Shown here: in pieces, positions 1-64,000 of the stretch
Layout: the number at the start of each line of letters is the position of its first letter
Position numbering within the stretch: the first letter of the stretch is position 1
Assembly: GCA_964019415.1 (NCBI GenBank)
Contig: OZ025883.1
Coordinates: 4,556,088-4,620,087, forward strand
Source: Ianthella basta
Lineage: Eukaryota; Porifera; Demospongiae; Verongiida; Ianthellidae
Length of the DNA stretch: 64,000 bases
Direction of reading: 5' to 3'
Position numbers and translations under genes: made by a program
Notes under the pieces: generated by a model
The model's input: the letters and a program-made list of their open reading frames with translations, nothing else
The model's database searches: none
What the model was told of the DNA's origin: nothing

Positions 1-530
1 GGGTCTTCCTTTGCCAGGATATCCTCAAAGTATCCATCAAAGCGGTCAACGACCGAGTCCACTTGATCTGCAACGCACTTTAGCTCATCTGCAATGTGGA
101 CGTAGATGGTGTCTTGGTCCACTACTGCCCCCATCTGTCCGGCAGCCTCTTGCGTTGAGCTGTAGGAGAAAGGGGAATAAAGAAAGATGGGAAGAGTGAA
201 GGGGGAGGAAGGAAAGAGGAGGGGAAGGGACAGAAGGAGGAGTTGGAGAGAACCAGCCAAAGGTGGTCATTGTGAGACACTGAAATATGTACTCCTCCCC
301 TCCCCCTTTGGTTGTCAAACAAACTTCATGCACTTAGAAACCATCAAACAAGCCATTTCCGCATCTTACCTCAGTAAGGTGGCTGATTCTTCCTGGGAGA
401 GGTCAGCATCTCCCTCTGCCAGCCGTCCAACAGAGTTGAGTAACAGCTGTGCGGACTCCCTCTCATCCTGCTCCTGTTGCGCATCGTGTGTCTGTGGCAC
501 CGAAGAGGGGTGCACCAGACGCTGAGCCAT
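1..530 (-). CDS. Unrecognised small acidic helical protein, 5' part (two exons, runs off the window)
   Basis: Reading the minus strand, exon 1 runs from an ATG at 530 to a good donor after 370, and exon 2 from an acceptor (tctcctacag) at 159 to the window edge. The phases agree (AG + C). The joined protein starts MAQRLVHPSSVPQ, is rich in Gln, Glu and Asp, and continues with segments such as DTIYVHIADELKCVADQV and VDSVVDRFDGYFEDILAK, which look amphipathic and helical. No catalytic motif, signal peptide or membrane segment is visible. The size and helical look recall small subunits of lysosomal trafficking complexes (BLOC-1/BORC type), but I cannot match it to any one of them. The 3' end is missing. 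It is read divergently from SCO1 with about 3 kb between. Exon structure is moderately sure; function unknown. Confidence 0.55.
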
Positions 531-1153
531 CGTCCAAACCAGGAGCTCTCTCACATTGGTAAAATGGCCAATCACCCCTCAGTCACACAATACGCAGATC
601 ACACACACACTGAACAGAGAAATGGAAATATGAAAGAAGAAAACAAAGGAAACTTCAAATCAGACAACACCTTTCTGCTAGCTGTAGCTGCATGTATGTA
701 TGTATGTATGGGAATCTCTCACTCTATCTCACTCTAAACCAAGTAACACACAGCCATAATAGGCACATGTACGAACAATTGGCAGGTCGTTGTATCTATG
801 AGTAATATAATGGACGTCACGATGTGAGAGATTTCCTTCATTGCTTCCCTCCCTTCATCACTCTCTTCAGTCAAGACTTTTGTTACATTACTCACAACCA
901 TATACTGTGAGTAGCTGAACGAGATGCAGAGAGTGGTACAATGATATGTCCAGGCAGTGCACTAAAGGTGCTGAAACATGGTGAGCATTCTTGTGATGAT
1001 GACAGTGCTGGTGGGTTGTGTACTATTCATGAAATGGTTCATAGGAAATGGGTTTGTGCTTACCCTGTGAACAGCACCGGCCCTTCCACCAGTGTGTGGT
1101 TGGTCCACAGGCAATGCAAACACTCTCACCAACACGCATACAAATGTACACAC

Positions 1154-1433
<280 letters not shown>

Positions 1434-2991
1434 TCACACACTACACCAATGACCTTGACCACATCACAGACTCTCACCGTCAACCAACAGATCACAACGC
1501 ATTGTCTCACACACTGCCCCATTTGGGTTCAAGCACCTCACACCGGTGTAGCACAATAGGGGCACAGGCCATCCACCACAACACACAAACTACAGTAATA
1601 GGACAACTGGTACATACATTAAAGGCACACCATGTCCTTTGCTAGTCTCATGTTGACGTAACACACCACTAGAAGGGGCAAATGTAAGTCTCTCAGCAGC
1701 CTCATGCATCACGTTATTCTTAACAGAGACACTAGGCCTTCTATACATGGAATTGTGTCAGTTGTAGCCCACAGTGCAACCCAATCAGATTACAGATTGC
1801 TATGACATCACACACCAGCTTGCAACAACCATTGACATTGCACAACAACTGTGTTTGAGTAGTTTACATGCTTACTGAGTGATTTCATTGGTTATCACAA
1901 GCTGGTATATGAAGTCATAGCACACAACTGCAGTCATAACTCCACACGCCAGGCCTTTTTCCCAGAATGAAATAGGCTGCAGTCCTTTTGACGTAAAAGT
2001 TGACACCTCTCTCCTCCCAGCAGTGTGCAGCTGCCGTCACACATGTAAATACACACATTATCCCCACAGTCATAGGTCAGGAAGCCGTGACAGCTGTTCT
2101 ACTCACAAGCCCAATCACTGTGTCCGGTACAGCAGCCTCAGCCATCGCGTGCTAGACATGTGCATGGCATGCTCCATGCCACAAGGCACTCAGTGGCTAT
2201 GAGCACACGGATCATACGTATGTATGTACAAGTGTGCACATCCCCTCGTGTTGGGTGATGTGCAGTGCCCACTAATGGACCTTGCCTTGTGTTGCGCCAA
2301 CTTGTACACACAGAGCAGTGTTCTCTCTAGGCTGCTTTTTGAGGGGTACAGAACCCTTCTAGCTCCCAAAAGAACCCCTTTGAGGCTTTAAACTGCACCC
2401 TCCTCGAAAGTTACCATGTGGCATAGGCTTGCAGGTATTCAACCTCCCTACTGTGCTGTGCAAAGGAAGCTGACACTCTCTCCCACACTCCACCATCCAC
2501 TAGCCAGCCCTCACACAACTAGTGGTCTTGCACACCCTTCTCAAACTATTTCTGGGAAGAACACTGACACAGAGGGAGAGACAACTAGGGGATGTGGGGT
2601 GATGGCGCTTTGGTGTGTATACAGTAGTAGGACTTGTCATGAAGATACGTACACTTATAGACTCCCTACTCGAACAATCTGACATACGTACACACACACA
2701 TGTACGTATGTGTAAAGTAGGAGGGTTCTGAACAAGATGGGGTTTTGAATACAGGTCCTCCTTCCACCTGTACTCGAAGGAGCAGCTTGTCACTATGTCA
2801 GTCATCAAACTGACTCCTGTGCTAACTGTGTATAAAGAAGGAAGCTGTTCTACTGCATATAGGTGAAAAGTGACACCATGTTTGGAAACCCACTGGAATC
2901 CCCCTACCCTACCTTACACAGGCAAGCAACAAGCACCAACATACGTACTATACACACACACGCATGCACACGCACACACATGTACACACAT

Positions 2992-2993
<2 letters not shown>

Positions 2994-3066
<73 letters not shown>
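2994..3066. repeat. (CA)n microsatellite
   Basis: Almost pure CA repeat of about 70 bases preceded by ACACATGTAC variants. Confidence 0.95.
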
Positions 3067-3067
<1 letters not shown>

Positions 3068-3508
3068 CAGTCCCAAGTAGGCATAAATAATGACATTACA
3101 AGCTGATAACCAGTACACCGTACACTTCGGCAAACCGACTAAAGCAAGGGGCACCCGTCAACAGTCAGTAAAATATCAAATCGCTATTCATCCACTTAAT
3201 TGGCGTTGCGAATTAAATACTATCAGAAACAGATTAGTACAAGTACAAATGACTGGGGTAAAGATCAATGCGTTCACAAATCACCCGCGATCTCCTTCTT
3301 ACCTCAGAGAAGCCTCCCAACCTTCCACACGCTGTGCTCGTCCGTCCCTCGAGGCTGTACACCGCACACGTCTTAGTCAGCACCTTTAGTGGCCTCACTT
3401 CCACTTCCAGATGATAATTTTGAAGTGGAAATCCAGCGGGATTTCCCCCATTCCTCACAGCTACAAGGTTAATAGCCTGACCTCCCTATTGAGAGGGAAG
3501 GAAGCAGC

Positions 3509-7512
<4,004 letters not shown>

Positions 7513-7853
7513 CAGAGCACGCAGCTAGCATGAGTACAATCCACTCCACTGACACTAACGGTCTTGGTCATGTGTAATACCTTTGTACTACATCAATCCC
7601 CAATGTTCACTTTGTGTGCTGCAGAGAGTGCACTGCTGAATCGATACTCTGTGGGCCAATGACCAACACAATTCAAACGCCTGATTGGCTTATGTACGTA
7701 TAGCATTGTATAGAGCGGTATAAGAGTATACGCGATCGATCGAGGACTTCGAAATTCGTGCACCATGCCATATACATAATGTATGCCATGCATAATTATG
7801 CCAATTCCATGGAATCATAACTGTAACTAGTACTGGTACATGACCCGTATCAC

Positions 7854-7864
7854 TTTCGTCGGAA
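7854..7864 (+). promoter_or_regulatory. Element shared by the kinase 1 and kinase 2 upstream regions
   Basis: The 11-mer TTTCGTCGGAA lies 16 bases before the kinase 1 ATG at 7,880. The same 11-mer is found at 16,274-16,284 upstream of kinase 2. It could be a promoter or 5' UTR element kept since the duplication. Function is inferred only. Confidence 0.3.
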
Positions 7865-7879
7865 AAGTTCACTGTCAAA

Positions 7880-10800
7880 ATGGCCGATAGCGCCAGGCAA
7901 GTCAGTGATCTATGCCTTGACGGAGACGCCGTGCGAGAGACTGGTAAGAAGCTGGGGAAGGGAGCCTATGGCGAAGTAGTCGAAGTAGAGTACCTGGGAA
8001 CTCTGTGTGCCGCCAAGAGAATCCACTCCATCCTGGAAGAGTCAGGCAGCCATCCCGAAGAAGGATTCCGGAGAGAGTGCGAGACGTGGAGTCAGCTCCG
8101 TCACCCCAACGTCGTCCAGCTGCTTGGACTACTGTACAAACCATCTTCTGCATCCAAGCTTCCCATGATTGTGATGGAGAAGATGGATTGTAGCTTACGC
8201 CAGTTCGTGGAAGTGAACGATCGAGATAGACTTCCTTTGTCCGTCAAGGTTGACGTCCTGTTCCAGGTCGCTCAGGGTCTGACCTACCTTCACGGCCAGC
8301 GTCCTCCCGTCGTACACAGAGATCTTAGTCCGAACAACATCCTCATCAGCTTAGCAAGTATGACGGCTAAGCTGTCCGATTTTGGTGTGGCGAAGGTATT
8401 CCAGCTACATCAGGCGAGCAAGATGACCTGTCTACCTGGTACTCCAGCTTTCATGCCTCCTGAAACATTGCCTGAGGCACAGCCAGCATCCAAGGACTAC
8501 GGTGATCGCATAGATGTGTTCTCTTACGGGGGTATTGTGATCTGTACACTCACCCACATGTGGCCAGAGCCTGTGCCATCGGTTGTCCATAAAGACGGCA
8601 ATTTGATTGCACTTAATGAGATAGAACGGAGACAAAAGTACCTTAATCACTTCACTGCTGAGGAGAAAACACTTTTTCTTGTCCTAGTTCAACGTTGCCT
8701 GGAGTTTCAGCCTATGGATCGCCTTACCAGTCAAGAGATACTGATGACTTTGCAAAACGTCAGAGGGACTCATCGAGGGCAAAGCTATGTTCATCTGCTA
8801 CAGGTTAGCCAACTGCAATGCTGGACCTGGGTGTATATAGTGTAGTAATCATAGTCCCAAGCTACACATTGTTTGCATAGCTTGTTTAGCCACACACATA
8901 CACCACTAGTGCATGCTGCCTACTATTTCTTAGCTATATATACATATGCTTAGTTTGTCCATGCACATTTAACCATACGTCTTACACTGATTAAAAGCAT
9001 AGTTGTAGTTGTCATGCAGGGATGTGGTAAGGGGGGTAACAAGGATTTCAGGAAATCTCCGTTTAGAAAAATATCAAGATTGAAGGGGATTTATTGATAG
9101 TATTGCCCACTTAAGGATTTCATGCATATAGCTGCTACTAGAGGTATATATAATGTTACTCATGTTCACTGTAGAAGACACTCTGTGTTCAGTTTTATAT
9201 CTTTCCCCATGTTTACAGCTATTCCCCTTATATTGTACCCCTTTAGCAAAGTAGCTATGTAATTATTATAGTCCTTAGATTAAGCAATCCTATGACATCA
9301 TCTATTGGCATGCAAACCTGGTTTATATGCTACACCTGGTTTGTAGTGTTAACATGTTCATATTTTCATGTGCTTAAACCTGTACAGAGCCTTCATACTG
9401 CTATGAAATCCAATGAAGAGGCCAACGAATTGCTCCAGAAGAAAGTTGAGGACCTTGAAAGTTTGAAGCTTGAGAGAGCAGTAGGTTTACTACATGCTGT
9501 GTATTTATGCATCATACATGCCATGTTCATACCCTCATACAGCGTATATTTTGCAAGACTTAATACTGTATGCTCTAATTTCACAGGGTTTTCATTTGAA
9601 GTTCACAGAATTGCCATTTTCACAGATACTCATTACAGTTATGTGTAAAAGTATAGGCAAATTGATCATGAGCAAAGACGTAACAGAATCAGTCAACAAC
9701 TGGCTGATTGCAGGGCATTTTGGCCACGAAGGCCTTCATCAGCTTCATACAAAATGCAGCTGATTAAGGCCTACATGGCCGAGACATCCTGCAATCAATG
9801 TTGCTTGATTCTGCTATATACATCTTGCTCAAGATCAATTCGCATACATTGAACAACATAGACTGAGCATCTGCAATATCATGCCTGCGTAACAGTCATA
9901 ATGTTGACAAATTTGAGAAAAGGGAAACCTTGTGCTAAGACTGAGTCAAAACACAAGTGATGGCTCTTTGTTGCACTGTGATAAGCTCTCAGTATACTAG
10001 TCCCAATGTAGCCTTGCTTTAATTATGATAATTACGCTTGGGCTGATAGCTATTGGATGCAAAAACACAGCTAGTGGATGAAAATTGTTTTCAATAGCAA
10101 CACTATTTAGAATACCACCACAAAGTGCTCTGAGATCATTTAATTAGTATCTGATGACCCTAGGGCTTATGTATATATAGCTACCGCTGGTCTTCTTGAA
10201 TAGCTTTAAATTGCTTGCACTAGCTATATGAGCCTCATCAGTCAACAGCTCATGACAACGGCAGATTTTAATATCCTTTCTTACACTTAACTGTTGAGCA
10301 CAAGTGTGAGCTATATATATACTAGGGCATACATTAAAATGCAACCAGCCTCGCTTGAATGTATATAGCTAGCTATTTCAGTAAAGTACAGTGCATGAGC
10401 GTAACTCGACCAGGGTAAGTACATTTTGGGCAATAGAACTGTAATCTGCTATCACTGGCTGTCAGAAAGAAGGGATAGCAAGCCAGACGAAGCACTGGAT
10501 GGCAGCTGGGCAATCGACACCTACATATTTGGAGCTGCGCAGGGAAGCCCGTCCGTGCTGTGCTAACACAGTGCTCGTTATCACTTCACCCGAGTGAACA
10601 GTGGGAAGTGTTCCCGGCCACACGGGACAAATGACGTCAGCCAATATGGCGGAATGGCCAACAGGCGTGTAGCCCTCGCTGGAGCAAAGAGCGACGTTAA
10701 CAACAATCTGAACGCAGCATGCAGCGATGAAGTGGAGTGTTGAGCAGTTTCGTGGCTGATGGTGGCCAAGTAGAGCGTTTTGTTGTCGTGAGCGCCTGCG

Positions 10801-13800
10801 GAGAACACCAGGCTATTGTGCAATCTAGGTGTCTCGGGTTGACTGGGACGGATATACATATATACATATACACATACATACAAACGGGGACGACAACGCA
10901 TCACGATTACTTGCCTCGCCTTTCGGCTCGGCAATAACATTATCACAATCCATGGTATATTGTGATGTATAATTGTTTATAATGTACAGTACTTAATATT
11001 GAAACAAATAAGAATTAATACAAAATTAATGTGTATACGGCATATATACGTGTAGCAGTGGAACTAGTATTGTTTGTGTACTAGTCTATATATAGATGAT
11101 GATTACATACTCGTATGTGTGAGAGTTGCAGCAGAAATTGCAGTTTAGCGTGAAATGTAATTTTTGGAAAATGGCGGCCGAAAATCGGCGACATTGGAGG
11201 AGTGAGAAGTGGCACTGAACAATTCTGTTGAACTATTTGAACACATGTGCACTTCGACCAGTACCCTAACTTCAGAACTATCAGTAGAGGAGACGTCAGG
11301 GTTGGCAGAGAGCAGCAGCTCGACTGTACAGGATGCAGTGGTGACTGTCGCTTTGTCCCCAGACTTTTCCCTGGAGTGTCCTGTTCTATTGAACTCACGG
11401 AAACTCACTATTTCGGTTTTAAAGGCTATCACTCGGGCATTGTATCTCCCGAGCAAGGGAACGAAGGAAGAGACCGTGCTGATGATTGAGGGGAACTTCG
11501 CAGAGTATGGCCAGGAACCACAGAATGTCCAAGTGAATATTGTGGCTCGTGAGGGATCGAGCAAGGTGGTCTTGATATAGAGCTCATAGGTGAGGGTGGT
11601 CCCTTCCTCAGTATGGAGTGGAGCGCTGCAGAGGGCAGCCTCAAGGGATGCACTGGATGATGCCATTGAGTCAGATCCCAGTGCTCCTGAAAGAGAGGGA
11701 AGTCAAGATGGTGACAGTCCATCAACTGAGTTCCACCAAGTGAGAGAGAAAAATGACATCCTCAAGATGCGTACGTATTTGTGATTTGGAGACCGAGCGA
11801 ATGAAGTCACTGTGGAGGGCTAATTGTTCCTTAACGAGAGAGTTTGAGGAAGCAATTAGTGATAAGGATGCATCTGAGACAGCAATTGGTGGCACTTCAG
11901 GGCGAAACCATGTCAAGTACATGCACTACCGGTCCAGTGGATTCCAGTTTAGCAGGGGTCACTCCGTCAGTGGCACTGCATGGGCATGATAGCCACCCAC
12001 AAACGTAAGGGTAAGGCACCCCCAGTTGATTCCTTTACAACACTTTCACATGCACCGCTTAATTCAGAATCATAAACTGGATTGAATCCGGTTTCAACAT
12101 GGATTAGCTTGCACGGCAACCTCCCTGGGGTACTGTGAGCACATCGCAATACGCCCCATGACTCGACTGGTGAAAAGCCCTCCTTTCTCTTGTATGGAAT
12201 TGACTGCCGCTATCCAACTGAATCTGCTCTGTTACCCCCGACACCAATCAAGCCATTTGCAGTGAAAGACTACCGAGAAGAGCTTGTGCTGATGCTTGGA
12301 GAAGCCCGTAAACAGGCTATATCGTTGCCATCCTGAAGGCACAAAAGCGTTACAAGAAGAGTTATGATCAGTGTGCGAAGGATCCCACCTTGTGAGTTGG
12401 GGATTGGGTCCTAGTGAAGTTTCCTCAGGAGGAATCTGGCCGCCTTAGAAAGCAGTCTAGGCCCTGGCATGGACTGTACTGAGTCACATCTGTGGACTTA
12501 CCAGACATCATGGTGACCAAGATTTATCATCCTGAAGATGGCTCACTGCACTGCAAGTCCACTTAACACATGTTCAGCCATGCCCACCCACTTTCCCTCA
12601 TGGATTCTATTGGTATGGAGGAAGTCAGTATTTCCCTTGAAAGGTACCTCAGTGGGTTCAATCGCTGTTGGACGAATCAGATGATGCTGCCCCTCGATAT
12701 AATCTGCACAAGCATCAACCACCTAGAGTTCGTTAAGCTCAGGTCAAGCTCTCTCGAGGGGGGAGGTGATGTAACAGTGGAACTAGTACTGTTTGTGTAC
12801 TATTCTATATTTAGATGATGATTACATAATCTTATGTAGTGTTACGTATGGACTCGCATGAGGGCGGGACAGCGAGACAGTGTTTCATTGTCACTGACTC
12901 ATTGCTCTCTGAAGACGAGTTCATTGTTGATTGCATGCTCTCGCAGCCTCGCTGTTCGACACTTTGGTGCTAGCGAATTTACATATATACATATCACGTG
13001 GTTCCATGATACGGTATCACAATATATAATCAGGGGCGGATACGGGGGGGACTTCTGGGGCTTGAACCATCCTCCCAGCTTGACTCAAAGCTGAAATACT
13101 TTTTTCTCAGTAAATTGCTCTAAAATGTTCATCCAACAGGATTTAATGGCCTAAATCATTTAAATAACTTTAGAGGAGCTGCTGTATGCTTAATAGAGAC
13201 TGGTGTGATTGCACAGGGATGTAAACTCAGTCCTTTCTTAGTTCTAGCTGCCAACAGCCATTTCTAATTACGTCATGATTGCACAATAAAAGAGCTGAGC
13301 CTCCACTCAAAGGTTGGGCTAGATCCGCCACTAATAATATTATATATACATAGGATTCTCACTGCAATGCCCTTCACATTATTGTCATATGCATGGAGTA
13401 TTGTGACATATTTCCATAATACATGTCTTATAGGATTTACAGGAGCTGAATAAGAAGCTGCAGGATGAAAATTTGGTTTTATCCTGGGAACGTGAGGAAG
13501 CAGTGACTAAACTACAGGAAGCAGAAGAGAATGTGATCCTTTTGCATGAAACAATAGAGGTATACAGTAAACAGCACTGCATTATTTTACAAACACATTC
13601 ACATGCGTACTGAAGTCTTGCATGCGCAGTTGCTGATCAATGGCTGCAATTAGAACCTTGAATTGATAGTTTTAAAATTTATTGACAAGTAGTACTCTAT
13701 AATAATATGGTCTTCTTGGGTAATGCAGACTTTGCAGGGTCAAATAGACGAACAGGATGCAATGCTTTCCAGAATGAGGAATGAATATGGGCATGAACTT

Positions 13801-15571
13801 TTACTCGAAGGACCACAAGTGCTTCAGGTAGGAAGCATGAGCAAGTGTGTTTTAAATACAGCAGCCATGCATAAAGATGAAGCTATATACATAGGGCACA
13901 GCAGGCAGTCAATATAATTATGTTTACTAAGATGATTCCATAGTCTTGCAATTGCCAGCCGTTCTGGTGTTTTTGCGCAATAACACGTTCGCGGTGAATA
14001 GGGGCTGGATGCGAGACTACCCCTATGTCATGAAATCACACATTGTAGTGCACACTTCTTTACATTTGTTAAATAAATATGTGTTTCCCTATAAATAGAC
14101 TGAAGCTGAAGGAACAGTGATGGGATACCAGGAAACACAGTCATATGGCCCAGTAAGGGAAGACCCCACAAAAAGGCTAATTTATGACCGGGTATTTCTT
14201 CTTTCAATGCGATTTCTGGGGGTGTGCCTCCAGCCGCCTACACACTTGTTTCTTCCAGGAATGATGGACCTTGTGGGTCGAAAGGAGATGATGCAGGTGT
14301 GTTTGCTTGCATATTGTTATATGAAGAAATTTTTGCATTGAGAGGACCATGCACTTTGCACTATGGAGTGAAACAGTTGCATGTGGGTAATTTTTTGGGT
14401 GAAAACACATAATTGCATCATTGATATCTGTGGTATAGTTCCTACCTGCCGGCCAAGATTGAATCTTATCATTTCACCTACCTCCACTACCTCCACCAAT
14501 TCCAACTCCCTGCCCCAACTTCACACAGCAATCTTCTCTTTCATTCCTCGTCTTCACTACTTTCATCTTCTCCCAATTTAAGTGTTTAAAATTTTATAGT
14601 TTTCACAGATCAGCAGCCATCTCCAAAAGTTTCATTCTGCAAAAATTTATGCAAGGCTTTAGATATCCTGTGTGAGATGCAAAAAGTAAAAATGTGAAAA
14701 TCATAAAAATTCACGAACTGCAAAATTTTAACGCTACAAGAGATAAAACATAATAATACAGTAGTTACTACTGAGCTTCTAGGGCATAACAAGGGCACTC
14801 CTGTGGTCAGAAAACACGTTACACCCTAGAAGCTTACCCTGATCGTAATGCAGTTTCAGTGTACATGCAGGATATACATACATAAATTATGAATGTGTGG
14901 TGTTTTAATCAATGATGCAACTAAGTATGGCAACACTTGTTATATATATTAATGCGCACTACCTTACATATGTAGGTGATTTGATGTAGTTATGATGTCT
15001 TTATAACGTCTTCACACAGCAACCTTCAAAGACCCAGACTGCCCCTAAACGCACTGTGAACGCTCTCTGTTTTGTTGACCCTAACACCAACAAACCCCTG
15101 GACCTTGGTGGTGTTGCCAGTAGCAGCAAGAGCAAGTCCCCAGAACCTACTACACTGACAAGTCCCACTCAGGACGCCAAGCGGGAGGAATTTATGGCCA
15201 AGATTAGTGAAAGGTCAGGTAGCATGGCGGACATGCACCATTCAGATTGGGCCTTCTGAGCATGCTACTAGGACAGCCCAGCTGGTCATGCCCCATGCTG
15301 CATGCCAATGTGACACATCTCGCTTGCTCTGTTCCCTTTACTTGAGGCATAGCTACATGGCTTGCACATGCAAATATACAAATATTCTGTCCACAAGGTG
15401 CCACAGAAAGCTGGCTTGTGTGTGTGTGTGCGTGCGTGCGTGTGTGTGTGTGTGTGTGCGCACGTGCGTGTATGTGTGTGTGTGTGTGTGTGAGTGTGTG
15501 TGTGTGTGCGCACGTGCGTGTATGTGTGTGTGTGTGTGTGTGTGCGCGCACGTGTATGTGTGTGTGTGTGT

Positions 15572-15619
<48 letters not shown>

Positions 15620-15820
15620 CTGTTGTGTATGTGTGGCTGCATATATTTGCACATATGCTACTGTACAATATCATGCATGAACAGTGAGCCTGTACTGGAT
15701 GCCATGTATGAAGTGTGAATAAGCTGTGTGTATGGCACACAGCTACTCTTCACCTTCTCCACTCCGCTGCTTTTGTTTAGAGTACCAATGCAGCCGCAAG
15801 ACCACAGCGGGAGAGTTTGA
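7880..15820 (+). CDS. Kinase gene 1: TKL-like kinase, coiled coil and eIF4G-type eIF4E-binding motif
   Basis: Seven exons read in phase to about 557 residues: 7,880-8,803, 9,388-9,480, 13,434-13,559, 13,729-13,827, 14,099-14,296, 15,020-15,213 and 15,781-15,820. Exon 1 is a complete kinase domain: Gly loop [18 protein letters not shown] with the ATP lysine, [19 protein letters not shown] and GTPAFMPPE. The loop lacks the Lys usual after HRD in Ser/Thr kinases. Exons 2-4 are coiled coil (about 309-414). Exon 5 has [12 protein letters not shown] followed by CLQPP, matching the eIF4G eIF4E-binding site (Y-x4-L-hydrophobic at about 443-449, then CIQKP in eIF4G). Exon 6 holds [15 protein letters not shown], recalling the DPN motif of animal eIF4G N-termini. 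The frame stops at 15,818-15,820, so MIF4G, MA3 and W2 are absent. Inferred role: a cytoplasmic kinase able to hold eIF4E. The kinase is sure; the last two exons are less so. Confidence 0.8.
11051..13021 (+). mobile_element. Ty3/gypsy LTR retrotransposon fossil inside kinase gene 1
   Basis: Similar end repeats open with TGTARCAGTGGAACTAGT at 11,051 and 12,770. The 3' copy is about 250 bases and follows a purine-rich tract. Between them are a gag-like stretch (about 11,200-11,580) and the C-terminal part of an integrase region (about 12,160-12,740) with [16 protein letters not shown]. Most of pol is missing. The copy is broken many times, looks old, and lies in the long intron between exons 2 and 3 of kinase gene 1. 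Confidence 0.75.
13032..13330. mobile_element. hAT-like MITE
   Basis: About 300 bases bounded by short inverted ends: CAGGGGCGGATAC on the left and the reverse complement of AGTGGCGGATCTAG on the right. Such ends are typical of hAT MITEs. No coding capacity. It lies in a kinase gene 1 intron. I could not read a clean 8-base target duplication. Confidence 0.5.
15415..15618. repeat. (TG)n microsatellite with CGCACGTG interruptions
   Basis: About 200 bases of TG repeat containing several repeated GCGCACGTGCGTGTATG interruptions, so it is a compound minisatellite. It lies between the last two exons of kinase gene 1. Confidence 0.95.
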
Positions 15821-16361
15821 TGGACAAGTCTCACTCTGAACACCAAAACAGAAATTAATATTTATGGTCAAGACCCCTGGCCTGAAATCTCATGTGCCTC
15901 TGAATTCCTCAACTGCATTAGCAGATGTAATTCTTTACTTTACTTTCATTCTTTTCTTACGTTTCCTTACTAGCCTATTTAAGAATATGTACATAATTAT
16001 TGGGAAATTACTGAAACTATTTCTGTATAATTATTATCGTTACTTTTATTATGCAGCTGCACACAGCTGGACGATGACACATGCATAATTAATATATGTT
16101 AAAGTCATACAATTTTAGAAATAATATTTAATAATACCAGAAGTTTGATTTACATGTAGTCATATAAATATACAACATAGATGCATAGCTATTATACGTA
16201 ATGTCATACGTACGGTGTAACACGTACCATGGCCAGCTCATATCGAAATGAAAATGAATACGTGCTGTACCCATTTCGTCGGAATCGCGGTGCCTCTGCC
16301 AAAATGTGCAAAAATATGGCTGGGTCAACATGCCACGCCCATGTATACATGGGAGTACAAA
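15821..16361 (+). other. Intergenic gap and putative promoter of kinase gene 2
   Basis: AT-rich spacer between the kinase gene 1 stop and the kinase gene 2 start. It contains a second copy of TTTCGTCGGAA at 16,274-16,284. An open frame extends upstream of the ATG at 16,362 to 16,248, but the MAAAPHLTLNL start matches the kinase 1 start context (aaaATGgcc) better. Confidence 0.5.
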
Positions 16362-19300
16362 ATGGCCGCTGCCCCTCATCTAACTCTCAATTTGGCGGAT
16401 GTACGAGAAACTGGCAAGAAGCTGGGCGAAGGGTCCTACGGTGAGGTGGTGGAGGTAGTGTATCTTGGAACGGCGTGTGCTGCGAAACGGATTCACTTGG
16501 TTTGGGAACAGTTGGGCGGCAAACCTGAGGAAGAGTTCAAGCGAGAATGCGAAATCTGGAGTCGATTACGGCACCCAAACGTGGTCCAACTGCTGGGCCT
16601 CCTGTACAAGCCCTCCACTGGTCCAGGTACGAGGCTACCGATGATCATCATGGAGAAGATGGATTGCAGTCTGCGTCATTTGGCGGAGACTCGCCCTCGC
16701 GAGGCGTTCCCTCTCGCCATCAAGATTGACGTCCTGTTCCAGGTGGCTCAAGGACTGACCTACCTTCACGGCCAGCGTCCTCCCGTCGTACACAGAGACC
16801 TTAGTCCCAACAACATCCTCATAAACATCGGCAGCATGACGGCGAAGCTGTCCGACTTTGGTGTTGCTCGAGTGTTTCACTCACAAGCCAGCAAAGGGAC
16901 CCGTGTTCCTGGCACTCAGCACTTCATGCCACCTGAGACGTTTCCAAACGCAGTAACGTCTGAAATAGGGCACAGGGATCGTATTGATGTCTTCTCATTT
17001 GGTTGCATCATCATCTGTGCAGTCACACACATGTGGCCCGAGCCTCTTCCCCCAGTTAGGCAGACAGAGCAAGGATCACTGGTAGCTCTCACAGAGGTAG
17101 AGCGAAGACAAGAGTACCTCCGTCATTTTGACCCTCAGGAGAAGGAATGCTTCTTTGGTATGGTGCACCAGTGCTTGGAGTTTGCTCCTTCAAAGCGTCC
17201 CAAATGTATGGTTTTGACGGAGGCTATGAGGGTGCTCAGAGATGCTCACCCACTGAAGGAGTACTCTGAATTGCTGCAGGTTAGTTAAGAGAACAGCAGT
17301 ATGTGTAGCTAAGGGTTGCAATGGGTTCAAATGAGTATTATATATTGTATGATTCCAATATAGTAAGCATATGCACTACACTTAATGTTAGGTCACATTG
17401 CTATGAGCCCTGCATGCAAGGATTTGCTGTATACCACTGCATGGTGGGGTCTTTGCTGTACCTTTGCATGTATGACTCGCGATGCTTCACTGTGAATCAC
17501 ATTTCCCTTGGTTTTGTGCGCAATTTACCTCTGTAACATGTCAGTCTAATAGCTGAACAAAGCCAAAACTTTCTGTTTCATTGACTGTCTTCTTACGTGA
17601 ATGGATCGTGACTCCCCATTTTATATATGTATATCACTGATGAACATTACATATCATATGTACTTTCTATAATGGTGACTCTTCCATCATGTAGGACTTA
17701 CGAGCTGTTCAAAAGCAAGCTAATGAAGAAACTCAAAGGACACACAAAATAATCAGTGACATGAAGGTCCAGGAGACTGTAAGTTTGCAGTATAGCATTA
17801 CTTGGCTGTCTCAATTTGATATTAATTTCTGACTCTATTTGACATTTTTGTTATTATTAAGACTCCATTTCATTTACCATTCCTTACGGCTGCGTATAAG
17901 ACTTGAATACAGTTGTGCACTGCAGACTGCCAGTGATATAGATCATTGCATGATCAACCATTGTTGGCTGCATTAAATACTGTGCACATTTGTCCAGGAG
18001 CTGAGGGATGAATTAAGAGATGTGCACTCCCAGTTGAGTACGGTGCAGGAGGAGAAAGGTAGCTTACTGAAAGAGGCACAGGAGCAAATACTCCAACAGC
18101 ATCAGCAGTTACAGGTAAATCAGCAGTTTTTATGCGGGTGAATGAAACTCAAAATGGCACAAATATACGTATGCATGGGCATATTTCTACATTAGTGCAT
18201 CCAAACATGTATGGCTACTCCAAAATGTTTGTGTTCATGAATGACTAAAAGATGCCATCTTTTAGTTACTGAAGAACGCAAACAAGTGTTAATACAAATG
18301 CTGTACATTTCCTCACGATTATAGGGCTCGGGTACAGTTGTGCAGTGCCGAGATGTATACATTATACATAAAGACCAATGCATCGACCGATATTGACTAT
18401 ATTTACTTGCACTACACTATTGCCAGGTGCTGAGGGATGAGCTAAGAGAAGTGCGCTCCCAATTGGGTGCAATACAGGAGGAGAGGGACGGCTTGCTAAA
18501 AGAGGCATCACAGCGACAATTGCACCACCATCAGCTGTTGCAGGTGATTGGGATGTATTTCTGCTCCATCTAATTACGTAACGCTATACACACTGAGAAG
18601 GCAGTTTGTGTCATTTGAGCAACTGTTGTGGTGGTGTGCACATGCACTAGCTCTTATGCACTATGCTATATATGGCTAGTGCAAGTATTTTTTTTAAGTC
18701 TGTGCTAAATATCTGAAAGCATATAATCACAGTGAATATCATCACCCGAAAGCACTCCTGGCACACACAAGTTATTCCCACGCATCTAATTAACTCCTGC
18801 ATGAACGATCACAGAAACACTTTCTTCTCATTTGCTTCTAAGGACATGAAGTACTATTTCTGCAGACCTGAGATGGCCCATGGTTTTTGAAGCAAAAATT
18901 GTCGCTTACAATCTAGTATCTAAGTGCACAGAAACTTCTATGCATTCATATGTTATACATTCGGTCAAAACACGTGTATGCAAGAATCTTTAGTGGGCGA
19001 CTTGACCTCAGTGGATGTCAGCCATCTTCTGTAATAGCTCTAAAGGCTTTACTGTCATCAGCTCATGTATATTGGCTTCGTGCTTTGTATTTGTTATTGA
19101 TATTCATTGATCCATTGATATTCTCTATATATTACCCACTACAGGTCAGGCAAGAGAATGCCCCAGCAGCCAAACAATCATCTACCAATGCAGTGGCCAA
19201 CAGAGAGAGCTCTACTGATAAGACTGAAGGGATCGTAATTACTGTACAGGGAGACCAACCCCCTCTGGCTGCAGAAGAGGAAAGAGAAGAGGGTGAAATA

Positions 19301-22300
19301 TCAAGCGATGATGATTCAGACACTGTCGATATCAGCAAAGGGAGACACATGAAACAAGAAGGTGTGCTTGGCTCATTGGATTGAAATGGTCATAAATATA
19401 GCTGCAAGCTGTTGGTATATTAATACAGTACTCTTCATCTGGTAATTATTAACTATATTCATACATGCTCTTAAATGTGTGTTATGCTACTCACATGCAT
19501 GCTGCTCCCCTGTCAGATGTTGCTTCTCCTCCTCTCATACAGTTGGTGGGCGCATAATGTATAGCAGAGATCAACTGCTGTCTTTACGATTCCTCAAGGA
19601 ATGCCTGGAGCCACGTGCAGGCTTGTTTTTCAACCCTGGGACAATTTGTCTGGTCAAGAGGGTTGGTGGTGGCCTACCAGGACCCTTGGGTGTAGCAGTT
19701 CACCCCCGAGATGACGGACACACTGGACCAATTAAGAAGGTATGTACTTATGCACACATGTGGATGTGTGTGTGTGTGTGTGCCCTTTCACATGTCCTTA
19801 CACATCATTGATATGCCCACCAATGACGTGAGATAGTGATGATGGAATTCTTTGTGCATTCCACTCGATGTACTGGATATTGCACTCTGTGCAATATTTC
19901 ACCCTTCGCTGCCTTCTTCAAGCACACTGAATCACACCAACCACAGGAAGCTATTAAGATTTAGTGTACCTCAGTTAACCCTGAAAGGATTAAACATGAT
20001 AGTCTTGTGTGGAAACTACAGATCTGTTTTAAGCTCTTCGCAGGCACATTGAGCAGTTTCCATGACTTACTCTCAGTCCATTTTATTGAATTGTGTGTGT
20101 TAGCTTAACATTTGATTTTTGTATGCATCATCACATGAATTGAACATTACCTTCATTGTTGTATTGCAGAAGGTGGAACTGCGGAAAGCTGATGTTGCTT
20201 GGAAGAGGACAGCAGAGGTGGCAAAGGAGCAGACAGAGGAAGAGAAAGAGGCCCAGGTTACTACGTATAGCACCACAGTGCATGACTACCCCATGTACTT
20301 CACCATCGATGTGGAGCTTGCAAGGCATTTGATGGCAAATTCCTTTGCATGCAATCCACTGTCCTGACATGACACGTGATGAGCATACATTGCATTATCA
20401 TGTTTTGTGTGTGTTCCCTTTCCACTCCCATGTTGTAGGATCTGTACCGCAAGTTCCAGGGTATTTTGAACAAGTTGACTCCTCAGAAGTTTCAGAAACT
20501 GGCTGAACAGGCAAGGGAGCTTATGAACTCGGCAGCTACTTCTCAAGAGAGGCTGAGTGGGTGCATTGAGAAGATTTTCCTCAAGGTGAGTGCAGAGTAG
20601 TGTGTCTGTATGCACACATGTATTTATGTACCCAAGTGTAGTGACACTTTTGTGCAATAACTGTGACACCTCAGAGCATTTGTGTGCTGCCTACGTCTTT
20701 TGTGTTGGCATGTGTGTGTGCTGTAAGCCCCTTTAACATAACATTTTGTGTGCTGTATTATCCTTCCTAGTTTCAATTAGTCTGGCCCGCTAGACCGTCC
20801 CGTAAGCGCCCGGTAGGCGTGGAAGGGAAGGGACGGTCTAGCGGCAGTATAGATAAATAACACCTTTTTGACCAATCAGATCCATTTCCCCGGAATCCCA
20901 GGTAATAGTATTCATTGACCATTGAAGACCGGGCAAGCATGTGCGATTAGTTTGGAGGCGGATCGTTGCTGCTATCTTTTCGTTGACTCCGTAGAACAAC
21001 CGTACTACTCGGTTAAGCGAGGCACGCTAACAGCAGCTGGTGAGGCTCTCACGCAGCTCGTAGCATTTAACTGCAGCTCCGAAGTCAGAGACAATGAAGC
21101 TCCATGCCTCTGCAAGGATTGTGACAACGCAGTAATGTGGCTAAAGAGTACACTACCAACACGGAAGGTAGTGCCGAACATTCCTCCATAGTAGTCACAA
21201 CAATGCGGCAAGCACTCGAATATGATGGACTTCCCATGTCCAGTGACTTGGCACCAGGCTTACGAACGTATCCTTACGGCTGATGACGCTCTTCAAGGCT
21301 TCCTTCTGACGTCTCGTTAGGACCAACATTGACTTCCGCAGTGCACTTAAAGTGAATGATACAGCCCCTTCGAACGACTCCTACCTGATACTGTACTAGA
21401 CAGGTGCGACGTAATAATTGGCACGATAATGCAAAGGTGTTATTTAATCTGTACTGCCGCTAGACTGTAGTCTCGCGCGCCAGTCCCTAATATTGCGCAA
21501 TCGCTCGTAGGGAAATAGGGGCTGGCGCGCGAGACTAGCTAGACCGTCCCTTCCCTTCTGCGCCTACCGGGCGCTTACGGGACGGTCTAGCAAGCCAGAC
21601 TAAGTTTCAATAGCCAGACTATTACCTTGCCTCCATTTTTACAGATTGCGTCATCCAGGTAGCGGTCTGGCTAGTGAAGCTAACACTATGTAAACTCCTG
21701 CCATTTGCCTATATGTATAAGGATTTCTTCAGTTTAATGGGTACTCATCCCATTAGATTGTAATGATTAGGTGTCAATAATGCAGCCCCAAGCATTGCTG
21801 AAGCACAGTGATGTTACTGTACTATGTATTTCTGTATATGGTAAATGCTGCCAACTGTTTGAGTGCTCATGTCTGTCTGCTGTATCTCCTTATTAGGCAT
21901 TGGAGGAACCAATGTTCAGTGTGGCTTATGCCAAGCTTTGTCTGGTGCTGGCAGCGGTAAGCATCCATCACCATGAGATAGCTTGGTTTTAGAACTGTTT
22001 GTACCGTATGTGGCAATGTTGACACTTTACTTTGCTTCCATACATTTTTGAAGAATGATTATACCATTCTGTGGTCCGTTCCAATTTTGCAGAATGGTTA
22101 GACAGTTCCGTTCTGTTTCTGGTTTGCCACTCAATGGGTCTTCGGCTCTCCTACCAGGACACCAATACTGGTGTAGCTGGTAGGTCGGTGTAATGTAGCC
22201 AGTGATTTTATTCTGTCAACTCAGCTGGCCATGTGCCATGTAGTGGCTACTGCAAGAGCTGTTCATTCAAAAACTTCATGCTGCACAAACAAGTAGCAGC

Positions 22301-25222
22301 AATGAAGTGCATGAAGGGGCAAGCGTGGATGGCAAGAAGTACCGTTAGTTATACACGTCTGAGTCTCCAACCAGCGATTGCAATTGTTTCATTCTCGGCA
22401 AACTGTCTCAGTCGTTTACTCACCACCAAACCATCTCTTAATTGTATTATCACCTTATCGTCTTCAACTTATTCAACATTTACCATCATGTAGTAAATCA
22501 AAATGTTAGTGTGGTTGTTGTCGCACTATGTGCACATTTGATGACATTTTCAACATCGGCATTCCACTTACATCTATACGTCAGGTGGATTAGTACTACT
22601 GTAGTGTTTGCTTTGTTTTTCCACAGCACAAAGTCACAGTTGATGTCAATGAAGATGGTACCCCCAAAATGAAGTCCTTTCGTGCCCTCTTGTTGACCAA
22701 GTGCCAGGAAGAGTTTGAGAAGGACAAGAAGGATGATGAGGAATTGGACAAGCTCAAGCAAGCAGTGGAAGAAGCACGGACTGTGAGGAGGGATTGTGTA
22801 TTGGGGGGGGGGGGAGAATTGAATTTTAGGCAAGGAATGAGGGAGGAGATACAGTTTACTAAAGATACAGGAAAGACTGTGTGCGCTGACGCAGAGATAT
22901 GGCACTGTATGTCCTCTGCTCCTCACAATGAATATGGCTAGATTCCTAGGGATGAGGAAGGATGTTGTGGCCGTAAGGGTAGCATTCCAATCATTGCTGG
23001 TTCATTTGTTTCTCCAGGATGATGAGAGGAAGCAGAGGAAAGAAGAATTTGAAGAGGCAGAATTCAAGTCCCGTCACAGATCTCTTGGGAACATTAGATT
23101 CATTGGAGAACTGTTTAAGTTCAAGGTAAGGGGAGTGGCCATGCTTGGATGCTTTCATTTTCCACTTAGTGTCCATGTAATTCTTAATTCCCTGGGCATC
23201 ATTTCCTATTGCATTAGTTTTGCATCCTACGTACATTCTTTTCCTTTCCATTCCTTCCCCTCTCACCCTGCTCTCTCACTGCCATAGCTTCTCTCAGAAG
23301 CCATCATGCATGAGTGTGTTCAGAGACTGCTGAGATCAACTTCAGATGGAGAACCTCTGGAGTGCTTTGCCAAGCTAATGTCCACCATTGGGAAGGAAAT
23401 GGACCATGACAAGGGAAAGGTAACATAAACAAAGAAGATAGAATGTGCTCTAAACAGTAACTGTTCTACCTTTGGATTCTTTAGCCCCTAATGGAGAAGT
23501 ACTTCAATAGAGTGAACCACATCATTGAAGTAAAGAAGGTTGACTCGCGAGTCCGGTTTATGTTACAAGACCTGGTGGAGCTCAGACAGGTGAGGGAGTT
23601 GCAACAACCACACAACTATGACGGTCCCTTAGGGAATTGACTCAATTGTGCTGCCCCACTGCTTCACACAAACATTGCATAGCTCGCTCAAAGTCATATC
23701 TATTCATTGCTTCTCTCCTGATGTTCACAGAATGCTTGGGTTCCTCGCAACCACCAACCGATGATGGGATGGCCCAGAGGAAGCATAGATCGGGGGAGTG
23801 GAAGAGATGATTGGCTGTCAGGGGAGCACAGCAGCAGACCAGCTCCACCCACAAAGATTGACGCAGAAAGGTTCAGCAGAGTGATGGCTAGGAGTGCAGG
23901 GGTGAGCTAGTGTGGGAAAGAAGTACTACAGATTGTGTCCCCTTCTTGTGAAGAGTCAGTTCACACCACAGTAATAACCACAGTACTACCAACTGTTGAA
24001 GTGATTGCTGATGCACTGCGAATTACATTGGCACAGCTTAAATTCATTTGTCTACATTAATACACTTAATCGCTGTAATACTTTGCTACAGTATTGTGTG
24101 AGGTGTGACTGACTGTTTTGTTTCATGTCCTCAGCAGCCCACCCGCCTTGGACCTCCCCCCGGTGGATGGGCAAAGAACCAAACCACAAAGTTGGTACTG
24201 CTGAGTAGTTGTATTGTCTGTGTTAGTACAAAGTACATGTCATATTGAAACCAAAGTAGCTATGAAGGAGACTTTTGTATGATATCGTAATGATTAGTCA
24301 AGGGACGTTAGTGCCATTGTCACTGGTCAGACCATACAGCTGTAAAGGTATATGTGGCAATACAAATTTAATTCTATTTCCATTCAACATTAAGGAATGA
24401 CTTCGTAGTTCTGTGTTGTGTAGTTTGGTTCATCCTAGTTTTCTTGCTACGCATATACTCTCTGCTGTAGGGGTAAACAAGATTCCAAGCCTTCCATTGC
24501 CCTTCCTCCTCCTGCTGGGCCTCGGAGATCATCCTCACAGCCCTCTGATGCTGAATCTCAGCGAAGCATTCTGGAGGAGGTGGCCAGACTGACTGGTGGT
24601 GAGCTAGTTGACAAGGCACCACCTCCTGAGACTGTGGTCAGTGATGCTCTAACTGACGAGGAAGTGGAGAGGAAGTCAAAGACAATTGTTGGAGAACTGT
24701 CCTCCAATGAAGACTACAAGGTGTGGATATGTGAGGAATAGTGTTTGTGTGCAGTAGATACGTACTGTAAATGCACATGTGCATGTTTACGTACTTCTAA
24801 CATCACCTGTGGCTTTTGGTACTATTCAGGGAGTTGTCATTTACTGCATGAGTTCTTCTACAGCCATGCTGTTGTATCTCCTTTGCTCTTCAATCCTACA
24901 TGTGTCTTCGCAGGAAGCTCAATTGTGTGTGAGTGAGCTGCGTTCTCCGGGGAAGCTCTACCTGTTTGTTACCACTGTACTCAACCACACTTTGGAGAGG
25001 TCTTCCAAGGACCGTCAAGTGGCTGGTGTACTATTTGACCAGCTGCTGAGGGAGGGAGTGTTGCCTGTGGAGGCCTTCATGAAGGGGTGAGGGTTTGGGA
25101 GGGGAGGCCATCAGTGTGCAGATCTGACTTGTGGTATGCATGCACACAGCAGTTGTGGAGTCAGGGAGACTTACATACAGTAAGTAAGTAAATTTAAAGG
25201 AGGATATGTGTGTACATGTGTG

Positions 25223-25296
<74 letters not shown>

Positions 25297-25308
25297 CGCG
25301 TGTGTGTG

Positions 25309-25346
<38 letters not shown>

Positions 25347-27977
25347 GGTAGGTAAATAATGGGTGGTACCATGGACTGCTCAGAGTCAGAGCCCATAGTA
25401 TACCAACAATCCCTACTTCTCTGTAGTCTGAATGAGTTGTTGGAGTATGCTGAGGACTATGAGTGTGACGTTCCCAAATTCTGGGATTACCTTGCTGAAC
25501 TGCTAGCACCTTCTGTGGCTCACAAGGGGTTTCCCCTTGTCATCCTGAAGCAGGCCCATGATGGACCACTGGAGAGTGGCAAGATTGGAAAGCTGGTTGC
25601 CAAGACACTCAACAAGTGCTCCACTCTGAAGGTAGTTAGTAGATGTATAAGACATGCCACACTAGTTAGCGATTATTTTGGTTGTAGTACTTTTTACAAC
25701 CAGTAAAACCAGTGGAAGAGAAGTTGAGGGATGAGATAGGATGTGGTGGAGTAATATGCATGGGAATTAAGATTTCAGCGTCTGAATTAACATATTCATC
25801 CTTTTTTATCTTATTTGTTGCCTTCTTTATATTTGCTTCGCTTTGTGTCACTGTTGATCTCTCCTCCCTGCAGGGTGTCACCCAGGACCAGGTGTATGAT
25901 GTGTGGTCCCAATCTGGTCTGAACTGGTTCACACACTTACACGTCCTCCCTGAGGACCTTGGCTACCTGCTGGAAGACCACGTGAGTATTCCAATGTCAA
26001 TGCCATGCAGTACCCACCCATGTACATATACCCAGACACACTCTTACCCTTAACATGTTAATATAGATTCTTATCTTAATATACAATACCTAGCTCCACT
26101 TCTATCTGAATTAATGCATCTTATTCATTGTCTGTCTATGTCTAGATAGTTAATATTTCATTCTTGCTTTCTGCAAGCCTTCATTTATCTTTCTACCTCC
26201 TGTAGAAACTTGCCTTCCTGACTCAGAAGCCTCCTGTTCGCCAATCCTCATCCTTGGGAGGCCAGACTCAAGGTAGTGGTGACTCGAGGCCACGAAGTGA
26301 CTCCAAAGACTGGTCTCGTTTGTTGGAGGAGCAAATAGGGTCACATCAAACGACTAATGATGTTCTATTTAAATACATAGAAGTAAGTGTAATTTGACAA
26401 AGTTTGATGATGCGTGGACGTATATACGTATGTACACGTGTTTAGCCAATGAAATGTGTATGATGTGACCTCATGTCCTCCCTGTGTCTCCTTCTGTCAA
26501 CCTGTGCAGACCAAGCATGCAAAAGAATTTAGGAGTCCTGAATTCATGTATTCCCTTTCGAGTGCTCTCACTCAAGCTGTTGTGCAAGGTGAAGCTGGTG
26601 GAGCTGTAATCATTCAACCAAACTATGCAACCAGTTGTTGCAGTACTTATGCCGGGTGATTTGGCGGAGACATTTTTGGACTGATTTGCAGTTTTCAAAA
26701 CAGTCCGCAAATATTTCCTAATGCCAATACCACAATAGCATTATGGCTGTCCAACCACCAAAGTGTATCCAGTCAAATGCTATTTTTGTACCATCTGCCC
26801 TAAATAAATTTCTGCCAAAATTTCCAGCCGTATGGTTTAACATATGGAATGCTGTCTTGTGCAGTGTTGTACGTATCTGCTTGGGTTGTATGATTGGTGT
26901 GACTAACACTACTCATGATGCAACAGCAATGTATTTTATTCTCTGCTGCATTTTTGTGGGCTATTGGTTCATTCAGCATTAATTGTACTGCTTAACAATT
27001 TATACTGTCCTTATTGCTTGTTTTCAAAGGTGAAGGTGACTCTGCCATCTTCAATGAAGAGCAATTTCAAAAGCGATGTGCAGTGCTGAAGAAGTGTGTG
27101 GGAGGAAACCCAGAGCTTCAGCTGCAGGTCATCTACGGCATTCAAGTGACTCTGGCACAGAAACAGCATCCCAAAGGTGACGTGTAATGAATTTACAATT
27201 GTTTAAGTTCACTTCCTAGAAAGGCCAGACTGTTCCTTGTGTAGAGAGATCCTGTAATGTAGTACAACACTGTACTCTTATATATTACTAGCAGAGAAGC
27301 CTGCCTTTGGCGGGCTTCTCTTCTATGGCACTCGTCCAACCTGTCCCATGGTGCCCTCAGCAATCATGATACTGCTACAGCTAGTATTATGTCGGCTAAA
27401 AATGAAACAATAGCTGGTTTAAATTTGACTGTAGGACGACATCCAATTCTCATAAGAACCGGAAGTCAATGGGAACCGTAATTAGAAAATAGCAGTCATT
27501 CGCAGAGAAAATGGGATTTGAAGGATAGCTCTCTGTGAACCACAAGACGGGCGACATCAACCCCGCTATAACCTGACTCTCAGTGCCCTCCACAACGACA
27601 GCGAGTTTCACGCTGATGGTACAAGAAACATGTGCACACATCGCGAATACACACAGCTTTATTGTATATTAGATATCTTCTTGAAGATGTACCAATGCAA
27701 TGCATCATGCTGTCTGCGTGGATTATATTTCAGTTTTGCGTATGCAGATTCGGCTCCCTCGCTGTGTGTGTACCCTCTCCCTGTTGCAGATGTACTGCGC
27801 TCCATGTTCAACTACCTCTATGACGAAGACATTGCCTCAGATGACACCTTCTTCCGTTGGGAGACGTCAGGGAGGGAGGACCTGGAAGGACGAGGTGTGG
27901 CCCTCATGTCAGCCAGCAGCTTCCTGGAGTGGCTGAAGAGTACAGGAGAGGGAGACGGGGAAGGGACTGGGCAGTAA
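16362..27977 (+). CDS. Kinase gene 2: TKL-like kinase fused to a complete eIF4G scaffold
   Basis: About 25 exons join in phase into roughly 1,332 residues. Exon 1 (16,362-17,279) is a full kinase domain: [37 protein letters not shown] and GTQHFMPPE. Coiled-coil exons follow at 17,695-17,778, 17,998-18,114 and 18,427-18,543, then an acidic linker at 19,145-19,361. Exon 19,543-19,739 carries the eIF4E-binding motif MYSRDQLLSLRF (about residue 491). Next come 20,170-20,256, MIF4G exons (20,439-23,589), a linker (23,731-24,190), MA3 (24,471-25,631) and W2 (26,510-27,974), stop TAA. eIF4G bridges eIF4E, eIF4A and eIF3 on mRNA, so the product would be an initiation scaffold carrying its own kinase. 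No start codon or promoter for a separate eIF4G is evident between kinase and scaffold. Two adjacent genes, or alternative transcripts, remain possible. No PABP-binding segment is seen. Confidence 0.82.
19543..19739 (+). other. eIF4E-binding exon of the kinase-eIF4G gene
   Basis: The exon enters in phase 1 and reads VGGRIMYSRDQLLSLRF, a canonical Y-x4-L-hydrophobic eIF4E-binding motif followed by LKECLEP. Vertebrate eIF4G has the same layout (YDREFLLDFQF then ACIQKP). The next exon's VELRKADVAWKR matches the eIF4G stretch just before MIF4G (IKLNKAEKAWKP). Confidence 0.85.
20439..23589 (+). other. MIF4G domain exons
   Basis: Exons 20,439-20,585, 21,897-21,956, 22,627-22,782, 23,018-23,125, 23,288-23,419 and 23,485-23,589 encode the HEAT-repeat MIF4G domain. 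Landmarks are ILNKLTPQKFQKL, RLSGCIEKIFLKALEEP, FSVAYAKLCLVL, LLLTKCQEEFE, LGNIRFIGELFKFKLL and VDSRVRFMLQDLVELR, each a conserved eIF4G position. This domain binds eIF4A and RNA. All phases are zero. Confidence 0.93.
20778..21602. mobile_element. MULE-like TIR element with 9-base target duplication and an internal gene-like fragment
   Basis: Terminal inverted repeats of about 65 bases begin TAGTCTGGC and contain GCTAGACCGTCCCGTAAGCG on both sides. AGTTTCAAT directly flanks the element at 20,769-20,777 and 21,603-21,611, a perfect 9-base duplication as made by Mutator-like transposases. Inside, 20,922-21,191 is an open frame with Cys-rich ends (DRCCYLF and CLCKDCDNAVMWL), perhaps a captured zinc-finger exon. 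A smaller nested palindrome with AGTCTCGCGCGCCAG ends lies at about 21,470-21,535. The element sits in a MIF4G intron of the kinase-eIF4G gene. No transposase is present. Confidence 0.8.
24471..25631 (+). other. MA3 domain exons
   Basis: Exons 24,471-24,720 (C-terminal part), 24,914-25,086 and 25,427-25,631 encode an MA3 domain, the second HEAT domain of eIF4G, which binds eIF4A. Landmarks are TIVGELSSNEDYKEAQLCV, LERSSKDRQVAGVLFDQL and VPKFWDYLAELLAP. The next exons (25,874-25,981 and 26,206-26,382) match the eIF4G linker to W2. Confidence 0.9.
25208..25345. repeat. (TG)n microsatellite
   Basis: TG repeat of about 135 bases with a few GC interruptions, in the intron between two MA3 exons. 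Confidence 0.95.
26510..27977 (+). other. W2 (eIF5C-like) domain exons
   Basis: Exons 26,510-26,588, 27,030-27,176 and 27,790-27,977 give the C-terminal W2 domain of eIF4G. The signature MFNYLYDEDIASDDTFFRWE is followed by GVALMSASSFLEWLKS, close to human eIF4G1 FFDALYDEDVV and GVALKSVTAFFNWL. In eIF4G1 this domain recruits MNK kinases and eIF4A; whether it interacts with the fused kinase is unknown. Confidence 0.92.
27288..27673 (-). mobile_element. Non-autonomous Helitron-like element (candidate)
   Basis: On the minus strand a 12-base-stem hairpin (one G-T pair) is followed by TGCTAG and then T, the expected Helitron 3' end inserted before a T. A possible 5' end, TCTAATATAC preceded by A, lies at 27,673. 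It lies in the last intron of the kinase-eIF4G gene. The 3' end is convincing; the 5' end is a guess. Confidence 0.5.
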
Positions 27978-28140
27978 ACGCAATAGAAACTCAAAACATT
28001 GATTCTAACTTAAATTATTAAGGGACTGGCCAGTACTTGCTTTAAGCATCTGTACAATTACACATATACATTGTTTAGCTAAAGATAACCAAGCAATTTT
28101 ACTAAACCCCCCATATGCACACACACACACACACACATGC

Positions 28141-28232
<92 letters not shown>

Positions 28233-28407
28233 ATACACGCATTCACACACATGCACACATGCAATAAGACACGTTCCGTATGGTGTACCACTCATCTGCA
28301 CATATATAGTGGTAATATTATTACGTTGTACTATACCCTTATTTGCATAAGTGAAAAGGAAACGGAAGTATATATAGTATGGTAGTTATCACCCTAACTA
28401 ATAACAA
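27978..28407 (+). other. Intergenic gap with CA microsatellite
   Basis: Spacer between the kinase-eIF4G stop and the HTATIP2-like ATG. A CA tract occupies 28,119-28,229. I see no canonical AATAAA just after the stop and no gene. Confidence 0.6.
28119..28229. repeat. (CA)n microsatellite
   Basis: CA repeat with TGCACACG and CATACATACA interruptions. Confidence 0.95.
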
Positions 28408-30738
28408 ATGGCTGCCGATAGTGAATTTGCCCTGATAAAAACGGTTGTAATTGGTGGAACAGGAGCAATCAGTCGCCACTTGGTGGGCCGGGGTTTCTGC
28501 TGAAACACAATGATAAGGTGGAGAAAGTGACCGTTCTCGGAAGGAGAAAGGTGAGGTGCGTGTCCCATATATATACAAGATTTCTTAGATCTAGCTAACT
28601 AGCTATTATGACGACAGACACTGTTATTATAGAGCCCTTCTGTATTATGTAGTTCTCATTCTTAATTTTTATTGACCTTGAATTGCAACCGACTGGCCAT
28701 GGGTAGCTAGTATACGTATAATATCCTTCACGTACTCCAAGAGCAGGTCAGCTGTAGCTAGCTAGCTGGTAGCTAGCTATCGAGGGGTCCGATACGCGAG
28801 AAATCTTGTACACTGTCACAGAAATCCAGCACAAAATTCAGAAATCCATTTGGAATCCATCTGAAATCCAGAAATCCTAACTGAAATCCAAAAATCTCGA
28901 CTGAAATCCAATCCATGTGCCATTTTTTCTGTTGAGAAAATTGGCGGTTTGGCTAGTGCGCTGGCGCGAGCCCTTCCACTAGTCCAGCCAGCTCGAGCCA
29001 GCTGGACTAGCCCTCCACCTAAATGCCGAGCAGAGAACTAGCACAAGATTATGTATTGTTATATATACTGACTAACACCAATGAATAACGAATCGACAGG
29101 TCCAATCTCGTGCTTGACCTTGTGCGCAATTTCGCACGGTGCTCGACCTCCGTCGCAACCGTGTTCCAGCTGCAAGATCAGACAGTTATTGCCAGCTAGC
29201 TACATGTGCAATATAGCAATACCTAGCCAAGCATGCAACCTAATCTATTCATCATAACTACATATAAAACTGAGCTGATAACCGCAAGTTCCACTTTGAG
29301 AAAGAATAATTCCCCAGTCTCAGAGCTGTGTACAGGCCTGTGTCTGGCAAGCAATACCGTCTTTAAGTCCTCAGCACCTCAGTTTTCAAAAGAACGAGTA
29401 CGGCCATTATGTTCACACCTCATAGCAGGTATTATGTAAACAACTAACCACAACCTACAACAATAGTGTGACGGCTGAGGTCTGGGCGAGGGTCTGGGCT
29501 ACGTACTTTTGGTGACTAGACAGGTTAAGGCGCAGTGCGCAAGCTATCACAGACACTTCGTTGCTAAGATTGGCCCGGATTGGCCTATAATGTCTTATAC
29601 GGCTCAGAAACAGGTCCATGTGAAATCCAGAAATCCACATGAAATCCATGTGAAATCCAGAAATCCATTTGAAATCCAGTGCATTTCGAAATCTCGTATG
29701 CTTGAGTGAATTGTGGCGGACCCCTCGCTAGCTATATACTTAGCTAGCTGCTGCTGATATCGATGTGTCTCTGTAGTCTTGCATGGTTGTATACTTGCAC
29801 TAAACAATGAATGGGCCCTAAGCTACTGATGGGTGCGAAATCAAGCTTCTAATCAGCACTTGGACAGCACAGTTCACAAGAAATTAGTGTGAAATTGCAC
29901 TTCACGCACAGCATGCTGAAGATAAGTAACTGTCAGATGCAGCTATGTAGTAGTTGCACAATGTGTGGCTAAAGGTAGTCATCGCCCTGACTTGGTTACA
30001 AGAAAAGCTAGCTCCCATGGTAGACTAAATTCACTAATACGGTAGCATACTATCCTTCTTCGGAGTAATGGTTCGAATGCACATTTGATGATTGCACAAC
30101 CTTTAAGTTAGTAACATATGATGCAATGTCCTCTCTTCTCAGCTCACTGATGTGTTCAAGGAGTGCCACAGCACCAACCCCAGTACAGAGGAAGAAAATG
30201 GCCGCCTAGCTAATTCAATTAATTCAGCATGCTGAAGACTTGAATACTATTTCTGATGAGAAGATGAAGGAGCTGTGCAGTGCACACAATGCCTTCTTCT
30301 GTTGCTTGGGCACTACAAGGAGACAGGCTCGGTCGGCTCAAGCCTTCTTCCACATTGACTGCGAGATACCAGCACGCTTGGCCCAGATTGCAAAGGACAG
30401 CGGAGTGGGGCTTGCCAGTTTGGTCACCTCGACAGGTGCCAACCCCAACAGCTGGTTCCTCTACCTGCGGACTAAAAGGGAGATTGAGGAGAGGATGAAG
30501 GGCATGGGCTATGAGCATGTCTCTATTTGGAGGGGGAAAAATGGTCATGTTCTTTCTTAGGCCCATGCTAGTGGAGAATGTTGCCAAGGTGATGGTGCAG
30601 GATGCCTTGGACCTTGTTGGCAAAGCTCCAGTGACAGTGACCGAAACTGGAGGTGAAGGGGTGGCCACCTCAGCAGCCAAAGCCACTGTGAATACCAACG
30701 CAGATATCTGGAGAATCTGTGGGCAGTCCTCACTGTAA
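28408..30738 (+). pseudogene. HTATIP2/TIP30-like short-chain dehydrogenase, disrupted
   Basis: HTATIP2 (TIP30) is a small NADPH-binding SDR-like protein. Exon 1 (28,408-28,550) reads TVVIGGTGAISRHLVG, the nucleotide-binding loop, then VTVLGRRK before a good donor. The second exon region (from 30,143) contains NAFFCCLGTTR, LVTSTGANPNSWFLYLRTK and EIEERM, all recognisable HTATIP2 positions. The frame changes inside exon 1 (after LVG), early in the second exon region (before HAEDLNTI) and after HVSIWR. About 35 residues expected near the C-terminus are absent before VENVAKVMVQDALDLVGK. A hAT-like element sits in the intron. Most likely a recent pseudogene; sequencing errors could explain single indels but not the missing stretch. 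Confidence 0.72.
28781..29727. mobile_element. hAT-like element with 8-base target duplication and GAAATCC repeats
   Basis: The element opens CGAGGGGTCCG and closes CGGACCCCTCG, perfect 11-base inverted ends. CTAGCTAT flanks both sides (28,773-28,780 and 29,728-29,735), an 8-base duplication typical of hAT transposons. Near both ends are clusters of GAAATCCA-type repeats (about 28,820-28,915 and 29,615-29,690) in the same orientation. No transposase frame is seen, so it is non-autonomous. It lies in the intron of the HTATIP2-like gene. Confidence 0.75.
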
Positions 30739-31286
30739 TGGTGTCAGGGTGAGGCAGCTGCCATGTCAGAGTAACATGTAGCAACAATTTAAGCATTTCA
30801 TCAAACAGAACAGACTCGAAGTTACTTTTGCAAAAAGTAGTCCTACAGTAGAGCCAGTTTTTGCTGCTGTATTTCACAATTTTTCTTGCTACAACTTTAT
30901 ACTGTAGTTTTATTATGACTATTTCTCAAAATCTTTCTAAAGTTACTTCATCACATTGATATCACTTCATGCATGCACAACAGTCTGTGGCACATGGCAT
31001 AGTTTTGCCTTCATTGTAAGAGGAATTAAGACATAATATTATGACACTGGATGGGCTTATCATGCTAAATTGCCCTAAAGCTGCTTCCTCTATTCCTGTG
31101 CATTCATAGCAATGGTATCTCTTGTCTCCTTTTGATTAGGTAGCTATTGATCGACACTGAAGCCTTCATAATCTGCAATTATATATAATGCATTCTTAGC
31201 ATACTAATATCATATTTGAGTGCACACATGTAAACCAAGAACACTAATACAAGGTACAAGCCCAATGAGGCACAGTCATGAATGTA
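30739..31286. other. No gene seen
   Basis: AT-rich stretch after the HTATIP2-like pseudogene. No supported exon, RNA gene or repeat structure recognised. Confidence 0.5.
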
Positions 31287-31960
31287 CAATCAATATCAAT
31301 CAATCAATGCACATGAGATTTTTATCTCCCATGTGGGAGGTCGCCCTAATATAACAGGAGTTGCTAGAAAATAATGTCATAACTCAGTTTATAAACTATA
31401 AAGTTAAGCAAATTATTAGTCCACCTCATTCTAGGTCTTTTTCGAGGGCGCTTTCCTGGAACCTCACCATCATACACTATCTTCGTCACTCTACCGCTGC
31501 TCATCTCCTGTAATCTTTGCTTCCTGGACCACTTCTCTTACCACTTTTACATCCCTCAGTTGGCCTTTCATCATTCTCCTCACCAGAAAATAATTTATAA
31601 TGGATCTTTGATTCCTACCTCTACATTCCCAAGTAAACTTATGGATTTCTTTATGTTGAAACCATGAATTAGTGATCCCCAGATCATTCTCAGCACAGAA
31701 TTGCAGCAGCCTCATGCCATTTTCATTCTTCACTGCCTCTCCATTCTTCCCAATAACATCACCTCACACTGTCACATTCCTTCCTACACGTGCATTGAGG
31801 TTTTCCAATACGGCTAACTTATCCTGCTTGGGTACCCCCTTCACTGTACCCTCCAGCTGCTCATAGAAACTATCCTCAACCTCATTCTTGCTATCCTCCT
31901 TTGGGGCATACACCTGGATCACTGATACCCACACACCCTCAATCATTAATGCATAGTAAT
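31287..31960 (-). mobile_element. LINE fragment: endonuclease region and 3' tail, internally deleted
   Basis: The minus strand at 31,946-31,764 encodes VSVIQVYAPKEDS and LAVLENLNARVGR, and 31,733-31,491 encodes NENGMRLLQFCAENDLGITN and RSIINYFLVRR. These are conserved blocks of an APE-type LINE endonuclease, similar to vertebrate craniofacial-development-protein-2-like sequences. A frame break separates the two. A CAATCAAT run at 31,288-31,309 is a plausible (ATTG)n 3' tail, so reverse transcriptase has been deleted. Confidence 0.72.
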
Positions 31961-32352
31961 ATTATTATAGACTTATAATTAGTGTTTGCAGTGAGGCATG
32001 CACCTCGAGGTGAGCAAGGCAGTGATAATCAAGAGTTGGAAGGTGATATTACTCAAGTGTGATGTGGGCGTTAAGTAAGGCAAAGAAGACAAGGTCGCCT
32101 GGTATGATCTGTCAAGATGATGGAAGTGGAGATTTTAAGGGATGTGTGAGTGCACGGCGTGCTGGAAGTTTGGAGCTAGCTAGGTGTTCCCTTCTTTTGG
32201 AAATTTTCCATCATTGTGCCATTTCCTAAAAAGGGAGGGTGAAAGGAGCCTGTGACACCAGCAATTTCAGACTGAGCTCGAGGTATATATCTCTTTGACC
32301 ACCTTGGTTGGGAAGATCATGCGACCTATATATGACGTCGTTTTATAGAAAA

Positions 32353-32691
32353 ATGGAGGGGAGAAAGCGGTCTGGCTACGCGAGACTATTTGAAGGGCAA
32401 CTGTGCGCGCTAAGCTTTTCAACGCTACAGACAGTTGAAAATGTTAGCGTGAACATATCACGGCGCTCACCAGTTTCTACGCCATTATCGAAGAAGGTGC
32501 GGGGTGAAGTCGATGACCTGTCGGGCGCTCTCTTTGCCCGTCGACCAGAAGTGTTGCAGGAGTCTGTTCCACGATTGGTGGCGGAAGAGGACGTCCAAAG
32601 TTTGCTAAGACGACGTTTAGATGCCGGTTTTGAAAGTCCCTTGATCTCGCACACGTTCCACCTCCGGCCGAATAAAAAGCGTACAATATGA
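32353..32691 (+). CDS. Unrecognised 112-codon open frame
   Basis: ATG at 32,353 in an aaaATGg context opens a 112-codon frame to TGA at 32,689. The protein is Arg/Ser-rich (MEGRKRSGYARLFEGQ) with an acidic helical middle (LVAEEDVQSLLRRRLDAGF). It ends 41 bases before a Helitron-like element. No domain recognised; it may be a leftover exon of a repeat-borne gene. Confidence 0.3.
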   Translation: MEGRKRSGYARLFEGQLCALSFSTLQTVENVSVNISRRSPVSTPLSKKVRGEVDDLSGALFARRPEVLQESVPRLVAEEDVQSLLRRRLDAGFESPLISHTFHLRPNKKRTI

Positions 32692-32732
32692 ATTACCTAT
32701 CCTCAATACTTTGGTCACTACATTATAATATA

Positions 32733-33668
32733 CTAGCAGAGAAGGGCGCCTTCGGCGCCCTCCTCTGCTCTGGCGCCCAACGCAAGTGCTTCCGATGCCA
32801 GTGCTTCTGATGCAAAGCACTTCCAAACCTGGTTACTGAGGAATAGCTATAGACGCCGCAGTTGCAGTTAGCTATAGAGAGTTGCATGCAGCTGACTCCT
32901 CTTCCACCATGAATCACCTTCGATCTGCAAGGTCAAGTGTCTTGTATTGCCCTCCAAATTAAACAAAACTGACTCATGATGGCCCCTTTGAGCTGATTCC
33001 TGGTTGTCATGAGTTGACTCCTGGTTGGTCCTTTGAGCTGACTCCCCTTTAGCTTGCTCCTGCTTTTCCCTTGGTGCTGACTCCTGTGAGTGAAGGTTGA
33101 GTGATGACCTTTCAAAACGGCGCGCAAGCTAACTTTGGCCTAAGCCCTTGTCTCGTATACACCTGAAACGGCCTCCTGACGGTGTTGGCTAGCTTTTGGA
33201 CAGAAACTGAAGGAACAGTAGGCGGAAAACTGCCGTTCCTCAACGTCATCATAAAATGGCGTCTTGCGCGTAGCAACGTCTCCCGAAAGACTCGGTAACC
33301 CCAAAGTCTGAACAATACGCTTTCGGAGCCTATACTTCGAAAGAATGCAGCTCGGTTAATTTTCAGTAGTTTTGTGTTCGAATTAGTTCGATAGCTAATT
33401 CTGTTCGTCAGTTACAGCTGGCGAAGAAGAATATGAAGAAGAATATGAAGACGAAAATGGAGGTTTTCGAGTGTCATTTTCTCGCCGACAGACCGCGTTC
33501 GCTTGCCTTCCAGGTCAGTTTAGTGTATGAATATTTCGTATTTAGCCCTACGAAGCCTCGTTTTGGCAGTTTTCGACGCTTTTCGCGATTTCGTCCCTAT
33601 ACCAATGTATTGTGAATTCGAAACACCTTGTACCATCCCTACATAGAGAGTACTATCGTACTCTCTGA
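32733..33668 (-). mobile_element. Non-autonomous Helitron-like element
   Basis: Read on the minus strand, the element starts TCAGAGAGTACGATAGTA (33,668, preceded by A). It ends with a strong hairpin (12-base stem, one mismatch, GGGCGCC core) directly followed by TGCTAG at 32,733, before a T. TC start, CTAG end, a terminal hairpin and an A|T insertion site are the Helitron hallmarks. Its 5' portion is repeated at 35,330-35,886. No Rep/helicase frame is present. Confidence 0.68.
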
Positions 33669-33670
33669 TA
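33108..33670. repeat. Direct repeat copy A of a ~555-base unit
   Basis: Sequence from CGCAAGCTAACTTTGGCC to the small palindrome GAGAGTACTATCGTACTCTC is about 93 percent the same by eye as 35,330-35,886. It is the 5' half of the Helitron-like element read on the minus strand. Confidence 0.9.
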
Positions 33671-34006
33671 AATGTTAATACAGTTATACCACCGTAGTTT
33701 ACGTATTATATAAACCGATGCAACATACCGATATATACCGTATATATAACGAATGTTCTTTGGAGTGGGCACACTTCACCCCAAGGCGTCCTTATTGCTG
33801 GAAACCAATCACTACCTAGTCTCGAACCCAGACCCATTCTGCCATTTTATAATTGGGAGGGGCGGAAAAGGGTCTGGCAACACACCGCACCCTTTTCTGT
33901 GTCAAGGGGGCTGAGTAATCGACGAAAACCGCGTACGCGACAACAAGAAACGCGTATGCATAATGCGACGTTAACAGCTCTTCGTCGCCGACGAAGGTGT
34001 AATATA

Positions 34007-34371
34007 ATGTCGTCGTCCGCGGCGGAGAACTGCTTTGCTTGTGGAAGTGCTACCGTTGCTAGAAGACGACGACTACTTAATTCTCCAGCGGTTCGGCGAA
34101 CTTTGGATGCCTACGAGCAAGTCGGTTTACCGGAAGAGAGACTACCCGCTTCGCTTCCAGCAGACAGACATGACATGCAAGCATAATGCACTTACGCATG
34201 AACACATACACCCCTGCAATTATGTGCATATTACAAAATACTAATATAATACATAGTATGTGCTAAAGAGAAGTGACTATTAAACTCTCTAGTCCGTTTT
34301 CTTTTCCAATCCTTTCAGTCCCGCAGTTCTGCAAGGGAACTCACTCCTCAGGCAAGAAAGAGAAGAAGCCC
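34007..34371 (+). CDS. Possible 5' exons of a DUF6589-type gene (zinc-finger start), degraded
   Basis: An ATG at 34,007 opens MSSSAAENCFACGSATVA followed by an Arg-rich helical stretch (RRTLDAYEQVGLPEER). It stops without a donor. A short exon at 34,317-34,371 (SRSSARELTPQARKR) has good splice sites. Proteins I know with a DUF6589-like C-terminus often begin with a Cys-rich finger and such a basic linker. These exons may therefore belong with 44,533-46,164, separated by a 10-kb repeat array. The link is inference. Confidence 0.35.
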
Positions 34372-34429
34372 AGGTGTATCGGTTAGTATGTACTTGCATG
34401 CATACACAACATTGCAAACAACAAGTATT

Positions 34430-35120
34430 TCGAGTTAAAAAAAACTCGTGGGGCACCGGGGCGCCCCTGAACTCAAACTACTTGCTAACAACTTCCCTGT
34501 GTATGTTCAATAGTTCAGATAGTTGGGTATGCAGCATTGCTGCTGGTGTGAAAGATACATAACCATGCCATAGACTGGGGTTGCAAGAGTTTCAAGTCTC
34601 CAGACCAGGAAGTCATCCAGTGAAAGCACCCCTACCAAACTGTCAAAATGCTTTGCTGATGCTTTTTGATCTACATAACATTCTGAATGAGTGTGTACAT
34701 GTTGCTTTGTGCCTGGAGGAGGAGCATGCTGGGTAAAAAGGCTACCCTAACTGGTAATGCCATGATTCTATATGTCTCACATTGGCCAACCGGTCATTCG
34801 ACCTCTGTTGTATTTGGGGCTGTACCTCGCAAGAGAATAGTTAGATAAGCTTTCTAATACAATACTATTACTTGAACATGTTCTAGAAAGACTTTGCGTT
34901 CCTTGGGTACACGGCGAAGTGCGAAGAAAGATGATTATGAGCCTAGCAAACTACATGCAAGAATGTCGCACCTTATAGTCCTACACCCTTGAATGTAGGG
35001 ACGATGGTTAATGCTCCACTGTGTAACAGCCTTTACTTGTTTCTGTACTTTTTGTGCCATCCCTACATCCTTGCTATTTTTGTAGAAAATTTTTATTGTT
35101 TCTAGTTTCTGTACTTTTTA
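34430..35120 (+). repeat. tRNA-derived SINE-like repeat, copy 1
   Basis: The copy contains a B-box-like segment near 34,590 (GTTTCAAGTCTCC). It continues through GCACCCCTACCAAACTGTC and GATCTACATAACATTCTGAA. The same sequence appears inverted at 49,560-49,950 with a cleaner B box (GGTTCAAATCC). An AACTCG/CGAGTT hairpin with an A or T run lies at the 5' side. Confidence 0.6.
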
Positions 35121-35329
35121 TGGTGTGCATGCAAGCTGCACATGCTAAGTACCACTAGAGGACATCCATGCAGCTTACAGTATAAGACCTTATTTCTGTA
35201 ATCCTGGAGCTCGAGGTGTCAGCTATCCCCTAGCTTTTGTGCCAGCCCACCTAAGAGCTTAGAAACAGTGACCAAAAGTTAGCCGAGTACTAATTAAAAA
35301 TGGCGGGACACGCACGTCCACGGATGTCC

Positions 35330-35886
35330 TTTTGAAACGACCCGCAAGCTAACTTTGGCCTAAGCCCTTGTCTCGTATACATCTCAAACGGCCTCCTGAC
35401 GGCGTTGGCTGGCTTTTGGACAGAAACGGAAGGAACAGTAGGCCGAAAACGGCCATCCCCGACGTCATCATAAAATGGCGTCTTGCGCGTAGCAACGTCT
35501 CCCGAAAGACTCGGTAACCCCAATGTGGGAACAATACTCTTTCGGACCCTATACTTCGAAAGAATACAGTTCGGTTAATTTGAAGTAGTTTCGTCTTCGA
35601 ATTAGTTCGATAGCTAATTCTGTTCGTCAGTTACAGCTGGCGAAGGAGAATATGAAGAATATGAAGACGAAAATGGATGTTTTTGAGTGTCATTTTCTCG
35701 CTGACAGACCACGTTCGCTTGCCTTCTAGCTCAGTTTAGTGTATGAATATTTCGTATTTAGCCCTACGAAGCCTCGTTTTGGCGGTTTTCGACGCTTTTC
35801 GCGATTTCGTCCCTATGCCAATGTATTGTGAATTCGAAACACCCTGTACCACCCCTACATAGAGAGTACTATCGTACTCTCTGATA
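35330..35886. repeat. Direct repeat copy B of the ~555-base unit
   Basis: Second copy of the 33,108-33,670 sequence in the same orientation, ending in the same GAGAGTACTATCGTACTCTC palindrome followed by GAT. The Helitron-like 3' hairpin is not found next to this copy, so it is truncated or has a different partner end. Confidence 0.9.
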
Positions 35887-35948
35887 TATATATATATATA
35901 TATATGCAGTGCAAGTTGCAAAATACAAGGGTATTGAAGCCATAAAAT

Positions 35949-35981
35949 AATGTAATATAATATAATATAATATAATATAAT
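35949..35981. repeat. (ATAAT)n microsatellite
   Basis: Tandem ATAAT units. The same pentamer tract recurs at about 36,833-36,872, 36,916-36,962, 39,398-39,425, 40,886-40,910 and 42,999-43,020, at the borders of the palindrome array units. Confidence 0.9.
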
Positions 35982-36276
35982 GTTTGGGGACTTTGGGCAC
36001 CCTGTGGCACAGACCATTGGTAAGATGGCAAACTTAAGGGAAATTTAACAATTTTAAATATGACAGAATTTTTAATTAGGCCTTTGTTTACGTGCAAGGT
36101 GGTGCCAAATTGCAAATATAAAATGCCATAGCCCCATATCATTGTTATAGCACATTTATACTGATAGTGGGTGTTATAATAATTTAATATAAAAATCCGG
36201 CAAATACTCACAAAACTTTGTAGGCAAGTGCAAGTGGTCGATGAGGCTGTGCACTCAGCAGGGGTTAGTAAGTTTA

Positions 36277-36757
36277 TATGCGCCAGTGCTTCTATGAACA
36301 AGGCCACCAGTGCAAGCTGCTGAGAGTAACCACCCCGAGTGCAAGTAGAGTGTTGCGTTAGTTGAAGGAAGGAAAAACACCACCAGCGCAAGTTGCTGAA
36401 GATCAGGGGGACTGGGCACCAGCATTGATTGGCATGCAGAGATGCAGCAACAGGTATGCAACCTGCACTTGGGCACTATATGTGAACCGTGTTCTGCCCA
36501 AGTGCAAGTTGCATACCTGTTGCTGCATCCTGCTCCAACTTGTGCCGTTCGACTAGCACCAACACTGTACTTGCATTCATAGTGGTCCCCCACTGCATGC
36601 CAATCAATGCTGGTGCCCAGTCCCCCTGATCTTCAGCAACTTGCGCTGGTGGTGTTTTTCCCTCCTTCAACTAGCGCAAACACTCTACTTGCACTCGGGG
36701 TGGTTACTCTCAGCAACTTGCACTGGTGGCCTTGTTCATAGAAGCACTGGCGCATAT
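36277..36757. repeat. Palindrome 1 of the array
   Basis: Inverted repeat with arms about 36,277-36,475 and 36,497-36,757 around a short spacer. The right arm carries about 70 extra bases (through TGTACTTGCATTCATAGTGG) that the left arm lacks, so one arm has since changed. Confidence 0.85.
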
Positions 36758-37336
36758 ACTGCAGGCGCAGATTGCAACTTGCACTGTGTGGATACAGTGC
36801 AAGTTACAATATACACCACTAATCTAAAGTAAATAATATAATATAATATAATATAATATAATATAATATAATATATACAGTGCAAGTAACAATATACACC
36901 ACTAATCTAAATAAATATATAATATAATATAATATAATATAATATAATATAAATAAATAATATAATTCACAGAGGCTATAGAGGATGCTGCGGACAAGTA
37001 CTCAGTATGCATACAAACTATGAAGAATTTAATGGATTTTAAATTGAATAGATTTTTCAATTAGGCTTTCGGCCTTGTGCAAATTGCAGTCAAACAGCAA
37101 GTAGAATCGCCTAGAATAATACATAATGTATAGCGTATTTATACAGATACATAGTGTAGAGTTAGTTGAAATATAGATGTAAGCAGATTATCACGAAACT
37201 TGGTGGACATGGCCAGGTGGTCCACCAGTCTATGTCATTAGCAGTATTTCTTAATTAGTGCCAGAATGCCAAATATACAGGGCAAAAATCAAATAATGAC
37301 ACCCAATTAGCAGGAATGTGTCACCTTTGCATTAGC

Positions 37337-37425
37337 CAAGGCCCACACAGTCTAGTGTGGTTGCTTAACAATCCAAAGTTCTAGGTTCAAATCCTACTAC
37401 AGCCACTTTTTAACTTTTCTTTTAT
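37337..37425 (+). repeat. tRNA-like sequence, probable SINE head
   Basis: GTCTAGTGTGGTTGC followed by AGGTTCAAATCC about 45 bases later resembles the A and B boxes of a tRNA-derived promoter. A proper cloverleaf is not clear, so a SINE head or dead tRNA copy is more likely than a working tRNA gene. Confidence 0.4.
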
Positions 37426-37592
37426 CTTAGCTGTTTGTTTGCCTGCCAATCTTTAGCATTGTCACATGCTTTTTTCTGCACCAATAGCATGACACAGTGG
37501 TGGATGCATGTAATCAACTCATCCATTACTATGTAAAGCTAAACTGGCTAGACTTGCTGTAGCAGTAAACCCACTGAAGGGAGCACTCATGC

Positions 37593-37618
37593 ACGCACAC
37601 ACACACACGCACGCACAC

Positions 37619-37660
<42 letters not shown>

Positions 37661-37665
37661 AGACA

Positions 37666-37725
<60 letters not shown>
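37593..37725. repeat. (CA)n microsatellite
   Basis: CA repeat with ACGCACG and CAGACACAGACA interruptions. Confidence 0.95.
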
Positions 37726-37729
<4 letters not shown>

Positions 37730-38329
37730 GCTAGACCACTACCATATAGGGTCACTATATCACATTCATCCACCACCTCCACACCCAAACATCACAGTGC
37801 AAGTAACAATGGGACTACCACATGTGGTAGTAGAGTAAATGTGGTAGTTGGAGGTAGAAAAAGACTACCAGTGCAAGTAACAGAGGGTTAGAACCACATA
37901 TGCCAGTAGAGTAAATGCACTAGCTGGTGGCAGAATTGACCAACAGCACAAGTAGCAGAGGGTTAGGACCACATGTAACTAGCTATATTATATCTCTATA
38001 GTATGCAATTGTATGTAGTTTAGTTCTCAAGGACTGTAGAACTTCTGGTATATATGTGTGCAGCTATACGTTGTACGTTGTACTTTGAAGAATTGATCAT
38101 TTTTCTGAGATTAGAAAAAATGTATAATACCACTGCCACATACAACCACAACCACCACCACCACCACCACCACCACACAGTGCAAGTAACAATGGGGCCA
38201 CCACATGTGGCAGTAGAGTAAATGTGGTAGTTGGAGATCGAAAAAGACCACCAGTGCAAGTAACAGAGTGCAGAACCACGTGTGCCAGTAGAGTGAATGC
38301 ACTAGTTGGTGGCAGAAAAGACCACCAGC

Positions 38330-39256
38330 ACAAGTAACAAAGGGTCAGGACCACATGTGCCCTCAGAGTAAACAAATGGGAATCGGAATTGCAATCAGTA
38401 ATGTTATTAACATGCATTAGGGGAATCCCTTTAGCGAGCAGCCCACAATACACACAGACTTATACACAAGCAATTTGGTCAGTCAGAGTGAATCCGTTTA
38501 AATTTGTGTTCAGTGGGCAATGTTTGTTGTTAGGGGGTGCAGTCACTGAAAATCCTGCCGCCATGGCCTGGGTGCGATCCATTGACATCCCATAATCTCT
38601 GGCTCTTGAACCTTGAACCTTGTACCTTGCACTCTAGCCCACCAGCACCCCCAAACCCCAGCCAATTACTTGGTGGTGGAAAGACTACCAGCGCAAGTTA
38701 CAGAGGGTCAGGACAAGCACGAGCACCATTGGAGTGCCCGATGCAGGAAGCAATTGTTACTTGCACAAGGGCAGCAGCATTTGGTACTTCTTGTTGGGCT
38801 AGCCCGTTTAATGTCTATAATACAAGAAGTACCAAATGCTGCTGCCCTTGTGCAAGTAACTCTACTGGCATATGTGGTTCTAAGTAGTCTTTTCCACCAC
38901 CAAGTAATTGGCTGGGGTTTGGGGGTGCTGGTGGGCTAGAGTGCAAGGTACAAGGTTCAAGGTTCAAGAGCCAGAGATTATGGGATGTCAATGGATCGCA
39001 CCCAGGCCATGGCGGCAGGATTTTCAGTGACTGCACCCCCTAACAACAAACATTGCCCACTGAACACAAATTTTAAACTGATTCACTCTGACTGACCAAA
39101 TTGCTTGTGTATAAGTCTGTGTGTATTGTGGGCTGCTTGCTAAAGGGATTCCCCTAATGCATGTTAATAACATTACTGATTGCAATTCCGATTCCCATTT
39201 GTTTACTCTGAGGGCACATGTGGTCCTGACCCTTTGTTACTTGTGCTGGTGGTAAA
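38330..39256. repeat. Palindrome 2 of the array
   Basis: Inverted repeat centred near 38,805. The arms share GTACTTCTTG/CAAGAAGTAC at the centre and ACCACATGTGCC with AGCGAGCAGCCCACAATA farther out. Each arm is about 440 bases. The two GGGGTGCTGGTGGGC blocks and their complements are nearly identical. Confidence 0.88.
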
Positions 39257-40139
39257 TACAGTGCAAGTAACAATATACACCACTAATCTAAATAAATATA
39301 TAATATATACAGTGCAAGTTACAATATACACCACTTATCTAAAGTAAATAATATATACAGTGCAAGTTACAATATACACCACTAATCTAAAGTAAATAAT
39401 ATAATATAATATAATATAATATAATTCCCGGGTGGTTTGGCAGCCCTCATGAACATGTGCTAGGTATGGCTTTGAAGTATGGGAGATTTTAACACTTTTA
39501 AATGAGACGGAATTTTAATTAGGTCTTCGTTCTTCTACAAGTGGCCCGCAAAATGCTTATATAAATGCACATAGGAGAACACTTAATGTATGGGGCATTT
39601 ATATTGATACCTAGTGGTATTTTGTATATTAATGCAACTCGGCTCGTTGAGACGTGAAACTTGGTGGACACGTCCAAGTGGTCCACCTTCCTATGTTATT
39701 AGCGGGATTTCTTAATTAGTCTCAAAATGGCCGACATATGTGAGGTGCATGATGTATTCAACCAGCCAGGCCCGCTCAGTCATGACACTTTGTGAACCTA
39801 GCCAGATAATTCGACTGTTCATGTCATTAACAGGATTTCTTAATTAGTCGCAAAATGGCCAAGAAAAATGAGGTTCATTGCATATCTTACCGACCCAGCC
39901 CTGCTAAGTCGTGATACTAAGTGGATGTAGTTAGATGACCCATTTGCTCATGTCATTAGCAGGATTGCTTAATTAGTCACAAAATGGAGGCGACCTTTTG
40001 AACAATCATATTTTGACACTAATTTGTAGGTATTTGCCGCCATGCTGGAGCAGAGCAACACCCACATATACACATGCTCACAACTATTCAGCCACAATAT
40101 CCAGCTACTATACCACCACATATATAGATAAATACAACC

Positions 40140-40890
40140 ATCATCACCACCACCACAGTGGAAGTTGCAATGAATAGCATATTTTGTGCTAGAGCTGCAA
40201 GAAAACAGACCACCACATCAGGCGCTGCTACCACATACTACTAACACCACCACACAGTGCAAGTTACAATATTACGGCCACCACATGCATTCCTAGATGG
40301 AAATGACTGCCACCACCACCGCCACACAGTGCAAATTACAATGCATAATTCAGTATATGCGCCATTGCTCTAGAAAAAATCACCACCGCCACCACCACCA
40401 CACAGTGCAAGTTACAATATGCACCGCTGCCATTGGAATGCACGCTGCAGCAAGCAATTGTAACTTGCCTAAGGGCATGCCATTGAATTTCTTCCCATGC
40501 ACCCTCAATTCAATGGCATGCCCTTAGGCAAGCTTACAATTGCTTGCTGCAGCGTGCATTCCAATGGCAGCGGTGCAGGTTCTGACCAGCTGTAACTTGC
40601 ATGTGCTGGCCCGGAGCCACTGTAACTTGCACTGGTGGTCTTTTTCAATTACCAACTAGCGCAGATACTCTACTGGCACATGTGGTAGTGGCTACTGTAA
40701 CTTGCACTGGTGGTCTTTTTCTATGATCAACTAGCACAGATACTCTACTGGCACATGTGGTGGTGGCTACTGTAACTTGCACTGGTGGTCTTTTTCTATG
40801 ACCAACTGACGCAGATACTCTACTGGCACAGGTGGTGGTGGCTGTGATATTGTAACTTGCACTGTGTGGTGGTGGTGGCGGTGGTAATAT
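40140..40890. repeat. Palindrome 3 of the array
   Basis: Inverted repeat centred near 40,497 at CATTGAATTTCTTCCCATG followed by its partial complement. Arms carry CCACCACCACACAGTGCAAG and its complement. Confidence 0.88.
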
Positions 40891-41639
40891 AATATAATAT
40901 AATATAAATAAATAATTCCCTGGGAGTTTGACGGCCCTCATGAACATGTGCTAGGTGTGATGATGAAGTATGGGAGATTTTAAGACTTTTAAATGAGACA
41001 GAAGTTTTAATTAGGTCTTCGTTCTTCTACAAGGAGGTTGCAAAATGCTAATATAAATGCGCATAGGAGAACACTTAATGTATGGTGCATTTATATTGAT
41101 GTATAGTGGTATCTTGTATAATAATGCAACTGGGCTCGTTGCGACGTGGAACTTGGTGGAGACGTCCAAGTGGTCCACCTTCCTATGTTATTAGTGGGAT
41201 TTCTTAATTAGTCTCAAAATGGCCGACATATGCGAGGTGTATGATTTATTCAACCAGCCAAGCCCGCTCAGTCCTGACACTTGGTGGGCCTAGCCAGATA
41301 ATCTAACTGTTTATGTCATTAGCAGGATTTCTTAATTAGTCGCAAAATGGCCGAGAAAAGTGAGGTTCATTGCACATCCCACCAACCCAGCCCCACTAAG
41401 TCATGATACTAAGTGGACATTGTTAGATGGCCCATTTGCACATGTCATTAGCAGGATTGCTTAATTAGTCACAAAATGGAAGCGGCGTTTTGAACAATCA
41501 CATTTTGACACCAATTTGTAGGCATTTGCCATTATGCTGGAGCAGAGCAGCTCCCACATGTACACTTGCTCACAACTATCCAGCCACAATATACAGCTAC
41601 TATACCACCACATAGATAAATACAACCGCCATCCCCACC

Positions 41640-42995
41640 ACCACAGTGGAAGTTACAATGAGCACATTATAGTATATTATGTGCTAGAGCTGCAAGAAAA
41701 CAGACCACCACATCAGGCGCTGCTACCACATACTACCACCACCACACAGTGCAAGTTACAATATTATGGCCACCACATGCATTCCTAGATGAAAATGACC
41801 GCCGCCACCACCACACAGTGCAAGTTACAGTGCATGCATTCAGTAAATGCGCCATTGCTCTAGAAAAAACACCACCACCACCACCACACAGTGCAAGTTA
41901 CAATATCGCAGCCACCACCACCTGTGCCAGTAGAGTATCTGTGCTAGTTGGTCATTGAAAAAGACCACCACCAGTGCAAGTTATAGTAGCCACCACCACA
42001 TGTGTCAGTAGAGTATCTGCGCTAGTTAGTCATAGAAAAAGACCACCAGTGCAGGTTACAGTGGCCCCGGGCCAGCACATGCACCATTCGCACAACCACA
42101 TGTGCCAGAAAGTAAATGCGCTCAATGGCTGGAGAAAAAGACCACCAGCGCAAGTTACAGCCGGTCAGAACCTGCACTGCTGCCATTGGAGTGCACGCTG
42201 CAGCAAACAAATGTAACTTGCCTAAGGGCATGCCATTGAATTTCTTCCCACGCACCCTCAATTCAATGGCATGCCCTTAGGCAAGCTTACATTTGCTTGC
42301 TGCAGCGTGCACTCCAATGGCAGCGGTGCAGGTTCTGACCGGCTGTAACTTGCGCTGGTGGTCTTTTTCTTCAGCCATTAAGCGCATTTACTTTCTGGCA
42401 CATGTGGTGGTGCGAATTATGCGTGTGCTGGCCCGGGGCCACTGTAACTTGCACTGGTGGTCTTTTTCTATGACCAACTAGCGCAGATGCTCTACTGGCA
42501 CATGTGGTGGTGGCTACTGTAACTTGCACGGGTGGTGGCCTTTTTCTATGACCAACTAGCGCAGATACTCTACTGGCACATGTGGTGGTGGCTACTGTAA
42601 CTTGCACTGGTGGTGGCCTTTTTCTATAACCAACTAGCGCAGATACTCTACTGGCACATGTGGTGGTGGCTACTGTAACTTGCACTGGTGGTGGTCTTTT
42701 TCAATGACCAACTAGCGCAGATACTCTACTGGCACAGGTGGTGGTGGCTGCGATATTGTAACTTGCACTGTGTGGTGGTGGTGGTGGTGTTTTTTCTAGA
42801 GCAATGGCGCATATACTGAATGCATGCACTGTAACTTACACCGTGTGGTGGTGGTGGTGGCGGTCATTTTCATCTAGGAATGCATGTGGTGGCCATAATA
42901 TTGTAACTTGCACTGTGTGGTGGGGGTAGTATGTGGTAGTAGTGCCTGATGTGGTGGTCTGTTTTCTTGCAGCTCTAGCACATAATATACTGGTG
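41640..42995. repeat. Palindrome 4 of the array (largest)
   Basis: Inverted repeat of about 1.35 kb centred near 42,250 at CATTGAATTTCTTCCCACG. Arms extend from GTGCTAGAGCTGCAAG at about 41,680 to its complement at about 42,980. The right arm has an extra tandem unit of about 75 bases (CTGTAACTTGCACTGGTGGT to GCGCAGATACTC). Confidence 0.9.
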
Positions 42996-43744
42996 TGCTA
43001 ATATAATATAAATAAATAAATAAATAAATAAATAATTCCCAGGAGGGTTGGCGGCCTTCATGAGCATATGCTAGGTATGGCTTTGAAGTATGGGAGATTT
43101 TAAGACTTTTAATTGAGATGGAATTTTTAATTAAGTCTTCATTCTTCTACAAGCAGCCTACAAAATACTAATATAAATGCACATAGGAGAACACTTAATG
43201 TATGGTGCATTTATATTGATGCCTAGTGGTATCTTGTATATTAATGCAACTGGGCTCGTTAAGACATGAAACTTGGTGGACACATCCAAGTGGTCCACCT
43301 TCCTATGTTATTAGCGGGATTTCTTAATTAGTCTCAAAATGGCCAACATATGTGAGGTGTATGATTTATTTAACCAGCCAGGCCCGCTCAGTCTTGACAC
43401 TTGGTGGACCTAGCCAGATAATCCAACTGTTCATGCCATTAGCAAGATTTCTTAATTAGTCGCAAAATGGCCGAGAAAAGCGAGGTTCAATGCATATCCC
43501 ACCTACCCGGCCCCGCTAAGTCTTGATACTAAGTGGACATAGTTAGATGGCCCATTTGCTCATGTCATGAGCAGGATTGCTTAATTAGTCACAAAATGGA
43601 GGCGATATTTTGAACAATCACATTTTGGCACCAATTTGTAGGCATTTGCTGCTATGCTGGAGCAGAGCAGCACCCACATGTACACTTGCTCACAACTATC
43701 CAGCCACAATATTCAGCTACTATACCACCAATAGATAAATACAA

Positions 43745-44340
43745 CCATCATCACCACCACAGTGGAAGTTGCAATGAGTAGTATATTATGTGCTACAGCT
43801 GAAAGAAAACAGACCACCATGCACATCAGGTGCTGCTACCATATACTACTACCACCACCACACAGTGCAAGTTACAATATTACGACCACCACATGCATTC
43901 CTAGATGAAACGACCGCCACCGCCACCACACAGTGCAAGTTTCAATGCATGCATTCAGTATATGCGCCATTGCTCTAGAAAAAACACCACCACCACCACC
44001 ACACAGTGCAAGTTACAATATCGCAGCCACCACCACCTGTGCCAGTAGAGTATCTGCGTCAGTTGGTCATAGAAAAAGACCACCAGTGCAAGTTACAGTA
44101 GCCACCACCGCATGTGCCAGTAGAGTATCTGCGCTAGTTGGTCATTGAAAAAGACCACCAGTGCAAGTTACAGTGGCTCCGGGCCAGCACATGAAAGTTA
44201 CAGCCGGTCAGAACCTGCACCGCTGCCATTGGAATGCACGCTGCAGCAAGCAATTGTAACTTGCCCAAGGGCATGCCATTGAATTTCTTTCCATGCACTC
44301 TCAATTCAATGGCATGCCCTTAGGCAAGCTTACAATTGAG
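43745..44340. repeat. Palindrome 5 of the array, right arm missing
   Basis: The left arm runs as in palindromes 3 and 4 up to the CATTGAATTTC centre near 44,295. The right arm stops after about 40 bases and changes at 44,340 into the GGGGCGCC repeat. This marks the end of the array. Confidence 0.8.
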
Positions 44341-44344
44341 CTTA

Positions 44345-44415
44345 CAACATGAAGCCATACGAATACCTAAATCTGAAAACAATATAGGGGCGCCTTTGGC
44401 GCCCCAAAAAAACAA
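44345..44415 (-). repeat. Short inverted copy of the 49,140 repeat end
   Basis: On the minus strand this reads GGGGCGCC-loop-GGCGCCCC, then ATATTGTTTTCAGATTTAGG and GTATGGCTTCATGT. It matches 49,143-49,200 on the plus strand, so it is the truncated end of a dispersed repeat. Confidence 0.6.
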
Positions 44416-44532
44416 ACACACCTATGCTAATGCGTGATTACAGAATGTAAGTATACACATTAACTAACACAACAGCTATGATATGACATTAACATGATAA
44501 ATTATGATCATATGCATGTATTCCTTTAATAG

Positions 44533-46164
44533 TGCCTCATTAACTACCTGAAGAGGGCAAGGTTGCATCAGCTGACGCCCTCTAGGCAACACATAGGGCG
44601 GAGTTTGGCTAGACGGCAGGGCCTGTCCTTTGCCACCTCCACATGGCAAAATCCTCTCTTCAAGAGTCGCATTGTGGACTTTGTGAAGAATACCATTGGG
44701 GAAGAGGCCAGAGGGCTTTGCTCAACACTGAATGTTTGCAGCCTGAGAAGTATAAGCATGGATCTGGAGTCAATTGCCAAATTGGACTGGGAAAGCCTGT
44801 ATGCAGAACTGAGCACAAGAACCCCTACGCTCTTCTCAATGATGGAGGCAGTGCTAAGGAAGAAGGCAGTGCAAGACCAACCAAGATCTAAGGCAGCTCT
44901 GTGCACAGCAGCTGCAATTCTACTTCATCACAGAAATGAAAAGCTGTCTCTTGTTCAGAGATTAGTGTCCATGATTCTGTATGCTGGGCACTCTGCTAAG
45001 AGAGTAAGCTTGCCTTCAGTATAAAGTACTTGTGCAAGCACGTGCATGCAATAGCTAGTGTATGAATGTAATTATATGTGCATACAGTATATATACCTTA
45101 ATCCGTGCTGCACATAATGCTTGTGGTTACTATATATACACATGCAGGTGTACACCAGGCTAAACCATTTAGGCATTAGCACGTCACACCAGCATACTCT
45201 ACGTCTACTGGACCAATTTGGACAAGACCACGACAGAGACATCCGTAGTTGGTCAAAGGCCTTGGAGTTGAAGATCAATGCCTGTTCAGAGGTATGTACA
45301 TAATTAAAACACATTAATTAGTGCTTTGTCTTCATGTTTGCTATTCACTTTCAGTCTGCAGACAGTGTTGCTCATCCTCCATCAGCAATCCTGGCTGACA
45401 GTGCATCATATGATGGCAACATGGATTCGTTTCTTGACTGGCTTGACCAGGACAGTGACACGAGTGATGAACAGTATGCCACCGAACACTTCACTCCAAG
45501 AGACGATTCCACTGAGGATGTTGCGTCAAGTGAAGAGGAGCAACCACTTAAATTGTCCACTGCTGAGGCGCATGCTGCTGCAGAGAGCACTGGTGCTTCT
45601 GAAGTGCCATGTACAGAGAATCAGAGTATACTCAGAGACTCTACAGTTGCAGGTACAATCCCTCACATTTACTTCCTATGAATCGCAAATTTCAGATATG
45701 TTGCTTACACTCCATAATATTACAGTTAACTATAGCTACTATTGCTGCCAGTTACCCATGCATTATGAGTTTTAATGGTGCTGACTCGCTTTAAATGTTA
45801 ACTTTAATTGTCTTCAGAATCCATCGGCTTCAAATGTGTCGGCGACAACATTGATAAGAACGTGAAGCCTCGCTTCATGCGTGTTGACCGGCGGACACAG
45901 AGTCTTCATTATTTCAATGCATTTGCTGTGAAAGACAGAGTGGATTCTTCATCTCTCACAACCCAGAAGCCATCACCAAGACAGCTGGATGTACAACAAA
46001 TTCTTCCAAGTGAAGATGATTTCTACCAGCTAGTACAGAACTGTACCACTTTGCTTTCGCGTGTGCTCGTGGAGTACATCCCAGTCTTCAGTGCACTGGA
46101 AGATGTTGTATGCACTCACATCCAGCATGGCCAATCAAATGCAATGAAGCAGAAGCCGGTTGTA
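44533..46164 (+). CDS. DUF6589-like protein fragment, incomplete at its 3' end
   Basis: Four exons read in phase: 44,533-45,003, 45,148-45,291, 45,355-45,652 and 45,818-46,164. The first begins CLINYLKRARLHQLTPSR. The third has an acidic stretch (DQDSDTSDEQ, ASSEEEQ). The fourth contains VGDNIDKNVKPRFMRVD, RRTQSLHYFNAFAVKDRV and the spaced VQHGQ-like end. From memory this matches the start of DUF6589-type proteins, which are scattered in cnidarians, molluscs and fungi and may derive from transposons. The donor at 46,165 is good, but a LINE end follows directly and the expected C-terminal two thirds is absent. It is probably a broken gene; possible 5' exons lie at 34,007-34,371. Confidence 0.6.
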
Positions 46165-46194
46165 GTAAGTTATTGCAATACAGTACTTTTGGGT

Positions 46195-46858
46195 CAGTGT
46201 GCAGGAGATTCAGGGCATTGGAAATAAAGGGGTATAGAATGTAGATCAAAGGGTTGAATATGCCTTCGGTACATGCAAGGCACAAATTTGAGAGCAAAGC
46301 TGAGGATGATGAAAGAAATTGTAAACCTTGAATGTGAGTCGAGCTGTGCAGTGGTGAAAAGGAAGAAAGAGAGGTCAATGTTGGTGAAGTTGAGAGGGGA
46401 AACAGCACCATTTCAGATAGAGGTTGCAAGGTGGCAAGGGGTGGACAGGGAGGAGAGAGTATGCAAGGACTGGCAGTGTCAAGAGGTGGAAGACGTCTGC
46501 CACTGGCTGATACGGTGCCCTGCCTGGGACCACCTCAGCCTTTGATGACAGAAGTCAACCGTTGTGACAGATTTAAGAAGCAGAGTCATAGTGAACAGAC
46601 TGCCATTATACTGTCTTTATCATGCACTAATCCTAGTATTCTAAAACATCTTAGCTCTATGTGGTGTGCCCGTTTCGGTGTGTAAGTGCTTACTAAGTAA
46701 CATGCTTTTTGGTCCACATCCCTAGCTCTGTTCTTTTCTTCCTCTGTTGAACTAGTCTTTATGCTTGTGTTCTTATGTTAGTGCTACATTGGACCTTTTG
46801 TGTCCTAGCACCATTTGGTGCGGTGCACTCTAATAATGATTGAATTGAATTGAATATA
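46195..46858 (+). mobile_element. LINE 3' end fragment
   Basis: The frame 46,273-46,545 ends with a Cys/His knuckle (VCKDWQC, VEDVCHWLIRC), as found after reverse transcriptase in some LINEs. The last part continues in another frame to RFGV at 46,685. A 3' UTR and a TTGAATTGAATTGAA tail at 46,838-46,854 follow. The reverse transcriptase itself is absent (5' truncated copy). Confidence 0.65.
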
Positions 46859-47520
46859 CGTACAAATTCTCCCGAGATATTATTTTCGCGAATCCGTGGA
46901 GGTTCGCGAAATGAAATTCTCGAAAATTTTTACAATTTCCCAAGGCAATATATGCACGCGTACAGAAGGCCTTAAATAGGTAAGTGTGCAGCAAAGAAAC
47001 GCTTTTGTGCGGAGTGGCCAAGAATACGATCAAAGATTACTTTTAAGACGGTAGAGTCCTTACCAAGGACTTGCCAGCTCGAGTAATCGACGCTCTAGTA
47101 ATTGTGCATACAATCGAGCCATCACCGAAACACGGAGCAAAGGCAAGGATACGGTGCGCGGAACGTCAGGCCGTCTTTCTGGAGTGCCAACGCGTAAGGA
47201 CCTTTGTTGTTCCGTTTTCCCGTTCACGCTAGAGAACTGCTCCTGCCGATGCAGACCAGACATCCTTGGAAACGTTATACCCGCGAACGCAACTACTTAG
47301 ATGGAACGAAGACATCCGTAAACGGTCAGAAATGATCCTTAAAGCGCCAGTAGAACGAACCAAAGCGTACATCGACGCCTAAGCCACTCTAGGTGGTGAT
47401 ATCTTCCATAGAAAGGGAGCCATTCGCAAAATTTTCAGGGCTTCGCGAAATGAAAATCACGAAAATTGTCAGGAAAGGGGCATTCGCGAAATATACATCC
47501 CGCCTAAATTTGTACGTATA
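46855..47520. mobile_element. TIR element, non-autonomous
   Basis: Inverted ends of about 40 bases starting TATACGTACAAATT, with TTTTCGCGAAT/ATTCGCGAAAT inside, at 46,855 and 47,520. The probable target is TA. A minus-strand frame at 47,263-47,060 (RVSVMARLYAQLLERRLLEL) may be a transposase remnant, but I cannot assign it. It is inserted exactly at the end of the LINE tail. Confidence 0.65.
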
Positions 47521-47821
47521 CGGTATACCAGGGAAGTGCGACACGAAGTTTGCAGGCAGCCCTTAAAAATGGCCCGCCTGGGTCATTTTTCCTGGAATAT
47601 TGGTCCGGCGGACCAATTGTTTTCGCTGGGCCAAAATTCCGTGACAAGGCCACTACAGACATATAGCACACGCGTTTGAATGTGCCAGCATAGGGCCAAT
47701 GCCTCTGCAGAACAACAACTGAGAGGATAATCAGGCGATTTCTTAAGAAAACGGCGCTTCCTACTTCTTGATACGTGTTAGTTAACTTGCCAGGTCTTGA
47801 GGATAGCTAACTTGCTATACA

Positions 47822-48447
47822 GCTATATCAAGAGTAGATAAGAGATGAGAGTGTGCAACCGCGTATACGCACCCGTAACAGCATTTTTCTAAAATGACGC
47901 AGCAACACGTCACACGTGGGCATGGTAACGCTACTTAATATTCTGATGTAATGGATGAATACTATTAACTCAATCTGCCAGTCTGATGTACTCGGCAACG
48001 ATTGTGAGCCCTTCGGTTTATTAGTCGGGAGTTGCAACAATGTTCAGGACACCTCTGCAGCGCCCGCGAGGAAGGACCAGGACAGCAAGCGTGGATGTGG
48101 GTCACAGCGCTGCCATCCACAGCTCCGCAGCGCTGTCCTCCGAGTTTCACGGTGGCTACGCATAAAGTTCTAGGCTCGATCTATCCAGGGAAGAGACCAG
48201 CGTCAACCAGCTGTCCTGGACATCGTTGAAACTCCCGACTAACAAACCGAAGAGCTGCGCAATCGATGCCGAGTACGTACAGACTGGCGGATCGAGTTAA
48301 TAGTATTCGTCCATTACATCAGAATATTAAGTAGCGTTACCATGCCCACGTGTGACGTGTTGCTACATCATTTTAGAAAAATGCTGTTATACACGCAGGG
48401 ATACGCGGTTGCATACTCTCATCTCTTATCTACTCTTGCTATATCTA
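47822..48447. mobile_element. Foldback element with ~235-base arms
   Basis: Left arm 47,822-48,058 and right arm 48,211-48,447 are inverted copies. They share AGAGTAGATAAGAGATGAGA, GCATTTTTCTAAAATGA, CACGTCACACGTGGGCATGG and CGGTTTATTAGTCGGGAGTT (TTTGTTAG in the other arm). The spacer is about 150 bases. By eye the arms are around 88-90 percent alike. No transposase. Confidence 0.88.
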
Positions 48448-48699
48448 TAATTATGTGTAGGTGTTTAATAGGGGCTAGGCTATTCAATATTGGCTACAAG
48501 GCCACATAAAGTGTGTTTTAAATCGCATTGCATCTACCAAGTTCTTTGTCTGCCAGCTTAGCTTATCTTGGCACTGCGTGTGGGCTTCTTTAATTGGGTA
48601 GCGCTCCTTGCATGTCCAATGTATGCCCTACTAATAAAAGTAGGATTGTATAAATTATTCATGCGCTTGTAATTATTCATATAATAGTAAAGGTCAGCG

Positions 48700-48822
48700 T
48701 CTTACTCAGGCGGATATGACCATATATGGTTTCCCTTAGCTGACTCCGCCTTGCCAACTCACGCTCAATCATCGTCTTGAGGTCACTGTTGCACTGCATC
48801 AGCTCGCGGTTCCTGCCTAAAT
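48700..48822 (-). CDS. Possible isolated coiled-coil exon
   Basis: On the minus strand an acceptor (ggaatttag) is followed by RNRELMQCNSDLKTMIEREL and ARRSQLRETIYGHIRL, then a donor (gtaaga). The heptad-like, charged sequence looks like real coiled coil. No neighbouring exon was found, so it may be an orphan exon or part of a gene I cannot trace. Confidence 0.35.
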
Positions 48823-49139
48823 TCCTTCACCCTGCCTTTCCTCCAGTAGTAAGTGCTTTGCTTGCTCAGACTGTGTTTGTTCGTGCAGCGTTTGATAGCT
48901 ATAGCTACATAGCCTGCTCGATAGATCGGAGTCCGATCCTCCGCAACCAAGCACAGCCTGGCTTGGGGATCAACAGGCATGGAAACTGGGAGAATCGAGC
49001 TAACGACTGAGAAGAAGACGATAGGCTGTCACTAGTCGTTGCCAGAACAGCTTCGTTTGGCTGTTGATCGTCATTAGGAATGTCAAGCCTCAGTTTTACG
49101 CTAACGTTACAGGAGCTTAGTCGAACCCTGTGCCATTTC

Positions 49140-49950
49140 CCATTTTTTGGGCGGCGCCCCTATTATTGTTTACAGATTTAGGTTCGTATGGCTTCATGTG
49201 ACGTGTGTATGTATGATGTGTATATCTGTCATTGCAAATGACGGCGTTCACATCGTTCTTCATTACAAAGCTTGAAATCATCGCCAATGAACTTTCTCCG
49301 TCTATCAATCGAACGAAATGTGTTCATGAACATGTGTTGGTAGAGTGTTACTCGTAAAAACTTAAAGACTCTTCTGCGAGATAAAACTCCAATTATCACG
49401 GCGGACATTGTAAAATGGCCGCGCTCGACGATCTCTATTTGCTATATTCAAAATCATCCTTCTTCGTATTTTGCGTCTATCCAAACAACGAAAGTTATTC
49501 CTAGAACACATTTAAGTAATGGTGTTGTAGTAGAAAGCTTTCCTAACTATTCTCTTGCGAGGCACAACCCCAACCGCCTTTTTAGCCACCACACTCCTTA
49601 TCCAGGCACAAAACAACATGTACATCCTCATTCAGAATGTTATGTAGATCAAAAAGCATCGGCAAAGCATTTTGACTGTTTGGTAGGGGTGCTTTCACTG
49701 GATGACTTGCTGGTCTGGGGATTTGAACCTTGCAATCCCAACAGTGTATGGCATTGTCATGTATCTTTCAGGCCATCAGCAATGCTGCATCTCCAACTAC
49801 CTGAACTATTGAACATACACAAGGAAGTTGCTAGCAAGTAGTTCGAGTTTAGGAGTGCTACAGCACCCCACGAGTTTTTTTTTTAACTCGAAATACTTGT
49901 TTCTAGACATAAAAGGATGTAGGAATGGCATAAAAAGGACAGAAACAAGT
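49140..49950 (-). repeat. SINE-like/composite repeat, copy 2 (inverted relative to 34,430)
   Basis: Read on the minus strand, this repeats 34,430-34,990. It includes a B box (GGTTCAAATCC, about 49,718-49,728), GTGAAAGCACCCCTACCAAA and the AACTCG/CGAGTT hairpin at about 49,872-49,890. It extends to a GGGCGCC hairpin near 49,150, also seen at 44,345-44,415. Confidence 0.6.
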
Positions 49951-52480
49951 ACAGGCTATTACACAGTGGAGCATTAATCCCTACTGCAAGAATCAAACAC
50001 TGGTCAATGCTCTTAAACAAATCTGCTATTGTGGGTAGGGCAAGAATGAGGTATAATAAAATGCGTGATGATGACAGTCTCCAAACTAAGTAAGCTGCTT
50101 TAGTTACAATTAACTCTTCTATGCCTAAGCAGGTCCATTTGGGATGTAGATCCCAATACACCTTCTGTGCCTGCATTTATTGCAGTCAAACATACTGAAA
50201 CGGCATTTTGGGGTAAAAACTCCATTATAGCGCGCAATGGGAATAGGGACACCCATTTTATTTAATTATTAAATGCCTCAGGAATGCAATTAAGCGCATG
50301 AAATTTTAATTAGTTACCATGGCAATGCTCACCAAACCACAAAGAAGCAAACATTAATATTTGCTTCTGTCATAGACATGCTGAGCCGTGCAGGGCAAAA
50401 ACAGCTAGATAATGCCCCAGTAAGCTTTGGACATGTCTAACTTTCCACACTACGGTGCATCCACTTGCTCACTATTCTCTGGCAGGTCGGAATCACTGGG
50501 TTGGGAAGTACAATAGCCCAGTAACTTGCAAATGGAGCACTGATTACCTTTGATGCACTGTCCAAGAATGCTGTCAAACCTAATTATCTTACTAGCTTCC
50601 TCAGGATGCTAACCTTTGACTCATTTGAAGGTATTTTACCTTCCAAATGCAGGAGTCCGTAACTTGCATGAGAAGAGCCAAAAACCATTGCTACAACTCA
50701 GGGAATCGCCCCACCAGAGAGAAAAACACTCCTAGCCACAACCTTCTATCACGATGTTATCGAAGATTACATTTTCGCTGAGTTCTTCTCCATTGCTGGA
50801 ACCATGCATCATCACATCTATCCACATCTGCGCCCGCGCCAAACTTTGAAGAGCCGTAGCTGCCATTTTCGATATGTAAGCACAGGTAAATCATCTATCA
50901 ATGAATCCCCGTGCTTCGCTCTTTCCAGGAATGCATAGTATCCTGATTTTTCTTCTCTATAGACTATGTTATGCTGCGCAGAATACGGGGCATAAATTAT
51001 GTCCCGTATGGACCCGGTTCGGCAGCAACAAAAATTAAACGCATAAATAATACAGGCATCGTCGAATGTATCATGCCTTTAGTTCAGAATAATTTGGCCA
51101 CTTTGTTCTCGATGACCTGACTTTCCAATGGAAGCAGCCCTGATCATCATCTCAGCACATATCTTTAGCCCTTAGCTAGATTCTCCCAAATGCACACCAA
51201 GTTTAAAAGCCAGCCTGTACCTGGCTACTGAGAACCAGTAGCTGATATATTATGCAGGGCAAATTGTGATGCTGCACCCTAGCTAGTTATGCGAACTGCT
51301 GCTTGGGCAGCTACCTGCGTAACTAGAATCTAATACTTCAGCTATTATCTGATGGTCCTATCTGGACTGTAATTTAAAACATCCTACCTCCTTGTTTCTT
51401 AGCCATGCGTGCATCATCTGTTATGCAGTATGTGTCAATATAAAACGACCTTTTCTGTTATACAATAGAATACCAAACAGACAGAAGGATAAAATGGGCA
51501 ATAAAAGACTGAGACACTTTGGTGTCCAGTGAAAATACGACTATGAACAGACGGGTGCAGGTGGGAAACACGATTTCGAATGGTTGGGCTGACACTGTAC
51601 ACCTCTGCTGTGTGTTTAATACTATAGGTGCATGCAAATCTCTTTGAGCTATACGTGCCTTGTCATTTCGTACTACCACTACATAGTACTGTACCTACTG
51701 TATTATTTTGTCTTACAACAGTTCTATTCCAAATCACAGCAAAATAAACAGAATGCATATAGAACGGTTGACCTTTTCGTATGAACAGAACGCAACATTA
51801 ATGTGTCATTGTCACATACCATATATTTACCCTATAGGCTTGAACTTTAAACTTCACTCAATAGGCATAGTTAAAATGGTGGTGCATGGAGACTAAATGG
51901 CTTGAGCCACATGCATGCGCTTTGTGGCGTTTTCACTCTGTCAGAAAGGTGAAGGTGATATGAAGATATGTCGACTCTGTCTCCTTGTTTAATTGTCAGT
52001 TCAAGTATGTACACAAGTGCGCATGGATATAGAACACAGAAATAGAGGAAGACAATGAGAATGGCAAGTTTCTGCATGTAAGGCTTAGAGATTACTTATC
52101 TTGCCTCTACCACAGTAGCAATTCAAACAATAGTCCATACTCGTGTTCAAATTGCCTCTGCTCTTATAGACTAGTAAACATTGGTATTAGGGAGAAGGTG
52201 AGCAAATATGCGCAAACTTAAACAGTTGTTTGCAGCCATTGGGCGTTAGAAGGAGACAGAAAAGCAAGCCAAGTAAGGTCCAACCACTACTGTATGTCTT
52301 CTGAGACAGGCATCCACTTAAAGGTTTGTAACAAAAGAACTCTCTTAAACTTTGCCAACGTCTATATATGACGGGTAAACTATTGTCATTAGTGCCTAAA
52401 AGGTTAAGGAGAAGAATGAGATGAAGTGCACCATGTAAGAGCACAAAGGTTAGCCAACTAATTTTTGTATCTAATATTAT
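49951..52480. other. No gene seen
   Basis: About 2.5 kb of unique-looking, AT-rich sequence. Short frames at 49,883-50,176, 51,458-51,679 and 52,187-52,444 (minus) have no recognisable motif or convincing splice sites. Confidence 0.45.
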
Positions 52481-52489
52481 AATGAATGT

Positions 52490-54060
52490 TAATGTTATCG
52501 TAATGCTCTTTTAGTTTTGGATGGATAGCCATCAAACTTGGTAGGAATGTGGAGAGGCATTGTGAGATGGACATAGCAGAGCATATTTGTGGAAAAGAAT
52601 GGTAGGCAGTTGAATTGGTATAACCTTCTATGGGCATTAACGATAACTAATTTCTTTGAATCTTCATCTAAGGGCAACTGTTGATAAGCATGGGCAAGGT
52701 CCAGCTTTGAGAATCTTTGACCACCTGCCAGGGATGCAAAGATAACTTCTGTGCGTGGCAGTGGGCAAGAATCTGACTTGACAGTCTGATTGACAGTGAC
52801 TTTGTAGACCCTGCATGATCTGACCAAACCCATCTGACTTCATCACGGGTACTATGGGGGCAGCCCACTCAGATCACCCTACCTTGGAAACCACAGCTTC
52901 ATTTTCCAACCACTGGAGCTCCTGCTCAATTTTGGCCTTGATTGCATAGGGCACTGACCGTGGATGGTAAAACTTCAGAGTTGCTTCTGGATCAACGTGG
53001 ATTCTTAGCCACAATGTTCTTGGCAATTCCCGTATTTTCTGAAAACACTACTGCATGCCTTTGCAGGACATCTTCAAGCATTTGTGGCTTGTCATTGTCA
53101 ACATGGCAGATAGCATGCCAGTTGAGCTGAATCGTCTCCAGCTAGTTTCTTCCCATCAGGCTTGGACCATCTCCACCCTCCACAAGAAGTGTTCTATAGG
53201 CCTCTTGATCTGCATACTGTACATGGGCTGGAATGGTTTCCAAAATGCCAAACATTTCCCCTGTGTGGGTGCGCAATTCGAGTGCTCCCTTTGAGGACCC
53301 TTCTTTCTTCACCACCATTACTGGATCCTCTCTCAACTTTGGCTGTGCTGCTTATAATTCCCTCTCGTTCTTGGCAGCTGATTTCGCAGCCTGGCACAAA
53401 TCAAATGCTTTCTTGAATGTAAACTCAGGCTCAGCAAGCAATCGATGCTGTAGACTAGCATCCCTGATACTGCAGACGGTCCGATCTCACAACATATTGT
53501 TCAATGTTGCCTCGAAGTCGCAATGCTCCATCAATCACCGTAGCTCCACCACTAAATTGGTGATAGATTTCTCCTTCCTTCTGCACCCACGTATTGAACA
53601 TCAATTGCTGATGATTACTTACGGCTTCAGGCGGTGGTGGGCTTGCACCATGTCTACTAAATCCCTGAAAGTGCAGTCAGTTGGCTTTCTTGGAGCCACC
53701 AAGTTTCAGATCAACTGATAGGTCTGTGCCCCACACACACTAAGGAGGATTGCTCGCAGCTTTGCTGCCATTTAGACATCATTGGCCATGAAATACTGTT
53801 CTAAATGCTCAGTGTAGGACTTTCAGTTCTCCTCCTTCAGCTCCAAATAGTCCAGAACTCAGTGTGTAGCCATGAAAGGATCCCATCTTCATTGCCAAAT
53901 GTTGCAGTTACACACAAACTGGCAACAACGATTCACTTGGAATAAACATAGGAACAACAAAATCAATAAAGCCACTTGGCAGCACTCAGCTCACTACAAC
54001 AGCTAGCACTCTTCTGCAACATGTGCACAACAACTGAGCATGTGTACAACATGAGGTATA
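52490..54060 (-). mobile_element. Ty3/gypsy retrotransposon fossil
   Basis: Minus-strand pieces in gag-protease-RT order: a gag-like region (about 53,900-53,400), a protease-to-RT junction with GPSLMGRNW (about 53,150) and a reverse transcriptase start with SKLDLAHAYQQLPLDEDSKK (about 52,700-52,600). RNase H and integrase are missing. It is broken several times and moderately old. No clear pair of end repeats was found. Confidence 0.75.
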
Positions 54061-54742
54061 TAAGTAACCAAAAGAGATACAGTAGTGACTACAGATACCT
54101 TGTCAATCCACCGGATTTAGTATGTGAGTACATGCGAGTATGCGAATGAGAAAACACTCACGGAAGCATTAATTCATTCAGTAAAACATTAAATGGCCAT
54201 TGTATGTGTTAAATGGCTGATGTATTGCCGTGTTGTGTTAAAGATCGAAGTGGGAATTAAGTGTGCGTATCAATTGAAATGGAGAGGTCTACTGCAAATT
54301 ATGTCAACTTTTCAGAGGGAACGAATAATTCACTTTTTGGAGAGAGGGCAAGAATGTTACAGAGCACAACATCTATAATAATGATCACACATCAAGTGTG
54401 TGTGCGTGTGTGAATCAAATGAGTACTCATGGGCACCTTCATATTGTGCATGGTTCCGTGATAACGTTCCTGTAATCAGTACAGTACAATCAGAAACGTA
54501 CAGTACCATAATAGCAACAATCACAATACAACACACACAAGGTACTTTCTTAGCATCATGCAAGGTCACTAAAGGTAACTACATGCATGAATGTTCTAAT
54601 CACTGTATTGTTGTTTGTACTCATAGCATAACAGGTGCCTTATTATAAGCTGAAATAAGTCTAGCTTGTTTGGTACATATGGTTATACATAATATTATAT
54701 ATTTTTGATGCTATTCTTCTCTGATGTAGAGAGACCATTTTG
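54061..54742 (+). other. Upstream region of kinase gene 3
   Basis: AT-rich, without a recognised exon. It presumably holds the promoter of kinase gene 3. The TTTCGTCGGAA element seen before kinases 1 and 2 was not found here. Confidence 0.4.
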
Positions 54743-57453
54743 ATGGAGACTGTCAGTGTCAGTAGCAAGATTTTAAAACCAGATGACATTCAACCAACAG
54801 GAACAGTATTAGGAGAAGGCTCATTTGGCAAGGTAGAAAAGGTCTACTACTTAGGACATTTCTGTGCAGCGAAATACATCAAACCCTTTTGGGAAGAGCA
54901 GGGCGGGAAAGCAAATGAGCAGTTTGAAAGAGAATGCTATATTTGGAGTACATTGCATCATCCCAATGTGGTGCTAATTTATGGTTTGGTATATAAGCAC
55001 CCATCTTGGGCTTCCTCAAGCCGACAACCAGCCATTATCATGGAACTGATGGATCATACTTTGTGTGAGTTTATGAAAAGCCATGGTCGGATCCCCCTTC
55101 AACTAAAAGTGGACATTTTGCATCAAGTTGCAATGGGACTAGTGTACATTCATGGCCAGTGCCCCCCTATCATCCATAGGGATATCACTCCCAAGAACAT
55201 TCTTATCAACGAAGGAAGCATTGTTGCAAAGCTAGGAGATTTTGGTGTTGCCAAAGAAGTTGACACTTCTACATGTAGTGATACTACTGAACCTGGCACT
55301 CCTTCCTTTATGCCTCCAGAGGCACTTGAGAGAACAAAAGAGGAAGACAGGGAGTATAAAGATAGATATGATGTATTCTCCTTTGGTGTCTTAATTATTT
55401 TTGTGATCACACAAACCTGGCCTAAAGTACTAGCTCAAAGGATAATTGAAGGTGGGAAGTTGATTGCCCTTAATGAAGTGCAACGAAGGGAGGCGTCACT
55501 AAGGAAATTTACTGATGAAGAAAATAAATGCTTCCTGGAAATCATTCACAAGTGCCTTCAGATTGAACCTGTCAAGCGTCCTACCAGTGAAGACCTGCTA
55601 GATCAGCTGAAATTACTTCTTCCGGATTTCCCCGCAAAGAAGACACATATTCAACTTTGTAAGGTTTGTTATTACAATATGTTGTTGCCATCTACTGTGA
55701 AAGTAATGGCCCAAACATTATTGAATTTAGTGATTACAGTAACGCAGGAAACCTTCTTGGAAGGATGTTTTGCATATTCCAAAAATTGCCCCAAACTGTA
55801 ATTTTCACATTATGTTGAGCAGATAAACCACATCCCTTGAAAATGGTAGCTGACTACACGCATACTGTTGGGCAATGCTGCTCTACTGCCGTGGAAATTT
55901 GGAGACTGAAACGTACTGTAGAACTTACACCCTTCTCCTCTGTCCTTTTGCAAGTGCAAGGATGTCTCGTTGGGGTATTGCGCTAATACTCTCCATGTTG
56001 AGTGACCTAGCTAGCTACCAGTAGTCTCCTCTTCGCTTGTATCACTGTAAACTATTACGTTCTTCACTGCTTCATTGGCAGCTGCGATAGTGGGGTACAT
56101 ATATTTAGTACTACTGTTAAAGGTGAGCTATCTGTCTTAGGTAGCACTGACTCTCTCGAAGTAGCGACCTCGAACACATGTAGACTTTTGTGTAGATATT
56201 CATTCACAGGGCAGCAGTGCAAGCATGACACACTTTGCCTTCTGAGCCAGCATACATAGCTGTTGCCACACATCGTAGTTGACTGCCACCTAAATGAGGC
56301 TAAGCCGTTATAGAAGCCACCATCTTGTCTTAGTTCACCGCCAAACACACTAAAATCATTTAAGATTACTATAAAATATTTGAGGAGAATATTTTTGCAA
56401 ATCATGTAATCTATCGGAAATCAGAATCTATCACAAATCATGATCTATCAGAGAAATTCACGAAAATATTCTTTTGCAAAAAGTTTTCCACTATACAGTA
56501 AGTTTAAGTAGTCTGTGATTATGAATCACTCTGCAGTTGAATGATTTACAATGGATTTAGATGTCCATCTTCTGCTTAGCTTCACAAGTCTTGCAGTGTA
56601 GAGCTTCATTGGGCTAAACCTGACAGAGATTTTATGATATTGGTTGCTTGCATTTTTGTACAAAGACTGCATCATGTGATAGAATTTTGAATGTCTGTAT
56701 GAGGTGCAGTCCTTAGCTTTACTATGAGGCTCTCTCACATTCGAATATTGATGTTACTGTTAAGCACATCCTTTTTATATGTGCTTTTCCTCTGTTAAGC
56801 AAACACTTCATTTCAGGGGTTCAATCCTTTGTTGAATTGCATAATTATAAGGACTCCTGGTAGAATAGTGGAAGTGTAATAATGAGTATCATGCGCAGAC
56901 TAGCAGTGTAGTAGTGCTTAAATGGAAACTGACATGTGTGCCATGTGGCGGCCATCTTACCATGACATTAGCATATAATAAAATATTTACTTGACCCATC
57001 TTTTTGTTCAATGCATAACCTTTATTAAGCCCATATTTCTTTCCTGTCAGAGCTATAAGCCCATATGTCTAATAGCCAATCAATACCATAGTTCATCTTC
57101 CCTAGCATGTTTTCTCCTCTTTGGTGTGTTGTATGCCTTCTTTTCATCTGACTGGCTACATTGACTAATTATTATCACATTGAATACTTATCTATCATTA
57201 CCTTGTTATTCTAATAATTTCCTGTAGTCATAGTTAGCATAGATGGGTTAGTGTATACTCTGCTATATATTCAGGAACTCGCTGAAAGGGACACAACCAT
57301 AAACAAACTGAAAGCCAAGGTACAAGTAAGTTTTAAGGGTTAAGATTGTATCTTTACTCTTTACCAACAGTGTTTGAATTTTATGTATGAACTGTAGACT
57401 ACGAAATGGCGTGATGAATATTTCACCTCAGTGCATGCACCGTAGGGTTACAA

Positions 57454-57508
<55 letters not shown>

Positions 57509-60500
57509 ATTACGGCTTTTCATACAGTAACAAATTGGACAAAAAGACTATGAATCACCTCAGCGCTGCAAGAGAATGTATGAAAAAGCGTTTTTTTTGT
57601 AAAACAGTCTCTTCGCAAAGCTACGGAATTTGCTTCGAAGCAATTAGCACACTTGTCAACCATTCGCATTTGGGACATGTCTGCTGCTAGCTCAGTTTGT
57701 TTATCTTAGTGTGAACTGTGCAGTTTATCACATTCTTTGACGTTACCATGGTTATGCACGTGACGGTGCGTGGCATGCGTGTGATTTGCAAGACATATTG
57801 TACAACAACGCAAGACTCATCGCACAAATCCGCTTCAATCACAAAGCCAATCATTCTCTTCAGCAGCTAGACACTGGTGCGCGGCTTTAAAACGGTTACG
57901 CAGTCATTTCCCAAAGCACCACTCCAAATGTTATGACAGGGTGTCACGGGAAAGTCACGTGACAATGGCTGCCCGTGAAGCTGACAACGAGTCTTTTCAG
58001 CAAATCTTCAGGCAGCAAGTGAACTCGTGGCACTGAGCATGGGGAAGATTGATTTCGAAAGGCAAGAAAAGATCTAACTTTTCCATGTGAGCACTTACAA
58101 TCAGATGCCCCTGTAAAGCATTATAACGTGCGTACCTTTTTGGGCGGGAGAGAAGTTACATTTATCGATGTAACTTTACAGCGGAATCAGCAGAGTTAGG
58201 AAAAATGCTCACATGGAAAAGTTACAGTGATTGATTGGGTATTAGCCCATACCCTCCGTTTCTAATTCAACCTCTTTCTCACTTGCCACAACAACAATTT
58301 GTGTTATTTTACTGTAGTCACTAACGGCAACAATTTGTGCTATTTTACCTTAGTCACTAATGGCATCATATCTCAGAATAGAGAATGATTATTCACTATT
58401 TGTAAGCACACATTTGTAGCCCAAGGATAGGGGTTCAGACGTCTGCACAATTTGAGCCCAATCTGAGTTTGGTCAGAGCATGGAGGTGAAAACATTGAGT
58501 TGTGGCAAATGATGATGGAGAAACATGGAAGTGACATTGCTGCCCCAGTTTAGTGAGTCTCTTCCTAGGAACCTTTGTTGTACAGAGAGACGTAATGTCC
58601 TACTCCAGAGCTGTGTCTCCACAGTCTTCAAAATCAAAATCTCTAATCTAATGATGACCAGCAAAATATGAGTCTAATCAAGCTTAGACACAGGTTCTTA
58701 CATGCATGGATTTATATTAAATTTCAAACAGTCAGCCCAGTCTGCAAATTGTACAGGGGTGATGATGCCCTTGCCATTCAAGTGCTCAAACTCCTCCACC
58801 TTCAGAAGGCATAGGGGACTGAGCGGGCTTTGCAGAATCATGGTTGCGTTCTTGGCTGCACAACAATCTTCGCCTCGTAGCACATGTAGGTTATGTCCAA
58901 CATTGTTTACTTAGGGTGAACTGTGCGGTGTTATCACATTCTTCTGTGTTGCATGTAACTGGGTGTGATGTGCATGTGATTTCAGAGCCTGGATTAAGCT
59001 GAAATGCAGATTTTGTCCTTCCCGTCTGAAGCATTTACAAAGAAAAGCGTTCTTCATTACAGCAAGACGTCCACGCGTGGCTTGAAGAAGGTTACACGGT
59101 CCTTTTCAAGGGCTTTGTTTGAATGAATTATGATGTTTCAGCAGGAAGCCACAATATTGTCACATGATATGCTCAGCAAAGTGTTTATTTCACCACTGCT
59201 TTCACTGAACGGTTGGGCCGTAGTTTTTTTGTAGGATTTTCATGGGATGAAGATAAAAATAGTTAGTCAACTGAATTCTCTAGCTTCTTCATGTGGGCAA
59301 ATGCTACGCAAAGTTCCTGTCTGGAGTTACATGACCCAAAATGTTTCTAAGCAGCAAGCAGTCGCAGTTTTCTTATCATAGCTTCACAGCGGAATGGTTT
59401 AACAACTTTGCCCACATGGAATGGTTAGATAGTACAAATGCACATTAATGATGCCATTTTCTTTAGTCTGAGACTTTCCTTCACTACAGCAATGGCATTT
59501 ACCACTATTTTAGGGCTTTCGCTATCATCGATATAACTTGCTGCAGTAAAACGGTATTAAATAATTAATGAAAGTCATGCACTGAGTTAAAAAGAGGTTC
59601 TTTGTCTCTTCTGTAGTACTTGTCTTGTACTGATCCAGTTGTGCTTGTAGGAGTGTAAGCGAAAATACGATGGTCAATAATCGGCCAGATAGCCATAACT
59701 CACATGCGCATCCTTCTTCATACAAGGTTTGATGCTTGCCCAAGACACTTGCCAACTTCTCGCTCTTAACCATGTTGATTGACATTCAGTCTAAGCAAAT
59801 TGCATGTACTGTGCAGCTGGGCAGTACTGTCTCGAATGTCTTTCAGAGACCAATGAAACCCTGTCCCCATGTCAAGTTCCATCCACAATGTCTTTAATCA
59901 AGCGCTACTTCCGCCTCCAAGGGTTGGCCAGGTTGGGATTGAATCTGTTATAACCAGTAGGTGTTCTCTAGTTCCTTTACAATCTGCATTGTCTGTACTC
60001 TGCCAGCCACCTATCACACCAGATGACATCTGCTGTACTGCTCTTCGGTCTGAAACCACTTTGGCTGGGATCTAGGTAGTGGCTTACACAGTCGGCAATT
60101 CTAGACAGTACATTCAGACTATAGGATGCACACTAGTGAGCGGGCCTGTGGCTTGCCACGTTTCTGTAGAGGGATGAGGGTGCCTTGGCCAAGGTCTAAA
60201 GATGAAACAAAAATGCGGTAGAAGTGACGCCCTGCCACGGTGTTCACCACGGAAGCATCTATGTATTCACCTAGTGATCCCTGCACAAGCTCTCCCAGCC
60301 ATACCACCCCGGAAATCAACATGACCCCACCCAATGATCCTCCACTTCCTTCCCCAACCTGCCTTTACAATCCACGGAGCTAGAAATAGCAACTTTCCAC
60401 ATACGTAGACTACAATCAACTACCAAGCGACAATCATTAGCATGCGATATGAAAGCCTATGCACTCGACTTTGTTGGACTACAAGAGACCAAGATAACCA

Positions 60501-63223
60501 TCCAACTGGTAGAGAAAATTCCCAGGAGGTATGTTTTACGATGCAGTCTTGATCGATCATATGGTAGTTTTGTGTACAGCTATCATGAAAAGAACCTTAC
60601 TGCTTAGCTATTGCGAAAGAACCTTACTGCTGCTGCTATGCCGTGTTCAGGAACATTCCTTTCAATGTCAGCTTATCTTATGATATGATCAATTCACTTA
60701 ATGCTGTGATGCCTGGTAGAATAGTAGAGAGTAGCTAGCCTAACCACCTGCCAGATTCAGCTGACCATGTTTGCAGATGACACTGTACTACTGGCAGAGA
60801 GTGAAGAGGATCTAAAGGAATGTAGAGAAGTTGCACGAGGCATTGAATAGACACAAACTGCAAGTGAATTGGAGTAAGTCGAACACAATGATCTTTAGTA
60901 GGGCTCCAACAGAGTGCAACTTAGAGATAGAGGGAGAAAGGGTGCAGAATGTTAAACAGACTGTGTACTTGGGAGTAAAGCTGAGGGAGGATGGGAAGCT
61001 GGAGAGTGAGGTGGAAAGGAGAATTGGAATGACAATGCAAGCAGTAGAGGCAATGAAGAAGGTGTATGAGAGCAGAGAAATCAGCAGGGAAGCAAAATTA
61101 GCAGTGTTCAAAGCAGTGGCAATCCCAACACTGACATATGGGTGCGAGTCGTGGGTTCTAAGGGAGAGGGAAAAGTCCAGGCTGCAGGCAGCAGAGATGA
61201 GGGTGCTGAGGAAGATTGCAGGTGTGTATAGGTTGGACCATGTTAGGAATGAGATGGTGAGGGAGAGGCTAAGAATAGAACCGGTACTGAAGAAAGTGGA
61301 AAGGATGAGAGAATGCTGGAAGGAGAAGGTGGAGAGCAGGAAGGGAAGCGTGGTGGAAAAGGTGCTGACAGGGGAAGGAATTGGAAAGAGACCAAGAGGA
61401 TGCCCCAGGAAGAGATGGAGAGATCCCTTTTGAGACTTTAGAATGTAAACTACGTGGACTCTGTGTCTGTGCAGTGTCTAGCTACAGTACTGATTAAAAT
61501 TACTTTACCATTAAACCGCGCAAAACATGAGTTTGGACTAGGTTACCCTCGCCTACTCGCACGAGTCTCGATGCGATGGCGCGAACAGTGACGTAACGTG
61601 TGAATCTTATCGTGTGAATCCTGTCGTATTTGTAAGAATGGCTCGGAGAAGAAACGAAATCACAGTGGACAAGGGGCAGATTAATAGAGTGAATGTGAAG
61701 CACATCTTGGGAGACCTTGACAGCGCCGTGGAAGGCACAGAAGTTTGCGTCAAGTTTGGTTCCGTTGTTATCGGGCGAAGATTATTGATTTGTTGGAGTC
61801 GCAACCCCCAAAGAAGAGGCGCAGAAAGAGCAAGGACACAGCTTTCCACCGATTCACCCACTTTCTAACTGTGGCGCGTGAAGTTCTTCTTCCTTCAGAC
61901 TCCAAAGTCGTCATGATTTGCGAGATATTCTTTCCTTCCTCCGATAAAGATACAATACGTTCCCTCTGATAGCTAGAAAGATGACTTGTCATGGCTAGAG
62001 CACGTTTGCAGTAACTTTCGTTCGATACAACTGACGATTTTACACATCGTTACGGCAGTTTACGTCGACCGCATAGCCGCCATTTTACGCCTCGAAGTGT
62101 GTATGTGTACAGCGATATTATATCACTGTGATGTTAATCTATCCTAATCTATACGAGGGCTCGCGGTACCCTCGACTCCACGCACGCTGAACTCGTTCAA
62201 CATGGTAAAGTAATTTTAATCAGCACAGTATATTAAAATTTACAAGTACATATATTACTCCTTACCTTGAACCACTTAGGCCTACTTGTAATGGACGACC
62301 CCCGCTACTGGGGATTTTGATATTCACTGAGCATTGATTGATTGATTGATTGATTGCATGGTAGAATTGTGTTTTCTGCTTTTTGAAATTAAAGCATGGC
62401 CCATAAAGCACACTGTAAGATTTATCATATAGTGCTCAAAAACACCTTTGATCCACCCACACAAACATCAGTAAATCCCTACGCCTATATTCATCTTCTA
62501 CATTTTCCCCAGGAACTAGAAGTTCAACTGAGAGATACACAGTCCCAGTTGAGTGCATTGCAGAAAGAAACACGTAGTGTTTTCCTACTAAAGGGAGCAA
62601 AGGAGCCGCCATTATTGCAACATGAGCAGTTGCAGGTACATGGGGTGACAAGGATGGTGCTGACAAGTAGGTTATGCTAGCCTACAGCATGAGGTGGTCA
62701 CAACTGTACCTGCACATTAAGCCATTTTATGTGTGTATGTATGTCTCTGCAACACCAGTGTGGGAGTCTTGTTGCATGATAAAACTCTCAGTTTCACCTC
62801 CTACGTACTTCATCAGCAACTCAGCTGCCACACATCAAACTAAAAAATTGATTGAAACTTCCCATTCCACTTTAGGTAACTTGCATAATTGCTTGCCTAA
62901 TTCCATATGTATGTAGCTCAGATTATAATATTATAGTGGAAAAGAACATTACTACGTTTGCTATGCCATATTCAGAAGTATACCTTTCAAATTGAATGTC
63001 AGTGATAGTGATTAAATTTACTTGAGGCTGTTCTACATGGTAGAACTGTGCTTTATGCTTTTTGTCACAATGAACCCCTAAATAATCGTTTCTACATCTT
63101 TCCCAGGAGCAACAAGATGAAATGAGAGCTATGCACTCCCAATTGAGTGCATCACAGAAAGAAAGTGACAGCCAACTAAAGGATGGAAAGGAGCAACCAT
63201 TATTACAACATCAGCAGCTGCAG
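54743..63223 (+). CDS. Kinase gene 3: TKL-like kinase with coiled coil, 3' end outside the window
   Basis: Exon 1 (54,743-55,663, 307 codons) is a complete kinase domain: GEGSFGKVEKVYYLG, CAAKYIKP with the ATP lysine, IIHRDITPKNILIN, LGDFGVAKE and GTPSFMPPEAL. Then phase-0 coiled-coil exons follow at 57,275-57,325 (ELAERDTTINKLKAKVQ), 62,513-62,635 (ELEVQLRDTQSQLSALQKE) and 63,107-63,223 (EQQDEMRAMHSQLSASQKE). These match in length and sequence the coiled-coil exons of kinase gene 2. All four exons agree in phase. Codon use is more AT-rich than in kinases 1 and 2, so this copy is older or under different bias. A 5.2-kb intron (57,326-62,512) is full of repeats. Whether it ends in an eIF4G module, an eIF4E-binding motif or something else cannot be seen. 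Confidence 0.82.
55664..57274 (+). other. Intron 1 of kinase gene 3
   Basis: AT-rich; the frame stays open into it up to 55,801 but follows a good donor (AAG|gtttgt). Nothing else recognised. Confidence 0.5.
57457..57506. repeat. (TG)n microsatellite
   Basis: Pure TG repeat of about 50 bases in intron 2 of kinase gene 3. Confidence 0.95.
57690..58330. repeat. Diverged dispersed repeat, copy A, with terminal hairpin
   Basis: Shares GTGAACTGTGCAG and TATCACATTCTT with 58,906-59,480. It ends in an inverted pair AACTTTTCCATGTGAGCA (about 58,077) and TGCTCACATGGAAAAGTT (about 58,209). Confidence 0.5.
58440..58900 (-). mobile_element. Ty3/gypsy pol fossil fragment
   Basis: The minus strand carries KGIITPVQFADWADCL (about 58,750), the conserved stretch just before gypsy reverse transcriptase, and an earlier RFLGRDSLNWG-like piece. 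It is short, broken more than once and old. No end repeats. Confidence 0.5.
58906..59480. repeat. Diverged dispersed repeat, copy B, with terminal hairpin
   Basis: Related to 57,690-58,330. It opens GGTGAACTGTGCGG and TTATCACATTCTT, and ends in the inverted pair TTCATGTGGGCA (about 59,287) and TGCCCACATGGAA (about 59,410). Confidence 0.45.
60119..60334 (-). mobile_element. Possible LINE reverse transcriptase scrap
   Basis: Minus-strand LDLGQGTLIPLQKRGKPQ resembles the start of LINE reverse transcriptase (GTLIPLPKPGK). No other motif is next to it. Confidence 0.35.
60750..61435 (+). mobile_element. LINE reverse transcriptase C-terminal fragment
   Basis: Starts with QLTMFADDTVLLAESEEDLK, the catalytic FADD block, at about 60,768. 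After one frame break it continues to KLQVNWSKSNTMIFSR, VYLGVKLREDGKLESEV and PTLTYGCESWVLRERE, the usual thumb and C-terminal region. It ends GIGKRPRGCPRKRW. It is 5' truncated, lies in kinase gene 3 intron 3, and looks fairly recent as the 200-codon frame is intact. Confidence 0.85.
61768..61992 (-). mobile_element. Tc1/mariner-like transposase N-terminal fragment
   Basis: The minus strand encodes a helix-turn-helix: QRERIVSLSEEGKNISQIM then RRTSRATVRKWVNRWK. This is the DNA-binding start of Tc1/mariner-type transposases. The DDE catalytic part is absent. Confidence 0.6.
62160..62356 (+). repeat. Repeat 3' end with (ATTG)n tail
   Basis: An ATTGATTGATTGATTGATTG tail at about 62,334-62,356 follows GGGGATTTTGATATTCACTG. 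Such tails mark LINE or SINE 3' ends. The tail resembles the one at 31,288-31,309. Confidence 0.45.
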
Positions 63224-64000
63224 GTACATGAGTTCTCTAACTGTGAAAAGCTGGTGCTTAAAAGTAGGGCATCCTTGCTTACAGGATACAACAATGTCAC
63301 AATTATGTACCCAGCCTGCAAAATTAGCGAATTTGCAACTCACTAATCCCACTTCAAGTAACCTGAATTAAGGTAGCTTCAAAATTTATGTTGCCATACG
63401 AACTTCTTTGTTCGTGCACTTCGCTTGAAGTGTGATCGAAATTCAAACAAAGTGAGCCCTAAGTTCACTTGAAATTATCCTGAACTTTGCTCAAAGTTGT
63501 CCCGATTTTCTTTTGATGTTGCAATGAAGTTCGTTCGAAGCTGGCCCAAAGTTAGTACCAACTTACCCAAAATTTGTTCGAATTTCATTCCAAGCTTGAC
63601 TGATTGATAGATCACTATCATTAGGACCAGCGTTACTAGGGAGTGAACATGCTAGCTATTCGTGCACAGGTAGTTTTGGAAGTGAAGAGTTGGCATCTCC
63701 AGCTATATGACTTCATACAGTGAGTACATTGAGTAGTGTCAGTCTTCATTTCATCTTCATTCCCAATTTAAAGAGGACAGGTAAGAATCCAGTTGACTTT
63801 ATGCCTTTGCATTTAATCCATTTTGGTTGTGATGGCTCTACAGCCCTGGGGAAGCCTCGGCAATCAAGGTCTAGCCTTCTTCTTCCCTATACAAGCCAAA
63901 ATGCATCACAAGAATAAGTTGCAATGTTAATATTCATGCAGCTAGATACTTTTGTACAGTACAATTTAGGGTAATGTAGACAGTCTTCACCTTTAACCCA
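63224..64000 (+). other. No further exon recognised before the window edge
   Basis: Presumed intron of kinase gene 3. It holds repeated TTCGTTCGAA/GCTTGAAGTT-type short words at 63,400-63,600, a degenerate GAAGTTYG-rich repeat. No exon could be supported. Confidence 0.4.

Follow-up and report, generated by a model that had tools for sequence, protein, structure and literature searches.

The locus examined here raises the question of whether a protein kinase and the initiation scaffold eIF4G are encoded by a single gene in the sponge Ianthella basta. The usual eIF4G of animals is not known to contain a kinase domain, and MNK kinases dock on eIF4G, which holds the kinase at the initiation complex. 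The window, i.e., the whole stretch of 64,000 nucleotides that was analyzed, corresponds to C16:4556088-4620087 in the assembly searched, which comprises 96 contigs and 209 Mb. The original prediction placed an in-frame fusion of a kinase and a complete eIF4G at positions 16362 to 27977, which we call gene B. Our results suggest that this interval is probably one chimeric gene, in which a kinase module joined to a truncated eIF4G duplicate would be tethered to initiation complexes.

We modeled gene B from its open frames and splice sites, and by comparing it with a second eIF4G copy, as 23 exons on the + strand, from 16362-17279 through 27790-27977. All 22 introns are of the GT-AG type and their phases agree throughout, as had been proposed, although for about 24 junctions. 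The modeled product has 1332 aa and a single, terminal stop, with its domains in the order kinase, coiled coil, acidic linker, eIF4E motif, MIF4G, MA3, and W2. The catalytic Lys, HRD, and DFG motifs were picked out by eye in exon 1, which we take to encode a kinase. A Pfam search of the 1332-aa model confirmed that this exon is intact, with Pkinase at residues 17-284 (E 1e-36), and placed MIF4G at residues 583-816 (E 9.7e-49), MA3 at residues 957-1066 (E 1.5e-20), and W2 at residues 1252-1323 (E 9.8e-14), the last three all exceeding the curated Pfam cut-offs. The exons for the linker, eIF4E motif, MIF4G, MA3, and W2 indeed all lie on the + strand, MIF4G, MA3, and W2 being Pfam-backed. The parts of gene B are as follows.

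16362-17279, + strand: exon 1, with the start codon and the whole kinase domain (Pfam; dN/dS against the four closest paralogues)
17695-17778, 17998-18114, and 18427-18543, + strand: exons 2-4, predicted coiled coil, phase 0 at both ends (splice sites, heptad score, similar exons in sister kinases)
19145-19361, + strand: exon 5, chimeric, with no source found for 19145-19247 and the eIF4G acidic linker at 19248-19361 (DNA homology, protein search)
19543-19739, + strand: exon 6, predicted eIF4E-binding motif (gene model, comparison with the kinase-free copy)
20170-20256, + strand: exon 7, joint between the eIF4E motif and MIF4G (gene model, comparison with the kinase-free copy)
20439-23589, + strand: exons 8-13, MIF4G domain (Pfam, exon model)
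23731-24190, + strand: exons 14-15, between MIF4G and MA3, with AAA|GT as the exon-15 donor (gene model)
24471-25631, + strand: exons 16-18, MA3 domain and the region preceding it (Pfam)
25874-26588, + strand: exons 19-21, between MA3 and W2 (gene model)
27030-27977, + strand: exons 22-23, W2 domain and stop codon (Pfam)

Three coiled-coil exons had been described. With a simple heptad score, exons 3 and 4 were supported, their scores being reached by 1.0% and 1.45% of shuffles, respectively, and so were exons 2-4 combined (0.1%), but not exon 2 alone, for which 24% of shuffles reached the score. The phase-1 join from the linker to the eIF4E exon is as described, and the motif predicted in exon 6, YSRDQLL in gene B versus YNRDHLL in the kinase-free copy, fits YxxxxL-phi. 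The introns range from 64 to 1311 bases, and the 601-base gap between exons 4 and 5 lies inside this range. We found no polyA hexamer in the 18544-19145 gap and none within 600 bases 3' of gene B either, so polyA evidence is uninformative. The exon-15 donor (24190/24191) reads AAA|GTTGGT in gene B and AAG|GTTGGT in the kinase-free copy; it is possibly the weaker of the two, which would count against the fusion reading.

The search for a second, kinase-free eIF4G that the original prediction had called for was successful. Matches to the eIF4G query were confined to chromosome C16, where minus-strand positions 4740422 to 4717425 contain a kinase-free copy; 133 kb separate the fusion from the closer end of this copy. 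Its N-terminal frame spans 543 aa, its linker exon is longer, gene B exons 5-23 have matches in it that are free of stops, and there is no kinase between its N-terminal exon and its linker. Its first exon was not located in the sequence up to C16:4740422. Since a kinase-free eIF4G with the N-terminal region is present on the same chromosome, the fused copy is a duplicate rather than the animal's general eIF4G. It is not a complete eIF4G either: the N-terminal region, which bears the PABP-binding site in eIF4G, is absent from the gene B model, and its only trace is the following remnant.

15014-15267, + strand: remnant of the eIF4G N-terminal exon, 254 bases, upstream of the kinase and outside the gene model (85% to the kinase-free copy)

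Comparison of the two copies also located the breakpoint. The window DNA around gene B is homologous to the kinase-free copy at 15014-15267 and then from 19248 on, introns included, and about 1.67 kb of eIF4G sequence is missing in between. In the place of this missing stretch there are therefore the kinase exon, exons 2-4, and the initial 103 bases of exon 5; because the homology resumes inside exon 5, this exon is chimeric. A protein search found no source for its first 34 residues. A stretch at 15781 was considered as a homologue of the exon 5 start and rejected, as its 11-base match scored 22 against a maximum of 26 in 200 shuffles. From the breakpoint on, the eIF4G part of gene B is 77-96% identical to the kinase-free copy, in blocks along its length, and the introns show many gaps between the two copies.

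Purifying selection acts on the eIF4G part of gene B along its own branch. In an alignment of 868 codons, the fused and kinase-free copies differ with a dS of 0.115 and a dN of 0.041 (ratio 0.36) and no stop. Two other copies served as outgroups for 12 of the 18 whole eIF4G exons (508 codons, 6 sites ambiguous), which assigned 20 synonymous and 24 non-synonymous changes to the fusion branch and 19 and 20, respectively, to the kinase-free branch. Neutrality of the fusion branch was rejected at transition weights of 1, 2, and 4 (P 0.001, 0.006, and 0.02), and the two branches did not differ (P 0.83). The eIF4E exon (19543-19739) is the exception, with 14.5 non-synonymous versus 3.5 synonymous differences between the copies, although the motif is kept; the resolved changes comprise 8 non-synonymous and 2 synonymous ones assigned to the fusion branch, compared with 4 and 2, respectively, for the free branch. 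The kinase exon has a dN/dS of 0.11-0.17 at a dS of 0.69-0.98 against its four closest paralogues.

The kinase itself belongs to a large family, with at least 129 scored matches in the genome, contigs C11 and C14 accounting for many of these. Its best PDB matches were CTR1 and STK11; CDK2, Roco4, and IRAK4 were present too, and the best 60 of 2330 matches did not include an MNK. Judged by these PDB matches and not by a tree, it would be TKL-like. The four closest kinases, two on C15 (C15a and C15b) and one each on C22 and C14, have 79-81% protein identity to it. DNA similarity to them spans the kinase exon, and the coiled-coil exons give just short, weaker matches. Two further paralogues lie in the window on either side of gene B.

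7880-14296, + strand: gene A, a paralogous kinase with 63% identity to B, followed by coiled-coil-like exons and one resembling the eIF4E-binding exon (protein matches)
54743-63223, + strand: gene C, a paralogous kinase (48% to B) with coiled-coil exons at 62513-62635 and 63107-63223 (protein matches)

In a tree of 20 kinase sequences, the C15, C14, and C22 kinases formed a group with gene B (support 94/95) that excluded gene A; gene C had a long branch and its position was unsupported. This placement means that gene B is no simple copy of gene A, and we rejected the idea of a single duplicated unit comprising genes A, B, and C. In gene A, the exon at 14099-14296 encodes YDRVFLL, a divergent version of the eIF4E-binding sequence (E 8e-6, 51% over 37 aa), and if spliced as modeled, the gene would specify a kinase lacking MIF4G and carrying a 4E-BP-like motif. 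Gene C is followed by MIF4G exons beyond the window (C16:4621346-4630490), without the linker and the eIF4E exon. Rearrangement affects the later eIF4G parts of region C/D, where a stop interrupts one exon.

Each of the four closest kinases is followed, on its own strand, by another gene, and the join is phase 0 to phase 0 as scored from the last recognized coiled-coil exon to the start of the partner exon. The partner is the N-terminal part of USP9X at C22 (PDB 7yxx residues 93-161, E 1.4e-21), G-alpha at C15a and C15b, and a CAP-Gly protein at C14. Two further USP9X copies, on the minus strands of C22 and C1, have a first coding exon starting MPVLQKEAK, and the kinase-joined copy matches them only from the acceptor AG on (PDFPVDV...), indicating that the start codon and 77 residues were lost in the joined copy. 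The kinase-coiled-coil genes before G-alpha lie at C15:2370910-2377210 and C15:2399573-2404515, and neither G-alpha copy has the MGNC start. The C15a G-alpha was identified through its translation and a sequence match, and that of C15b by Pfam (G-alpha, E 3.4e-14) and PDB (G-alpha q). A free G-alpha gene at C15:2203000, called kinase-free on the basis of 561 bases read and no nearby kinase among the at least 129 matches, reads ...GGGAACATGGGAAATTGC (MGNC); in the same frame, the C15b copy reads ...GGGAAGACGGTAAGTTGT, with the ATG changed to ACG. The former 5'UTR is an open exon in frame after a TAG acceptor in C15b, and the free gene has TAA there. The start losses in USP9X and C15b make a chance in-phase neighbor less likely for the eIF4G case as well.

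Other features of these loci count against a fusion. C15b has a later in-frame ATG, C15a retains an ATG, though not that of MGNC, and the joins at both C15 loci would need a GC donor rather than GT. The CAP-Gly copy retains its own ATG, so C14 provides no evidence for fusion. CYLD had been suspected by eye as the C14 partner, but the PDB match to CYLD was weak (E 0.14 or worse, under dynactin and restin), and the partner is therefore called CAP-Gly only. The joined USP9X copy (C22:5877000-5886900) adjoins an inverted USP9X copy that has kept its own start, and the kinase-free and fused eIF4G copies also have opposite orientations. Judging from these arrangements, inverted duplication may be a route to the joined copies.

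For a wider sample of the family, we inspected 3.4 to 4.6 kb of DNA downstream of each of 13 further members. An NHL propeller was present in three (by Pfam in one and by eye in the other two), a fascin domain in two (by Pfam in both), and a coiled-coil-rich stretch in one, two pieces of which gave no Pfam match; nothing was recognized within these 3.4 to 4.6 kb in the remaining 7 of the 13. A stretch downstream of a C11 kinase (locus L076, C11:1471600-1475800, locus bases ~3081-3656) looked CARD-like by eye and was not supported by Pfam or PDB. The joins of gene B and its closest sister kinases to eIF4G, G-alpha, and USP9X suggest a kinase module that would repeatedly capture copies of the cell's own proteins.

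The in-frame fusion of kinase and eIF4G thus stands as a gene model, based on the chimeric exon 5, the purifying selection, and a similar in-phase join in sister kinases. The kinase module is the sole intact 5' coding end of gene B, and the 3' end is the constrained eIF4G body. We propose that a member of the kinase family, consisting of one kinase exon and phase-0 coiled-coil exons, would have supplied the start codon, the 5' exons, and presumably the promoter, and that an eIF4G duplicate broken inside its linker exon would have supplied everything downstream. Both parts would be carried on one mRNA. The coiled coil would oligomerize the protein; the eIF4E motif, MIF4G, MA3, and W2 would put the kinase on eIF4E/eIF4A/eIF3 complexes without PABP contact; and the kinase could then phosphorylate proteins of the initiation complexes, beside the ordinary kinase-free eIF4G. 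The original prediction was that it could act in cis on eIF4E, eIF4G, or other initiation factors. However, since the partners on the sister kinases are unrelated, nothing ties the specificity of the gene B kinase to initiation factors. The recurrence of the same module with unrelated partners implies that the partner probably sets the location or acts as bait, and the kinase output may be common across the family while the partner varies.

The same interval could instead hold two genes, with the kinase-coiled-coil gene ending in 18544-19144 and the truncated eIF4G having its own promoter and an internal Met, for which the candidates are in RHMKQE or IMYSRDQLL. The in-phase join would then be accidental, and a phase-0 to phase-0 junction has a one-in-three chance; the CAP-Gly partner with its own ATG agrees with this, and the 601-base gap would suffice for an intergenic region if the genome is compact. 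We nevertheless regard two genes as unlikely: the gap fits the other introns of gene B (64 to 1311 bases), the acceptor of exon 5 lies outside the eIF4G-homologous DNA and the frame is open across the breakpoint, and the joined USP9X and C15b G-alpha copies have lost their original start codons. It is more doubtful still that the in-frame chimera is a decaying duplicate that has lost its function, which we consider very improbable. The nearby eIF4G copies are fragmentary or rearranged, with a stop in one region C/D exon, and the exon-15 donor seems weakened, but the frame is open over all 23 exons with no stop, and both the fusion branch and the kinase exon are under purifying selection. An assembly artefact joining two loci might be suspected where several eIF4G and kinase copies are close together on C16. 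Such an error would have had to place the join inside a 217-base exon with the frame kept, in a 7.2 Mb contig, and the same design recurs at sister loci on other contigs. Moreover, differences from the other copy are spread along the eIF4G part (blocks of 77-96%), which argues against a misplaced identical piece, and we give an artefact hardly any credence.

A further possibility accepts the same fusion and assigns it another role, that of a bait, or integrated decoy: a pathogen factor attacking the eIF4G part would switch the kinase on, and G-alpha and USP9X would be baits alike. Some viral proteases cleave eIF4G, which is in line with this idea, as are the use of a single module with unrelated host partners, the size of the kinase family (at least 129 scored matches, many on C11 and C14), the kinase-free copies kept elsewhere for eIF4G and USP9X, and the non-synonymous excess in the eIF4E exon (14.5 to 3.5). 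Plant NLR-ID proteins (PMC4759884) may offer a precedent by analogy. On the other hand, Pfam and PDB confirmed no immune domain in the CARD-like stretch of L076, and the MIF4G exons are constrained like those of the free copy, which an ordinary scaffold fits too, so a bait role seems to us a tentative and rather improbable account. We are similarly doubtful that the kinase-coiled-coil module, capturing front-truncated host duplicates (eIF4G, G-alpha, USP9X, and others) as in-frame C-terminal bait or targeting parts and giving a repertoire of such kinases, would constitute an animal counterpart of the plant integrated-decoy receptors.

A kinase tethered to initiation complexes, of the kind we favor, would differ from known systems in several respects. 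Animal eIF4G (eIF4GI/II) has the eIF4E motif, MIF4G, MA3, and W2 in the same order as gene B, which has a kinase and a coiled coil in place of the N-terminal region. The MNK kinases dock on eIF4G, whereas the gene B kinase is predicted to be covalently joined, and its PDB matches are of the CTR1, STK11, CDK2, Roco4, and IRAK4 kinds, with no MNK in the best 60 of 2330. The sister kinase genes with NHL propellers in this genome share the kinase family and the coiled-coil design but end in a C-terminal propeller, not a host housekeeping protein. Plant NLR-IDs (PMC4759884) may be alike in that a signaling module is fused to copies of varied host proteins, and the joins of eIF4G, G-alpha, and USP9X to the kinase module may, at the sequence level, resemble this integrated-decoy type; the likeness would be one of analogy, not membership, and unlike in NLR-IDs, Pfam detected no NB-LRR in the modeled 1332-aa product. 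Plant kinase fusion proteins with integrated domains would be comparable in the same sense, combining a signaling module with varied host protein copies. Human CHRFAM7A is a known precedent for such a join, combining a partial duplicate of CHRNA7 (exons 5-10) with part of a second gene, FAM7A/ULK4 (PMC11176066); that is one gene in humans, as opposed to several joins in one kinase family here.

We recognized no description of a kinase-eIF4G protein layout in the open-licence papers searched. If expressed, gene B would provide a translation scaffold carrying its own kinase. The sister loci form a natural series of joins, with a start codon lost, a 5'UTR turned into a coding exon, and a breakpoint inside exons, which makes the birth of fusion genes, and a possible integrated-decoy system in an animal, directly testable.

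Some further elements were noted in the window. A frame at 60816-61430 resembled part of a reverse transcriptase, and a Pfam test of it was empty. Exons of a SCO1/SenC-type gene lie upstream of gene A at ~5900-7510 (Pfam SCO1-SenC, E 8.3e-18, one exon). At 20755-21625, within intron 8 of gene B, there is an insertion of ~0.83 kb that is missing in the kinase-free copy; its inverted arms, at 20755-20842 and 21538-21625, are 88 nt long and 84% complementary, and it is probably a mobile element.
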